Assembly: GCA_030144725.1 (NCBI GenBank)
Contig: JASKMD010000027.1
Coordinates: forward strand, 841,533-905,532
DNA: 64,000 nucleotides
Reading direction: 5' to 3'
DNA from: Haematococcus lacustris
Taxonomy: Eukaryota > Chlorophyta > Chlorophyceae > Chlamydomonadales > Haematococcaceae
Position 1 is the stretch's first letter, and each line of letters opens with the position of its first letter. The notes under the pieces are model-generated. The model did not search any database. It was not told where the DNA came from and saw nothing but the letters and a program-made list of their open reading frames with translations. Made by a program: the position numbers and the translations under genes. Shown here piece after piece: positions 1-64,000 of the stretch.

Positions 1-134
1 AGGGCTGCTGGCTGTGCCTGATGTCCCCCCTGTGGCTCACCCTGGACACCCCCACCCACCCCCTGCTGGCTGACTGACTGACCCAGTCCCCTCAACACGC
101 TGCTGCCGCCCCCCCTGCCGCTGGCCCTGCCCTG

Positions 135-1430
135 GCCCTCACCCCTGCCGCCATGCCGCCTGTGGTCCAGAACCTTGTGGCCAGCGCCCCCCTCTGGCTG
201 CGCCCCCCCACACGATGGCTTAAGGGGGCGGGGGCCAGCCCGGGGGCAGAGATGGCCGTGTACGTACATGAGGGCCGAGCCCATGAGGTCAGCAGGGTGG
301 GGGGGCGGGGCAGCAGGGCCAGCTGAGTCAAAGCTAGGGGGCCGCTGCCGCCCCCCACCTACCTCCTTGCCGCCCCCCCCCCCCCTCCCCCTTTACCTGG
401 GCCTGCATTTAGATGTTGCGCTGCGCTGTGACAGCAGAGCAGGTTGTAACCCTGACCAGCCCTTGCTGCTGCACAGCCTGCCAGTGAGGTCTGGTCAGGG
501 CAGGCCAGGTTGAGGTGGGGTGAGGCCAGGTGGAGGGGGTGGTGGTGGTGATGATGATGGTGGTGGTGGTGGTGGTGGCGCTGCAGGAGCTCGGCCCCCG
601 CTGGGCCGGTGAGGACCCTCGGCTGGTGCTAGGGGGCGAGGAGTACTGGCGGGAAGTGCTGGAGGCCGGGCCCCGCATGGGCATGACCTACGCGCTGGCC
701 GCTGCCAAGGACCTGCCGCTGCAGGAGGTGTCGGAGTGAGTGGCTGCTGCTGGGGGGCAGGAGGTGGAAGGGGGAGGCAAGGGGGAACAAGGTGGGGGGC
801 AGGAGGTGGAAGGGGGGGGGCAGGGGGTAACAAGGCGGGGGGCAGGGATGGCTGCCATCACGATGACGGTGATGAAGGTCGTGTGGCTTCAAGTGCCGTA
901 TCACCTCCTCACCCCCCCCCCATGCAACCGCCACACCACCACCACTGTGGCAGCGGCGAGAAGTAGGGGCACAGTGGCGCAGTGCCAGCGCCCTGCCCGG
1001 CCCCCCCGCCCCTCCCCACTGCCTGCGTCAGGCCCCACAGCATGAGTGAGGCAGGTCAGGGGAGAGTAGGTCAAGTAGTGCCGCACTGCACCAGCACCCC
1101 TGCCCTGACCCCCCCCCAACCCTAACCCTAACCCTAACTTCAGCCGGGCCCCCTGCCCCCCTGCTGCCAGCGCCCCTGCCCTGCCCTCCCCCCCCCTGCT
1201 CCTGGCTGCGGGTGCCGGCTGCAGGACCTGGGGCAGCCAGCTGGTGGACCGGCTGCAGCAGCAGGGCTCCCTGGAGGAAGCCACCAGCAGCCTGGCCGAC
1301 CTGGACGCGGTGTTCAACGCGCCCCGGCTGGCGGCGGAGACGCGGCTGCTTGACCCGCTGGGCCTCAGCCTGCGCAAGGGCAGCGTGCTCTGGCTCACCA
1401 CCTACCCGGGTGGCCGCGTCCTGATGCAAG
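135..1430 (+). CDS. chalcone isomerase-like (CHI/FAP-type) protein, partial
   Basis: Three exons can be joined in phase on the + strand: about 135-287 (donor GTCAGC at 288), 587-735 (acceptor CTGCAG, donor GTGAGT at 736) and 1225-1430 (acceptor GGCTGCAG, donor GTGAGC at 1431). The joined protein runs from a segment containing MAVYVHEGRAHE through an LQELGPRW helix to TWGSQLVDRLQ and ends with LRKGSVLWLTTYPGGRVLMQ. This order (strand near 'VYV', long helical middle, 'F..L.KGS...' then a Gly-rich hairpin) resembles chalcone-isomerase fold proteins, including plant fatty-acid-binding FAPs and fungal AIM18-like proteins. Family knowledge would put such proteins in plastid or mitochondrion, but neither end is seen, so targeting cannot be judged. 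The 5' end lies outside the window and exons after 1430 were not found. Homology is by eye, hence moderate confidence. Confidence 0.45.
1118..1138 (+). repeat. short interstitial CCCTAA (telomere-type) tract
   Basis: About three copies of CCCTAA occur inside an intron of the CHI-like gene. Similar two- to three-copy tracts lie near 3207-3221 and 63061-63075. TTAGGG-type telomeres occur in some Chlamydomonadales, so these may be interstitial telomere scars, but they are very short. Confidence 0.5.
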
Positions 1431-1972
1431 GTGAGCAGCAGCGCTAGGGGGGCCCAGGGCAGGGCTGGGTCAAGGTCAGGGTCAGGGGTGCGCCTGGGGC
1501 CATGCAGCCCACAGTAGAGGGTGCTGTCTGCTGGGGCAGGGGAGGCCTGCCCTGACCTGTACTGCTGGTGGGATGTGTGGCTGCTGTTGGAGGGGCTGGG
1601 TGTCTTGGGTGGAGGCAGGCAGCGGCCTCGGTTCCCCCTCTTGCTGCACACACTCTTGCCATCACCAACTGGCAGACCTGGGCAGCAGCTGTTGCGCAAG
1701 TGCCACAACCCCACCCCACCTGACCCACAGTCGCATGCAGAGCCCAGGGCCCATGTGGCCGACCAGTAATGCAGCACCCTTGCGGCCACCCACACCTGGG
1801 CGGTGTGACAATTGAACACACCCCCTGCAGCAAACACCTCACCAGAGGGCTCTTAGAAGAAATTGGTATGGTTAGCACAGGGTTGGGGACTAGGGTTCAG
1901 TGGGTCAGAGGCTCTTAATCAAGTTTCGGGGTTGTGTGCGGAGAGCATGTCGCTTGCGCATGCCTCGCAGCC

Positions 1973-2627
1973 ATGACCGGCGACCCGGTGCGCGAGCGCG
2001 AGTACTACTGCCTGGGCTGGCTGGAGGACGCGCCTGAGGTGTGCGATGCGCTGCGCAGCCTGTTTCTGGGCGGCGGGCCGGATGCTCCGGAGGAGTTGCC
2101 CTTGGAGCCGAGCATGCCGCTGCAAGCCGCGTCTCACATCCTCATGGCGGCGAACGGTTACGTGGCGGGTAACCGAGCAAACCACCCGGATGTGTCGACA
2201 CCAGAAAAAGTTATGCCGATCATCGGTTTGAACCCGGGCGACAGGGTGTCGTTCAGGATCACGAGCCGTGATGAAGGCGCACCTCAGTGCCTGCTCCGAG
2301 GTAAGCCGCGCGGCATCACCCTCGCTGCGCCGACGGTGGTGAAGCCCAGGGCCTGTGCTCATGGCCGCAGGTATCCAAGAGCAGCGCGTGGATGCAGACC
2401 TCCTACAGGTGTTTGCCGCCGCAGCCTCTGCTGCCGACCAAGTCCTTGAAGATCTTCCCGACGACGCGGACATGCAGCATGTCATTGAACTGCGCAAGGC
2501 CGCGGCGCAGAAGGCGCTGGCTGCCGGTTTGTCCGCGTTGTGCACCGCACCGGATGGGTCGCCGATGTTCCCGGAAGAGTCCTTGCCGGACCTTTTTGCC
2601 GCATCGGAGGCTATCATGGCGAAATGA
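1973..2627 (+). CDS. hypothetical protein, 194 aa, two exons
   Basis: ATG 1973 opens an exon to 2300. A 70-base intron (GTAAGC at 2301, ...GCCGCAG ending 2370) joins in phase (one base carried, making a Gly codon) to 2371-2627, ending with TGA. The joined protein begins MTGDPVREREYYCLGW and ends ASEAIMAK. It is rich in Ala, Asp, Glu and Leu and looks helical, with no transmembrane segment or recognised domain. The second exon has a regular amphipathic pattern (LLQVFAAAASAADQVLEDL). An acceptor-like CTCGCAG lies just before the ATG, so the true start could be further upstream in another exon. Codon use is less G/C-run biased than the neighbouring genes. I do not recognise the family; the phase-consistent intron and open frame are the evidence that it is real. 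Confidence 0.5.
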
Positions 2628-3993
2628 GGCCCATACAGCCTCTTTTGTACATACCGCGCAAAGGACGCGACCGGCTTTGTTTAGAGTGGGCAAAGCTGGT
2701 GTATTGATGTGATTACGAAATTACTCAACGTATAGCGTTTTTGTGTTGAAGGCACCTTGGCGTGTTGACTTCACCGCGGCTTGACGACCCGCGTATCCAT
2801 ACACCTGACCAAAGCAAGATGTCGACAACTCACAACCAACTGCGACGCGCAAGCCAACATGATCGAGCGTGCCACGCAGTGCCTCCTCCACTTGCACCAC
2901 TACAACCCAAGGGTGCCCCTCATCATGAAGTGTTGGCATGAAGCAGTGCCATCCACCCTTGCTGGCGCACACAGCCAGCATCAAACATACCTGACCCACA
3001 CCAACAAGGTAAAGATCCAGACAACCCGTGACCTGCCCCTATCCTGTCCTGTTCCCAGCCATCTGTGTCAGTTTAAATCAAAGCTGCTGTCTAAGCAATG
3101 ACCACACCCCGCCAACAACAGGCGTACCACCAGGGAGGGCCACTAAGCCGTAGCGATGCATGAAAGGGCACCGACTTCAAGCACACACCCCTACCCTGAT
3201 CTGATCCTAACCCTAACCCTGGCAGCAGTCATGACCCCCACCCTGAACTATGCAGTATATAGCCTTCCTGAAAAACACCCTGACCTGCCTGCCCTCATCA
3301 TGATGATGCCAGGCCCTGCGCCCTGGATGCCGCTGCTGCTGTGCCACCGCAGTCAGGGTCAGGTTAGGATCAGGGTCAGCTCATAGCACCTGACCCACGC
3401 ACTCCGCCTGAGCCACGCTAGGCTGGCAGGCTGGCAGGCACTGCGCTGCGCCTGACCCACACCCCCCACACCCGCCAAGCCCTCATCAGCACCACGCCTC
3501 CGCACCACCACCGCCAGCAGCAACAGCCACAAGCAGCAGTGGCCCCGGGCAGGGTGCAGCAGGGGTAGGGGTAGGGTAGAGCGGCTCTAGCGCTGGCTGC
3601 ACTCAGCAGCTGGGCACTGCAGCCAGGGACTCAGGGGGTGCAGGCCACAGGGCAGCTCCAAGGCCGCAGCCGCATAGCCACTGAGCGCCATGTTCAAGCC
3701 CCACCGCCACCACAGCTCACCACGGCAACAGGCTGCCTGCATCAGGGAAGAGGCTTGCCACCACTCAGCAGCTGACCAGGGTCGCTGAGACCACCGTCCT
3801 GACAGGCCGCCTGCGTGAGGGGGCAGGCTGGCGGCCACCCTGGCCACACTGCCCAGGCCTGCGGACCTGACCCCTCTCATGCTGAGCCACAGGGCGGGGG
3901 ACCGGTGGCAGCAGGTCTGGAGGCTGAGCCAGCGGCACGGCGCCCTTTGCCCCGGGTGTGTGGGGACTGGCTGCCCTGACATGACTCCCCTGG
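2628..3993. other. intergenic stretch, no gene recognised
   Basis: I see only short overlapping ORFs in several frames, none with recognisable motifs or a consistent exon structure. A short CCCTAA tract is at 3207-3221 and TCAGGGTCAGG-type direct repeats lie near 3350-3380. The end of this stretch would be the 3' UTR of the YAK1-like gene. Confidence 0.5.
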
Positions 3994-5029
3994 CTAGTCC
4001 TCCCCTGGCCCCAGCTCCATGTCATGACTCAGGGGGTCCCACTCCCCTGGGCTGGGTGAGCCTTGGGACAAGGGATCCTCCCCCTGCTGCCCACCCTGCC
4101 GCCCCTGCCCCTCCTCCTCCACTTCGCCAAGGCTGGCGCTCTGGCCCTGGCCCAAACTCTGCAGGCCCATGGGGACAGGCAAGGAGGGCAGGTGGGAGGG
4201 GGCAGGTGCTGCCCCCTCCCCCTGCAGCCCCACCTCCCCCCCAGCGGCTGCGGTCAGGGGGCCGTAGGCTGACCGGCCGAGCCAGCCGTAGTCGGCAGCG
4301 CTGAGGTGGCCCTGGCCCTGGTGCACCTGCAGGCAGCAGACAGGGGGCAGGAGGGGGTGTGGAGGAGGGGGAGGAGGAGGGGGGGAGGAAGGGGAGGAGG
4401 AAGGGGAGGAGGCAAGGGGGGAGGAAGGCCCGCAGGCTATTTGAGGCAGAGGGAGGGGGGGAGGAGGGGGCAGAGGCAGGAGGGGTGGGGACAGAAGGGG
4501 CATATGAAAGGGGATGTTTACTAAATATTAAGCGGGAGGGGAGGAGGGGAGGAGGGGAGGAGGGGAGGAGGGGGAGGAGGGGAGGAGGGGAGGAGGGAGG
4601 AGGGGAGGAGGGGAGGAGGGGAGGGAAGGTGGGGATGGGAGGAGGAGGGGAGGAGGGGATGGGAGGAGGAGGGGGAGGAGGGGAGTGGGGTGCAGGGAGA
4701 GGGCTGAGGGAAGAAGAGCAAGGGAGGGGGAGGTTTGTCTAGGCAACTGGATGTAGCACTGAGGACAATAGCGGCGGCAGCAGCAGCAGCAGCAGCAGCA
4801 GCAGGCGGTAGGCGCACCTGCAGCGCATGATGGAACCAGGAGGCCCCCGGGGCAGCAGCAGCCAGAGGGGGGGCCGGGGCGGCCAGGCCAGCGGGCGCAC
4901 TGGCGGCATCACTCATGACCCCAGGCAGGGTTAGGGCCGGCAGCGCCCCTCCCTCCCTGCCACTGGGCCCTGCTCCTGCCCCTGACCTGCCTGCATTCCC
5001 ATCCTGCTGCTGCTGGGTGAGGTCCAACC

Positions 5030-5066
<37 letters not shown>

Positions 5067-8000
5067 AGAGAGTGGCGGCGCCCTGGTTGCCGGTGGCTGC
5101 AGGGTGCTGAGGGGCAGCCCCAGCGCTGCAGACTGCGCAGGCAAGCTTGCCTGCCTGCTGCCGCCCAATGCCTGGGCACCACCACCACGCCCAGCAGCCC
5201 CCCCAGAGGCCCAGGGGCCCTGCTGCTGCTGCTGCTGCTGCTGGCGGGCAGCTGCCCAGAAGCTGGCGGCGGCTGCAGCGCCAGGGCCAGCTGAGGGGGT
5301 GGAGCCTAGCTGGATCATGGCACCATGATGAGCCAGGTGACCGGGCAGCCCCCCCAGCCCAGCAGCAGCAGCAGCAGCAGGGTTGGCCCCAAAGCTGCTA
5401 TCCATGTCCATGGCTGCTGTGGGGGCGGGGGCCCCCTGCCTGCCTGCGCCCTGCCCCCCCTGCAGCTGGCCTGATGCCTGCTGGGCTGCGGCGGCGGAGG
5501 CTTGCTGCATCATCATCATGGCCAGCAGCTGCTGCTGCAGGTCCTGGCTGTTCACGGGCATGGGCTGACTGGAGAAGGGGTAGCCAGGCTGGGTGGTGGC
5601 GGGTGGCAGCGGCGGCAGGCAGCGGCCAGGGCGTGTGCGTGTGTGCCAGGCTGGCTGCGTAGCGCTGCTGCAGGCTCAGGCCAGGCGAGGGGTCAGAAGG
5701 GGCCTGCGGGCGGCATCAGAGGGAAGGAGGGCAGCCAGGGCAGCAAATGCTGGAGGGGTGGGGGGTGGGGTGGGGTGGGGTGGGGTGGGGTGGGGTGGGG
5801 TGGGGTGGGGTGGGGTGGGGTGGGGTGGGGTGGGGTGGGGTGGGGTGGGGGTGGGGTGGGGTTGGGTGGGGTGGGGTGGGGTGGGGTGGGGTGGGGTGGG
5901 GGCAGGGCAGGTCAGGGCAGGGCGAGGAGGTGAGGGGGACCTTCAAGGAACCAAGGGAGGGGAGCAGGGGGGTGCGGGGGGAGTGACGAGGGGTTAGGAG
6001 GGGTGTGGAGGGTGGGCGGCTGCGTCAGAGTATGGCAGGCAAAGCATCCCCCAGGTTGACCCCATCGCCCTGCTGCCCACCACCGCAGCAGCCCCCGCCC
6101 CAGCAGCGGGCCCATCAGCATCAACAGGGCAGCTGCAGGGCGGCGACAGCCCTGCCCCACCTGCTGGGTGGCCTGGGGCTGCAGCTGCTGCAGGCTGGCT
6201 AGGGCGGCGGCGTATGCAGCAGACTGGATGGCAGCGGCAGTAGCTGAGGCCTGCTGCTGCTGCTGCTGCTGCTGCTGGTACTGCTGCTGGTACTGCTGCT
6301 GCTGATAATGCTGCTGCTGCTGCTGCTGCTGGTAGGTCTGTTGCGGCGCCTCCCCCGCCAGGGCAGCCCCTGGTGAGGGGGGCCAGGCAGCAGAGCCGGG
6401 GGCAGGGCCGGGTGGCTGGGCGCCCTCCCTCACTGCGGCCCCCCCGGCTGGCCCTGCGGCTGCTGGCGGGGGAGAAGCCCAGCTGCACCGCTGCCGCCGG
6501 CATACCCTGCCTGCCCTGCGCGCCACCCTGCTGCTGCTGCATGTAAAAGTGTGACCCAGCTGGCTGAGTGTGTGACCCCGCCATGCCCTGCGCTGCCTGC
6601 TGTGCTGGTGGGGTGAGGTTCTGTGTGATCAAGGAGGCAGGCAGGGGCTGTTGTTGCAGTTGCGGTTGGAGTGGTTGGAGCGGTTGGGAAGGTCCTGCCA
6701 ACTGCTGGTCCATGGGCCAGGGTGGGCCTTGGGTGTGAGTGGCCAGGCGCTTGGCGGGTGTTGCCCCCATGATGAAGGAGGTGGAGTAGGAGGCTGACAG
6801 GCTGGAGCCCAGCCCCTGCGCCCCGCCTGGGGACACCTCCCCCCCTGCTGCCCCCCCCCTGGCAGCCCCCTGGCCTGGCCCCCGCCCTGCGACCGCCCCC
6901 CGGGCCCCCCCTGCCGCTGTGTCTTCCCCCAAGCTGGTTTGAGGGTGGATGGGGATGGGCGGCTGGCTGGCGGGGGCTGAGGGGGCCGGAAGGGTGGTCT
7001 GGCGGGGGGGTGGCGGCTGCGGGGCGCGGGTCAGCCGGGGGCTGGAAGGGGCCTGAGAAGGGCGCGCCGGTGATGAAGGGGTGCGCTGCGGCCTGGCGGG
7101 GCGACCAGCGGGTGAGGGGGTCAGGGTCCAGCACCCCCAGCAGCCAGTCGATGAAGGCCTCACGCGCCACACGCTCACGGCCCACCTCCTCGTCCTGCAG
7201 GGGGCGGGGCACGGCGGGGGGGTGAGGAGGGCGGGGGGGTCAGGGGGCAGGGGGCAGGTCAGGGGGGGGCGGGGGGGCGGGTCAAGCAGGGGGGGCGGGT
7301 CAGGGGGGGCGGGTCAGGGGGGGCGGGTCAGGTCAGGGGGGTGCAGGTCAGGGGGCGGGTCAGGGCCCTGGGGCAGCTGGGCCAGTCTCACGGGATGCTC
7401 TGGTCTCTGGCCTACCCCAGCCTGGCCTGCCCATCAGCCCATCAGCCCATCAGCCCATCAGCCCCGTCTACACGACCCGCCTGCCCCAGCCTGCCAGCCA
7501 TCCAGCCTTGCTGCCGAGCAGGCTTGCCGCATCAGCCGCCCCCTGAGCCGCCTGCCAGCCTGACCGTGAGGTTGCTCCTCAAGGGGTAGGCGGCGATGAT
7601 GTCGGCCAGCCGGGTGTGCTGGAAGTAGCGCTTGCCCGCCGTGGCCTTGCACCCGCTGCGCTGCTCAAACTCAGCCGCACTGCGCAGCTGCCACCCACTG
7701 CCCTCACGCCCCTCCTGCAGCCAGGGTGAGCAATGCGACCAGTCAGGGGGGCAGGGGGGCAGCAGGGGCAGGGGGGCAGCAGGGGCAGGGGGGCAGCAGG
7801 GGCAGGGGGGCAGCAGGGGCAAGGGGGGCAGCAGCCTATGTTCCCTCCTCCCCCCCCCCCTGCCCCCTACCCCCACCCGGGTGCTGGGTGGCGGCGATGG
7901 AGGCGGCTGGGCTCCCGCGCCCCCCTCCAGCCTGGGCTCCATCTCCTGCACAACAGCAGGCCAGGCTGTGGTGGGCAGGTCAGGGAGGGGGGGGCTGAGG

Positions 8001-8344
8001 GGGGCCTGAGGGGGCAGCAGGAGGGGGAGGGGGGGCACCTTGCTGCTGCTGCCCCTTCAACAGCCCGCAGCCAGCTGTTGTTCTTCTACACACCCCCTTC
8101 CTCCTGTCCCCCCCTCTGACCCACCCCAGACACAGCACCCCCTTCTGCCCCTGGCCCCCTGCTGGCCCCTGCCCCTCCCCAGCCCCCCCTGCTCCCCCCC
8201 TATCCCCCCCTCACCAGCTCCCTGGTGCGCCCCCCTCTGCCTGCCCGACCTGCAGCTGGCCCGGCACACGCGGCAGGGAGGAGGCCAGGCGGCCCCAGCC
8301 TCGCCCCGCCAGCTCTGAGGCCAGCAGGCTGGAGCCCAGCGGGT
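3994..8344 (-). CDS. YAK1: YAK1/DYRK-family dual-specificity protein kinase, 3' part
   Basis: Minus-strand exons encode the C-lobe of a plant/algal-type YAK1. Exon 7714-7565 reads ...WQLRSAAEFEQRSG through GKRYF and LADIIAAYPLRSNLT. The next exon starts at 7194 (DEEVGRERVAREAFIDWLL) and carries LDPDPLTRWSPRQAAAHPFI then TGAPFSGPFQPP, the diagnostic end of the YAK1 kinase domain. Downstream come a low-complexity tail with poly-Gln blocks (about 6330-6250, 5240-5220, 5070-5030), an exon ending at 4818 and a last exon 4326-3994 containing LSAADYGWLGRSAYG and the terminal GEWDPLSHDMEL, similar to the conserved plant YAK1 C-terminus; the stop is TAG 3994-3996. YAK1 kinases autophosphorylate on Tyr and act as Ser/Thr kinases; in algae and plants they are tied to TOR and nutrient-stress growth control. 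The catalytic loop and N-lobe are upstream, in or beyond the N gap. Some tail joins need an unrecognised intron or an indel in G-runs. Confidence 0.8.
4515..4735. repeat. GGGGAGGA-type purine-rich low-complexity tract
   Basis: An irregular (GGGGAGGA)n tract lies within the predicted 491-base intron (4817-4327) between the last two YAK1 exons. Both splice sites have the form CTGCAG/GTGC. No coding value. Confidence 0.85.
5757..5907. repeat. (GGGGT)n pentanucleotide array
   Basis: About 28 nearly perfect GGGGT units, with one GGGGGT and one GGGTT variant near 5848-5865. The array falls between coding blocks of the YAK1 tail, probably in an intron. The + strand is strongly G-quadruplex prone. 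Confidence 0.9.
7744..7832. repeat. imperfect GGGGCAGCAGGGGCA tandem repeat in a YAK1 intron
   Basis: Four to five copies of a roughly 18-base G-rich unit sit immediately upstream (in gene orientation) of the exon starting at 7714. G-rich tracts also fill 7203-7360 in the following intron. Confidence 0.7.
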
Positions 8345-8844
8345 NNNNNNNNNNNNNNNNNNNNNNNNNNNNNNNNNNNNNNNNNNNNNNNNNNNNNNNN
8401 NNNNNNNNNNNNNNNNNNNNNNNNNNNNNNNNNNNNNNNNNNNNNNNNNNNNNNNNNNNNNNNNNNNNNNNNNNNNNNNNNNNNNNNNNNNNNNNNNNNN
8501 NNNNNNNNNNNNNNNNNNNNNNNNNNNNNNNNNNNNNNNNNNNNNNNNNNNNNNNNNNNNNNNNNNNNNNNNNNNNNNNNNNNNNNNNNNNNNNNNNNNN
8601 NNNNNNNNNNNNNNNNNNNNNNNNNNNNNNNNNNNNNNNNNNNNNNNNNNNNNNNNNNNNNNNNNNNNNNNNNNNNNNNNNNNNNNNNNNNNNNNNNNNN
8701 NNNNNNNNNNNNNNNNNNNNNNNNNNNNNNNNNNNNNNNNNNNNNNNNNNNNNNNNNNNNNNNNNNNNNNNNNNNNNNNNNNNNNNNNNNNNNNNNNNNN
8801 NNNNNNNNNNNNNNNNNNNNNNNNNNNNNNNNNNNNNNNNNNNN
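8345..8844. other. assembly gap, exactly 500 N
   Basis: The run is exactly 500 N, the convention for a gap of unknown size. It cuts both the YAK1-like gene and the 3' half of retrotransposon A, so the adjacency of these two is a scaffolding inference. Confidence 0.95.
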
Positions 8845-11800
8845 GAGAAGGCCGAGAGTTTGTCCGCTTGGCATCGGAGGTTGCGAAGGGTGTTGCAGAG
8901 TATAGCTATGTCGTCCGCATAGTCGATACTGCTGACGGTGGCGCGTTCCCCGCTGTCGGCCGTTGCTGATTTGAATTTATAGCCCCTCGCGCCCACTTGC
9001 AGCCACCGCAGGAGGGGTTCAATGTAAATGAGAAATAGGAAGGGCGAGAGAGAATCGCCTTGTATGGTTCCCCGGTTGACGGATACCGGGTCAGTGTGGC
9101 CGTAGGGTGTCTTAAAGCGCGTTGTAGCGCCCGTGTATAGATCCTTCACTGCGTCGGTCGCGTCCGTGGGGAAGCCTAGGTCATGCATGATCCAGAGTAG
9201 TTTGTCTTGGCAGGTGGTGTTGAACGCGCTGGTGAAGTCGACCAGGAGCGCGTAGATATCCGCCTTGGCCAGCTTGGCATCCTCAAGGGCCATGACAAGC
9301 ATCTGCAGCTGTTGTGTGGTGTTTCTGTGGGAGCGGAACCCAGCCTGGTTCTTGCTGAGCATCCCATTAGCTTCAGCATACTCAGACAGCGTCTTGGTAA
9401 TGAGGCTGGTCCACAGCTTATAAACGGTGTTGGCTAGGCCCACTGGCCTGTAGGAGTTAAGGTCCGTTTCTTGCCCCTTGTCCTTGTAGAGCAGGCACGT
9501 GTCACTGGTCTTCCACGTGGTGGGTGTGCAGCCTGTTGCCCACATGATGATGAAGAGCTGGTGGATGGTTTCCCGCATCTCCCATGGCAGCATCTTGATG
9601 ATTTCATTTTCCACGCCGTCTGGTCCCGGGGCTTTGCCTCCTGCCAGCCTGCTGATGCATTCCTGGAAGCCTGCCTTGTCCATGATGGCTGTGTGCAGCC
9701 AGTGTATGTTTTGGCATGCGTGCATAGCGAAGGCGTCGTCTGCTTTTGCGCAAGCCCACGGGTAGTTTCGTGTCTGTGTATTAGTGTAGTGGCCAGTCTT
9801 GGGGGTCGGGGCCGACAGCTTCTGCCCGTATGCGGTGGTGATTATCCGGTTTAGGTCGGCGGGGGCGGTGCATATGGTTTTGGTGTCAGGATCAGCTAGC
9901 GCTTGCAGGCCTTTGTGGTCGGTGCGGGACGGGCGTAGGATACGTTTGTTAGCCTTCTTGGGCTGGGTGCTGATCAGTTGTTCCATTCTGACACGAGCTT
10001 GTGCTATGGCAAGTGCGGAGTCCTCATCGTCTAGTTGGTGGATTTGGTCGCGGTACGTATTGGCCAGTTGGGCTAACGCGGCCTGCACGTGATTTTCGGT
10101 TGGGTCTTCACCCTGTCGCGCTTGCACCGCGTCCCTGATCTCTTCGTTCGTCGCATCTGTCTCTGGAATGAGTTCGTCGATTTTCGGGTGCACGTTGGTT
10201 TGCTTAAAGAGGGAATTAGCCTTCCGACTGAGGTCTCTAGCGGTCTTCAGCTTTCTACCCAGAGCCAGTCGAATCCTGCACATGGTCCTGCGCTGGTAGT
10301 GTTGTCCTCCCCTTGTGAGGGTCTTAGTGTTGCATGTCTTTATAGCTGCCGTCCTGCAGGTTTGTAGGAGGTGTGTAAGCATGGTGGCTGCGGTGTCGAC
10401 AGCTTCCCTGGCCGTGCGTCCTGCCACTGATGTCAGGCGCTGTGGTTGTTGGGGGTTGGTCTTGCCAAGTGTAGCCAGGTGGTGGGTAGCCTCTGTGTAT
10501 ATGGGGGCTAGGAAGGCTGTCAGTTCTGCATGCAATTGTGGGACGCCTGAGCTAGGTTGTTGCACTGCCAGGCGGTAGGCTTCCCTGTCCTTACTGGTAA
10601 TGGGGGTGGTGAGGATGGTGTGGCTGTGCTTCGGTGGTTTGTGCGGGGCTGCCAGGTTTAAGCCCAGGCGGGCTGTGTTTAGTGTGGCGGTGAGTGGCCT
10701 GTGGTCGCTCAAATAGGCGTTGGTATCGACGTGCGTGCGGTGCTCAGGGCCGTGTCTTGCGTCGCGTGTTAGGATAGCGTCGATGCGGCTGTTGCAGTGC
10801 GGTTGCTGGTAGGTCCAGGCACGGTCGCCGGGGTCAGCTTCGGACAGGCGCATGTCTGTGGCGAACTCCCTCATCATATTGTCTTGTGTGTATTCGGTGT
10901 GCTCGGAGCGATCCTCTGTTTTCATCGTGGCGTTGATATCTCCCGCCAGTATGAGTGAGCCGGGCAGGTGGCCGGTGGCTGTTCGTATGTGTTCTTGCAT
11001 TTTCCCTCGCAGTAATAGAGCGTCCCCGTTGTTTCCCGACGGCCAATACGTGGCGACGATGGTGAGCTGTTCGCACTGGTGTTGGTTGAGGGTTAGGATG
11101 ACGCATCGTGCGTTAACCTCAGCGTCGATGCTTGGTGGGAGCATAGTGGTTTTCATTTGGATGGCTACGTTGTGTTTGATGCCTATTAGTACGTCACTGT
11201 GGCCTCTGTGTCGGTGTGTCGTATAGTCTGGCATGACTCTCCTCAGCCAGCCAGAGCCTGGATTGTTGCTCTTGGGCTGGGTCATGGTTTCAGTTAGGAT
11301 CAGGATGTCCGGGCTGTGTTGATGCACAAGGTTCAGGACGTCGTTCCTGGACCTATGTAGGCTTCTGACGTTCAGGGTCGTTAGTGTGATATGCTGTCGT
11401 TTGTTTGTTGGTTGTGGCTGCCGGGATGGCAAGGTGCTGTGTTGTGGGTGTGGTCCTGGGTGTTCAGGTAGGTTATCAGTGGGGGGTGGCGGTATAGTGG
11501 GGTTGGCGGCGGGGGGTGGGGTGGGGGCTGTGTTTAGGTATCTGTACATCAGGGTCTGCGTGTGCGGGTCCTTAGTCTGCGCTCTTGGCTTGGTCCGTCT
11601 TTTGTCTACGATGGTGCCCGATGTCGTGGGCCGTTTACTGCTGCTTGACCGGGAAGTGGGAAGTGTGACTGTGGGGGCGACCTGGCGCAGTAGAGGCCGG
11701 GCCTGCTTGTCTGTCGGGTGGGTGTCTGCTGTGGCTAGTAGTATGCGCTTGGAGCTCGCTGGTTGTGCAGTGGGTGGCGGCCGGTCTGTTCGGGGGGTGC

Positions 11801-13661
11801 GCGCGGGTTGTGTGCCCGGGTCTTGGGTTGTGAGGTCGATGTGGGTGGTACGTAGATGTTGTTCCAGTTGCTCCGTTGTGGCGCGCCTTGTAGGGTCGGC
11901 TAGCCAGCATAGTGGGTGGATGAGGTTGGTATTAGCCGCGTCGCCCTTTTTGATTTGAACGAGTGTGCCCTTCAGCTGAAGCCAGTCATCCGGGGTGTCC
12001 AATCGGCATGGGCGGCCTTGTTCCGAGTCCAACCAGTGCCATGTGTTGTTAATGCGTCGGATGGTGGTAGCGTGATTGTGAGTAATGAGGATGGCGGCTG
12101 TATTAGTGTAGCTGTCCGTCTTGCCCGTGAGCGTGGTCAGGAGCTCGGGCGTGATGGTGTTGTTGGGCGTGGTTGTGGTCGGGGGGGATAGGTGGAGGTC
12201 CTTGTGGTGGTGGTATAGGTAGTGGTTTATGGTGGGGATGGTGAAGTTGCCAGTTTCCTCGTAAATGTGTGGGAGGTTGCTACTTAGTGGTATTATCCTG
12301 TGCTCCAGCCTTGCCTGGTTGGCTAGGCCTTGGATGTGTGTGGCGAGTGATTTGCAGTGGGTGATGACGTCTTCGGGCCGGATCATGGGTTTCCCTATGG
12401 CCATGTTGATGGCGTGCACAAGACAGCATTGTTTGTATTGCCTTTCCATGTAGCATTGAGACAGGTTCTGGTTGTCTTCCTTGTGGCTGATGATGTGGCT
12501 AATACCCTGTCGGGTGGTGGCCATTGTTTGGGCTGGTGTGGCTGCTGGGTCGGGTGCGATGACGAACACCTCGTGGAAGGAGTTAGTGTGGGAGCGCGAT
12601 AGCTCACGGATGGCTATAGCTGAATTACTGGGGCTCTCAGAGTCTAGGAGTTTCCACTGCCCGCCCAGCTTCCTGAGCGCCATACTGTGGCCGTTCGTTT
12701 TACACAAAAAGTTGAGTGTGGCGTACTCTATCGCCATGGTGTCGAAATTGTCGTCGTTCCAATCGTCTGTGGTGCGTAGTTGAGCGACCCTCGTAATAGT
12801 GAGACCGTATTTGGTCTTAAGGTATAGGTGAATGATTTCGTCACTGAAAGCGCCCCCGTCCCCGCGTGCGGTGTGCCACGCCTTCTTGTCTCCTTCGTCA
12901 TGTAGTGTTGTGGCCCAGGCTATCCAAAAGTTGTGTAGGTCCTCAGGCTTCACCCATTGCTTCCCAGCCGCATTGTTGAGGGAGTGGGCCTGGCAGTTGC
13001 GATTCACCTGTGCTTCGAAGAACTTGGGGTTAGGGTTGAGGTATGGAGTGCTAGGGGTGTCCTGTGGCTGGTGTCTCTCACCGGAGCGTGGGCCGGGGTT
13101 GGCTTCGACGTCCCCGGCTGCCAGTAGCAGCCATGATATGAAGTTGTCTACTGTGAACGAGGTTTTCCATGTGGGGTCCTGGTGTTGTGCCGTTGCCGTG
13201 GCGCCCTCAGCTTCCCTCATCTGATAGGTACAATAGGCCTGTATGGTAGTGTTATATTGGCTGACTGTCCGGGTGTGGTTCTCGTGCCCCCCCTTGAGGT
13301 ACAGGTGGGTTCTATGTGAAATCCTACCGATGGCCGTGGTGGCAGGCACAATACCGGTAAGGTCCCTCAATGTGTTGTATGTCGTGATATGTACAATGGC
13401 CCTTAGGCGTATAATCTTTTTCCTTTGTCGTGCAAGGCACCGTTTGGAGTCTTTCAAGGTGGGTATCTGGGGTTGGTGTCGTTGTGTCACGCACCATCCT
13501 ATGAGGATGGCGATGAGGGTGAGAGTATCTGGGTAGTCGGTCCGCCCAGGTAGAGTTGCCTTGGGGGGGCATGGGTGGGTGGTATGGTGTACGTTTATGT
13601 ATGTGTTTGTCCCAGTAGCGGCAGTACCCATAGTTCTTACATTCACATTGCCGATACACAT
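8845..13661 (-). mobile_element. non-LTR retrotransposon copy A (Dualen/RandI-like), 3' part lost in gap
   Basis: The minus-strand polyprotein matches copies B and C closely through APE endonuclease and reverse transcriptase, then runs into the N gap just after the YADD box (about 8909-8925). PHD, RNase H, restriction-like endonuclease and 3' tail are therefore not visible. The 5' boundary is unknown: sequence upstream of the ATG at 13661 shows no similarity to the region upstream of copy B. Confidence 0.9.
8845..13661 (-). CDS. retrotransposon A polyprotein (leader-2A-Josephin x2-APE-RT), 3' truncated by gap
   Basis: I place the start at ATG 13661 (MCIGNVNVRT) because this makes the leader up to the 2A break exactly 190 residues, the same as in copy B. 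The frame is also open upstream of it, into gene G1. Order: hydrophobic leader (DTLTLIAILIGW around 45-56), SKRCL-basic block, hydrophobic WLLLAA then GDVEANPGP (2A, 13089-13115); Josephin-like domain 1 with CQAHSLNN (Cys223, His226), GHSMALRKLGGQW and LLDSES; domain 2 with CCLVHAINMA, NHATTI and WHWLDSE; linker with QTLMYRYL; APE endonuclease (TLNVRSLHRSRNDV, AGDINATM, SDHRPLTATL); RT with AGGKAPGPDG, QAGFRSHRNTTQQ, TIQGDSLSPFLF and YADD. No internal stop is visible in about 1600 codons, so the copy may be young. Homology to Josephin is by motif alone. Confidence 0.85.
13089..13130 (-). other. 2A-like translational recoding peptide, copy A
   Basis: The codons read LLLAAGDVEANPGP, matching the D-V/I-E-x-N-P-G-P consensus at which 2A peptides make the ribosome skip the Gly-Pro bond. 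The hydrophobic stretch directly before it fits 2A upstream contexts that also work as signal sequences in some animal LINEs. The break would fall between residues 190 and 191. Confidence 0.8.
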
Positions 13662-15245
13662 GGTTAGGTGACTGCTGTCCACTACATGGTGTGTATGGTG
13701 CCCTATGTGTTGTCCTATCTCAGCTGGGGCTTTGGGTTCTGCAGTGCTAGGGTCTGGATTCCAGCCCGAGTCGCCATCTCGCATACCCAATACTACTCCC
13801 ACTATTGTTTGACATTCGGGCACTCCAAGCTCACACGTACTCATCCTCCTTGGTACCTCTCCATCACCGCCGGGCTCTAGGGCCCAGCTAGCTCCAGCAG
13901 ATGCCTGTCTAGGCTGCTGCTTGCTATGAGGTCCAGGTATGCTGTATCCATTTAGGTGCTGAGTCCAGCCTCCTGCAGTCATGTGGGCAGCGTGGTGTAG
14001 GCTGTCATGATTGGTGGTAGGTATGTGGTCGGTGTGTGGCGGTGGGAGTTTATGGTGGGGCAGCAGGGTCTGCCATGCTGGATCTGTTGGCTGCCGAGTT
14101 CTGTCGGTATGGTTGTAGGTGGCGCATTGTGGGACATTGTGGGCCTGTGTGGCTGGTCTGCTCACCGCCGTCATGGTGTCTTCCGTAGTCTTCTCCGCTT
14201 GTTCCTCCTCCATGGGTGAGCCGCCTGTACAGTGGTGTGGGTGAAGGTATGGTGTGGGTGAGGGTATGGGGTGTGTGATAGCGATGAGGTATATGGGCAT
14301 CTTTCGGTCATATCCATGGTGTGGCTTATGGGTCCAATGGTTACGCACCTGGGTTGTGATCTTCAGCTGAGATGGAGTCCATCTTGGAGGTAAATGAGAG
14401 GTTAAGGCCTCTGCCTGCGCCTGAGCCCCCCTGGCGCTGTCGGCGGGCAGCCCTCTCCGCTCCTGGGGTAAGGGCTGGAGAGTGTGTCTGCGGGTATGGG
14501 TGTAGCGGCAAATGAGTCTAGCGAGAGGTGCATGTACCTGCCATTGCATATCTGTTCCATTGAGTATCCAGCTGTTAGGTTGCGTGCTGACCTGGGTCCT
14601 TGTTCCAGCGCGCTGGGCGCCGCTGGGCCCCCCTAGGTCTCGCTGGGCTGCCCCCTCCTGGTTGGCGTTAGCTCCACCTGATGGGTCATTGTCCCCTGCG
14701 TTTGAGGGCATTGCCATCCGTGTGTGGTTGATTGTTGTACCCTTGCTGGTACGGTTTGTCGTGTACTCCTGGTGGGGCGGTGCAGCCCAGGCGGTGGGAC
14801 TGTCTTGGTGGTGTGACCGTGAGGGCATGCAGCCTAGCGCACTAGGAGAGTGTGTCCCAGTGGGTGGGTGTCCCGCTGGTATGTCCCTCACCTGCTGTGT
14901 GGGGCAGGGGGTCCACTCGTGTTGCGTTGTTCTCAATGGTCGCCCCTGCATCGTCTCCAGTCCCCTCGGTGTGGGCCTGCATGGTAGCATGTGGGGTGGT
15001 TGTGGTACACCCGGTAGGCATAGCCTGCCATGGCAGTACGAGGTAGGCATAGCATGGTAGCACAAGGTAGGCTTAGCATGATAGTACGGGGTAGGCATAG
15101 CGTTGTGTGTGGGGGGTTCACAGTGGTTGTTACGCGTGACGGTGTTATTTAGTAGGGGCGGGTGGGGCTGGTTGCTGCTGCATTGGGCATGTTGCAGTCT
15201 GATGTGGTGTGCTGGGTGTCTAGCCAAGTGTCTGCCCAATTGTAC
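13662..15245 (-). other. open but non-conserved stretch between G1 and retrotransposon A
   Basis: The minus-strand frame stays open here, but composition is C/A-rich and intron-like with interspersed exon-like islands: around 14800-14590 (ending GTRTQ before a CAG/GTCAGC donor), 14450-14350 (ending KITTQ before CAG/GTGCGT) and 14215-13730. These could be further exons of G1 or the 5' region of the retrotransposon. Repeats of a CATAGC/GCATGGTAG type occur near 14985-15105. No domain recognised. Confidence 0.35.
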
Positions 15246-17913
15246 CTGATCAAATATGGGGAAGCCCGCCTCAATTGCCAGCTCATCGAAGGCAGTCAGG
15301 TTGTTGTCGCTGCTGCCCCTGCTGCTGTTCCTGCTACTGTTCCTGCTGCTGCCTCCACGGCTCCCCCCACCAGCCGCCGTGGAGGAGGGGGGAGGTAGCC
15401 CCCTACCCCCTGAGCCTCTGAAGGGTTGGGTAGGCGGGAGACGGTACTCCTCCCCTCCCCTGCCCCTGCCTCCCTGAGTCCTCCCCGCTGCAGGTCCCCC
15501 GGTAGGGCGGGGTGCGGTGGCCCCCTGGGTGGCGACAGTAGGGGGCGGTAGGGGCTGGAGGATGGTAGATACTCCTGGGATCCGGAGCCCCCAGCCTCTG
15601 GGTGCTTGTTGCCCAGTCACAGGCCTGGTGACGCCCGGGTGGGTGCGGGCCTTCAGGAGTGAGGCAATGTAGTTCACCGAGCTGGGTGGGGCTACCCTAG
15701 CCTCTATGATGATGGTGGTAGCCCTGTTTTGCAGGCTGTGGGCTGCGTTAGCATCCTGTACCCTATTCATGGTGCTATCAGTGCTGACAGCCACAGCAGC
15801 CCGGAATGTGAAGGTCCCTTGGTCATTGATATGCTGGAGGCCCGTCAGGTCGAGGTTGGCCTGTGTGACCTCGGGCAAGTAGTGTAGGGGGGGGGGGGGG
15901 GGTCTCGATGGCCTCCAGCCACACAACCGCTGGGTAGTCTTCGCGGGAGGTCCCTATCCAGTGTTTGGTGATGCCCAGCAGGAGCTGGTCTGGGCCCACG
16001 TCGATGATGCCTGACATCGACTGCATGGCGGTCAGGGCGCTGATCATGTCTTGGGTGCTGGCCAGCGTCAGCAGTGGGTGGGGGCAGGAGGGGTGGGTTG
16101 TGTAGGCTGACGCCGCTGCAGCTGCTGCGCCATCCTCTCCAATTGTCCTCAGCTCAACCTGGATGCGGCAAGTGGCAGGGCAATAGCATTGGTCATGCGA
16201 GGCTGGACATTGTAGTAAGGCAGCAGGTGGGGCTTCGTGAAGGACTGGCAGGTGCATCCTGTCGGTGGTGGTGGGAGGTGTGGTTACCAGTAGGTTCTGG
16301 CAGGTTTGGCTTGTATAATGGGCTTGGTTACAGCACCCCCATGTGGAGCTAGTGGGCAGGGATAGCAGGTGTGGTCTATGTTGTGTGTTACTGGGTGGGG
16401 TCCATGTGTCAGGTATGTGGGTAGTTACACACTGTGTGGCCTGCAGCAGGGTTCTGACTAGTTGCCTCCGTGGGTGTGGATGAGGTGGGGTTTGTTGGGG
16501 TGGCCCCTGTGTGGGATTAGCCGGTGTGGCCAGGATGTGTCCAGTAAGGCATGATGTGCATGGTTGATGGGCATGGTGAGCATTTGTGCCATGCTGGTAG
16601 GGTTGACGGGTGGGCCCATTGGTGGTGGGGGTTGACGTGTAATCTTGGCGGGTACAGTCTAGGTGTGTGTGTGGTCTGCAAAGTTGTTTGTGTCCGCTTT
16701 GTGTCCTGGTGTTTGTGCCTTGATGTGTAAGGGTAGGTGTATTGGCAATGCTTACCCTGTTAGAGAGAGGGTTCTTGTAGACGATGTCCAGATACTGCTG
16801 TGCCAGCCCCTCCCTGGGCGTGATGAGATCCCCCTGCGCACTGGCAAAGCTCAGTGCACGAGTTGGGCGCTGGCTAAGGGTGCTGCGCCACCGGGCCCCC
16901 GCTACGCTCTGTTCGTTGACTAGGACATCCACGCTGTCACTCTGCAGGTGAGCCTGCTGGAGCTCACGTATCACTGTCAGCATATCCTGTGTGGTCACAG
17001 GCTGTCCTGACCGCCTGCTGACCGCTATGCACAGCGTTGGGAGAGGCTGCTGCTGGAACGCCTTAATGTGCATGGAGAGGACGTCTTCAATCTCCACACT
17101 GATGCTACCGTACTGGTCCAGTAGCTCCCTCAAAGCAGGCGTGCTGCTGTGGATGGCGTAGGTGTCAAGGGCATCCCCTGACTCATGAGTCACTGCGTTT
17201 GCGCTCAATGCCAGCAGCAGTCTGCGTATGGGGTGGTTAGCAGAGTTGGCTTGATATTGTGCCAGCTCTTCGTCAGAGAAAGGAGGAGCCCCGAAGGCTG
17301 CCATTGCAGCCCCTGCTGCACTAACGCTCAGGACCCTCTTAACTGCAGGGCCAGGGACGCCTCTTTGACCCCCCTGGCTGAGCTGGAGGTCTAGCCCATC
17401 AGATTCGTCTCCCAGCCTGATCTGCACCCTGGCTTTGGTGTTGTATTTGCTGTGGGCAGGGTTCTCCTCTTGCACTACGCAGCGCATTCTACCCTGGACC
17501 ACTCCCTGGCTTCCTGTAGCTATGTCCACTATGACGGGGTTGTACTCATGTGCCTGCTGGACTTTGTGGATCAGCTCTGGGGGGAGGTCGAACGAGTACT
17601 CCCTAACTTGGCACTTATAGCCCCTGCCCGGCTGCCCCACTCGAAACTGAGCCTTGTCATTAACAGTGACTACGCAATCTGGCACCTCTGCATGCTGCAT
17701 CACCCAATCCCGGATCTGCGCCTCGCCCTTGCCGTCGTGGTAAAGGTAGGGAACCCGGACGTAGTTGTTGTCCGCGTACGTGGCTGTCACCTGCCCGATA
17801 AGGGCTATGGTGACGGCCTGGCTGCCATCAAAGCCCGAGAGGGCCGGGATTCCCAGGCTGTGCAGAAGAAGAAGAAGAAGAAGAAGACTACGCCGGCGTT
17901 CACCGGCGTGCAT
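15246..17913 (-). CDS. unrecognised protein G1, multi-exon, partial
   Basis: Exon 1 ends at 16756 (donor GTAAGC) and joins in phase 0 to an exon starting 16158 (acceptor ATCCAG), which runs to a donor GTACAA after 15246. Exon 1 contains VTATYADNNYVRVPYLY, PDCVVTVNDKAQFRVG, LLLALSANAVTHESGDALDT and VEIEDVLSMHIKAFQQ; exon 2 contains ELRTIGEDGAAAAAASAY, IIDVGPDQLLLGI and FTFRAAVAVSTDSTMNRVQ, then a Gly/Ser/Arg-rich tail (SSRNSSRNSSRGSS). A G16 run at 15887-15902 shifts the frame by one, probably a homopolymer-length error or polymorphism. The visible 5' end is made by the 3' tail of retrotransposon B: its ATG at 17913 and (CTT)n are read as a basic start followed by eight Leu, a signal-peptide-like sequence, so the native N-terminus may have been displaced. 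I recognise no family. Confidence 0.5.
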
Positions 17914-17950
17914 TAAGGGAGGAGCAGCCGCCTGGGGCGCGGCCTGCTCC
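17887..17950 (-). ncRNA. 3' UTR stem-loops of retrotransposon B
   Basis: On the minus strand, stem 1 (17950-17921) pairs GGAGCA with TGCTCC and, past a bulge, GCCGC with GCGGC. Stem 2 (17909-17890 region) pairs ACGCCGG with CCGGCGT around a short loop. The (TTC)n tail follows at once. The same two structures occur in copies C and D. This is the usual position of an RT-recognition structure in stringent LINEs; function is inferred. Confidence 0.6.
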
Positions 17951-17980
17951 CACCATCAAGCTCGAGAAGCAGCCGACCCC

Positions 17981-20900
17981 CTACCCCCCCCCCTTTCTAG
18001 TAGCTCTAAGTCTGTAACTTGTTTTGGCAATGGTGTGGGCTGTTTCTACCGCATGTCTCGTGAGCTTGTTTAGTAGCTTTGTGGCGTTGGTTTGAGTGAC
18101 CCCAAGGGCTATGAGGTGTTGACGTGTGTGTGTTTCATAGGTAATACCGCCTACACCCAGTAGGATTGGTCTGATCTCAACCATGTGGCCTATCTTGCGC
18201 ATGGTGTGTGCCAGTTTTGTGTGTTGGTTTAGGGCCTTGTCTAGTTGCTCCATCCACCTCGAGTCCGCACAATATTTGATTTCTATGATGGTGATTTGTT
18301 TAGTGGCTTTGCCGCGTTTTCCCGTCTTCTTTTGAGGCGTCACCATGATTATGTCCGGTCTGGTAGTGTTTTTGGTCGCTGTTGGTTTCATGCCGAGTGC
18401 CCGTAGCGTGGTGTGTAGTGAGTCGTTAGGGAGGTCAAGGTTTTCTCTAGCGCCTTTCTCCCAGCTGCCGGTGTCCGCAAACCGGATGCATCCGCCCAGG
18501 GTTCCTTTGCTGATGGCTTTGGCGATGAGGCGGCCAGCTCCGTTGTGCCTCTCTTGCACGAGTGGCAGGGTCTCGTTGCATCCCGAGAGCAGGTGTGTGG
18601 CACTGTCGGCCTCCCCACAGAGGGGGCAGCGGTCGTCTGTCGCCTGCTTCCAGCGCATAGCTAGTTTCTGGTTGTATAGTCCTCCGGTACGGTAGAGTAG
18701 GGCGGTCCTTTGCGCGGGGATGGAGATGGTCGCATCGGTCATCACTCTTTCGCCCGCTCCTTTTGCCGCAGCTTTGGTGATATCTTGGGTCATCTGGTAG
18801 TAAATGCTGTCTTGGTTGGCGAGACCTAGCTTGTGCTTGCTGTGCATGTGTGCTCGTACGCTGTGTCGGCAGTCCGGCAGCGGGGCGAGGGTTTCGCTAT
18901 CGGTCCCGTGGTTGAGCCAGATACCTCTCTCCTTGGGTGTGGTCGGGTGGTACTCTAGTGTGTTTGCCTGCTCCGGGTGTAGCGCTGCGTGTTTAGCGAG
19001 GGCATCAGCGCCTTCGTTGCCGATGATGCCCGAGTGGGCCCGGACCTTGTAGAATTGGGTCGTGACGGGGCTAGCGATGATGAGGGTGGCGATGTCCGTC
19101 AGGATGTCGTTGTGTCTATGATTAATGAGGGACATCGGGTTAGCCAGGGCTCGGCGGATCTGATATAGAGAGCATAGGCTGTCGGTGGCGATGCGTCTGG
19201 CCCCCGCTTTCAGTGCCGCGTGTATCGCTGTGAGTTCTGCCTTGTTGATGGTGTTGTTCTCTGGGTCGTTCATCGCAATGGTAAGTAGGGCGTTGCTTTC
19301 CGGAATATAGACCCCCGCCCCGACGCGCGCCGGGTCTGGCTCGGATGTCTTAATGCAGCTGCCGTCAGTGTACGCTATCGTGGTCCATTCGGTGATGGCC
19401 ATCCGCGGTAGCGTGGTGGAGTGGTGCGTGAGCCGGTGTTGGCTGCGTGTGTGCCCCAGCGTGGGTAGAGCCCTGTCCAGCGGGAGGCGGAGGTGTTGTT
19501 TGTGGCCACTGGGGAGGGCGGCTGGCTGTTTTTGATTGTGAGGTCTGCGAAGGAGAGGGTGTGTCTCCCTGTCCGGGTGTAGGGCAGTGGCTGTGCTAGC
19601 CATCCATCCTTGTGGGTTGCCTTTGGTGGTGAGTAGTTGCCCTGCTTCATTCCATATGACGTACACGAGGAGGGTGGCGTGCTTGCCAAGTTTGGAGCAG
19701 TTGGTATTGTTGAGGGGTATGCTGGCCAAGTGCTGACAGTACTCTGGGTAGCGTCTCAGGGTGTCAATGTGTTTGGGGTAAGAGATGCCCTTCTTACCAG
19801 GGATCAGCATAATGGTGGCCATGGCCTCCTCCTGGTGTGCTGAGTGTATAGCATGGTTGACGCATTTTAGGGCCACCGCATCATCGGCTGGTACGTTCCA
19901 TGTGGATAGCCCAGTGTGGCGTACTAATAGGCAGTTGTGGTGTGCCCCAAAGGCCGTGTCATTGATGTCAGGGCTCCAGTAGGTAGTAGTTTCTGGTCTA
20001 ACTGTAAGTGGATCAGCCCACCTTTGGACGGTGCTAGTGAAGGATCGTGTGGTGTGTAGGGTGGTGAGGGCTTTGTCTTGTGCCAGTCTCATGGGGTGGT
20101 GGCTGCTCTGTGTGTCCTGTCTCCTTAGGAGGGCCACCAGTTCTGTGGCCAGGTTTCGTGTGTGTGGTGTGTGTTGTAACCAAGCATGTAGGTGTTGGTG
20201 TTGTTGTTTGGTCAGGAGGCCTACTGTGCGGCCCGACTCGTCGTGGACCGTTACGTGTTGCACTAGGTCGTGTTTGGGCATGATGGGCTCCCCCGTGCTG
20301 AAGCTCATCGCTGGGGTGGTCATGTGGGGGTGCAGTTGGAGGAAGGTTTCGCATTTGCCCGTCCCGACGATGTCCGTCTGCGGGTTGATGGGGTATGTGT
20401 GGAAGGTGGCCTTCGAGTGTAGGTTGGTGCACCGGGGTAGCCAGGTGTGCGGGTCCGGCAGTCCCTGCCGGGTGTGGCTTGGTAGCTTCGTATCGGGCCG
20501 CGCGTATCTAGCTTCTTGTATCCTCTTATTCTCCTCTTCATAGTCACCGCGTCGCGCCAGGTAGTCCAGGTGTGCCGTGATGAGCGGTGCCGGTTCGAGG
20601 GTGGGGCGCCAGTGAACTCGTATAAGGTCCGAGTGCGCTGACAGACGCATAGTCGTTTTGAACTCGTTGCTGCCAAACTTGCATATTGGGCACAGCCAGT
20701 GGCCTTGTTCTTTGTGTCCCGACAGGAGGGCTTCCTCGAGGCAGGCTGGGTGGTAGGCCCTCTTGCAGTTGTGGCACATTGGGTTGTCTCCTCTTGGTAG
20801 CCAGCATAGCTCACATGTGCATACGTCTTTAGCCTCTTCCCTGCTGATGGGTTCTATGTGTGTGGGTGTATAGCCTTCTTCTGCACATAGTGGTAATGCC

Positions 20901-23900
20901 CATCTGTCTATGACTGTGGGCTTCCAATGCACCTTGTAGTAGCTTTCTTTGTTGATGCCGTCCCATTGCCATCCATCTATGCTGGTAATGGCCTCTTGGT
21001 GGCCGTACATGGCCCCTAGTATGCTGCCTAGGTCCTTGGGTTTACAACGGCAGGCTTTATCCACCTTCCAGCTAGAGAGCCCTGGAAGGTCAAGGCCAAC
21101 TGTGTGTACTATATCCTTCGGGATGGTTTGGATCTGTCTGCCCTGAGTGTTCCGTTTCGTGCCCGCCTTGGGTCGGGCTGGTTTCGTTGGGGGCGATTGG
21201 ATTTCCCTGTTCTCCCGCCTCAGCAGCCGGGAGCTACTTTTGATGGTCTCCTGGGCTGCGGGCGGTTGTGTTGCATGTTCGGTCGCGTGCGTCGCTTCGG
21301 TCGGTGTGGGCTTCTTGGCAGTCACGTACGCCCTGATATCAGCGTAGCGGTGTTTTGTGTCTTCCTCGACGTCGGTTGGTGCCAGCTCCGTCAGGCCCGC
21401 GGCCCATGGTTTAATTAGTCTTTGCGCAGCGGGCCGGTCTAGGGTGGTGTCTCGTTTGGCTGCGATGTCTTTCGCTTCCGTTGTGGTTGGGCATCTGTCC
21501 TGGGTCGCCATGGTCGTTAGTCTGTTGAGGGCGATATAGTGCTTTTGTTGGACTTTGTTGTGGAAGCGCTCTTTAAGCATCTTTCCTGATATGATGTAGG
21601 TATGGCCAGCGATGGTGTGTTGTAGCTCTGTGGCATGCTGGATGCCCAGGCTTTTGAGGCACGTCATGCAAGCACTAACTATGTCGAGTGGAAGGGGGCT
21701 GGTATTCTGTGTGATGAGTTGTCCAAGCAGTTTGGTTTCCTTAGGGTAGACCTCTTGTCCTTCCTGGGTGGCAGTGAGCTGCGCCGTGGTGGCATGTAGG
21801 AGTTGTCTGGCTCGTAGGGTGTGTCGCAGCATAATGAGCATGCGGTGTCCATGCTTGGCAGCTTGAGCGTAGAGCCAAGTGATTTGTTTGTGTAGCATGC
21901 ATCTGGTTATGTGGGCATGTGTGGTGTCTGTGGACTGGAGGCTGTGTAGGAGGGCTGTAGTGTTTCTGGTATGGTACTCTTTGGCGGTTGAGCTGATGCC
22001 AAGGCCGAGTTTGTCGATGTCCTCCCTGACGACGGCATTGGGTGTGCCTAGTGGGAGTCTGAGTTTTTTCTTAATACATTGATTAATTGCTCTGTCGTAG
22101 AGGTCTAGGTCTCCCGGTGTGCATGGGGCTACGCAGAAGCTATAGGCCAGACTGGGGATGATGGCTGTTTTGATGATGTGGATGGCTTGTCTGGCGCTGG
22201 CGAATGAGCGTCGTAGTCTTTCTAGTTTCTGTCTGAGTTGTGTCATCATGGCTATGTGTTGTGGTTTCCAGTTGAGCGTCATGGTAAGTAAGACACCAAG
22301 GTAAGTGAAGGGGGAGGTCGGTTTGAGGTAGGTGACAGGCTTTCCTTGTAGCGTTACGGCTTGCAGTTCTCTACGGGCTTGCTTTTCCGCTTCTGCCATG
22401 GTGCTGCATCTGCCGGATTGGTGCGCTTTGTGGAGCGCCGCTGTGGCGAGGGTTTTGCTGTGGGATACGATTAGGTGGCCCCAATCCGAGTAGGCGGAGA
22501 GCTTATCTGCCTGACAGCGTAGGTTGCTGATCGAGTTGCATACGATAGCGATGTCATCTGCGTAGTCGATGCTGCCGATTGTAAATCGCCCGGCGCTGTC
22601 GGTTGTGTCGGATGTAAATTTGTACCCCCTCGCTCCTACTTGGAGCCAGCGCAGTAGGGGTTCGATGTAGATGAGGAACAGGAAGGGTGAGAGTGAGTCG
22701 CCCTGGATGGTGCCCCGGTCCACGGGTACCGGGTCGGTGGGGCCGTAGGGAGTTCTGAAGCGCGTTGTAGCGCCCGTGTACAGGTCCTTCACCGCGTCTG
22801 TGGCGTCGGTGGGGAAGCCAAGGTCGTGCATGATCCATAGCAGTTTGTCTTGGCAGGTGGTGTTGAAGGCGCTAGTGAAGTCGACCAATAGCGCATAGAT
22901 GTCTACTTTGGCTAGCTTGGCGTCTTCAAGAGCCATGACTAGCATTTGGAGCTGTTGTGTGGTGTCCCTGTGGGAGCGGAAGCCTGCTTGGCAGTTACTT
23001 AACATCCCGTTTGCCTCAGCATACTCGTACAGCGCCTTGGTTATGAGGCTGGTCCAGTGTTTGTAGATGGTATTGGCCAGCCCAACAGGTCTGTAGGCGT
23101 TGAGGTCTGTTTCTTGGCCCTTGTCCTTGTAGAGCAGGCAGGTGTCACTGGTTTTCCATGTTGTGGGTGTGCAGCCAGTGGCCCACATGATGATGAACAG
23201 TTGGTGTATGGTGTCCCTCATCTCCCATGGCAGCATCTTGATGATCTCGTTTTCAATGCCGTCTGGGCCAGGCGCTTTGCCCCCTGATAGTCTGCTGATG
23301 CATTCTTGAAATCCCGCTTTGTCCATGATGGCTGTGTGCATCCAGTGTACTCTTTGGCAGGTGTGCAGCGTGAAGGGGTCCACGGCTTTGGGGCGGGTCC
23401 AGGGATAGTTTCTGGTTTGTGTGTTTGTGTAATGGCCTGTTTTGGGGGTCGGCGGCGTGAGCTTTTGGCTATAAGCGGCGGTGATAATCCGGTTGAGGTC
23501 GGCCGGGGCGGTGCATATGGTTTTGGTATCAGGGTCAGCTAGCGCCTGCAAGCCTTTGTGATCGGTGCGAGAAGGGCGTAGTATGTATTTGTTGGCTTTT
23601 TTGGGTTGGGTGCTGATGAGGTGTTGCATTCTGAGACGCGCCTGTGCAATGGCAAGTGCGGAGTCGTCGTCACCTAGCTTGTGGATTTGGTCGCGGTAGG
23701 AGTTGGTCAGCTGGGCGAGCGCGGCTTGCACGTGATTTTCGGTTGTACCGTCGCCCTGGCGTGCTTGCACCGCCTCCCTTACTTCCGCGTTGATCGTGTC
23801 TGTCTCTGGGAGTAGGTCGTCGATAGACGGGTGGACGCTGTTTTGTTTGTATAACATTCTAGCCTTCCGGCTGAGTTCTCTGGTGGTTTTGAGCTTTTTC

Positions 23901-26900
23901 CCTAGTGCCTGTCTGATCTTGCACATGCTCCTGCGTTGGTAATGCTGGCCTCCTCTGGTCAACGTCTTGGTGTTGCATGTCTGCATGGCAGTTCCCCTGC
24001 AGGTTTCCAGGAGCGTTGTGAGCATGGTGGCTGCGGTGTCGACAGCTTCTCTAGCCGGTAGGCCTGCCACTAGTGTCAAGCGTTGTGGTTGTTGTGGGTT
24101 GGCCTTGTCTAGTGTGGTCAGGAAGTGGGTAGCATCTGTGTACATGGGAGCTAGGTATGCTGTCAGTTGTGCATGCAGTTGTGGAGCGCCTGAGCTGGGT
24201 TGTTGCACTCCCAGCCGGTATGCTTCCCTATCCTTGTTGGTGATTGGGGTGGTGAGAATGGTGTGGCTGTGTTTTAAGGGTTTATGTGTGGTTGCTAGAT
24301 CTATGCCCAGTCTGGTAGTGGTGAGTGTGGCGGTGAGCGGTCTGTGGTCGCTGAGGTACGCGTTTGTGTCGACGTGCGTGCGATGCCCAGGGCCTTGTCT
24401 CGCGTCGCGCGTCAGGATGGCGTCGATGCGGCTGTTGCAGTGTGGTTGCTGGTAGGTCCAGGCCCGGTCGCCGGGGTCAGCTTCGGATAGGCGCAGCTCT
24501 GTGGCGAACTCCCTCATCATGTGGTCTTGTGGGTATTCAGTGTGTTCGGAGCGGTCCTCTGCCCTCATCGTGGCGTTGATGTCTCCCGCTAGGATGAGTG
24601 AGCCGGGCAGGCATCCAGTGGCTGTTCGTATGTGTTCTTGCATCTTTCTCCTTAATGGGATTGCGTCGTCATTGTTCCCTGACGGCCAGTACGTGGCAAC
24701 GAGTGTGAGTTCCTCGCTTTGCCGTTGGCGGAGGCTTAGGATGACACATCGGGTATTTACATCCGCATCTGTACACGGCGGCAGCATGGTGGCTTGCATC
24801 TGGATAGCTAGATCGTGTCTGATGCCAATGAGGACCTCACTATGGCCTTCGTGACGATGGACGGTGTAGTTGGGCATCACCCTCTTCAGCCAGCCACAGC
24901 TAGGCTTGTTGCTCTTGGGTTGGGTCATAGTCTCAGTGAGGATCAAGATGTCCGGGCTATGTTTGTGCACCAGGTTTAGGACCTCGTTTCTAGATCTGCA
25001 TAGGCCTCTGACATTGAAGGTTGTGAGGGTGATGTGTTGCCTGTTGTGGGTTGCTTGGGGCGGTTCGGTTGGGGGGTTATTGTGTTGGCTCGTGCAAGAG
25101 TCACTGTCCGGCGTGGTTTGTGGTGTCTCGGCTATGGTGGGGTTGAGCCTTGTGGAGTGGGCTCCGGTAGTGGGTTTGCGGAGGTATTGGGACATTAGGG
25201 TTTGTGTGTGCGTGTCGTTGCGTTGTGCCTTGGTGGCTCGTACCCGCTTAGCGGACGGGCCAATGTTGGTATCGACCCGCGTGGTGGGTCGATTAGTACG
25301 CGGCGTACCTGAGGGGGCTGGCGGGCTGAGGGTAACCGTGGGAATGTCCCGGCGTTGTCGCGACCGGGCAGGTTCCTCGTGTGATGGAGTGTCCTCTACT
25401 GTAGTGCTGCGCTTGGTGTCTAGTGTAGGGTTCTTGTCGGCGTCCATGGTGGTCCCGGGCGGTGGGGCTAGTATCTCTCCTACCTCTATGTTGGTGAGAT
25501 CGATCGTGTGATCTTGAAAGTGCGCTGTTAGTGCTGATGCGGTGGTGGCCTCCAGCGGGTCCGCTATCCAGATCTCTCTCCTAACGAACCTTGTGTGTCT
25601 TACGTTGCCTGTGCAGATGGTGAGCATGTTCCCTTGGAGGCGTCCCCAGTCGTTAGGTGTGGAGAGTGGTTTGGGCACACGGTTGAGTGAGTCCAGCTGG
25701 TACCAGCCTTGTTGTGTGTGTTTAATGACAGTTGCATGGTGGTGTGATAGCAAGATAATAGCATCGGAGTGTGTCGCCCCCGTGCTTGCAATTGCTGTAG
25801 TGATCACCTCAGGTGTGATACTGTGGGTTGGTAGGTAGGTTGTTGCTGGGTTCAGGTACGTGCGCATCTCATGGTGTTGGCGGTGTAGGTAGTGGTTCAG
25901 TGTGTCAGACGAGAACTTGCCTTTCTCGTGATAGATGTGATCAGTATTGAAGGGTCGAATTGTATGCCCTGCTTCTCGTGCTCCTTGTGCTAGATGTTGT
26001 AGGTGCTCGGCTAGTTGCTTGCAGTGTCTGATGACTGCATGGTAGTCTATGCATTTCTTTCCCATGGCCATGTTGAATGCATGTACCAGGCAGCATTCTT
26101 CGTGTTGCCCTTCCATGTAGAGATGTGCAGGGTTGTGGGTCTGTGGATATGTGAGGCCGGGTCCTGTAGTGTTGCGATCGTGGTCGCATGTTTGTTCCGC
26201 ATGGCTGATGATGTGGTAAATTCTCTTTTCCTCACACCGGCGTATCTGCTCCCGTGAGCGGGTATTAGGCGTGATGACAAAGAGCTGGTGCATAATCCGC
26301 TTGGTTGCGGCAGGAACGTTCAAGAGAGGTGTGGCTGTCGTTTTCAAGGAGTCCAGTAGGTGCCATGCGCCATTAATGCATTTCATGGCCATGCTGTGGC
26401 CTGGCTTTTTGCACAAAAAGGTGTTTGTACCATACTGGCCAGCAAGGTTCCCCAGTTTATCAGCAGCCCAGTCGCTGGGTTGGGTGAGTTGGGCAATGCT
26501 CTGCACAGCAAGGCCGTAATGGGTGCGTAAATACATCTCAATGACATCGTCAGAGTAGCCGTCCACTCCTCTTGCCATTAGCCATGCGCCACGCTCGAAG
26601 TGATCAGTTATTTGAGGGAGCCTGTTCTCGTAAAAGTTGTCTATGTCTTGCATGGTGACCCATTCATGTCCCGCAGCATTGTTCAGGGAGTATACCTGGC
26701 ACGCGGAGCTATCTTTATCTTGCTGAAAGTGCTGAACCTCTGGACCTGGGTTAGCTTCAACATCCCCAGCGGCTAATAAGAGCCAGGCCACGTAGACAGC
26801 CCGTGCGGCAGCTATGGGGTTAAAGGTGGAGGTGGTCCAATTACTTTCACCTATTGTTGTTTGGTAGCAACCGTAGACATGGAGGGTGTTGTTGTATTGG

Positions 26901-27313
26901 TAGACTGTGTATGGGCGGCCATTCTTAGCTCCATATGTGGAGAGGTAGAATGTGTTAGAAAGCTTGCAGAGGGAGCTAGAGGCGGCTAGGGTGCCGTCTA
27001 GGCCCGTCATTAGATTGTACCCGATGATTCGTATTGTGGCTCTACAGGAGCCTAGTCGTTTGCGGTGTCGTCTTAGGCATCGTTTGGATTCTGTAGCTGT
27101 GGGTTTGTGGCGGTGTTGGAAGCTTGTGTTGCGGATGTAGGTACCTATCGCAATGAGGAGGAGTTGGGCTATTACCCTATTCTGATGGTCGATGACGCTG
27201 CCAGTGTGGGTGGGGGTATAGTGGTGCGCATGGCCGGTGGTCTCATCCCGGTACCGCTGTTGGCTGCTTGCATTTACATGAGGTCCCTGGGCTACGACAT
27301 AGACGTGCAACAT
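17981..27313 (-). CDS. retrotransposon B polyprotein: leader-2A-Josephin x2-APE-RT-PHD-RNase H-RLE
   Basis: ATG 27313 to TAG 17981, about 3110 aa. Leader 1-190 has hydrophobic stretches at 47-60 and about 171-183; 2A break at 190/191. Josephin-like 1: Cys205 (CQVYSLNN), His306 (GHSMAM), Asp321 (WHLLDS). Josephin-like 2: Cys408 (CCLVHAFNMA), His526 (HHATVI), Asp541 (WYQLDS). QTLMSQYL (704-711) is PIP-box-like. APE from about 760 (TFNVRGL, ILAGDINATM, LSDHRPLTATL). RT: GGKAPGPDG (near 23270), QAGFRSHRDTTQQ, FTSAFNTT, TIQGDSLSPF, YADD (near 22560). PHD finger CELC...CHNCKRAYHPAC...CPIC (20690-20820). RNase H: YTDGSC, KAELTAIHAAL, ATDSLCSLYQI, RAHSGIIGNEGAD (19390-18980). CCHC: CPLCGEADSATHLLSGC (near 18590-18640). 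Restriction-like endonuclease: RPDIIMV then IIEIKYCADSRW, a PD...ExK pattern (18360-18250). APE plus RLE in one ORF is the Dualen signature; it would nick target DNA and prime reverse transcription from the RNA 3' end. Confidence 0.92.
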   Translation of the reverse strand: MLHVYVVAQGPHVNASSQQRYRDETTGHAHHYTPTHTGSVIDHQNRVIAQLLLIAIGTYIRNTSFQHRHKPTATESKRCLRRHRKRLGSCRATIRIIGYNLMTGLDGTLAASSSLCKLSNTFYLSTYGAKNGRPYTVYQYNNTLHVYGCYQTTIGESNWTTSTFNPIAAARAVYVAWLLLAAGDVEANPGPEVQHFQQDKDSSACQVYSLNNAAGHEWVTMQDIDNFYENRLPQITDHFERGAWLMARGVDGYSDDVIEMYLRTHYGLAVQSIAQLTQPSDWAADKLGNLAGQYGTNTFLCKKPGHSMAMKCINGAWHLLDSLKTTATPLLNVPAATKRIMHQLFVITPNTRSREQIRRCEEKRIYHIISHAEQTCDHDRNTTGPGLTYPQTHNPAHLYMEGQHEECCLVHAFNMAMGKKCIDYHAVIRHCKQLAEHLQHLAQGAREAGHTIRPFNTDHIYHEKGKFSSDTLNHYLHRQHHEMRTYLNPATTYLPTHSITPEVITTAIASTGATHSDAIILLSHHHATVIKHTQQGWYQLDSLNRVPKPLSTPNDWGRLQGNMLTICTGNVRHTRFVRREIWIADPLEATTASALTAHFQDHTIDLTNIEVGEILAPPPGTTMDADKNPTLDTKRSTTVEDTPSHEEPARSRQRRDIPTVTLSPPAPSGTPRTNRPTTRVDTNIGPSAKRVRATKAQRNDTHTQTLMSQYLRKPTTGAHSTRLNPTIAETPQTTPDSDSCTSQHNNPPTEPPQATHNRQHITLTTFNVRGLCRSRNEVLNLVHKHSPDILILTETMTQPKSNKPSCGWLKRVMPNYTVHRHEGHSEVLIGIRHDLAIQMQATMLPPCTDADVNTRCVILSLRQRQSEELTLVATYWPSGNNDDAIPLRRKMQEHIRTATGCLPGSLILAGDINATMRAEDRSEHTEYPQDHMMREFATELRLSEADPGDRAWTYQQPHCNSRIDAILTRDARQGPGHRTHVDTNAYLSDHRPLTATLTTTRLGIDLATTHKPLKHSHTILTTPITNKDREAYRLGVQQPSSGAPQLHAQLTAYLAPMYTDATHFLTTLDKANPQQPQRLTLVAGLPAREAVDTAATMLTTLLETCRGTAMQTCNTKTLTRGGQHYQRRSMCKIRQALGKKLKTTRELSRKARMLYKQNSVHPSIDDLLPETDTINAEVREAVQARQGDGTTENHVQAALAQLTNSYRDQIHKLGDDDSALAIAQARLRMQHLISTQPKKANKYILRPSRTDHKGLQALADPDTKTICTAPADLNRIITAAYSQKLTPPTPKTGHYTNTQTRNYPWTRPKAVDPFTLHTCQRVHWMHTAIMDKAGFQECISRLSGGKAPGPDGIENEIIKMLPWEMRDTIHQLFIIMWATGCTPTTWKTSDTCLLYKDKGQETDLNAYRPVGLANTIYKHWTSLITKALYEYAEANGMLSNCQAGFRSHRDTTQQLQMLVMALEDAKLAKVDIYALLVDFTSAFNTTCQDKLLWIMHDLGFPTDATDAVKDLYTGATTRFRTPYGPTDPVPVDRGTIQGDSLSPFLFLIYIEPLLRWLQVGARGYKFTSDTTDSAGRFTIGSIDYADDIAIVCNSISNLRCQADKLSAYSDWGHLIVSHSKTLATAALHKAHQSGRCSTMAEAEKQARRELQAVTLQGKPVTYLKPTSPFTYLGVLLTMTLNWKPQHIAMMTQLRQKLERLRRSFASARQAIHIIKTAIIPSLAYSFCVAPCTPGDLDLYDRAINQCIKKKLRLPLGTPNAVVREDIDKLGLGISSTAKEYHTRNTTALLHSLQSTDTTHAHITRCMLHKQITWLYAQAAKHGHRMLIMLRHTLRARQLLHATTAQLTATQEGQEVYPKETKLLGQLITQNTSPLPLDIVSACMTCLKSLGIQHATELQHTIAGHTYIISGKMLKERFHNKVQQKHYIALNRLTTMATQDRCPTTTEAKDIAAKRDTTLDRPAAQRLIKPWAAGLTELAPTDVEEDTKHRYADIRAYVTAKKPTPTEATHATEHATQPPAAQETIKSSSRLLRRENREIQSPPTKPARPKAGTKRNTQGRQIQTIPKDIVHTVGLDLPGLSSWKVDKACRCKPKDLGSILGAMYGHQEAITSIDGWQWDGINKESYYKVHWKPTVIDRWALPLCAEEGYTPTHIEPISREEAKDVCTCELCWLPRGDNPMCHNCKRAYHPACLEEALLSGHKEQGHWLCPICKFGSNEFKTTMRLSAHSDLIRVHWRPTLEPAPLITAHLDYLARRGDYEEENKRIQEARYARPDTKLPSHTRQGLPDPHTWLPRCTNLHSKATFHTYPINPQTDIVGTGKCETFLQLHPHMTTPAMSFSTGEPIMPKHDLVQHVTVHDESGRTVGLLTKQQHQHLHAWLQHTPHTRNLATELVALLRRQDTQSSHHPMRLAQDKALTTLHTTRSFTSTVQRWADPLTVRPETTTYWSPDINDTAFGAHHNCLLVRHTGLSTWNVPADDAVALKCVNHAIHSAHQEEAMATIMLIPGKKGISYPKHIDTLRRYPEYCQHLASIPLNNTNCSKLGKHATLLVYVIWNEAGQLLTTKGNPQGWMASTATALHPDRETHPLLRRPHNQKQPAALPSGHKQHLRLPLDRALPTLGHTRSQHRLTHHSTTLPRMAITEWTTIAYTDGSCIKTSEPDPARVGAGVYIPESNALLTIAMNDPENNTINKAELTAIHAALKAGARRIATDSLCSLYQIRRALANPMSLINHRHNDILTDIATLIIASPVTTQFYKVRAHSGIIGNEGADALAKHAALHPEQANTLEYHPTTPKERGIWLNHGTDSETLAPLPDCRHSVRAHMHSKHKLGLANQDSIYYQMTQDITKAAAKGAGERVMTDATISIPAQRTALLYRTGGLYNQKLAMRWKQATDDRCPLCGEADSATHLLSGCNETLPLVQERHNGAGRLIAKAISKGTLGGCIRFADTGSWEKGARENLDLPNDSLHTTLRALGMKPTATKNTTRPDIIMVTPQKKTGKRGKATKQITIIEIKYCADSRWMEQLDKALNQHTKLAHTMRKIGHMVEIRPILLGVGGITYETHTRQHLIALGVTQTNATKLLNKLTRHAVETAHTIAKTSYRLRATRKGGG
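26741..26782 (-). other. 2A-like translational recoding peptide, copy B
   Basis: The same 14 residues as in copy A (LLLAAGDVEANPGP) lie at the same residue position, while the preceding leaders are strongly diverged. Identity limited to this stretch suggests selection on the recoding peptide. Confidence 0.8.
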
Positions 27314-27511
27314 AGTACCATAACGGGGTGCCAGGGTGGTGAGGGGTGCAGGCCACTCATTCCACACTCAGGATAAATAAGGACCGGTCGCGATGGGATC
27401 GACCATAGCTCATTGGATAGCTTGCATTTAGTCCGTTCGAACGGTACAAATCTTACGTTGTAACTCGCTACCATCGCGACGAAAAAGGCCCGACAAAAAG
27501 TGTCCTGAAAA

Positions 27512-27825
27512 GTGCATCGCTTGCTGCGCAGCAACGGTACATCCGTCGCTGCGCAGCAACGCGACACCTCTTGCTGCGCAGCAACGTTGCACTTTGTACC
27601 CTTGCTGCGCAGCAACTTTACATCCCTTGCTGCGCAGCAACGTTACATCTCTTGCTGCGCAGCGACGTTACATCTCTTGCTGCGCAGCGACGTTACATCT
27701 CTTGCTGCGCAGCGACGTTACATCTCTTGCTGCGCAGCGACGTTACATCTCTTGCTGCACAGCAACGTTACATCTCTTGCTGCACAGCAACGTCTACATC
27801 TCTTGCTGCGCAGCAACGTTTACAT
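27512..27825. repeat. palindrome-bearing 25-bp tandem array (left)
   Basis: About twelve units, each containing TTGCTGCGCAGCAA or the variant with AGCGA, spaced at 25 bases through most of the array with CGTTACATCT spacers. The 14-mer is a perfect palindrome. Early units carry a GTTGCACTTTGTACCC spacer that recurs, in the same orientation, in the right array. Confidence 0.9.
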
Positions 27826-29100
27826 GCTGCGCACCTCAACACCTCAAACACCTCGCACACCTTGCTCAAACACCTCGCACAGGTTCTGCGAGTCCTTACG
27901 CCCATACACCTTGCAACACCACGCAACACCACTGCAAAATGTATGCATCGTCGCCCGAACACCTCGCAGCACCACTACACAACACCACTACACAACGACG
28001 CCCGAACACCTCGCAACACCGCTACGAACGGCATGTATTGCTGATGCACATGCATTGATGCTGAAGCACTGATGCTGATGCACTGATGCACATGTATTGC
28101 TGATGCACATGCATTGATGCAAGGTGACAACACCACACAACAATACAACATCACAACAACAACAACACAGCGACTCACGCCTTACACACCACTTATGCTA
28201 TGTGCACAACTACAAGGACGGGCTGCACCTCCTTGCTATGGGCTAACACCTCATCATGGGACTGCTAAGCACTTTGCCTTGCTGCCTATGCCCCATGGGA
28301 CCATATCAGGTTGGGCTAGGCTAGGCTAGGCTGGGCTGGGCTGCGTTGGGGTGGGGTGGACTCGGCTAGACTAAGGAAGTAGGAAGTAGACGGGGTGGCG
28401 GACTTAGGAGGTGGTGGTGGTGGGACAGGAGAGGGAAGGAGGAAGGGGCCAAAAGGCTGGAGGGTGACCATCAAACCTGCAACAACAAGTGGTGGGCTTG
28501 CGGTTACTGCCCCATAGCACCCAACTGGGCTGGGCTTGCGCTCCAGGCTGCCCGCTCCAGGCTGCCCGCTCCAGGCTGCCCGCTCCAGGCTGCTCGCTCT
28601 AGGCTGCTGGCCAAGGGCTGCATCCCGCCAAGGGGGGAGGGGGGGGTAGATGGGTGGCAGACTTGGAAGTGGTGGTGGTGAGACGAGGGAGTGGTGGTGG
28701 TGAGACGAGGGAGGGAAGGGGCAAGGGTGCAAGGGGCAGGAGACTGACCATCAGACCTGCAGCCAACAAGAGGCATCCTTGCGGTTAGGCTGGGCATTAG
28801 GGGCCACTCATGTGCTGGGGCTGGCCACTCACACATTTGATCCATGTTATGCCTTGTTGACTCCTTGGTGGCTCCTTGTTGGTTGTGACTCTACGCCGCT
28901 ACCCTGTGTGCTTGCAATCACCAAGCACACGTGTAATGCTCCAGTTGTTGACCACTGCAAGCAAACATCAGCCAGCAAGCAGATGAACAAGGACAGGCAT
29001 GACCACAACTGGGCAGGCTAGGCTGACACTACCAGAGCATGTGCACTCACCGGAAGTCCGCTGGGCTGGGCTTCCTTCGCAATACCTCATCGAATCCTTT
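27826..29100. other. low-complexity region, no gene seen
   Basis: Contains ACACCTCGCA-type repeats (27840-28030), a TGATGCACATG repeat (28040-28115), GGGCTAGGCTAGGCT repeats near 28310-28345, four copies of GCTCCAGGCTGCCC (28540-28600) and a duplicated GTGGTGGTGAGACGAGGGAG unit (about 28670-28713). ORFs here are short and repeat-derived. Confidence 0.6.
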
Positions 29101-29395
29101 GGGGGAGGGGAGGGGAGGGGAGGGGAGGGGAGGGGAGGGGAGGGGAGGGGAGGGGAGGGGAGGGGAGGGGAGGGGAGGGGAGGGGAGGGGAGGGGAGGGG
29201 AGGGGAGGGGAGGGGAGGGGAGGGGAGGGGAGGGGAGGGGAGGGGAGGGGAGGGGAGGGGAGGGGAGGGGAGGGGAGGGGAGGGGAGGGGAGGGGAGGGG
29301 AGGGGAGGGGAGGGGAGGGGAGGGGAGGGGAGGGGAGGGGAGGGGAGGGGAGGGGAGGGGAGGGGAGGGGAGGGGAGGGGAGGGGAGGGGAGGGG
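29101..29395. repeat. (GGGGA)n pentanucleotide satellite
   Basis: About 59 essentially perfect GGGGA units in uninterrupted tandem. The long stop-free ORFs over this region are artefacts of the 5-base repeat. The + strand is strongly G-quadruplex prone. Confidence 0.97.
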
Positions 29396-30100
29396 CTGGG
29401 CTGGGCTGGGCTGGGCTGGGCTGGGCTGGGCTGGGCTGGGCTGGGCTGGGCTGGGCTGGGCTGGGCTGGGCTGGGCTGGGCTGGGCTGGGCTGGGCTGGG
29501 CTGGGCTGGGCTGGGCTGGGCTGGGCTGGGCTGGGCTGGGCTGGGCTGGGCTGGGCTGGGCTGGGCTGGGCTGGGCTGGGCTGGGCTGGGCTGGGCTGGG
29601 CTGGGCTGGGCTGGGCTGGGCTGGGCTGGGCTGGGCTGGGCTGGGCTGGGCTGGGCTGGGCTGGGCTGGGCTGGGCTGGGCTGGGCTGGGCTGGGCTGGG
29701 CTGGGCTGGGCTGGGCTGGGCTGGGCTGGGCTGGGCTGGGCTGGGCTGGGCTGGGCTGGGCTGGGCTGGGCTGGGCTGGGCTGGGCTGGGCTGGGCTGGG
29801 CTGGGCTGGGCTGGGCTGGGCTGGGCTGGGCTGGGCTGGGCTGGGCTGGGCTGGGCTGGGCTGGGCTGGGCTGGGCTGGGCTGGGCTGGGCTGGGCTGGG
29901 CTGGGCTGGGCTGGGCTGGGCTGGGCTGGGCTGGGCTGGGCTGGGCTGGGCTGGGCTGGGCTGGGCTGGGCTGGGCTGGGCTGGGCTGGGCTGGGCTGGG
30001 CTGGGCTGGGCTGGGCTGGGCTGGGCTGGGCTGGGCTGGGCTGGGCTGGGCTGGGCTGGGCTGGGCTGGGCTGGGCTGGGCTGGGCTGGGCTGGGCTGGG
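29394..30100. repeat. (GGGCT)n pentanucleotide satellite
   Basis: About 140 perfect GGGCT units begin abruptly where GGGGA ends, with no transition zone of mixed units. Perfection over about 700 bases suggests recent expansion or a consensus-collapsed assembly. Confidence 0.97.
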
Positions 30101-31500
30101 CAAGGCGGGGCGGGGGACAGGGTGGGGACGTAACTGGAACTCCTGGCTGCTCCTTCTGGTTGCTTTTGGCGGCTGCTCATGGCTGCTCATGGCTACGCTG
30201 CCGCCTTGCCTGCAACCACCATGCATGCTACACATGCTCATGCATATGGCTGTTGCCACACTGCTGGCAAGCATGGAGGCATGGCTGCAGCAGCCTATGC
30301 TAGCGCCACACAAATGTTGCCTTGCCGCTCTTGACTGCCGCTCTTGGCTGCTGCTCCTGGCTGCCACTCCATGCTGCCGCTCCTAGCTGCTGCTCCTGGC
30401 TGCCGCTCCTGGCTGCCACTCCAGGCCGCCTCTCCTAGCTTTGTTGTTGGGCTTGACTCCAAGGGGCAGCACCAGCAGCAGCAACAGCAACAGCAGCAGG
30501 GTATCAGCAGCAGCAGGGCAGCCGCAGCAGCAGCCGCAGGCGCAGGAGTTACGTTTGGGCTGGCTGTGCTGACACCCCAGCAGCATGTGCACTCACCTTC
30601 AGTCTTGGTTGCTTGACTCCAAGGGGGAGGGGAGGGGAGTTTGGTTGTTCGGCTGTTCCGCTGTTCCGCTGCTCCTCTGCTCCTCTGCTCCTCTGCTCCT
30701 GGCTGCAACTGATGGCTTGGGAGGTGGTGGTTGTGGTGCGGGGAGGAGAGGGTGCCTTGCTCCAGGTTACAAGGCAGGCAGGAAGGCAGGTGTTTCAGGG
30801 AGGGAAGGAGAGCGAGGCGAGTGGGATGATGCGTATTGCCTTGATACTGCAGCAAACACATGGCATGCAAGCGATTAGGCTAGGCACCTCGAGCTACATA
30901 ACTACAAGACTAGCCACTCACCATTTCCCGAGGTGAGGTGTGGGTGGGGAGGGTGGGGGGGATTGGGAATGGCGTGGAGGGGAGGGTGAAGAGTGGTGGG
31001 GAGGGGAAGGTGTTGCTCAAGGCTGCAGGACGTCGCTCCCGCTTCTGAATGCTCATGGTTGTTACCACCATGGGTACCTATCCTGGCCGCTCCCGCTTCT
31101 CCTAGCTGCTGAAGGACTCCTAACTCGAGGCTTCTGCACATGGCTTCATGGCTCCCAACTGCCTTACGGGGCTTCTCCACTCCTCCGCTCTATCGCTACC
31201 GGCTCCGCACCATGTTGTGTCGCTGCATTGCTGCACCTGCTGCCAATTTCTGTCGCTGACTCCAGATCCTACGGCTGGTCGCCAATGCTATGAGGCTACA
31301 GGCTAGCGACGGCTGGCTTGCTCGTATCTACCCTTTTGGCGACGATTGGCTGCTCCTGGCTGCTCCTGGCTGGCTGCTATATGCAGCATGCCATTTTGGC
31401 GAGGCAGTCTGCTCTTCTTCGCGATCCTTTCCTTACTTCGCGGTACCTCAGCGAAACCTACATGCAAGTCTACATGCAACCTGAAAGTTTTGTAACCTGA
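30101..31500. other. low-complexity region, no gene seen
   Basis: Contains diverged GCTGCTCCTGGCTGCC repeats (30320-30420 and again around 31350), a (CAG)n tract (30470-30540) and G-rich patches. No exon structure or domain was recognised. Confidence 0.6.
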
Positions 31501-31507
31501 ATCAGGC

Positions 31508-32092
31508 CCAGTTGCTGCGCAGCAAGGGTCTTAGTTGCTGCGCAGCAAGGGCCTGATGTTGCTGAGCAGCAAGGGTTAGCTCAGTTGCTGCGCAGCAAGG
31601 GCCTGATGTTGCTGCGCAGCAAGGGTTAGCTTAGTTGCTGCGCAGCAAGGGCCTGATGATGCTGCGCAGCAAGGGTTAGCTTAGTTGCTTCGCAGCAAGG
31701 GCCTGATGTTGTTGCGCAGCAAGGGTGAGCTTAGTTGTTGCGCAGCAAGGGCCTTATGTTGTTGCGCAGCAAGGGTTAGCTTTGTTGTTGCGCAGCAAGG
31801 GCCTTATGTTGTTGCGCAGCAAGGGCCTGATGTTGCTGCGCAGCAAGGGTTAGCTTAGTTGTTGCGCAGCAAGGGCCTGATGTTGTTGCGCAGCAAGGGT
31901 GAGCTTTGTTGTTGCGCAGCAAGGGCCTTATGTTGTTGCGCAACAAGGGTTAGCTTTGTTGTTGCGCAGCAAGGGCCTGGTTTTGCTGCGCAGCAGCGAG
32001 GCACTTATACCGTTGCTGCGCAGCAACGTTGCACTTTATACCCTTGCTGCGCAGCAACGTTGCACTTTATACCCTTGCTGCGCAGCCGCACA
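31508..32092. repeat. palindrome-bearing tandem array (right)
   Basis: More than twenty copies of TTGCTGCGCAGCAA and close variants (TTGTTGCGCAGCAA, TTGCTTCGCAGCAA), alternating with GGGCCTGATG and GGGTTAGCTTAG spacers. The last units have the CGTTGCACTTTATACCC spacer also seen in the left array. Confidence 0.9.
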
Positions 32093-32439
32093 TGGAGGGG
32101 GGGGGTACCTCTCGCGCGGATCGTTATATCTCCGCAACCGCTGTGAGTTAGGACTTCGTTCCAGAGCGAGGTCCCTCTAAAACTCACTGTTCTATCGTTC
32201 TATCGGAGCGGAATGTCCATCCGATGAAAAAAAGACTGACGCGTCGGCCTTATTTATCCTGAGTGCACAGCCTCACTCGTCCTTTTCTGCTATATGGTGT
32301 TCCTACTACATTCCTATGTCTAGCTAGCCACTGATAGCTGGCCCCAAGGCGTTGTTCAATGCAGGGTGAGTGCGCAGGGCACTGCCAGCAGTCGGTCCAG
32401 TTCCCATGCCCGCAATTGTTTGCCAAGGGGGTCTTGGCC

Positions 32440-32990
32440 CTCCTGCACGTTGGGGCATCAGGTGGGGCAGCTGGTGAGGCAGTTGGTGGGGTGGCAGGTG
32501 GGGTTGCGTGGGAGGTGGCATGTGAGGCGGTAGGTGGGGCTGCAGGTGTGGCAACAGTGTGGGCAGCTGGTAAGGCAGTATGTGGGGTGGCAGGTGTGGC
32601 GGCGTGGGGGGTGGCAGGTGGGGCAGGAGGTGGTGCCGCAACTGGGGTAGCAGCAAGTGGGGCTGCGGGTAGGACAGCAGGTGGGGCTGCCGGTGGGGTG
32701 GGTGGGGTAGTAGGTGGGGCTACAGGTGTGGCGGCTGGTGAGGCAGCTGGTGAGGTGGCAGGTATGGCGGCGTGGTAGTTGGCAGGTGGGGCAGCAGGTG
32801 GTGCCGTAGCTGGGGGGGCAGCAGGTGGCGCTGTGGGTGGGTCAGCGTATGGGGCTGCAGGTGGGGTAGTAAGTGGGGCTTCGGGTGTGGCGGCTGGTAG
32901 GGCAGCTGGTGAGGCAACTGGTGCAGCAACATGTGGGGCATTAGGGGTATGTGAGGTAGTGGCAGGTGGGGTAGTGGTAGGTAGGGCGGC
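32440..32990. repeat. degenerate GCAGGTGGGGC minisatellite
   Basis: Many imperfect copies of a 12- to 24-base G-rich unit (GGTGGGGCAGCTGGTGAGGC type) lie 3' of G2 on the minus strand. They keep the G2 frame open as a Pro/Ala/Thr-rich extension, but the splice model ends G2 before them, so they are probably 3' UTR or intergenic. Confidence 0.7.
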
Positions 32991-33099
32991 TAGGTGACTT
33001 GTGTGTCTGTGTATGTTGGTGTCGCGCATGTCAGGGTAGGTTGGTGTCGTGTATGCTGGTGTGTACGAGTCCCGGTGCTGTTTTACCTCGGCGGAGAGT

Positions 33100-35903
33100 T
33101 CAGGCCGAGGGCCGGTCCAGCGATTGCACACCCTCCATCTCGTCCGCCATGTGCTGGAAGGAGCTGGTGGAGTTGTGGCGCTTGAGTGGGTGCTTGGTTG
33201 GGGACTGCAAGCATCAACAAGATCCAGGATGTGTGTGGGGGGTATATGGGTGTGGCAAGTGTGGGACAGGGGAGGAGAGGGGAAGGGACATGTGGTTTCA
33301 TCGCTATGGGGGGTGCACAGGTGGTAGTGGTGTGTGGCAGTAGTGGTGCAGGTCAGGTGCTTGGTTGTATCAGTGGAACAAGGTAGGTAATTGTTTCCTA
33401 TGTGTTTGTGTTCTCTGACCTGTCTCTCGTCACTGGTCCGGCGGTTGCTAGAGCCTGCGCCCCTTGGTGGCAGTGATGTGACGGACTGAGCGCGGCCTGG
33501 CAGTTGGGTGCTGCTCCTTGGGGCTCCCATGGGTGGCCTGGGCATGGCCGCCATGGAGGCTGGGGGGTGCTGCTGCTCCATGGCGGGGTCTGTCGGGCGG
33601 GGGGTGCAGATGTCCACCATCACTGTGTAGATCTCTTGCACCTTGCGGGTGGCAACTGCCCTGGCGTTGTCAGTGCGGGAGGCTGCCACTTCCAGCATGG
33701 CTTTGACCAGTGGCTGGCACTGCGCCACCAGCCTGTCCAGGCTGGAGGTAATGACCACCCCCCTGCGGCTGCCCTCATGGCCCTGCTGCCAGTCTTCGTC
33801 CATCAGATGTTGGTTGGAGTCCAAGAAGACTTTGGCCTTGCGCTGGTCTGTGTGGGTCAAGTGGTGAGCTTCGGCCATGACAAAGCACGTAGCCCGCAGC
33901 ATGTCTGCTTTGCGGTGCAGGGGCTGGGCGCTGTCCGTGCCCACTGCGACTCCGCTGCCTGTGTAGCTGTCGTCATGTCCAGTGACCGTGATGGCCCTCC
34001 TGCTGCTGTCCTGAATTGGTGTGCCCTTGCTGCTCATTGCGGCCACTGTGTACACTATAGCTGCCCGCTCTGGGCCACCACCTGGGTAGATGGTGGTCTG
34101 AGCCCTGCTGCTCTGCCCCACTGCAGCGATGATGGGCGACGAGCTGCTGCTGGCCAGGGACACATGCTTAGTGTTGGCGGTGTAGCTGCTGACATTGCCA
34201 GCTGAAGCAGCTGTGCCTTTGAGAGGCAGGGCCGCGGTGCTGCCTGCCTGGTAGGTGGCGTTCAGGGTCAGGTCTACCTCCAGGATGGTCAGCTGGGCCT
34301 CAGCGACTGCCTTGAGGACAGAGGCCAGGCCTGCCAGGCCAATGCCTGCAGCGGTGCTGAGCACTAGCGAGTGCTTGGTGTCAAGGCCGCTGACTCTGCT
34401 GGACTGAGGCTGAGTCAGAGTGAACTTGACTTTGCTGCCGCTGATCTGCAGGTCACCACTGCTCTGTATGGCAGCACAGGTTTCAGAGTCTGTGAACTCA
34501 ACTTTAGTCATACTCCTGCCTGTCACGTCGTGGGCAGAGTGGACTGAGCACGCCAGCAGGAAGACAGGGTGGCTGCGCAAGGACACATCCTGGGCCATCT
34601 TATGGCGCAGGTAGCCTAGGGCTTTGATTAGAGAGATGGCTTTAGCACCTGTGGCCCTGTTTGTTAGGACAGCGTTGGCTGCTGGGTCGCTACAGAAGCC
34701 ATTGCTGGTCATTTTCAGGGTGAGGGCTATGCTCGGGGAGGGTGCCTTGGGGAAGTAGATGAGGGGCCTGGCCAGTGTGGTCGTGCTGCTGCTGGCTGTG
34801 AGGGGCTGGGTGCACTGGAGGGTGGAAAGTAACCCGCCTGAGGAGATGGCTGCTCCAATCAGCCCTAGCATTCCAGCTCTGCGGATCTCCTCCTCCTCGT
34901 GTGTGGCTTCAACATGCAGCTCAAAGGTCTCCGTTCCCCCAAGCTTGTAAGTCTCCACATGGATGGTGTAATCTTCACAACCCATGCTGCTCAGGACCTT
35001 GTCCACCTTCTCCAGTGCTTCTGCATATGAGGGCATGTGATGAGATTGTAAACTTGTGTGTTTCTGTATCAGAAGGGTGTGTGTCCAGTGTACATATGTG
35101 CATGACAAGCCATGTATGTTTCTAGTCTGTGCTGTGTGTGTATCAGGCCAGCAGGGGACATGAAGGCGATGTTTTGGGGATCGTGCCAGTTCACATATGG
35201 TAAGGTCCCTGCTGTGTGGGGCCATGTCACCTTCTCGGAATGCTAGGGTGAGGTCCTTGAGGACAACTGCCTTGGTGTCGTAGAGAAACGGGTACGGGGC
35301 CAGGACGGCATCTCCAGCGTCTGCACGCGCTACAGCTGCGATGGCCTCCTCATACTCCAAGGTGCTGTAGCTGTTATGGCGCGTATCCCCAGCACGGATG
35401 CTGGAGATGGTCGGGGCGGCTGGGCTCTTGTAGCTGGCCTTAGCTTTGGCGAGGAGGCTGGCGTAGGTCGCGTTGCTGCTAACGAAGATAGCCTTCTTGG
35501 GAAGCGCTGCTTTGAGCAAAGTGTGCATGTCGGCCGAGGTCGATGTCAACTTGTAGATCGCTGCGGTCAGGTAGGAGGGGTCACGATCCGTGTTGTGACT
35601 TCCGTAGGGGATATCAGTGTAGTGGAGAGTTGGGGTCGTAGTTGGGTTGCACGTTGGCCAGGGGCCAAAGTTGTTTGCGTAGCTACCGTGGGGCGAACCC
35701 TCCACGGCGCCGTGTTGGCCTGACAGGTGCGGAGCTGGATGGCCACTTGTGCCACCCAAGCTTACCGCACCCCAGCACCAACACGCGCACAACAACCAGA
35801 GACAGGTTAGGATGACGGTAGGCCTTCTCCTGGGCTTACCATCAACATCCATAGCCTGTGCAGCGCGCGTTGTACAAGTCGGGGTTGATGAATCGACGCT
35901 CAT
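33100..35903 (-). CDS. unrecognised secreted or membrane protein G2, three exons
   Basis: ATG 35903 starts exon 1 (to 35231, donor GTGACA). An in-phase join to 35020 (acceptor TATGCAG) gives LAFRE-EALEKVDKV; exon 2 ends at 33420 (donor GTCAGA) and joins to 33204-33100, ending QSLDRPSA-stop. Without splicing the frame stays open to 32250. An internal Met (MDVDGKPRRRP) precedes a strongly hydrophobic, Cys/Trp-rich segment (TVILTCLWLLCACWCWGAV), a likely signal peptide or anchor. The large middle is Ser/Thr/Ala-rich with regular beta-like stretches (TLKMTSNGFCSDPAANAVLT, KHSLVLSTAAGIGLAGLASV, LTILEVDLTLNATYQAG) and a helical segment near the end (LVAQCQPLVKAMLEVAASRT). No known domain recognised. 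G1 has a similar layout but I could not align them. Confidence 0.55.
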
Positions 35904-36607
35904 TCGGCAGCTCCTGGCGTGCTCAGTAAGACTCTGTTGTTGGATTGTCTAGAGCTCGCTTCGGTGCTACGGGAAGTTGCGTTGAAATTTTCAAACCATC
36001 CCAGGCTGTGCAGTCTGCCATCCACCATGCGCCTGCTGTTGGTGAGGGCTGTCGATGTCGGTGTCGTTGTGGGGGCTGCTGTGAGCGCCCGTCCTGTAAC
36101 CACGGCGTTGCAGACCGCGGGGCTGCCAATTTTAGCAGTCGTTCTGGTCGCTCCTCCTGCGTTCATGTACCAGGTGGTAATGTTATATGTCGCTGTCGCT
36201 TGTGCGTAGAGGGGTGTGTTCCCAATTCTCTGGCCTCGGGGTTGTTCCCTCGGCTCTCTAGCCTGACCTCGGGGTTTTTCCCTCGGCAATGTGTGCAGCC
36301 TAGGGGGTTTTTCCCCCGGCTTATGGTGTTTGTGGCAGTCAAGGCAGATCGGGACACCTGTCAGTCGGTCCTTAGCACCTGTCTGTCCTGGCGTCTTCTC
36401 AACCCTTCCTGCGCTGTGTCTAGCGCTGTACCTGTCTGTCTCGCCGCCACCCTGTAGGAGCCTTGTGTTGTCGCAGCAATAGTGCAGCTGTAACAGCAAT
36501 ATGAGGACCAGTCTAGCTACTCTGTTGGGCTTACCAGGCATCCGGCTGATGCGGTGTGCCAGTGCGTGGAGGGGACCCACGGTTCGAGTAGTGTCGTCGT
36601 TCCACAT
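35900..36607 (-). CDS. upstream ORF overlapping G2 start (ATGA)
   Basis: A 235-codon frame from ATG 36607; an internal Met at 36541 begins MPGKPNRVARLVLILLLQLH, a classic signal-peptide or anchor shape. The body is basic and Pro-rich (KPRGQAREPREQPRGQR), then Thr/Ala-rich. Its TGA overlaps the G2 ATG as ATGA, the arrangement used for stop-restart translation in some retroelements. It may equally be an unspliced 5' exon or UTR of G2. Its ATG abuts the gag ORF ATG on the other strand (CATATG at 36605-36610). Confidence 0.3.
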   Translation of the reverse strand: MWNDDTTRTVGPLHALAHRISRMPGKPNRVARLVLILLLQLHYCCDNTRLLQGGGETDRYSARHSAGRVEKTPGQTGAKDRLTGVPICLDCHKHHKPGEKPPRLHTLPREKPRGQAREPREQPRGQRIGNTPLYAQATATYNITTWYMNAGGATRTTAKIGSPAVCNAVVTGRALTAAPTTTPTSTALTNSRRMVDGRLHSLGWFENFNATSRSTEASSRQSNNRVLLSTPGAAE

Positions 36608-37423
36608 ATGAGTCGGGCTGAAATGAGGCGTATGTTACAGTGGTGTAGAGCGTTATGGCAGGAGGTGGAAGGATGTTCGCCAAAACTTCTTCGGTTTTCG
36701 CAAACCGAAAAAGTCAAGCTCCTTGACTCCACTCACCTGCGTATGACTAATGGTGTTGCCCTGTCAGCATACATTACTGACTTCAGGAACACCCTCACCT
36801 TGGCTGGCAAGGACTGCATGACAGATTCCATGCTTGTGAATGTCTTCCAGCGTGGCCTGTCAGCAGATCTGCGTGGTCCTGTTGCCAAGGACCTGCGTGC
36901 CCTTGTGGCCCCCACTTTGGATGAAGCCATTAAGGCTGCCATTACCAACCACAAGGCCCTTGTGGCTGCTGTTGGCTCTGGTGTGCATCCTGCCTCAAGG
37001 CGCCCGGTTGCTGCTGTGCACCAGGTGGCCCAAGTGCAACGTGGGCTGCAGAACCTGACCAGGTTCCCTGGTCCACCTCCTGGGCGTCCTACTGCTCCCT
37101 CAGCTGACAGTGAGGGTCCCCCTCCTGCCAGTGGCTATTGCTACCACTGTGGACTGTCGTCCCACTGGACCAAGCATTGCAAGAGGAAGGCCTCTGGCAT
37201 GAGCAAGGAAGTGGCCATGAAGGATGCTGGTACCTGGGAGCTGATGCATGACCTGAAGAAGGGTGGCTCTGCCCCCTACAAGGCTGCCAAGCGTGACCGC
37301 AGCCCTGACCGTGGTGGTGACCCTGGTGGTCCCTCCAGGCAGTACCAGGGTAGACGCCCTCAGACTGCCAGGATGGAGGCCAATGGCATGGTGAAGCATT
37401 TCCAGAAGTTTCAGCGCAAATAG
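36608..37423 (+). CDS. gag: gag (C-terminal part) of gypsy chromovirus
   Basis: Gag-like sequence is convincing from about 36720 (LRMTNGVALSAYITDFRNTL, then VFQRGLSADLRGPV), followed by a CCHC zinc knuckle CYHCGLSSHWTKHC near 37138-37180 and a basic C-terminus (KAAKRDRSPDRGGD). The frame ends with a single TAG at 37421-37423 and continues in the same frame into pol. The first residues after ATG 36608 may be flanking sequence, because the element is 5'-truncated. Gag forms the particle and the knuckle binds RNA. Confidence 0.75.
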   Translation: MSRAEMRRMLQWCRALWQEVEGCSPKLLRFSQTEKVKLLDSTHLRMTNGVALSAYITDFRNTLTLAGKDCMTDSMLVNVFQRGLSADLRGPVAKDLRALVAPTLDEAIKAAITNHKALVAAVGSGVHPASRRPVAAVHQVAQVQRGLQNLTRFPGPPPGRPTAPSADSEGPPPASGYCYHCGLSSHWTKHCKRKASGMSKEVAMKDAGTWELMHDLKKGGSAPYKAAKRDRSPDRGGDPGGPSRQYQGRRPQTARMEANGMVKHFQKFQRK

Positions 37424-40400
37424 GAGTTTGCTCAGCCAGTAAACCAAAACTGTGCTGAGTACTCTGAGGCTTGCTTTGTGTGTGAACCTGCTCATGTGCT
37501 TACTGCTGCACATGCTGATGGGGAATCCCTGCATTTTGCCTTTGCTGGTCACCTGAATGAGCACCCTGTCCGTGTCCTGTGTGACACTGGTGCTACCCAC
37601 AGCTTTGTCAGTGCATCATTTGTTGCTGCACATGCTGTACCTGTCCACATGTTGAAGCACATGCAAGAGTGGCATGCTGCTAACAACACTGTGTTGAGCT
37701 GTTCCCAGTTTGTCAAGGCTGATCTGAGTCTGCCAGGTGTTACTGTACCCTGCAAACTCAACGTTATGCCTTCTCTCCTGCCAGACTTTGATGTGCTGCT
37801 GGGGAATGACTGGTTGAATGAGCATGAGGCCGTGATGTCATACCAGGACAAGACTCTCAGCCTGGCATGTGACAAGGGTGAGCCTGTAGTGCTGCCATGT
37901 CCCCCTGCTGATAAGTCTGAGTCAGGGCAGTCTGCTGTAAGCAACCCTGCTTCTTTCCTGGTCAATGCTCTACGTGCAAAACCCCCTCTGGCTTCTGCAA
38001 AAGTTGCTGCCAGGTGGTTACGAAAAGGAGGCACAGGTGTCCTGGCCCTGATCACTGTGGACAATTCAAGTACCCCTGATCCAGCTCCAGCTGAACTTGA
38101 CCTACCTCCAGGTGTGTCCCAGGCACTCAATGCTTTGCTGGATGAGTATGCTGATGTGTTTGCACCCATCACATCTCTGCCACCTGAGCGTCCTGTGGGC
38201 CATGCCATCCCCCTTGTGCCTGATGCACGACCCTCTGTGGTACCTCAATACCGCATGAGTCAGGATGAGCATGCTGAGCTGAAGAAGCAGGTGCAGGACC
38301 TACTTGCCAAGGGCATGATAGAACCAAGCTCCAGTCCTTTTGCTGCTCCTATCCTGTTTGTCAAGAAGAAGTCTGGTGAGTTACGCATGTGCCTTGATTA
38401 CCGTCAGCTCAACAAGATCACCATCAGGGATCAGTATCCACTGCCCAGGGTTGATGACTTGTTTGATAAGCTGTCAGGTTGCACTGTGTTTTCTTCCCTA
38501 GACCTCCAAGCAGGTTACAACCAGATCAGGATCACCCCTGAAGATGTGCCCAAGACGGCCTTCAGGACCCCTGACGGCCACTACCAGTTCAAGGTACTGT
38601 CATTTGGGCTCTGCAATGCACCTGCTACATTCCAGCGTGTCATGAATGATGCCTTTGCACCAGTCCTGAACCAGTGTGCCCTGGTGTACCTGGATGACAT
38701 CTTGGTCATGTCCAAATCTGTGGACGAGCATTTGAAGCATCTCAGAAAGGTCTTTGACCTCCTGAGGCTCAACAAGCTCTTTGCCAAGCAGTCCAAATGT
38801 GAATTCATGCGTACCACGTTGAAATTCCTTGGCCATGTCATCTTTGCTGGTGCTATTGCTGTGGACCCTGAAAGCATTTCTTCCTGGCCTGTGCCTCAAT
38901 CCCTGCAACAGCTCCAGTCATTCCTAGGTGCTGCTAATTTTGTGCGCAAATTTGTGCATAATTTCAGTGTCCTAGCTGCACCTCTCACAGATCTGTGTGG
39001 CAAAGCTGGTGACTCATTTCTGTGGCATAACTGGCCTGCTGATGAGCTGAAAGCCTTTGCTTCCCTCAAAGCTGCTGTTGCCCAGGTCCCCATGCTACGT
39101 CTACCTGATCACACCCAGCCCTTCCAGGTCTACTGTGATGCCTCACTCCAAGGAGTAGGAGCAGTCCTGATGCAAGATGGCTACCCCCTTGCATACCTCA
39201 GCAAGAAGCTTTCTTCTGCTGAGCGTAACTACACCACTGGTGAGCAAGAGCTTCTTGCCCTCATCACTGCATGCAAGGAGTGGAGGTGTTACCTTGAGGG
39301 TGTACCATTCACACTCTTCACCGATCATAAGCCTTTGACTGCTCTGCCCACCCAGAAGGTGCTGTCTAGACGTCAGGCTAGGTGGATGGAGTTTCTGTCA
39401 CGGTTTACATTTGACCTGCAGTACCTGCCAGGTGATGCTAATCCTGCTGACCCACTGTCCCGGATACCTGCTGGACCCCAGGACTGTGCCATGGTGTGTG
39501 TTGTTACCACCCGGCGGCAAGCTAAACAGTCTTTGGAGAGGGGGGAAGTGCGTGCGGCGCAGGCTCTGCCTCAGGTTCCACCTGTGGGTACTCCCTCAAA
39601 TGCCCCCACTGCCGTTGATGCTTTGGCCCCCCGGCCCACAGTGTCTGATAACCCTGTTGCTGCTCACCATAGTAGGCTCCCTGAGCTTGAGGCCCCATCT
39701 GCTGCTGACACCTCAGTGCACTATCCTGCAGCTCCTGCCCACCCATTGGAACTGGCTGATCACCTGGTCCATGGTTACCGGCTTGACCCTGCGTTTACTG
39801 CTGAAGCTGATCTGTCTGGCATGTACATGGACGACCATGGCCTGTGGCGGCGCACTGGCAAGGGCACAGTGATGGTTCCCAATGACCCTGAACTGCGTGA
39901 GTACATTCTGCATGAGATGCATGATGCTGCCTATGCTGGTCATGTGGGTATAACCAAAACCCTTGAGAGGCTGTCACGTGTGTTCTACTGGGACACCATG
40001 CGTGCTGATGTCAGGCACTATGTCACTACCTGTGATGCCTGCCAGCGTGACAAGTCCTCCACACTGAAGCCTGGTGGCTTGCTCAACCCACTGTCCATTC
40101 CAGATTACCGTTGGGAGTCAGTGTCAATGGACCTGATCACCAAGCTGCCATCTGCTTCACATGGGTTTGATGCCATCTGTGTCTTTGTTGACAGGCTCAG
40201 TAAGATGGTGCACTTTGTGCCCTGCAAGGAGAGCATGAATGCCAAGGGCTTTGCCCGTCTATTTGTTGACAATGTCTTCAAACTGCATGGCCTGCCAAAA
40301 GACATGGTCTCTGACCGTGGTCCCCATTTCCACAACACTTTCTGGCACCATGTGCAGAAGTTGCTGGGCATGAGAGGTTCCTTGTCTTCCTCCTATCACC

Positions 40401-41176
40401 CTCAGTCTGATGGCCAGACTGAGAGGTACAACCGTGTGTTGGAAGAGATGCTACGTCATTACATCTCTCCCACCCAAGCTGATTGGCCTGACTATCTGTC
40501 ACTTGCTGAGTTTGCTGTGAACAACTCATGGCAAGAGTCCATCAAGTCTACACCGTTCCTGGTTAATACCGGACAGTCCCCCATTACCCCTATGCTCCAT
40601 TCTCTACCTGACAAGGGGCGGTGCCCTGAAGGCCTGTCCTATGCTACTTGGTGGCAGGATGCTGTGGCTAAGGCCAAGCTATGCATGCAGGCTGCTCAGC
40701 AACGTCAAGCTGCCTATGCCAACCAGGACCGTCGAGAGGTGCATTACAAGGTGGGTCAAATGGTCCTGCTCAGCACTAAGAACATGAGGTTGAAGCCAGG
40801 CAAAGCACGTAAGCTGCTGCCACGTTTTGTGGGCCCCTTCAAGGTGCTTGGCTTGGTTGGCCAGGTTGCAGTGAACCTGCAGCTGCCTGCCTCCATGTCA
40901 CGTCTTCACCCTGTGTTCCATGTGTCACTCATCAAACCCTACACAGGCACTGATGTGGGCTTCATGCCTCCGCCTGTTGAGTGGCTTGATGAGGAGCCTG
41001 TGTACTATGTTGAGCGTCTGCTGGACCACAGACATGTGCATGCAGGAAAGGCCAAGGAGTACCTGGTGCAATGGGAAGGCTATGATGCCGACCACAACAC
41101 CTGGGAGCCACGTTCCAACTTGGTTGGCTGTGACAAGATCCTTGCTGAGTACAATGCAGCTCACAACCTGAAGTAA
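37424..41176 (+). CDS. pol: pol polyprotein of gypsy chromovirus
   Basis: In frame with gag behind one TAG; open for about 1250 codons. Aspartic protease CDTGATHSFVSA (near 37580); RT with MCLDYRQLNKITIRDQYPLP, SLDLQAGYNQI, FGLCNAPATFQRVMN and YLDDILV (near 38687); RNase H with VYCDASLQGVGAVLMQ, TGEQELLALI and LFTDHKPLTAL; integrase with an HHCC zinc motif ending CDACQRDK (near 40030), catalytic Asp in SMDLITKLP, SDRGPHFHN and SYHPQSDGQTERYNRVLEEM; and a C-terminal chromodomain VYYVERLLDHR...YLVQWEGYDADHNTWEP (41000-41110). The chromodomain makes it a chromovirus; such domains guide integration to marked chromatin. All catalytic motifs look intact. Confidence 0.93.
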   Translation, partial: EFAQPVNQNCAEYSEACFVCEPAHVLTAAHADGESLHFAFAGHLNEHPVRVLCDTGATHSFVSASFVAAHAVPVHMLKHMQEWHAANNTVLSCSQFVKADLSLPGVTVPCKLNVMPSLLPDFDVLLGNDWLNEHEAVMSYQDKTLSLACDKGEPVVLPCPPADKSESGQSAVSNPASFLVNALRAKPPLASAKVAARWLRKGGTGVLALITVDNSSTPDPAPAELDLPPGVSQALNALLDEYADVFAPITSLPPERPVGHAIPLVPDARPSVVPQYRMSQDEHAELKKQVQDLLAKGMIEPSSSPFAAPILFVKKKSGELRMCLDYRQLNKITIRDQYPLPRVDDLFDKLSGCTVFSSLDLQAGYNQIRITPEDVPKTAFRTPDGHYQFKVLSFGLCNAPATFQRVMNDAFAPVLNQCALVYLDDILVMSKSVDEHLKHLRKVFDLLRLNKLFAKQSKCEFMRTTLKFLGHVIFAGAIAVDPESISSWPVPQSLQQLQSFLGAANFVRKFVHNFSVLAAPLTDLCGKAGDSFLWHNWPADELKAFASLKAAVAQVPMLRLPDHTQPFQVYCDASLQGVGAVLMQDGYPLAYLSKKLSSAERNYTTGEQELLALITACKEWRCYLEGVPFTLFTDHKPLTALPTQKVLSRRQARWMEFLSRFTFDLQYLPGDANPADPLSRIPAGPQDCAMVCVVTTRRQAKQSLERGEVRAAQALPQVPPVGTPSNAPTAVDALAPRPTVSDNPVAAHHSRLPELEAPSAADTSVHYPAAPAHPLELADHLVHGYRLDPAFTAEADLSGMYMDDHGLWRRTGKGTVMVPNDPELREYILHEMHDAAYAGHVGITKTLERLSRVFYWDTMRADVRHYVTTCDACQRDKSSTLKPGGLLNPLSIPDYRWESVSMDLITKLPSASHGFDAICVFVDRLSKMVHFVPCKESMNAKGFARLFVDNVFKLHGLPKDMVSDRGPHFHNTFWHHVQKLLGMRGSLSSSYHPQSDGQTERYNRVLEEMLRHYISPTQADWPDYLSLAEFAVNNSWQESIKSTPFLVNTGQSPITPMLHSLPDKGRCPEGLSYATWWQDAVAKAKLCMQAAQQRQAAYANQDRREVHYKVGQMVLLSTKNMRLKPGKARKLLPRFVGPFKVLGLVGQVAVNLQLPASMSRLHPVFHVSLIKPYTGTDVGFMPPPVEWLDEEPVYYVERLLDHRHVHAGKAKEYLVQWEGYDADHNTWEPRSNLVGCDKILAEYNAAHNLK

Positions 41177-41410
41177 GTCCTAGGCCATGCATGCTGGTAT
41201 GCTGCTGGACTATGGCATTCTCAGCATGCTTGTACCTATGGTCAGCTGCTACCTGTGTGGTTATGGTTTCCCTGTGTCTAGTCGGCACGATGGTCTTTGA
41301 CCGCTCCCTGAGCTGTGACCTGGTGCGCCCTTTGGGTTGCCCAGTAGCTAAATCAGCATGCTGTAGGCAATGCGAGTCACGTGGTTTCACCCGTGGCGGA
41401 ACGGAAGCCC

Positions 41411-41427
41411 CTTTGGAGGGGGAGGAA
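41411..41427 (+). other. polypurine tract of gypsy element
   Basis: CTTTGGAGGGGGAGGAA lies immediately before the LTR start TGTAA, the expected place and composition for the plus-strand primer. Confidence 0.75.
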
Positions 41428-41728
41428 TGTAAAGTGCGCATCTCTGGAAGGGATTGTCGCTTCGCGTCGTCTGGGCTGTCTCGTGAATGCGAGCCGTCGC
41501 GGGACGCGGGATTACACGTGTAGTGTGAGATTTGGCAGGTAAAGACTAGCGGACATTGCGTCCGTGAGTACAACTGGTTCGATTCCAGGGAGCCCCGTTC
41601 TAAGCTCTAGCCATTCTCGCAACACACCGCTGTAACCCAACACCCTAGTCGGAAGTCACCGCCTCGACTGGACCGGCCTTCGAGCTTGTGTCAAAAGGTC
41701 ATCTGACGTTGCGTCCCCGCACGTTACA
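41428..41728 (+). repeat. 3' LTR, 301 bp, TGTAA...TTACA
   Basis: It starts TGTAAAGTGCGCATC right after the polypurine tract and ends GCACGTTACA, giving 5-base inverted termini. No partner LTR is present in the window, so the boundary rests on termini and position. Confidence 0.7.
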
Positions 41729-41752
41729 CTAGGACCCTGCGCAGGGTCCTAG
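41729..41752. repeat. 24-bp perfect palindrome at the LTR boundary
   Basis: CTAGGACCCTGC followed directly by its exact reverse complement begins at the first base after the LTR. It could be a preferred palindromic target or a coincidental hairpin. Confidence 0.8.
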
Positions 41753-42062
41753 GACACGGGCCATAGCTCATCACTGGCTTGGACTTTTTGCATGCTACCT
41801 ACTAGGTTGGGCAGCTGTAACCACCCTCTACCACCTCTCATACTCACATTTCATGAAAAGACACTTTGATCACTCGGTGCCAACTCCCTTAGCCAAAATC
41901 AGGGTCACAGCCCCACACCTGGTCCAACAACTCGACACCGAGTGAGAATTACACTTTGGCCCAAGAGAGTCTTGACCTCCCCTAGGTCTCAATAACCTAC
42001 ATGCCAAGTTTCAGACCTGAACTCTCAAGTTTATCAAGCCAGCCAGCCCTTAATTTGCACGA
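41753..42062. other. spacer of lower GC, no gene seen
   Basis: Unlike its neighbours this stretch has moderate GC and no repeat or ORF of note. It separates the gypsy LTR from the 5'-truncation point of retrotransposon C. Confidence 0.5.
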
Positions 42063-45000
42063 GTGACCCTGAGGTACCTAGACAACGCCTGGTACTGGCT
42101 GGACTCACAAGCTACACACGCTAGACGGCTGCTGACCACAGCAGACTGGAAGGAGCTGCAGGGAAGGCTAATCCTAATTAAGCAAGGCATGCAACATAAG
42201 AATCTCATCGAACCCATCTTCTGGTTAGCGGACCCAATGGAGCAAGCCACCACGACACAACTAGAGCAACACTACGTGAGACCGGACCACATAGACCTGA
42301 GCGGCCACGACGACCAACCACCAACAATATCACCGCCAGCAGCAACACCACATCCCCTCACCACGAGCAACAACGCTATTAAACGCAAGAATACCTATGC
42401 AGCGGCGGACCCGCCGGCCCGGCCGCGACACCGCGAAGCTGCCACCGCGAAGGAGGACGCAGCCACACCTCCCCCCCCAACACGAAACGAGAAGCCAAGC
42501 ACCAAGACAGACCCTAAAAAACCACGATCGAAGAAAGGAGCCAAGAACACTAGCTACAGCAAAGACAGGCACACACAAACGCTTATGTCAAGGTACCTAA
42601 CTAATACCCAGGCCGCACCCACTGCCACCATACCCAGCCCGCCTGTCCCATGCCCAACCACAAAGGCCCCCCCCATCCTCCCCACACAACCACACCAGAC
42701 CCCCAGCAGACAACACCTGACGCTCACCACTCTCAATGTCCGGGGCCTCTACCGTGCTAGAAGGGACGTCTCCCACCTCATCCACCACCACCACCCTGAT
42801 ATCTTGATCTTAACAGAGACGAAGACACACCACAAGAAAGACACACCGGGATGGCTCAAAGTAACCACACAGGACTACACACTGCACCGACACGGTGGCC
42901 ACAGTGAAGTCCTCATTGGCATCAAGCATGACCTAGCCATTCAGATGCAAGCCACCCTAGTACCACCCAGCACGGAGGCGGAAATAAACTCCAGATGCGT
43001 CATCCTGACTCTTAGCCAGCACCACAGCGACAACCTCACCATCGTAGCAACGTACTGGCCATCGGGCTGCAACGAAGACGCGCTCCCACAACACATACGC
43101 ACAGCCACAAGACACCTGCCCGGCTCCCTCATTCTCGCCGGTGACTTGAACGCCACGATGAAAACAGAAGACCGCTCCGAACACACTGAATACACCCAGG
43201 ACCGCATGATGAGGGAGTTTGCCACAGAGATGCGCCTGTCCGAAGCCGACCCCGGCGACCGGGCCTGGACCTACCAACAACCACACTGCAACAGCCGCAT
43301 CGACGCCATCCTGACGCGCGACGCACGACCAGGCCCGGAGCACCGCACCATCGTAGACACACATGCGTATCTCAGCGACCACAGACCCCTCATCGCCACA
43401 CTGACCACAGCGAGGATGGGCATACACCTAGCACAAACACAACTGGCCCAAAGCCACAAACACACTGTTCTCACCACACCCATCACCAACAGTGACAGGG
43501 AAGCCTTCCGCCTAGCCGTGCAACAACCCAGCTCAGGCACTCCACAACTACACGCACAACTGGCAGCCTACCTGTCACCCCTCTTTACAGAAGCCACAGA
43601 CTTCTTGGCGAACTTGGACAAGGCCAACCCACACCAGCCCAAACGCCTGACGCAGCTAGCAGGCCTCCACCCAAGGCAAGCTGTTGACATGGCAGCCACC
43701 ATGCTCACAACCCTCTTAGAAACCTGCAAGACGACAGCCATGAAGACATGCACAACAAAGACACTAACTAGAGGGGGCCAACACTACCAACGCAGGACCA
43801 TGTGCAAAATCAGATTGGCACTAGGCAAGAAGCTCAAGACCACTAGAAATCTCAGCCGGCAGGCTAGGCTACTATTCAAACAGAATGGCGCCCACCCAAC
43901 GATCGAGGATCTCATCCCAGATACAGACACAAGCAACATAGCGATCAGGGAGGCGGTGCTAGCACGTCAAGATGACGACCCAACCGACAATCACGTGCAA
44001 GCCGCACTAGCAAAGCTGACAAATTCCTACCGCGACCAAATCCACCAGCTGGACGATGACGACTCCGCACTCGCCATCGCACAGGCCCGGGTCCGAATGC
44101 AACAACTAATATGCACCCAGCCCAAGAAAGCCAACAAATATATTCTACGCCCATCCCGCACGAGCCACAAAGGCCTGCAAGCGCTCACAGACCCCGCCAC
44201 CAGAAGAGTTTGTACCGACCCGGCCGACCTTAACCGGATTATCACCGCCGCCTACGGGCAGAAGCTATCACCCCCAACGCCCAAAACCGGCCACTACACA
44301 GACACACAGACAAGAAACTATCCCTGGGCCCGTGCAAAAGCAGACGACGCCTTCGCTATGCACGCATGCCAAAACATACACTGGCTGCACACAGCCATCA
44401 TGGACAAAGCCAGCTTCCAGGAGTGCCTCAGCAGGCTGGCAGGAGGCAAAGCCCCAGGACCAGACGGCATTGAGAATGAGATCATCAAGATGTTGCCATG
44501 GGAGATGAGGGACACCATACACCAGCTGTTCATCATCATGTGGGCTACAGGCTGCACACCAACCACGTGGAAAACCAGTGACACCTGCCTACTTTACAAG
44601 GACAAGGGCCAGGAAACAGACCTGAACGCCTACAGACCTGTAGGACTGGCCAACACCATCTACAAGCTATGGACCAGCCTCATTACCAAGACACTCTATG
44701 AATACGCCGAGGCCAATGGGATGCTGAGCAAATGCCAAGCAGGCTTCCGCTCTCACAGGGACACCACTCAGCAATTACAAATGCTCGTCATGGCCCTTGA
44801 AGACGCTAAACTTGCTAAAGCAGACATCTATGCCCTCATGGTCGACTTCACAAGTGCATTTAACACCACATGTCAAGACAAACTGCTATGGATCATGCAC
44901 GACCTTGGCTTCCCCACCGACGCCACAGACGCGGTGAAGGACCTATACACGGGCGCTACAACGCGCTTCAAAACCCCGTACGGCCCTACTGACCCGGTAC

Positions 45001-48000
45001 GCGTAGACCGGGGCACCATCCAGGGCGACTCACTCTCACCCTTCCTGTTTCTCATCTACATCGAACCCCTACTGCGCTGGCTCCAAGTAGGAGCGCGGGG
45101 GTACAAATTCCAGTCTGTGGAAAACGACAGTGACAACAGATACACGATAGGGAGCATCGATTATGCGGACGATGTCGCCATCCTCTGTAACTCAATTAGC
45201 AATACACGCGTCCAGGCGGACAAGCTCTCAGCCTACTCAGACTTGGGCCACCTCATCATATCACACAGCAAAACCCTCGCCACAGCGGCGCTACACAAAG
45301 CGCATCACTCCGGCCGATGCAGCACCCAAGCAGACGCGGAGAAGGAAGCCCGCAAGCAAATGCAAGACCTGCGCCTACAAGGAAAACCGGTCACCTTCCT
45401 CCGCCCGACAGCACCCTTTCCCTACCTAGGAGTCATGCTCACCATGACACTCAACTGGAAGCCACAACACACGGCCATGATAACACAGCTAAGGCAGAAA
45501 CTAGACAGACTACGGCGCTCCTTCGCCAGCGCTAGACAAGCCATCCACATTGTTAAAACAGCGATCATCCCCAGCCTGGCCTATAGCTTCTGCGTGGTAC
45601 CATGCACCCCGGGGGACCTAGACCTCTTTGACAGGGCAGTCAACCAATGCGTCAAGCATAAGCTCAACCTCCCATTGGGCACACCCAATGCCGTCATCCG
45701 GGACGACATAGACAAGCTTGGCCTCGGCATCAGCTCAGCAGCCCAAGAGTACCATGCCAGGAACACCACAGCCCTAGTCTCCAGTCTCCAGTCCGCGGAC
45801 AACACATACGCACACATATCGAGGTGCATGCTCCACAAACAGATCACCTGGCTCTACGCTCAGGCCGCTAAACATGGACACCGAATTCCCAACCTATTGC
45901 AACACACCCTGCGGGCCAGACAACTCCTGCATACCACCACAGCAAACCTCTTCGCCACACACGAAGGGGCACCCCTCTACCCCAAGGAGACTAAAGCTCT
46001 TGGGCAACTCATAACACAGAGCGCTAGCCCGCTACCACGGGACATAGTCAGCGCATGCATTACATGCCTCAAGAGCCTAGGACTGGCACACCCTTCGGAG
46101 CTCATCTGCCAGGATAACATACACATCATGTCAGGGGATGGTCTCAGGAAACGCTTCGGCACTAAGGTGAAACAAAAGCACATCATCGCCCTAAATAGAC
46201 TTACGGCCATGGCGACCATGGACCACTGCCCAACCGCGACGGAAGCCAAGACCATCCTTGGGAAACGGGATACTACGCTTACCCTACCAGCAGACCAGCG
46301 GCGGATCCGAGCCTGGGCCGCAGGACTCACAGAGCTCACTCCTCACACCACCGCCCACACCGGGCCCCGCTACACGGACATCCGAGCATACATGACAACC
46401 AAGACACTCGCGAAGGACACACAGCCGCCTACACCGAAACCCACAACGGCGACCGCGAGATCCAAACTCACAAACAACGTCCCCAAGCCACCGACTGCGA
46501 AACAGCCCACGCCGCAGCCCAGGATCGGCAGCAAGAGACCAGCGGAAGACAGACACACAGAAGCTGACGATCGACACACCCAGACCATCCCTGACGTAGT
46601 GACACACATACCCATCATGACCCTGGCCAATCTCAGTACATGGAAAGCCGATACTGTACGCCAACACAAAAACGAGCAGCTAGGGATCATGCTAGGAGCC
46701 ATGTATGGCCACCAAGAGTCCATCACGGCCATTGACGGATGGCACTGGAACGGCAACAACCAAGAAAGCTATTACAACGTCCACTGGAGGCCCACCATCA
46801 TAGAGAAATGGGCTCTCCAAATGTACAAGAAGGAAGGCTACACGCCCGCCCACACAGAAGACATCTGCAGAGCAGATGCAGAACATGTTTGCACATGCGA
46901 ACTATGCTGGGAACCCAAAGAGGACAGCCCCATGTGCAACAACTACATGAGAGCCTACCACCCGGCCTGCCTAGCCAAGACAGGCCTAGCGGGGCAAGCG
47001 AGGGATGACCACTGGCTCTGCCCAGTCTGCGCACACGGCGAAGACGACCTCAAAACTGCCATGCGAAAGTCAGTGGAGACGGACCTAATAAAGGCCCACT
47101 GGCACCCCACAACTGAATTTAAGCCGCTAATTCTAGCACATATCGACTACACCGATAAGAAGGATGAGTACGACGCGGACAATAGTAAGAGACAAGAGGC
47201 GAGACGCCGACCACCCGACGCGGCCCTCCCAGAGCATACCCGGCAGGGTCTGCCCGACCCCCACACCTGGATACCCCGGTGCACCGACCTGCACTCCAGA
47301 GCCACATTCCACACCTCACCGGTTAACCCGCAAACAGACATCGTCGGGACGGGAAGGTGTGAAATCACACTCCAGAATCACTCCCACATCACCACCCAAG
47401 CTATGTGTGGAGGGAGCCAAGGACCCAACCTGCCCCAACACAGCCTCATTGAACACGTAGTAGCCCATGATGAGGCGGGGCGCACAGTGGGCCTGATCAA
47501 CAAGACCACTTACCAGAATCTAACCACATGGCTGCAGCACACACCACACCCACGGGACCCAGCCATGGAGCTAGCAGCTCTCCTACGTAGAAATAATACA
47601 CAAAGCACCCCCCAACCACTTTTAGCAGCACAAAACAAGGCCATCACCACCCTCTACAACACACAATACTTTCCCAACACCGTCCAGAGATGGGCCAATC
47701 CACTCACGGTCAGGGCTGAGACCACTACCTACTGGAGCCCAGACATCAACGACACAGCCTATGGGGCACACCACAACTGCCTCCTCGTGAGACACACAGG
47801 GCTCTCTACATGGAACGTCCCAGCTGAGGATGCCCTGGCCCTAAAATGCATCAAACATGCAATACACTCTGCCACAATGGAGGAGGCCACGGCCACTATC
47901 CTGCTCATCCTAGGAAAGAAAGGCATCTCATATCCTAAACACATAGCCATGCTCAAAAGCTACCCGGAGTACTGTCAGCACCTGGCCACCATCCCCCTTG

Positions 48001-49727
48001 ACAAATCAAGGGCAGCTACCAAGTCATGCAAACACGCCACGCTGCTCACCTACATCGTTTGGAACAAGGCGGGGCAACAACTCGTCACAAAAGGGAATCC
48101 ACAGGGCTGGCTGGCCAACACAGCCACGGCGCTACACCCCAGACCCGAACGGCACCCTAAACACAACCAACCCTCGAAACACGTCCAGCCCACCCAACTG
48201 CCCAGCGGGCACTACAAGCACACGCACCTCCCGGCAGACCGCGAGCTCCCCGCCACGGGGCACATGCGCCATCCCAACCAGATCGCACCCCCGTTCTGCA
48301 CAACATCAAGTATGGTCATCCCCAACTGGAGGACTGTCACGTACACAAATGGCAGCTGCATGCAAGGAACGGATCGCGCCCCGGCGCGGAAAGTGGGAGC
48401 GGGAGTGTACACACCGGTAAATGACGAGCGGCTCACCATTGCCCTACCCGACCACAGCACCATAAACAGAGCAGAGCTCGCAGCTATCCACGCGGCCATC
48501 AAATCGGGAGCAACCCATATCGCCACTGACAGCCTCTGCTCCATATACCAAATACGGAGAGCACTGGCCAACCCAATGTCGCTCCGCACACATCCTCACA
48601 GGGACATATTGGCCGACATCGCCACCCTGATCATGAACAGCCGCGACACTATACACCTACGAAAAGTCCGGGCACATTCCGGCATCATCGGAAATGAAGC
48701 GGCAGACACCCTGGCCAAACACGCGGCTATGTACCCTGAGCAGGCCCACACTCAGGCCCCGCACGAGAACACCGAACAACAGACCTGGCTGAGCGCAACC
48801 ACCGAAACTGGCACCACCATACCGCTACCGGACTGCCGACACAGCGTACGCACACATATGCGCGCCAAACACAAACTGGGACTCGCAAACCAAGATAGCA
48901 TCTACTACCAGATGTCCCAAGACATCGCCAGGGTCGCCGCCAAAGGGTCATGTGAAAGAGTAATGCTCGACCCGGGCATCCCGACCGCTGCCCAAAGAAC
49001 AGCACTGCTCTACCGCACTGGCGGGCTCTACAACCAGAGATTGGCGATGCGCTGGGGGAAGACCGCGGACGATCGGTGCCCGCTCTGCGGCGAGGCCGAC
49101 AGTGCTACTCACCTTCTCTCGGGATGCACCCGCACTGCAGCTTTAGTACAAGAGCGGCACAACGGGGCGGGACGCCTCATCACTAAAGCGATCGGTAAAG
49201 GCTCGCAAGGAGGATGCATCACATACACTGACATCGGCAGCCACGCACGCGGCGAGCAAAACGACATGGATCTCCCTAACACCACCTTAAGCGACACCCT
49301 TGCAGCCATAGGCCTGCCAACAGCACACAATACGACAACCCGCCCTGATATCATCATGGTCAGCACCAAAAGCAACAAAAGAAACAGGGATAAGGACGAG
49401 TCCAACAAGCACGTCACTATACTGGAGATTAAATATTGCGCCGACTCTCGATGGACCGAACAACTAGAAAAAGCCAGCACACAACACGCAGCCCTCGCCA
49501 CGGCCATCCGGGAAGCTGGCAACACCGTTACCATCCGACCTATCCTACTTGGCATAGGCGGCATTACATACGAAGCACACACCAAGCAACATATGAGGGA
49601 GTTGGGTGTAACACACACTAACACCATCAAACTACTTAACAAGCTCACCCGGCACGCAGTGATAAGCTCACATAGCATCGCCAAAACAAGCTACAGACTC
49701 AGAGCAAGGAAAGGGGATTGGGGCTAG
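42063..49727 (+). CDS. retrotransposon C polyprotein, lacks leader-2A-Josephin 1 and most of Josephin 2
   Basis: No native start remains; the frame is open from 42063 to TAG 49725-49727 (about 2550 codons). Visible: end of Josephin 2 (WYWLDSQ), PIP-like QTLMSRYL, APE (LTTLNVRGLYRARRDV, AGDLNATM, LSDHRPLIATL), RT (GGKAPGPDG, QAGFRSHRDTTQQ, TIQGDSLSPF, YADD near 45163), PHD-like segment (46890-47030), RNase H (YTNGSC, RAELAAIHAAI, ATDSLCSIYQI, RAHSGIIGNEAAD), CCHC (CPLCGEADSATHLLSGC near 49078-49130) and RLE (RPDIIMV, ILEIKYCADSRW). Two odd points: in the PHD the ligand pair CxxC of copy B is CNNY here, so one zinc ligand is lost; and RNase H has YTNG where copy B has YTDG, replacing the first catalytic Asp. 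Both suggest decay despite the open frame. Confidence 0.9.
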   Translation: MTLRYLDNAWYWLDSQATHARRLLTTADWKELQGRLILIKQGMQHKNLIEPIFWLADPMEQATTTQLEQHYVRPDHIDLSGHDDQPPTISPPAATPHPLTTSNNAIKRKNTYAAADPPARPRHREAATAKEDAATPPPPTRNEKPSTKTDPKKPRSKKGAKNTSYSKDRHTQTLMSRYLTNTQAAPTATIPSPPVPCPTTKAPPILPTQPHQTPSRQHLTLTTLNVRGLYRARRDVSHLIHHHHPDILILTETKTHHKKDTPGWLKVTTQDYTLHRHGGHSEVLIGIKHDLAIQMQATLVPPSTEAEINSRCVILTLSQHHSDNLTIVATYWPSGCNEDALPQHIRTATRHLPGSLILAGDLNATMKTEDRSEHTEYTQDRMMREFATEMRLSEADPGDRAWTYQQPHCNSRIDAILTRDARPGPEHRTIVDTHAYLSDHRPLIATLTTARMGIHLAQTQLAQSHKHTVLTTPITNSDREAFRLAVQQPSSGTPQLHAQLAAYLSPLFTEATDFLANLDKANPHQPKRLTQLAGLHPRQAVDMAATMLTTLLETCKTTAMKTCTTKTLTRGGQHYQRRTMCKIRLALGKKLKTTRNLSRQARLLFKQNGAHPTIEDLIPDTDTSNIAIREAVLARQDDDPTDNHVQAALAKLTNSYRDQIHQLDDDDSALAIAQARVRMQQLICTQPKKANKYILRPSRTSHKGLQALTDPATRRVCTDPADLNRIITAAYGQKLSPPTPKTGHYTDTQTRNYPWARAKADDAFAMHACQNIHWLHTAIMDKASFQECLSRLAGGKAPGPDGIENEIIKMLPWEMRDTIHQLFIIMWATGCTPTTWKTSDTCLLYKDKGQETDLNAYRPVGLANTIYKLWTSLITKTLYEYAEANGMLSKCQAGFRSHRDTTQQLQMLVMALEDAKLAKADIYALMVDFTSAFNTTCQDKLLWIMHDLGFPTDATDAVKDLYTGATTRFKTPYGPTDPVRVDRGTIQGDSLSPFLFLIYIEPLLRWLQVGARGYKFQSVENDSDNRYTIGSIDYADDVAILCNSISNTRVQADKLSAYSDLGHLIISHSKTLATAALHKAHHSGRCSTQADAEKEARKQMQDLRLQGKPVTFLRPTAPFPYLGVMLTMTLNWKPQHTAMITQLRQKLDRLRRSFASARQAIHIVKTAIIPSLAYSFCVVPCTPGDLDLFDRAVNQCVKHKLNLPLGTPNAVIRDDIDKLGLGISSAAQEYHARNTTALVSSLQSADNTYAHISRCMLHKQITWLYAQAAKHGHRIPNLLQHTLRARQLLHTTTANLFATHEGAPLYPKETKALGQLITQSASPLPRDIVSACITCLKSLGLAHPSELICQDNIHIMSGDGLRKRFGTKVKQKHIIALNRLTAMATMDHCPTATEAKTILGKRDTTLTLPADQRRIRAWAAGLTELTPHTTAHTGPRYTDIRAYMTTKTLAKDTQPPTPKPTTATARSKLTNNVPKPPTAKQPTPQPRIGSKRPAEDRHTEADDRHTQTIPDVVTHIPIMTLANLSTWKADTVRQHKNEQLGIMLGAMYGHQESITAIDGWHWNGNNQESYYNVHWRPTIIEKWALQMYKKEGYTPAHTEDICRADAEHVCTCELCWEPKEDSPMCNNYMRAYHPACLAKTGLAGQARDDHWLCPVCAHGEDDLKTAMRKSVETDLIKAHWHPTTEFKPLILAHIDYTDKKDEYDADNSKRQEARRRPPDAALPEHTRQGLPDPHTWIPRCTDLHSRATFHTSPVNPQTDIVGTGRCEITLQNHSHITTQAMCGGSQGPNLPQHSLIEHVVAHDEAGRTVGLINKTTYQNLTTWLQHTPHPRDPAMELAALLRRNNTQSTPQPLLAAQNKAITTLYNTQYFPNTVQRWANPLTVRAETTTYWSPDINDTAYGAHHNCLLVRHTGLSTWNVPAEDALALKCIKHAIHSATMEEATATILLILGKKGISYPKHIAMLKSYPEYCQHLATIPLDKSRAATKSCKHATLLTYIVWNKAGQQLVTKGNPQGWLANTATALHPRPERHPKHNQPSKHVQPTQLPSGHYKHTHLPADRELPATGHMRHPNQIAPPFCTTSSMVIPNWRTVTYTNGSCMQGTDRAPARKVGAGVYTPVNDERLTIALPDHSTINRAELAAIHAAIKSGATHIATDSLCSIYQIRRALANPMSLRTHPHRDILADIATLIMNSRDTIHLRKVRAHSGIIGNEAADTLAKHAAMYPEQAHTQAPHENTEQQTWLSATTETGTTIPLPDCRHSVRTHMRAKHKLGLANQDSIYYQMSQDIARVAAKGSCERVMLDPGIPTAAQRTALLYRTGGLYNQRLAMRWGKTADDRCPLCGEADSATHLLSGCTRTAALVQERHNGAGRLITKAIGKGSQGGCITYTDIGSHARGEQNDMDLPNTTLSDTLAAIGLPTAHNTTTRPDIIMVSTKSNKRNRDKDESNKHVTILEIKYCADSRWTEQLEKASTQHAALATAIREAGNTVTIRPILLGIGGITYEAHTKQHMRELGVTHTNTIKLLNKLTRHAVISSHSIAKTSYRLRARKGDWG

Positions 49728-49760
49728 GAAGGGTCTCTCCATCACCCAGGGTAGGTGGTG

Positions 49761-49842
49761 GGAGCAGGCCGCGCCCCAGGCGGAAGCTCCTTCCTTAATG
49801 CACGCCGGCTCCACGCCGGAGTAGTCTTCTTCTTCTTCTTCC
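49761..49842 (+). ncRNA. 3' UTR stem-loops and (TTC)n tail of retrotransposon C
   Basis: Stem 1 (49761-49790) pairs GGAGC with GCTCC and CCGC with GCGG. Stem 2 pairs ACGCCGG (49802-49808) with CCGGAGT (49816-49822), one mismatch relative to copy B. About five TTC units follow. Confidence 0.6.
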
Positions 49843-49845
49843 TGT

Positions 49846-50404
49846 TTCTTTTCTCCATGCAGGATCCCATGAGGGGTGATTTGCTTTTTACTTATGATGA
49901 GATCCTACAGTGTTGGAGGCTTGGCTGAGCCAGGGGTTGGTGCTTGGCTTAGGGCTTGGGTGCCTGGAGGATACCGCTTCTTGATGACTTATCTCCTCAT
50001 AATGCTTTAGTTCTTTGCGACGTCTTCACGATGTAAATACTTTGCACTACCACAGCGCGAGTCGGAGGCTGTCGAGCAGTGTGTAGACAGTCGCAGCGGC
50101 AGCAATAACCGCATAACTCAGCATGCCTGGCATTTATATCTCAGCCGACCATGCATCCTGACCGCACAAACACTACTGTTACATTGTGGGTGTTGTGAAG
50201 CAGCACTTGAAAGGCCCATTGCGCAGAGCGAAACCGTTCGTGGGCCTTGCAGACTGCCGGTCACCATGGGTGCCAACAGCTCGGGCGCGCGGGCGCAAGC
50301 GCGACGTGTAGATAAGGTAGTCCGCGTTAGAATGACAATTTCACTCCCACCAGGCACGCCGCATAGTCAAATGTCCCTTACGTGGTGGTTCAATGGGAGG
50401 GGTA
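49846..50404. other. spacer, no gene recognised
   Basis: Only short ORFs without recognisable motifs. A TTATGATGAG-type segment near 49890 and CGCGCGGGCGCAAGCGC near 50284 are unremarkable. Confidence 0.5.
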
Positions 50405-50797
50405 GCCAGATGGACCGAACAATTGGAAAACGTTTGCACACAGCACGTAGCCCTTGCTGAGGCCATCCGGGCAGCTGGCAACACCGATAGCATTCAACCC
50501 ATCCTACTGGGCATAGGCAGCATCACCTACGACACCCACACCAGCAACACATGAGGGAGTTGGGTGTAACACATACCAACTTCACCAAACTACTCAACAA
50601 GCTCACACGGCACGCGATGATAAGCTCACATAACATTGCCAAAACAAGCTACAGGCTCAGAGCAGGGAAAGGGGACTAGGGCTTGGGAGGTTCTCTCCAT
50701 CAGCCAGGGTAGGTGGTGGGAGCAGGCCGCGCCCCGGGCGGAAACTCCTTCCTTAATGCACGCCGGCTTCCACACCGGAGTAGTCTTCTTCTTCTTT
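50405..50797 (+). pseudogene. retrotransposon copy D, 3'-terminal fragment
   Basis: The last 80 or so codons of the RLE region (ATGGACCGAACAA onward) plus the full 3' UTR stem-loops and a (TTC)n tail. It is strongly similar to copy C but carries frameshifting deletions (for example around 50540). Its tail ends about 60 bases past the stop codon of the minus-strand PPC gene. Confidence 0.85.
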
Positions 50798-50859
50798 GAA
50801 CTAGGCTGATCACATGGTTGACGTCAAACAGTGGCCAAGAACGCCATAACGTTCTTGCT

Positions 50860-53800
50860 TTAGGAGGTCGTCACAGTAATGGCGGGAGATCCACACTGCA
50901 TGCAACAAACATGGCCGTGTGTAAGCAACAACTCATGTACGTCAGATATACATAACCATGAAAAGCATTAGTGACTGCTCCTGCGACTGGCGATCTATTG
51001 TGTGTCCACTCCGTCGCCGCACTCACATGTGTGTTGCCATATCCCTCCACCACAACCCAATAGGCTACACCACCAGCTGCAGTGAAGGTGACACGTGACC
51101 GGTTTTCTCCACAAATGCTGCTGTCATCATTAGAAGCTATGGCGGTCTGCAGTCGCAGCAAGGCCAAGCGAGCAAGAATTGAAGCACAACGGTGACCCCG
51201 AGCTTCAAGGATAATTGGCATGCAGGCTGTGCAGATCATTTAGTGACACAACAATTAGGTATGCTAGCATTATGCAGGCAGCCTCCTCCCAGCTATGCTC
51301 CTTGTTGTGGCCTCCCTTGGGATTCCAACCCGTCCTTTAACCACACACCGTGCACTGGAAGCATGTGTTGGGCTGGACCGGGATGACATACAGGAAGCTG
51401 TCCCAAGCAGCCACTCCACTGACGCAGGTGTCCAAGGTGATGGTGCGGGCTGTGCTGCTGCTGGGCAGGAGGTACAGGAAGTCACGGGAACCACGACAGC
51501 TCCAGCTGTTGGCAGCGCCGCATGTGGTGGCTGAGGGGTTGAAGATGGCCACTCCGCTAGCAGGCAGGCCAGCCATTGTGAGTGGTGCCCCGCATGACCC
51601 TGCGCACGAGGCAGACACAGCTTGCTTCCCAGCGCTGCAGTGAGGCAGACTAGCCAGGCAGAGAGGCAGGGTGGTGCCAGCAGCTGGCGGAGGGGCTGGC
51701 CAGTACTGTCAGTACTGCCAGTGAGCAGCCCTGTGTGGCCCTTGAGCCACATGGCATGGCAGTGGGCGGCTAGACAAGGACCATTCCCACAGCACCCGGC
51801 GTGACCGCACCTGGGGGGCCAGGAGGCGGTGAAGAGCTCAAAGGAGAAGGCGTGGGTGACGGGGGCGGGGGAGGAGGTGGTGGAGAAGGAGGGGTGGGGG
51901 GTGGGAGCAGTACAGGGGTTGCGCCGCTGCCAATTGTCACATTGACGGCCGGGCTGCCGCACTGCATGCATCACAACAGTGTTTTCTCTCCAAGATAGCC
52001 AAGCTGATGCTGGTCACGAAGGGTCCAGGACCATAACATGGCTGGTTACGCAGTTGGTCCCGACTGGTAACGAAAAACAAGTATCGCTGCATTTTCTTAA
52101 GCCAAAAACGTTTTTTTATAGATATTATACACAAAAAGACATTTTCGGTTACAAAGCAGCCGAGGCCAGCCAACGCAAGGGTCCGTTTGGTAACGAAAGC
52201 TAGGCCTAGAAAACAAGCTTTTGGTTCCAATCGTTACGTACTACGCAAACAAAAACACTGCATGACACCATGTGCATGGCCTCTTCACACTATCGGCCTG
52301 GCGGCTTGGTGCCACTTGACAAGCAGCATGTGATAATCCACCCACGCCAGCCACCGGGCCATGTTCAAGGCTAAGCAAAAGCCCTGCCATCATGAGCACC
52401 AGGCATGCTCCTTGTTGGCAACGCTCAGTGGCGATGCAATGGCCAGGCAGGGCATCAGGCTACTGCTCATTGCTTTGGTCATTGCACACTGCATTGTGCA
52501 CTGACCAAAGCACACCTTGTGGTACACTGCATCAGCCCAACCCTTGCACACCTTGCCCTGCAGCCTTGCCTAAGGCAGGTGGCAGCCAGTCTACCCGCCC
52601 CACCCGCAGGCACCAGGAAGTGCTAGGCAGAAGGAACGTGGCAGGTGCCTGTTGGATACAGTCCTACAGCACCATCAGGCACTGTCGGGATGAACACCAA
52701 AGCCGTTGGCCCCTCGCTGCAGCAGCCCTCGCACACTGAAGCAGGTCGTCCACCATTTCTTTTGCTAAACTCAGTGAGGGCAAAGTCATATGGTCTCACT
52801 TCATACCTGGAACATAGCATATTACTTGGGAACGGAGGTGACATGAAATGGAGTTCAAAAAAGAAACCGAGAAAAAGTGGGGTTAAGGAGATACATATCA
52901 AGCTGGACAGTATGCCAAGAAAACCGGGCAGTATTCGTATTCGGATGGGCACAAGATACTTTCGAGTGTTTCTATCATCAATCCAACTGTATTTGTGTTT
53001 CAATCTTACCTGTGGATTTCATGACGTTCGACCTTATTAGGGTGTACAGAGCTCTTTTACCTTGTAATATCATACATTCCACGATGACAAAAGGAAGCCA
53101 TCTCAAAAAGGGGACCTCAAACAGTTGTGCACTCTGAAACAATTTTCGTGTGCAAACTTCTGTGAGTGGCCGGTGATCTGATGCACATGGACTCGGCTGC
53201 TCCACTCACGCTTGTGGTGCCATAGCCCTCCACCAAGACCCAGTAGGCTACACCACCAGCTGCAGTGAAGGTGATGCGCGATTGACCTCCCCCACAAGGG
53301 CTGCTGTCGTCATCAAAAGCTACGACGGTCTGCAGCCACAACAAGGCCAAGCAAGCATGACCTGAAGCGCAACGGTGGCCAAGAGCTTCAAGGTTGGGTG
53401 ACTGGCAGGCTGTGCAGATCATTTAGTGACACAACTATAAGGTATGCTAGCATCATGCAGGCAGCCTCCTCCCAGCTATGCTCCTTGTTGTGGCCTCCCT
53501 TGGGATTCCAACCCGTCCTTTAACCACACACCGTGCACTGGAAGCATGTGTTGGGCTGGACCGGGATGACATACAGGAAGCTGTCCCAAGCAGCCACTCC
53601 ACTGACGCAGGTGTCCAAGGTGATGGTGCGGGCTGTGCTGCTGCTGGGCAGGAGGTACAGGAAGTCACGGGAACCACGGCAGCTCCAGCTGTTGGCAGCG
53701 CCGCATGTGGTGGCCGAGGGGTTGAAGATGGACACTCCGCTAGGAGGCAGGCCAGCCATTGTGAGTGGTGCCCCGCATGACCCTGCGCACGAGGCAGACA

Positions 53801-56800
53801 CAGCTTGCTTCCCAGCGCTGCAGTGAGGCAGACTAGCCAGGCAGAGAGGCAGGGTGGTGCCAGCAGCTGGCGGAGGGGCTGGCCAGTGCTGCCAGTACTG
53901 CCAGTGAGCAGCCCTGTGTGGCCCTTGAGCCACAAGGCGTGGCAGTGGGCAGCTATAAGGGAGCCAACCCCACAGCACTTAGCGTCACTGCACCTGGGGG
54001 GCCGGGAGGCGGTGAAGAGCTCAAAGGAGAAGGCGAGGGTGACGGGGGCTTGGGAGGTGGTGGAGAAGGAGGGGTGGGGGGTGGGAGCAGTACAGGGGTT
54101 GCGCTGCTGCTGATTGTCACATTGATGGCCGGGCTGCCGCACTGCATGCATCACACCACGTACATGGCCCCTCACACTTGCGGCCTGGCGGCTTGTTGCC
54201 TCTTGGCAAGCACCATGTGAAGCAACCACCCACGCCAGCCACCTGGCCATGTTCGAGGCTAAGCAAAGGCCCTGCCATCATGAGCACCAGGCGGGGCTGC
54301 CTATTTACAGCACTGAGTGGCTATGCACTGGCCAGGCAGGGCATCAGGCTACTACTCATTGCTTTGGTCAGTGGTACACTACATCAGGCCCACCCCTGCA
54401 CACCTTGCTCTGCAGCCTTGCCTAGGGCAGGTGGCAGCCAGTCTACCTGCCCCAACCGCAGGCACCAGGGAGTGCTAGGCAGCAGAGCCCTGACGGCTGC
54501 CCTGTTGGACCCAGGCCTATGACACCATCAGGCACTATGGGGACGGATGCCAATACTGCTGGCCCCTCAGCGCAGCAGCCCTGGCACACTGCAGCAGGTT
54601 GGCCACCACAGCAGGTGACCTGTTGCGCATGGACTCTGCCGCCCCACTCACGTTTGTGGTGCCAAAGCCCTCCACCACGACCCAGTAGGCTACGCCACTG
54701 GCTGCAGTGAAAGTGACGCGCGATAGAGCGCCACCACAAGGGCTGCTGTCGTCATCGAAAGCTATGACATTCTGCAGCCAAGGCAAAGCCAGGCAAGCAC
54801 GACCAGGAACGTGTTGATAAAGGGCTTGGAGGCATCAATTCTTATCTTCAATAGAAATGGATGAGTGAGGATGGCTGGTAAGAACGGTTGGCGGTGAGTG
54901 CTTGCTCAGCAATCCTGGGGCACGCCGCAGCAGGTGACAGCAGCGGGCAGGCAGGAGCGACTGAGCAGCCTCTTGTCACATGAGGCCTGCACCACCAGCC
55001 AGCCACACACCGTGCACTGGAAGCATGTGTTGGGCTGGACCGGGATGACATACAGGAAGCTGTCCCAAGCAGCCACTCCACTGACACAGGTATCCAAGGT
55101 GATGGTGCGGGCTGTGCTGCTGCTGGGCAGGAGGTACAGGAAGTCACTGGAACCACGGCAACTCCAGCTGTTGGCAGCGCCGCATGTGGTGGCCGAGGGG
55201 TTGAAGATGGACACTCCGCTGGCAGGCAGGCCAGCCATTGTGAGTGGTGTCCCGCACGACCCTGCGCACGAGGCGGACGCAACTTGCTTCCCAGCGCTGC
55301 AGTGAGGCAGACTAGCCAGGCAGAGAGGCAGGGTGGTACCAGCAGCTGGCGGAGGGGCTGGCCAGTGCTGCCAGTACTGCCAGTGAGCAGCCCTGTGTGG
55401 CCCTTGAGCCACAAGGCGTGGCAGTGGGCAGCTATAAGGGAGCCAACCCCACAGCACTTAGCGTCACTGCACCTGGGGGGCCGGGAGGCGGTGAAGAGCT
55501 CAAAGGAGAAGGCGAGGGTGACGGGGGCTTGGGAGGTGGTGGAGAAGGAGGGGAAGGGGGTGGGAGCAGTACTGGGGTTGCGCTGTTGCCGATTGTTACA
55601 TTGATGGCCGGGCTGCCACACTGCATGCATCACACCAAATGCATGGCCTCTCACTCTTGCGGCCTGGTCGTTTGTTGCCTCTTGGCAAGCAGCATGTGAT
55701 AATCCACCCACGCCAGCCACCTGGCCATGTTCAGGGCTAAGCAAATGGCCAGCCATCACGAGCATCAGGCATGCTCCTAGTTGGCAACGCTGAGTGGTGA
55801 TGGAGGGGCCAGGCAGGGCATTAGGCTGCTACTCATGGCTTTGGTCAGTGGTACACTACATCAGGCCCACCCTGCACACCTTGCCCTGCGGACTTGCCTA
55901 GGGCAGGTGGCAGCCAGGACTGCCAGCCCCATCCGCAGGCACCAGGGAGTGCTAGGCAGCAGAGCGCTGACGGCTGCCCTGTTGGACCCAGGCCTATGAC
56001 ACCATCAGGCACTAAGGGGATGGATGCCAATACAGCTGGCCCCTCAGCGCAGCAGCCCTGGCACTCTGCAGCAGGTTGGCCACCTCAGCAGGTGACCTGT
56101 TGCACATGGACTCTGCCGCCCCACTCACGTTTGTGGTGCCAAAGCCCTCCACCACGACCCAGTAGGCCACACCACCAGCTGCAGTGAAAGTGACACGCGA
56201 TAGAGCGCCACCACAAGGGCTGCTGTCGTCATCAGAAGCTATGGCTGTCTGCAGCCAACGCAAGGACAGGCAAGCATGACCAGGAACGTGTTAATGACGG
56301 GCTGGGAGGCATCAATTCTCATCTTCAATTGAAATGGATGAGAAAGGATAGCTGATAAGAACGGTTGGCGGGAAGTGCTTGCTGAGCAATCATCCACAGC
56401 AGGTGACAGCAGCGGGCAGGCAGGAGTGACTGAGCAGCCTCTTGTCCCATGAGGCCTCCACCACCAGCCAGCCACACACCGTGCACTGGAAGCATGTGTT
56501 GGGCTGGACCGGGATGACATACAGGAAGCTGTCCCAAGCAGCCACTCCACTGACGCAGGTGTCCAAGGTGATGGTGCGGGCTGTGCTGCTGCTGGGCAGG
56601 AGGTACAGGAAGTCACGGGAACCACGGCAGCTCCAGCTGTTGGCAGCGCCGCATGTGGTGGCTGAGGGGTTGAAGATGGCCACTCCGCTAGCAGGCAGGC
56701 CAGCCATTGTGAGTGGTGCCCCGCATGACCCTGCGCACGAGGCAGACACAGCTTGCTTCCCAGCGCTGCAGTGAGGCAGACTAGCCAGGCAGAGAGGCAG

Positions 56801-57061
56801 GGTGGTGCCAGCAGCTGGCGGAGGGGCTGGCCAGTGCTGCCAGTACTGCCAGTGAGCAGCCCTGTGTGGCCCTTGAGCCACAAGGCGTGGCAGTGGGCAG
56901 CTATAAGGGAGCCAACCCCACAGCACTTAGCGTCACTGCACCTGGGGGGCCGGGAGGCAGGGGAGGGCTGGGAGGTTGTGGAGGGGGTGGTGATGGCGGT
57001 GATGGTGGTGGCAGGGGTGGCGAGGGTGGCCTGCATGCAATGCAGTGCATGCATCATGTGT
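50860..57061 (-). CDS. multi-module extracellular PPC-domain protein with Pro-rich hinges, 3' part
   Basis: Repeated exon triplets join in phase. Exon B (251 bases: 56730-56480, 55261-55011, 53782-53532, 51599-51349) encodes SCGAPLTMAGLP, NPSATTCGAANSWSC, FLYLLPSSSTARTITLDTC and AAWDSFLYVIP...CFQCT. Exon C (120 bases: 56248-56129, 54771-54652, 53329-53210, 51146-51027) encodes DDDSSPCGGALSRVTFTA, AYWVVVEGFGTTN. Exon A (148-151 bases: 55620-55473, 54141-53994, 51961-51811) encodes CGSPAINVTI then a PPSPPPP hinge. B+C+A is 519 or 522 bases, a whole number of codons. The last exon, 50895-50860, is a short A version (CGSPAITVTTS, TAA). The pattern 'TCxSxxxxDxxLYV ... CG..S.V.F.A..G..Y..VVEGYG ... 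xxNVT' matches bacterial-type pre-peptidase C-terminal (PPC) domains; SPPPP hinges are typical of volvocine cell-wall and matrix glycoproteins. Likely secreted; upstream exons lie beyond 57 kb. Confidence 0.75.
51977..52260. mobile_element. hAT-type MITE, 284 bp
   Basis: AT-rich insertion bounded by CAGTGTTTT and its exact complement AAAACACTG, flanked by 8-bp near-duplications CATCACAA (51969-51976) and CATGACAC (52261-52268). Modules 2 and 3 of the same array show the empty site (GCATCACACCA...). TIRs beginning CAG and 8-bp TSDs are hAT characteristics. No ORF inside; GGTAACGAAA-type motifs repeat internally. Confidence 0.7.
52765..53160. other. second AT-rich insertion in the PPC array
   Basis: About 400 bases of clearly lower GC are present in this intron but absent at the aligned point of modules 3 and 4 (after GCAGGT.GTCCACC). 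No clear terminal repeat or ORF; probably another non-autonomous element or a diverged insertion. Confidence 0.5.
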
Positions 57062-57800
57062 CTGCGCTTGCCCTCTTGATATGCATGCCGTTGCCATAGA
57101 GATGAAGCTATGAGCTGAGGTCATGACCGAGGACACTGCCCCATGGATCTTTCATTGTCTGAACTCACATGGGTTGACCTGCAGGCAAGAGCAGGGCACG
57201 CACACTCAGCTGCAAGCATCTGGGAGTGAGCACTGCCTTCTGTTAAAGCAGTGTACACATTGTGCTGATCAGTTGTGAGGCGCCATCACATCTCACTCAA
57301 GATATGCCATCATGCCACAACTGCACAGGTGTGCCTAGACCCTGTAAGGTGCAGTCGCAGGGTGTGGCCTGCCTATTGTCACCTTCTGCAGGGTAGCGCT
57401 CTGATGGCGCTGCATTGAAGGTAGAGGTAGTGGTGTCACACAAGTAAAACGTCAGCATGGCTGCAGGTGGTCAACAGGATCAGGGCAAGTCACTTGATGT
57501 GCTGCAATAACTTAGCCCACTGCCTGCTCTGCTGATTAAGGTGCCTGTATGCTTCCTGGGCGCCACCTGCTGGCTCCGTGTGCCATGGGCAGGGATTGCC
57601 CTAGCCTGAACTAGATGTTGCTGATGCATCGCCGCCGCCCACGGTTGATCAACAGCAGCAGGACCGTGCGTTATGTTTGAGCTGCATCAGCTTGCACTAG
57701 TACATGCCTGCTGTGGCAAACTGGCAAAATGTCATTCCCTCATGGGGGTTCCAGGTCACAGTGCAGGGGTAGGCACCTGCACTGATACTGCTGTGGATAG
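57062..57800. other. no gene recognised
   Basis: No exon with matching splice sites or domain was seen here. It may be a long intron of the minus-strand extracellular protein gene. Confidence 0.4.
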
Positions 57801-58318
57801 CTATCCTGATGATTCGGCTTCTTGGCAGCTGCATGATAGCCAGCTGGGCATTAGCTTACCGTATTGGCCAGTCGTGCCGCGCTGGCTGGCCACGGGCAGC
57901 AATGAGTTGCAGGGCGCTGAGCTCTGTTCCCAATCACAACAGGGCACAAAGTCCAGCACACAGGGTGAATAGTAGCAGCCAGGCTGGGCTATTAGCGTGG
58001 AGCATGCAGGCGGGGTAAGCACTCTACCTGCAGGCTGATCCATGTCTTGCCCAGAGCTAGGCAGCAGCTATAGGTGGCCAGTCTCAGCACCTCTCAGCTC
58101 ATGGCCACAGCCAGGCATGGCACCACTCACCGCTGTGCAGACAACTGGGCAGCCATTGGAGTACTGGTCCGGCACCGGGCTGCTGAGCATGTTGACCCGG
58201 GAGGTGTACACAGGGCCTCGCAGCCAGGCTGTGTGCAGGGCAACCACACAAGGCAGCGCGATGCTGGTTGCACGCTCTTCACGTGAAGCTGACACACAGG
58301 CAGTGCCATGAGATGCAG

Positions 58319-58402
<84 letters not shown>

Positions 58403-58545
58403 TAGGCAGGAGGCGGCCATGCAATGCGGCAGGCAGGCAGGCAGGGATGCTAGCAGTGTGCTTGGCTGCTGTCCTGACCTGTCCTGATGCTGCCGGGCTG
58501 GACCCTCGAGGTGAAGCTCTGGGTGCTGCTGAAGGTGCAGGGCCT

Positions 58546-58605
<60 letters not shown>

Positions 58606-61600
58606 CAGCTACAGGGGATAGGGAGCCAACAAGCTGTCGGACTCAGTCAGACGCGGCTAGTCTGGGTGATGGGCTGCTTGCATGGTGGCAATTGTGCCAT
58701 ATGCTGTGTGTGTGGGCGCTAGTCCGCTGTACTGCCTCGTGCTTGCAACAACCCGCTCACTTGGCAACAATGGGTTGGCCCCAGCCCGCATCGTAGCTGC
58801 CGATGAGACTGGCATCCATGCACCAGCCCGTTGCCTTGTTCCGCAGGCTGCTGCCCACCACAGACCTGCACCCACACCCACAACCACTGCACTGAGACCC
58901 TGGTCAGCGGACAAGGCCATGGTGGCCTTTGCTAAAGGGTGACATCGAGGCGGGAGGTTGGCTAGTGAAACACTCCAGGCCGCTGGCCCCTGCAGGCCCT
59001 GCAGCAGGCGGAGCGCAGGGCTGGGTGATGTGTGGGGGATGGGGCTGTCCACCCACCACAGGGACCAGTCGTCAGTGGCAGTGCAGCCGTTGCGCTTCAG
59101 CACCACTGCGCGCTGCTGACCCACCGCCCACCCAGCAGGCTGGCACTCAGTCCCTGCGCCAGGCAGGTCCACACACCCTTGTCAGCAGGCCATCATAACT
59201 CTACATGGCACTGTGCACGAGCGCTAGGCCCACGGCCTGCCCCCACAGCCATGATGAGGGCACCCTACAGGGGTCACCTCGCACCTGCTGCTGTGCTGCA
59301 TACTGCCAGGCACCAGGTGGGGTTGGCGGTGGTGCGCAGCCGCAGGTACTCTGCAGCCACACAGCAGCAACTGGTCAGCCGACATGCAGCTTCACACTGC
59401 CATGCAATCCAGGCTGCTAGACAGCTGTGGCTGCTGCCGACGCCTTGGTGTGGCCCTGCACCATACCAGGGCCTACGCCATTGAAGTCGTTAGCAAAAGC
59501 ACACGTCTGGCTGCTGCTCTTGGCACAGATGTCCACCGTGATGTTGCTGCGGTCCACGCTCATGGACTTGATGCGCACCACCAGGCTGGTGCCGGGCTGC
59601 ACCAGGGGCGGGGCAGGGCGGCAGCAGTGGTCAGCGGTGAGCAGGAGGCGCCGGCAACAAGGGGCTAGGTCACGGCTGGGGTCAGCTAGACTCTATCTGT
59701 AGTGCCATAGGGTGTGCTGGGAGGCTCGTGGGCTGTGGAAGGCTGTTGGGGGCTGAGAGTGACATGAAGTAGCAGACCAGCAAGATGCAGCAGTGGTGCG
59801 AGGTCACTGGCAGCAAGACAGGCTTCTGATGACAGTCTGCTGCGGCCTGTGCAGCAGTGCGCTCCAGGCCACCCCACAGCCTGCCTGGAGGGCACAGCAG
59901 CGGCCTGGCCTGTGCTCCGCATGTCCAGCTGGGGCAACAGGCACCCACCAGGGCGAAGCTTCTTCCATAGGCGAGCACAGTGTGCCTGAAGTTGATTGTG
60001 TCTTGCGTTGCGGGGCTGGTCACGGGGTGCTGGTGCACCAGCAGCACTGCCTGCAGCCCCCCAGCCCCTGTCAGGGCGATGTTGGGGCCTGCACACACAC
60101 ATGCACACGCACAAGACATGGCGGTGAGCACAGCACAGCACAGCACAGCACAGCACAGCACAGCACAGCACAGCACAGCACAGCACAGCACAGCACAGCA
60201 CAGCACAGCACAGCACAGCACAGCACAGCACAGCACAGCACAGCACAGCACAGCACAGCACAGCACAGCACAGCACAGCACAGCACAGCAGTGGGCCATT
60301 GGCAGGTTGCCAGAGGCTGCTGAGTGTGCCCTTCCTGCAGGCCTGGTAGCGCCACTGCCCCAGGGCCCACCAGTGTGTGCTTGGCTGCCTGCTGCCTGCC
60401 TGCCTGGCTGCCTGCTGCCTGCCTGCCTGCCTGGCTGCCTGCTGCCTGCCTGCCTGGCTGCCTGCTGCCTGCCTGCCTGGCTGCCTGCTGCCTGCCTGCT
60501 GCCTGCCTGCCTGGCTGCCTGCTGCCTGCCTGCCTGGCTGCCTGCTGCCTGCCTGCCTGGCTGCCTGCTGCCTGCCTGCCTGGCTGCCTGCTGCCTGCCT
60601 GCCTGGCTGCCTGCTGCCTGCCTGCCTGGCTGCCTGCTGCCTGCCTGCCTGCCTGCCTGCTGCCTGCCTGCCTGGCTGCCTGCTGCCTGCCTGCCTGGCT
60701 GCCTGCTGCCTGCCTGCCTGGCTGCCTGCTGCCTGCCTGCCTGGCTGCCTGCTGCCTGCCTGCCTGGCTGCCTGCTGCCTGCCTGCCTGGCTGCCTGCTG
60801 CCTGCCTGCCTGGCTGCCTGCTGCCTGCCTGCCTGGCTGCCTGCTGCCTGCCTGCCTGGCTGCCTGCTGCCTGCCTGCCTGGCTGCCTGCTGCCTGCCTG
60901 CCTGGCTGCCTGCTGCCTGCCTGCCTGGCTGCCTGCTGCCTGCCTGCCTGGCTGCCTGCTGCCTGCCTGCCTGGCTGCCTGCTGCCTGCCTGCCTGGCTG
61001 CCTGCTGCCTGCCTGCCTGCCTGCCTGGCTGCCTGCTGCCTGCCTGCTGCCTGCCTGCTGCCTGCTGCCTGCCTGCCTGGCTGCCTGCTGCCTGCCTGCT
61101 GCCTGCCTGCTGCCTGCTCACCCCCGTCATACTGGTAGCTGAGGAAGAAGTCTGACCCGCCCCAGCCTGTGAGGCGCAGCGCCTGGGTGGGCCCGGTCCA
61201 GTGCACTGTCAGGCTGCGGGTCGTGATGGCCCCTGCCGGCAGGTTGCTGGGGTTGATGACCTGCAGGGCGCACCCAGCACTGGCAAGGTGAGGTGGCAGG
61301 CTCGGTGGTGGAGTGGAGAGCACGCCAGCTGGTGTAACCAACTCACTGGGTAGTTGGCCAACCCCATCCTGTAGATGTGAGGACTGCTGAAGCACCTGCC
61401 AGTAGCAAGCAGGGAATTCAGGGCAACCAGGGGCAGTGGGGGCAGTGGGTTCGAGTTAGGGTTCCCTGACACCTGAGCACATCAGGCTGTGACTGTCACC
61501 AGCATAGATGACCAGGGGACATTCATTGGGCATGGCTGAGGCCCCATGCTCTCCTCTAGCAGTTGACTCCCTTGCACTGGACCCATGCAGGTGGTGGGCG

Positions 61601-62100
61601 GTGCTAGGTGGGCTGGAGAGGGGCTGCAGACTGACTTGATATCTCCACCGGTGCCGTTGGCATTGTATGGTGCGTAGAAGGAGGTTTGGTAGCCCATGAT
61701 GCAGGACCTGCAGGGGTAGGAGGACAGGCAGCTGGTGCGCAAAAGCAGCCGCTAGCTAGTGGATGCTTAGCCACATGGAGCGGTGCAGCCTGAGACAGAT
61801 ATGGGCTGAAGGCAGGGCTGAGGGCTTATGAGGACACCATCTCGGCAGAGGGTTGGTCGGCTCCTTATGCTCCACACGCACCCGTCACCATAGTCAGCCA
61901 CCTGCCAGTGGACACAGCAGCAGCAGCAGCTGGTTACAATGCAAGCGATGCCAAGCCACTGCTCCACTTCAGCATCCTGGCTGCTGCAGCGGCAGCCTTG
62001 CTGAGGGTCACACAGCTAGCAGGTGGCAAGGCACATGGCAGTGGCGCAGCAGCAGCGCCGCCTCACCTGACCATCCGTGTCGTAGGCTCCGCTGTGGTCC
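57801..62100 (-). CDS. probable upstream exons of an extracellular multi-domain protein (CUB-like and lectin-like pieces)
   Basis: Several minus-strand exon-like islands with good splice sites: one ending YDTDGQ (donor near 62069), then VADYGDGCVWSIRSRPTLC (near 61900), SCIMGYQTSFYAPYNANGTG (near 61700-61630), AITTRSLTVHWTGPTQALRL and TGWGGSDFFLSYQYDGG (61240-61130), IALTGAGGLQAVLLVHQHPV (60080-59950), TSLVVRIKSMSVDRSNITVD then ICAKSSSQTCAFANDFNGVG (59600-59475), CTATDDWSLWWVD (near 59060), and LRNKATGWCMDASLIGSYDA (near 58850-58770). The start and end of a CUB domain are suggested by 'DG..DYGDGCVWSI' and 'SLTVHWTG..LRL..GG.DFFLSYQY'; NKATGWCMD is ricin-B-lectin-like. They may be the 5' part of the PPC gene, since orientation and extracellular character agree, but I could not verify the joins. 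Confidence 0.35.
58317..58440. repeat. (GGCA)n tetranucleotide array
   Basis: About 20 perfect GGCA units (58319-58400), then a degenerate continuation. Probably intronic. Confidence 0.95.
58546..58604. repeat. (CAG)n trinucleotide array
   Basis: About 19 perfect CAG units. CAG/GCA tracts also occur at 4783-4803, 5030-5063 (as CTG) and 30470-30500. Confidence 0.95.
60126..60291. repeat. (CACAG)n pentanucleotide array
   Basis: About 33 perfect CACAG units, probably within an intron of the minus-strand gene. Stop-free ORFs across it are repeat artefacts. Confidence 0.95.
60379..61120. repeat. 23-bp minisatellite
   Basis: More than 25 copies of a 23-base unit (CTGCCTGCTGCCTGCC then TGCCTGG) with a few 19- or 27-base variants at the ends and near 60650. 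It lies between the exon-like islands at 61130 and 60080, so it is probably an intron. The apparent QAGRQQAG proteins are artefacts. Confidence 0.93.
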
Positions 62101-62440
62101 ACTGTGCAAAGCAGCATAGGCGCATGACAGCACAGGTCAGGCCCTGGCCCTGTCAAATGACCCACGATGCAACACCTGCTGCCTGCTGCCTCATGTCTGC
62201 CTGGTATCAATGGAAGCCCAGGGACTGCACTGAAGAAGGCTAGCTGATGATGGCATGCATGCAGCCAACAGTGCCAGGACACGATGTGGTTCCTCCCCAG
62301 ATCTGCCTGGTACAACCAATGCCCTGTAACTTCTACCTTGCCGCAACCAATGCCCAGTAACTTCTACCTTGCCCAGCCTGCCATAACTGCCAAGTCTCCC
62401 CAGGCTGGGCAGGGCCAGGGTGAGGCCCAGGTGAGGGTGA

Positions 62441-62940
62441 NNNNNNNNNNNNNNNNNNNNNNNNNNNNNNNNNNNNNNNNNNNNNNNNNNNNNNNNNNNN
62501 NNNNNNNNNNNNNNNNNNNNNNNNNNNNNNNNNNNNNNNNNNNNNNNNNNNNNNNNNNNNNNNNNNNNNNNNNNNNNNNNNNNNNNNNNNNNNNNNNNNN
62601 NNNNNNNNNNNNNNNNNNNNNNNNNNNNNNNNNNNNNNNNNNNNNNNNNNNNNNNNNNNNNNNNNNNNNNNNNNNNNNNNNNNNNNNNNNNNNNNNNNNN
62701 NNNNNNNNNNNNNNNNNNNNNNNNNNNNNNNNNNNNNNNNNNNNNNNNNNNNNNNNNNNNNNNNNNNNNNNNNNNNNNNNNNNNNNNNNNNNNNNNNNNN
62801 NNNNNNNNNNNNNNNNNNNNNNNNNNNNNNNNNNNNNNNNNNNNNNNNNNNNNNNNNNNNNNNNNNNNNNNNNNNNNNNNNNNNNNNNNNNNNNNNNNNN
62901 NNNNNNNNNNNNNNNNNNNNNNNNNNNNNNNNNNNNNNNN
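62441..62940. other. assembly gap, exactly 500 N
   Basis: Second gap of exactly 500 N. It separates the extracellular-protein exons from the uridine kinase exon, both on the minus strand. Confidence 0.95.
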
Positions 62941-63392
62941 ACACACAGGGCAACACCTCAGCCACCAGCATATGAGTCCAGCACCACCACTCCACCTGGG
63001 CTGCTGGACTCAACCTAGGTGCCCAGTGTGACCCCACTCTGCCTCACTCTCTGGCCCCACCCCTAACCCTAACCCTGTGCCCTCTCTGCCCCACTCTGTG
63101 CCCCATGCTGCGCCCTGCATCAAACTCTGTGCCCTCCTCCTATCCCCGCCCCCCTCTTCTGCTCACACCTCCTGTCCAGTCAGCTGCCTACCAGCTTCCC
63201 CCTCCCCCACCCCTGCTTCAAATCAACCAGCCAGCCAACCCTAACAACCCTAGCCCTTGCACTCAAGACCATGCATACCACCCCAGTCTCACAAACTCAT
63301 GCAGCTCCCCTCCCTCTCCGCCCCTGCCCCCCTTCCCCCCTTCTCACCCCTCCCACTTGCCAGGACCCCCACCCCCACCCTTGGCCCCCCAC

Positions 63393-63665
63393 CGTTGTCT
63401 TGCCACTGGCAGTGCCGCCAGCCACCCCAATGATGAAGGGGTGCCTGTTTTGGCGCAGCGAGGGTGACCCCGGCAGCATGCCAGATTTGGAGCGCTTGAG
63501 GTGCAGGCTGGCCAGGTACGGGTCAGCGCTTGGGGACGACCCCCAGCGAGATGCCACCGACCCGAGCCCCTGCCGGCTGTTATCTGCTGAGTTGAGCTGC
63601 ATGATTTTGAGCTGGTGCGCAAAACCTTCGAAGCCCGAGGAGACATGGTCTGTCGGGCAAGCCAT
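63393..63665 (-). CDS. uridine/cytidine kinase, first coding exon
   Basis: ATG 63665 (MACPTDHVSSGFEGFAHQLK) to the donor after 63393 (ACG/GTGGGG) gives exactly 91 codons. The exon ends in RQNRHPFIIGVAGGTASGKT, the P-loop of uridine kinases, which in this family reads G-V-x-G-G-T-A-S-G-K-T-T. The enzyme phosphorylates uridine or cytidine to UMP or CMP in pyrimidine salvage. Before the P-loop is a Ser-rich N-terminal extension, also usual in plant and algal uridine kinases, some of which have a uracil phosphoribosyltransferase domain behind the kinase; that part would be in or beyond the gap. An in-frame Met at 63758 is an alternative start, but an acceptor-like GTATCGCAG near 63695 suggests an upstream exon or UTR intron there. 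Confidence 0.8.
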
Positions 63666-64000
63666 GGCGAAGGTAACTGCCTGGGCACCTGCGATACGCA
63701 AACTGCGACAGGGGTCACGAATGCAAGCAGCGGCTGGGGTGCTAAAGTAGATATACACTGGGCGGGGTTAGAAAGGTTCCGATGATCACACTGCCGCTGG
63801 GTGTATGGTTGCAAATCTTAATAGCATCTGCAGCTGCAGGTAAGGCACAGCGCGCAGCTCAGCTCACAGCTCCGCGCAGCTCACAGCTCCGCAACTTAAA
63901 GTTCTGCGTATCATGGCAGCACGGCCGCAGCAGTGCTGCTGGCATGTCCAGGTCGTCCAGGCGTGGTACCCTACACCAGCCCCTCCCCAAATCGACACTC
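63666..64000. other. upstream region of uridine kinase
   Basis: Short tandem CGCGCAGCTCACAGCTC repeats near 63850-63895; nothing else recognised. Presumably 5' UTR and promoter of the minus-strand kinase gene. Confidence 0.4.

Follow-up and report, generated by a model that had tools for sequence, protein, structure and literature searches.

This locus lies in a 64-kb window (the whole stretch of DNA that was analysed) and raises the question of what kind of element joins 2A, peptidase, PHD and two endonuclease modules in one polyprotein, and whether this combination extends beyond the locus. The minus strand of the window from 27367 to 17981, on which all features of copy 1 given below also lie, is a single open reading frame of 3128 codons (copy 1; 17981..27367, first ATG at 27313), with an in-frame stop directly upstream (27368-27370), and the plus-strand frames of the same interval contain 118, 84 and 200 stops. 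A sequence-only reading of this DNA had claimed one uninterrupted multi-domain frame and had named no strand; the ORF bears this out and places it on the minus strand. The 3128-residue protein comprises, in this order, a leader, a 2A motif, two tandem Josephin domains, an APE endonuclease, a reverse transcriptase (RT), a PHD finger, a PCIF1-like domain, RNase H, a CCHC motif and a PD-ExK restriction-like endonuclease (RLE). When the whole protein was scanned with Pfam, RVT_1 (79.1 bits), RNase_H (59.5), Exo_endo_phos (46.3) and Josephin (45.8) each exceeded the curated cut-off, which is 26 bits for Josephin. Pfam scans, motifs and profile comparison together confirmed that a 2A-type motif, two Josephin-family domains, PHD, APE and RLE are combined in one LINE polyprotein, as had been proposed; the leader and the inter-domain linkers matched no Pfam family at the cut-off.

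The copy 1 enzymes retain their catalytic residues, the exceptions being the PCIF1-like domain and part of Josephin A. Across relatives, APE, RT, RNase H and RLE mostly preserve their catalytic sets, and the closest proteins are from Haematococcus lacustris. The likely reading is that Haematococcus harbours in copy 1 an autonomous non-LTR retrotransposon (LINE), intact in appearance and of the Dualen/RandI type, which works by the mechanism proposed below.

Flanking Regions and Other Copies in the Window

A 25-bp tandem repeat of about 12 copies (27515..27825) stands just upstream of the copy 1 ORF and probably represents 5' UTR or promoter monomers. The 3' UTR of copy 1 (17864..17980) is common to copies 3 and 4, and ends in a (TCT)n tail (17864-17887) that all three carry; the shared 3' end and the 5' truncation of copies 3 and 4 fit the LINE reading. 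A conserved RNA fold of the 3' UTR was rejected, since only copy 1 folded better than shuffles (z of -3.4) and copies 3 and 4 did not (z about +0.3), so that only conservation of sequence and tail is claimed. Rfam and tRNA scans of the 64-kb window gave no match.

Copy 2, a member of another family on the minus strand (8844..13523 for the part aligned with copy 1), carries leader, 2A (13089-13112), Josephin A (12525-13022), Josephin B (11946-12455), APE and an RT interrupted by a run of N (8345-8844). Copy 3, of a third family on the plus strand (42063..49727), carries linker, APE, RT, PHD, PCIF1-like domain, RNase H and RLE; it is 5'-truncated, beginning at copy 1 residue 548, and has neither 2A nor first Josephin. 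Copy 4 is a 3' fragment on the plus strand (50405..50664, residues 3036-3122 in two frames) followed by the same 3' UTR. The earlier claim was that three copies agree on all the domains they retain. Copies 1-3 share 61-70% protein identity and are therefore different families; moreover, because copy 3 starts at residue 548 and copy 2 is cut in the RT by the run of N, the 2A with two Josephins was seen in two copies and the PHD-to-RLE section likewise in two.

Placement Among Dualen/RandI-Type LINEs

Downstream of the Josephins lie the APE endonuclease (residues 779-1013, 24329..25033), the RT (residues 1341-1758, 22094..23347, with YADD at 22553-22564), RNase H (residues 2659-2795, 18983..19393), the CCHC zinc motif CPLCGEADSATHLLSGC (18578..18628) and the RLE core (residues about 2995-3060, 18188..18385, with RPD...EIK at 18254-18361). 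Among the RLE domains scored, 60 of 63 environmental ones and 35 of 37 from the Haematococcus group have the P-D-E-K set, and the DEDD set of RNase H is present in 63/64 and 52/54, respectively.

Dualen reportedly includes a cysteine protease, according to the 2005 abstract of Kojima and Fujiwara, which makes a further likeness to the present element (Josephin, 45.8 bits), although the two may not be the same protease. The combination of APE and RLE, to which the sequence-only reading had pointed as the architecture of the Dualen/RandI group, is present in copy 1 (APE by Pfam, RLE by motif). Passages of PMC4640811 describe APE and RLE together as the hallmark of Dualen and assign it an RNase H, an excerpt of PMC8226300 states that Dualen families occur in all species covered there, and a table of PMC3747384 gives the RandI 3' tails as (ATT)n/(CTATTT)n. 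By these descriptions, Dualen/RandI LINEs of green algae, including Chlamydomonas, resemble the Haematococcus element in both endonucleases, in RNase H and in a 3' tail made of a simple repeat other than poly(A). The best PDB matches of the RT were R2 (84 bits) and then L1 (45 bits); though R2 came first, an R2-group assignment, which demands an RLE and no APE, is contradicted by the APE match of 46.3 bits. In the RT tree, the element and its relatives lay apart from the references (three R2, one L1), which sit on long branches. The element is of the Dualen/RandI type by anatomy, its RT having been set against R2 and L1 references; among the matches listed (including the best 120 of 213 and the best 120 of 192), none bore the name Dualen or RandI. 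Tandem Josephins, 2A, PHD and PCIF1-like domain were seen in the Haematococcus element, the named Dualen elements being compared by their description only.

Josephin Domains

Josephin-like domain A (residues 213-377, 26237..26731) retains C223, H324 and D339; the Gln five residues before the Cys is replaced by K218 and the His after it by Y226. Its Pfam score was weak in copy 1 (14.3 bits), whereas copy 2, with all catalytic residues in place, passed the cut-off (27.7 bits); profile comparison showed domain A to be homologous to Josephin B (probability 96%, E 3e-9). Domain B (residues 415-586, Pfam 421-570; 25610..26125) scores above the Pfam cut-off and has the catalytic Q-C-H-D/N set (Q421, C426, H544, D559). 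Across the Haematococcus group, window copies included, the Q-C-H-N-H-D set was complete in all 46 second and all 8 single domains and in 16 of 39 first domains, and among environmental domains in 27 of 36; catalytic Cys and His were kept in 129/129 Josephin domains scored. The Josephin of one relative matched the ataxin-3-like protein 3o65 (E 1.5e-6) and Josephin-2 (E 8.2e-5). The element domains are akin to these deubiquitinases in family, judged from Pfam and from sequence matches in the PDB, and in the Q-C-H-N-H-D set, and differ in sitting inside a retroelement polyprotein. Where 3o65 has the Asn that is catalytic in ataxin-3-like Josephins, the element has Asp, as does Josephin-2. From these residues and matches we infer that the Josephins, at least domain B, are putative deubiquitinases.

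The front of the protein evolves fast relative to the RT. Between copies 1 and 2 the Josephins are 38-45% identical and the RT 90%. Values of dN/dS were 0.36 for Josephin A, 0.45 for the leader and 0.47 for Josephin B (50 codons shared with copy 3), a range of 0.35-0.47 for the front parts overall that is only indicative because synonymous sites are near saturation; the values were 0.04-0.18 for RT, APE, RLE and RNase H, 0.16 for the PCIF1-like domain and 0.24 for PHD.

Leader and 2A Motif

The leader (residues 19-201, 26765..27313) is weakly conserved among families. The 2A motif WLLLAAGDVEANPGP (residues 195-209, 26741..26785), with the core DVEANPGP at residues 202-209 (26741-26764), matches the D[V/I]ExNPGP 2A/StopGo consensus, is preceded by a conserved WLLLAxG, and was the sole near-invariant block of this otherwise poorly conserved region when 14 proteins were aligned. 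The 2A would probably make the ribosome free a small leader protein. Among Haematococcus-group proteins, counting copies 1 and 2, 39 of 53 have the 2A immediately ahead of their first full Josephin. The corresponding figure for environmental proteins is 3 of 25, and the other 22 show that the clade can do without it. A single-clade origin of 2A was rejected on the RT phylogeny (AU p of 1.25e-4), a quick tree with long outgroup branches covering seven Haematococcus-group and five environmental 2A rows, which leaves two gains, losses, or transfer along with the cassette. Portions of PMC4981915 report 2A in L1Tc of Trypanosoma cruzi and in sea urchin non-LTR elements; these LINEs, called APE-type there, share the D[V/I]ExNPGP motif, whereas here the 2A precedes a Josephin pair in an element with APE and RLE.

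PHD Finger, PCIF1-Like Domain and Linker

The PHD finger (residues 2185-2229, 20681..20815; C4HC3 by eye) scored 17.8 bits in the whole-protein scan, against a cut-off of 24, and 24.5 bits when excised; in copy 3 it scored 10.1 bits and has Tyr in place of one Cys. Between PHD and RNase H lies a conserved domain absent from the earlier list, the PCIF1-like domain (residues 2393-2588, 19604..20191). A Pfam search of window positions 19388-20650 gave no match to PF12237, and the link to PCIF1 is made only via relatives (Pfam, 51.8 bits for P0092; PDB 6irv, E 0.001 for P0115). These relatives match the PCIF1 cap m6Am methyltransferase in sequence, but its catalytic NPPF, which is NVPA in copy 1, was found in 0/124 element domains, with NVPA in 57 of 58 Haematococcus-group ones; an active methyltransferase was rejected on this count, and the domain is probably non-catalytic.

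The PIP-like linker of the earlier reading was found and is conserved, within Haematococcus-group proteins only, at residues 690-734; the linker profile had no match in environmental proteins among those listed. The PIP-box-like motif itself, HTQTLMSQYL (residues 720-729, 25181..25210), is an imperfect fit, as the consensus is of the QxxhxxFF type and the last aromatic position of QTLMSQYL is Leu.

Spread and Reassortment of the Front Cassette

Of the relatives, 59 of the 78 from Haematococcus and 31 of the 73 others (environmental) have a Josephin domain, and the order Josephin-APE-RT-PHD-RNase H-RLE recurs far beyond this locus. In the environmental relative P0119 a Ulp1/C48 peptidase fills the Josephin slot, and four long environmental relatives have no recognised peptidase.

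Reassortment was examined in 26 copies, 14 of which belong to RT-II. The RTs of these 14 are 94.0-99.3% identical, yet they carry three front types (N1, N2 and N4), with identities of 36-44% between N4 and either N1 or N2 and of 53-58% between N1 and N2; P0006 and P0036, for instance, have RTs 98.6% identical and fronts 38% identical. Identity changes stepwise at the Josephin A/Josephin B and linker/APE borders, and front and RT trees conflict (AU p of 1e-61, 6e-10 and 2e-88). Related elements thus appear to have exchanged the front section among themselves, and this reassortment of the front cassette is what the comparison would add as new. Since the grouping of clusters N1 and N3 is consistent with the RT tree, movement is not demonstrated for every cassette.

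Proposed Mechanism

The mRNA would be translated once, the ribosome releasing a leader of about 180 residues at the 2A and continuing into a protein of about 2900 residues. The Josephins, at least domain B, would deubiquitinate either the protein or RNP of the element itself or proteins of the host, and would thereby protect the element against the proteasome or against silencing based on ubiquitin. The PHD finger may dock the complex on histone H3 and the PCIF1-like domain may bind nucleic acid or protein without methylation, while APE and/or RLE would nick the target and the RT would copy from the 3' tail by target-primed reverse transcription. Where families are co-expressed, template switching between them could swap their front cassettes, which we propose are exchanged like host-interaction modules. 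More tentatively, and with somewhat more doubt than belief, we suggest a widespread LINE clade in which an exchangeable front cassette (one or two ubiquitin- or SUMO-type peptidases, with a 2A-released leader in some lineages) moves between near-identical RT bodies by template switching, as a counter-defence module shuffled against ubiquitin-dependent silencing, and in which PHD and a dead PCIF1-like reader steer the integration complex on chromatin.

Alternative Explanations

A chance joining of the N-terminal modules at this one locus, which the sequence-only reading had named as a refuting outcome, was rejected as hardly credible: Josephin and the domain order recur among the relatives, and nothing was found in favour of this view. 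It is also improbable that front and RT conflict because of rapid divergence or errors in the gene models and not through exchange. Front ends do evolve faster, and the relatives are predicted gene models compared as proteins, some fused with other elements; however, the topologies conflict and not the rates alone, identity rises in steps at domain borders, and in P0006 and P0036 the Josephin B-APE and APE-RT spacings are within a few residues of those in the uninterrupted window copies.

The Josephins could instead be processing proteases that cut the polyprotein between its modules and do not act on ubiquitin. A 2900-residue protein with many enzymes may invite processing, and a GG motif (LTRGG) between APE and RT was present in 7/7 Haematococcus-group proteins inspected; some environmental relatives, e.g., P0082, P0084, P0085, P0087, P0109 and P0132, also have GG at that place. 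Against this, ten Josephin-bearing environmental relatives (P0093, P0096, P0108, P0112, P0116, P0117, P0118, P0125, P0136 and P0137) have SG, TG or AG there, on which ground self-cleavage at LTRGG was rejected as a general mechanism; ataxin-3-type Josephins are ubiquitin-specific, and the Ulp1/C48 peptidase of P0119 is likewise an enzyme for ubiquitin-like modifiers. We regard self-processing as unlikely, and only slightly less so the view that the element is an ordinary Dualen with its already described cysteine protease and an incidental 2A-like string. The latter gains from the protease said to have been reported in 2005 and from the occurrence of PHD in other LINEs (CR1-like), as well as from the APE, RLE and RNase H of Dualen and the 2A of other LINEs in the sources cited above. 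It is countered by the retention of 2A in 39/53 Haematococcus-group proteins within a poorly conserved region, and by the literature search, where no retrotransposon-encoded Josephin or PCIF1 domain was found among the matches listed (titles and starts of abstracts). The earlier suggestion that such a host-interaction layer may not have been described is weakened by the protease reported for Dualen, so that what may still be new is narrower: which peptidase this is, its occurrence in tandem, the 2A, the PHD and the swapping. A known RLE-type LINE also has at its N-terminus a peptidase for a ubiquitin-like modifier, but of another family and without APE; the relative P0119 does carry Ulp1/C48.

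Returning to the counter-defence reading, LINEs with both endonucleases are presented in part of PMC4640811 as the supposed link of the RLE and APE branches. Dual-endonuclease LINEs of many lineages also possess peptidases of ubiquitin type whose active sites are intact, and the element further provides a case of a LINE with a PHD finger, an algal 2A and a degenerate PCIF1-like domain. The seeming exchange of the cassette among near-identical RT bodies makes it testable whether deubiquitination and module shuffling serve retrotransposons as an escape from host control.

The copy 1 polyprotein and its domains

The uninterrupted polyprotein frame claimed by the sequence-only reading was borne out: it occupies 27367..17981 on the minus strand (3128 codons), with a stop codon directly upstream and its first ATG at 27313, the end point of that reading, and the plus-strand frames over the same interval contain 118, 84 and 200 stops. 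When the whole copy 1 protein was compared with Pfam, RT, RNase H, APE-type endonuclease and Josephin exceeded their cut-offs and the PHD finger stayed under its own, which it passed (24.5 vs 24) once excised and rescanned. The 2A string DVEANPGP corresponds to residues 202-209, and CCHC and the RLE core are both present. Among RLE domains spanning the core, P-D-E-K was retained in 60 of the 63 from environmental relatives and 35 of the 37 from the Haematococcus group (in the 2A, active-site and NPPF counts, this group includes the window copies).

The domain list of the sequence-only reading was not complete, as a further domain lies at residues 2393-2588, in the PHD/RNase H interval. In single-sequence phmmer searches with the search size set to one million sequences, these residues matched 47 environmental relatives with E < 1e-3, the best being P0147 (E 9e-12), which is annotated with PF12237 (PCIF1); in Pfam they gave no PF12237 match of their own. 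Six of the 15 environmental relatives scanned with Pfam passed the PF12237 cut-off of 31.1 (P0092, 51.8 bits; P0115, 51.6; P0105, 50.2; P0090, 38.0; P0128, 35.4; P0088, 32.9), and four matched under it (P0119, P0113, P0085 and P0151). The PCIF1-like piece of P0115 also matched the solved structure of PCIF1 (6irv, E 0.001). NPPF was found in none of 124 PCIF1-like domains, its position reading NPEY in 23 of 66 environmental and NVPA in 57 of 58 Haematococcus-group domains. Judged from sequence, the domain is probably not an active methyltransferase.

Spread of the architecture

A first protein search returned 37 matches, every one from Haematococcus lacustris. Together with an RT search (best 120 of 213 matches listed) and a third search with a distant relative as query (best 120 of 192 listed), the matches listed comprised 78 proteins of Haematococcus and 73 others, most of these others coming from environmental contigs. 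Domains were counted with our own profiles, seeded with copy 1 and iterated on the matches. Among the matches listed, Josephin was present in 59 of the 78 Haematococcus and 31 of the 73 other relatives, APE together with RLE in 43 and 45, and the complete set of Josephin, APE, RT, PHD, PCIF1-like, RNase H and RLE in 35 and 24, respectively. Many relatives without the full set miss one end or, in Haematococcus, are fused gene models.

Tandem Josephin domains and the 2A motif

The second Josephin of copy 1 (residues 415-586) scored 45.8 bits against a Pfam cut-off of 26; the first is weak in copy 1 (14.3 bits) and passes in copy 2 (27.7 bits). Separately made alignments of first and second Josephins from 26 copies matched each other (hhalign probability 96%, E 3e-9). 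Counting only domains that span the scored positions, the active site Q-C-H-N-H-D was complete in 46/46 second and 8/8 single Josephins of the Haematococcus group. First Josephins of this group kept C, N, H and D in 39/39 cases and Q together with the H next to Cys in 16/39, copy 1 being among those that lost the pair. In environmental Josephins the site was complete in 27/36, and none of the 36 lacked Q, C or the catalytic H. The Josephin of environmental P0151 matched the solved structures of ataxin-3-like protein (3o65, E 1.5e-6) and Josephin-2 (E 8.2e-5).

In whole-protein Pfam scans of the 15 environmental relatives, five passed the Josephin cut-off (P0087, P0109, P0113, P0151 and P0152) and two stayed under it (P0085 and P0112); the Josephin of P0092 was detected by our own profile only. 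No recognised peptidase was found by Pfam in the long relatives P0088, P0090, P0105 and P0128. P0119, without Josephin, carries a Ulp1/C48 peptidase (81.1 bits) in the slot where other relatives carry Josephin. This protein also bears a 2A and a near-2A, DVHPNPGP.

Among proteins with a full-length Josephin match and at least 60 residues ahead of it, a 2A stood just ahead of the first full-length Josephin in 39 of the 53 belonging to the Haematococcus group and 3 of the 25 environmental ones. Two further environmental relatives, P0119 and P0128, carry a 2A at another place. Inspection of the flanks of the 14 Haematococcus proteins without 2A there revealed that 13 miss the first Josephin wholly or its start; P0068 has the first Josephin and no 2A. 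In an alignment of 14 leaders, WLLLAxGDxExNPGP was the sole near-invariant block, with WLL replaced by other letters in one row (P0009). Environmental P0151 and P0152, in each of which Pfam detects two Josephin stretches, have the order 2A, Josephin, Josephin, APE, as in copy 1; their 2A, GIEPNPGP, departs from the D[V/I] consensus. A single RT clade for Haematococcus and environmental 2A rows was rejected (AU p 1.25e-4; quick tree). Residues 632-705 of P0092 hold two 2A motifs 66 residues apart, between which lies merely a Josephin start (QHENFCLVFAIN).

Front and RT regions group differently

In the 26 copies that combine RT with a pair of Josephins (the RT of copy 2 being partial), the N-terminal front regions fell into four clusters, N1-N4, with 35-58% identity between and 71-100% within clusters. 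The 14 copies of the RT group RT-II share 94.0-99.3% RT identity (median 96.9%), yet their fronts belong to three of the four clusters and are 36-44% (N4 vs N1 or N2) or 53-58% (N1 vs N2) identical across them. The predicted proteins P0006 and P0036, for example, are 98.6% identical in their RT and 38% in their front, and P0006 and copy 2 are 98.3% identical in RT, over the partial RT of the latter, and 42% in front. Comparisons in 50-residue windows, run as far as the cut in the copy 2 RT, located the steps: between the first and second Josephin, copy 2 rises from 36-45% to 74-100% identity with P0036, and around the APE start it rises from 29-53% to 62-100% identity with P0006. In quick trees, with groups named after the identities were seen, the RT data rejected the clades N2 (p 1e-61) and N4 (p 6e-10), and RT-II was rejected by the front data (p 2e-88); N1 and N3 did not conflict with the RT tree, N1 being unsupported in it. 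The front cassette has thus probably been reassorted among RT bodies. Such discordance might also arise from faulty gene models, P0006 and P0036 both being known as predicted proteins alone, but this artefact is disfavoured because their domain spacing differs by only a few residues from that of the uninterrupted window frames.

Window copies and their neighbours

The three copies of the sequence-only reading share 61-70% protein identity and are separate families. Copy 3 starts at copy 1 residue 548 and copy 4 at residue 3036, and copies 1, 3 and 4 have in common a 3' UTR with terminal (TCT)n. Truncation at the 5' end combined with a constant 3' end is what target-primed reverse transcription usually leaves behind.

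A ~25-bp tandem array with a GCTGCGCAGC palindrome core (27515-27825) lies directly upstream of the copy 1 ORF, and a similar one with the same core (31511-32086) lies ~4 kb from it. Just upstream of 5'-truncated copy 3, a Ty3/gypsy-type polyprotein (37478-41176, plus strand) comprises aspartyl protease, RT, RNase H, integrase and chromodomain. The mechanical ORFs that overlap, on either strand, a long array with self-matches at 5-bp steps (29393-30104) are probably not genes. Two long minus-strand ORFs, 15823-17913 (696 aa) and 32250-35903 (1217 aa), had no Pfam match at E 0.01; the former starts with poly-leucine because it begins across the copy 1 (TCT)n tail.

Classification and possible functions

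A quick RT tree of 80 rows separated 76 relatives from three R2 and one L1 (SH-aLRT 99), these references forming very long branches flagged by a program warning. The nearest solved structure to the copy 1 RT was R2. The 2005 Dualen abstract reportedly lists a cysteine protease among the parts. Among the matches listed in the open-licence literature, neither a retrotransposon-encoded Josephin nor, by title, a PCIF1 domain in a retrotransposon was found, absences that are weak evidence.

By its predicted APE and RLE, the copy 1 element is of the Dualen/RandI type as described in PMC4640811, its RT having been set against R2 and L1 references; the presence of RNase H and of a tail that is not poly(A) also fits, according to PMC4640811 and PMC3747384. 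PMC8226300 reports Dualen elements in its species and PMC12747079 reports them from cryptophytes, and 2A peptides are treated in PMC4981915 and PMC12846837. The PHD finger of P0092 (residues 2634-2695) matches solved plant EHD3 and ATXR5 and animal AIRE-type PHDs, a hint that it may bind the histone H3 tail. The copy 1 element may be pictured as one whose 2A would cause skipping and which would cleave ubiquitin, bind chromatin and be mobile.
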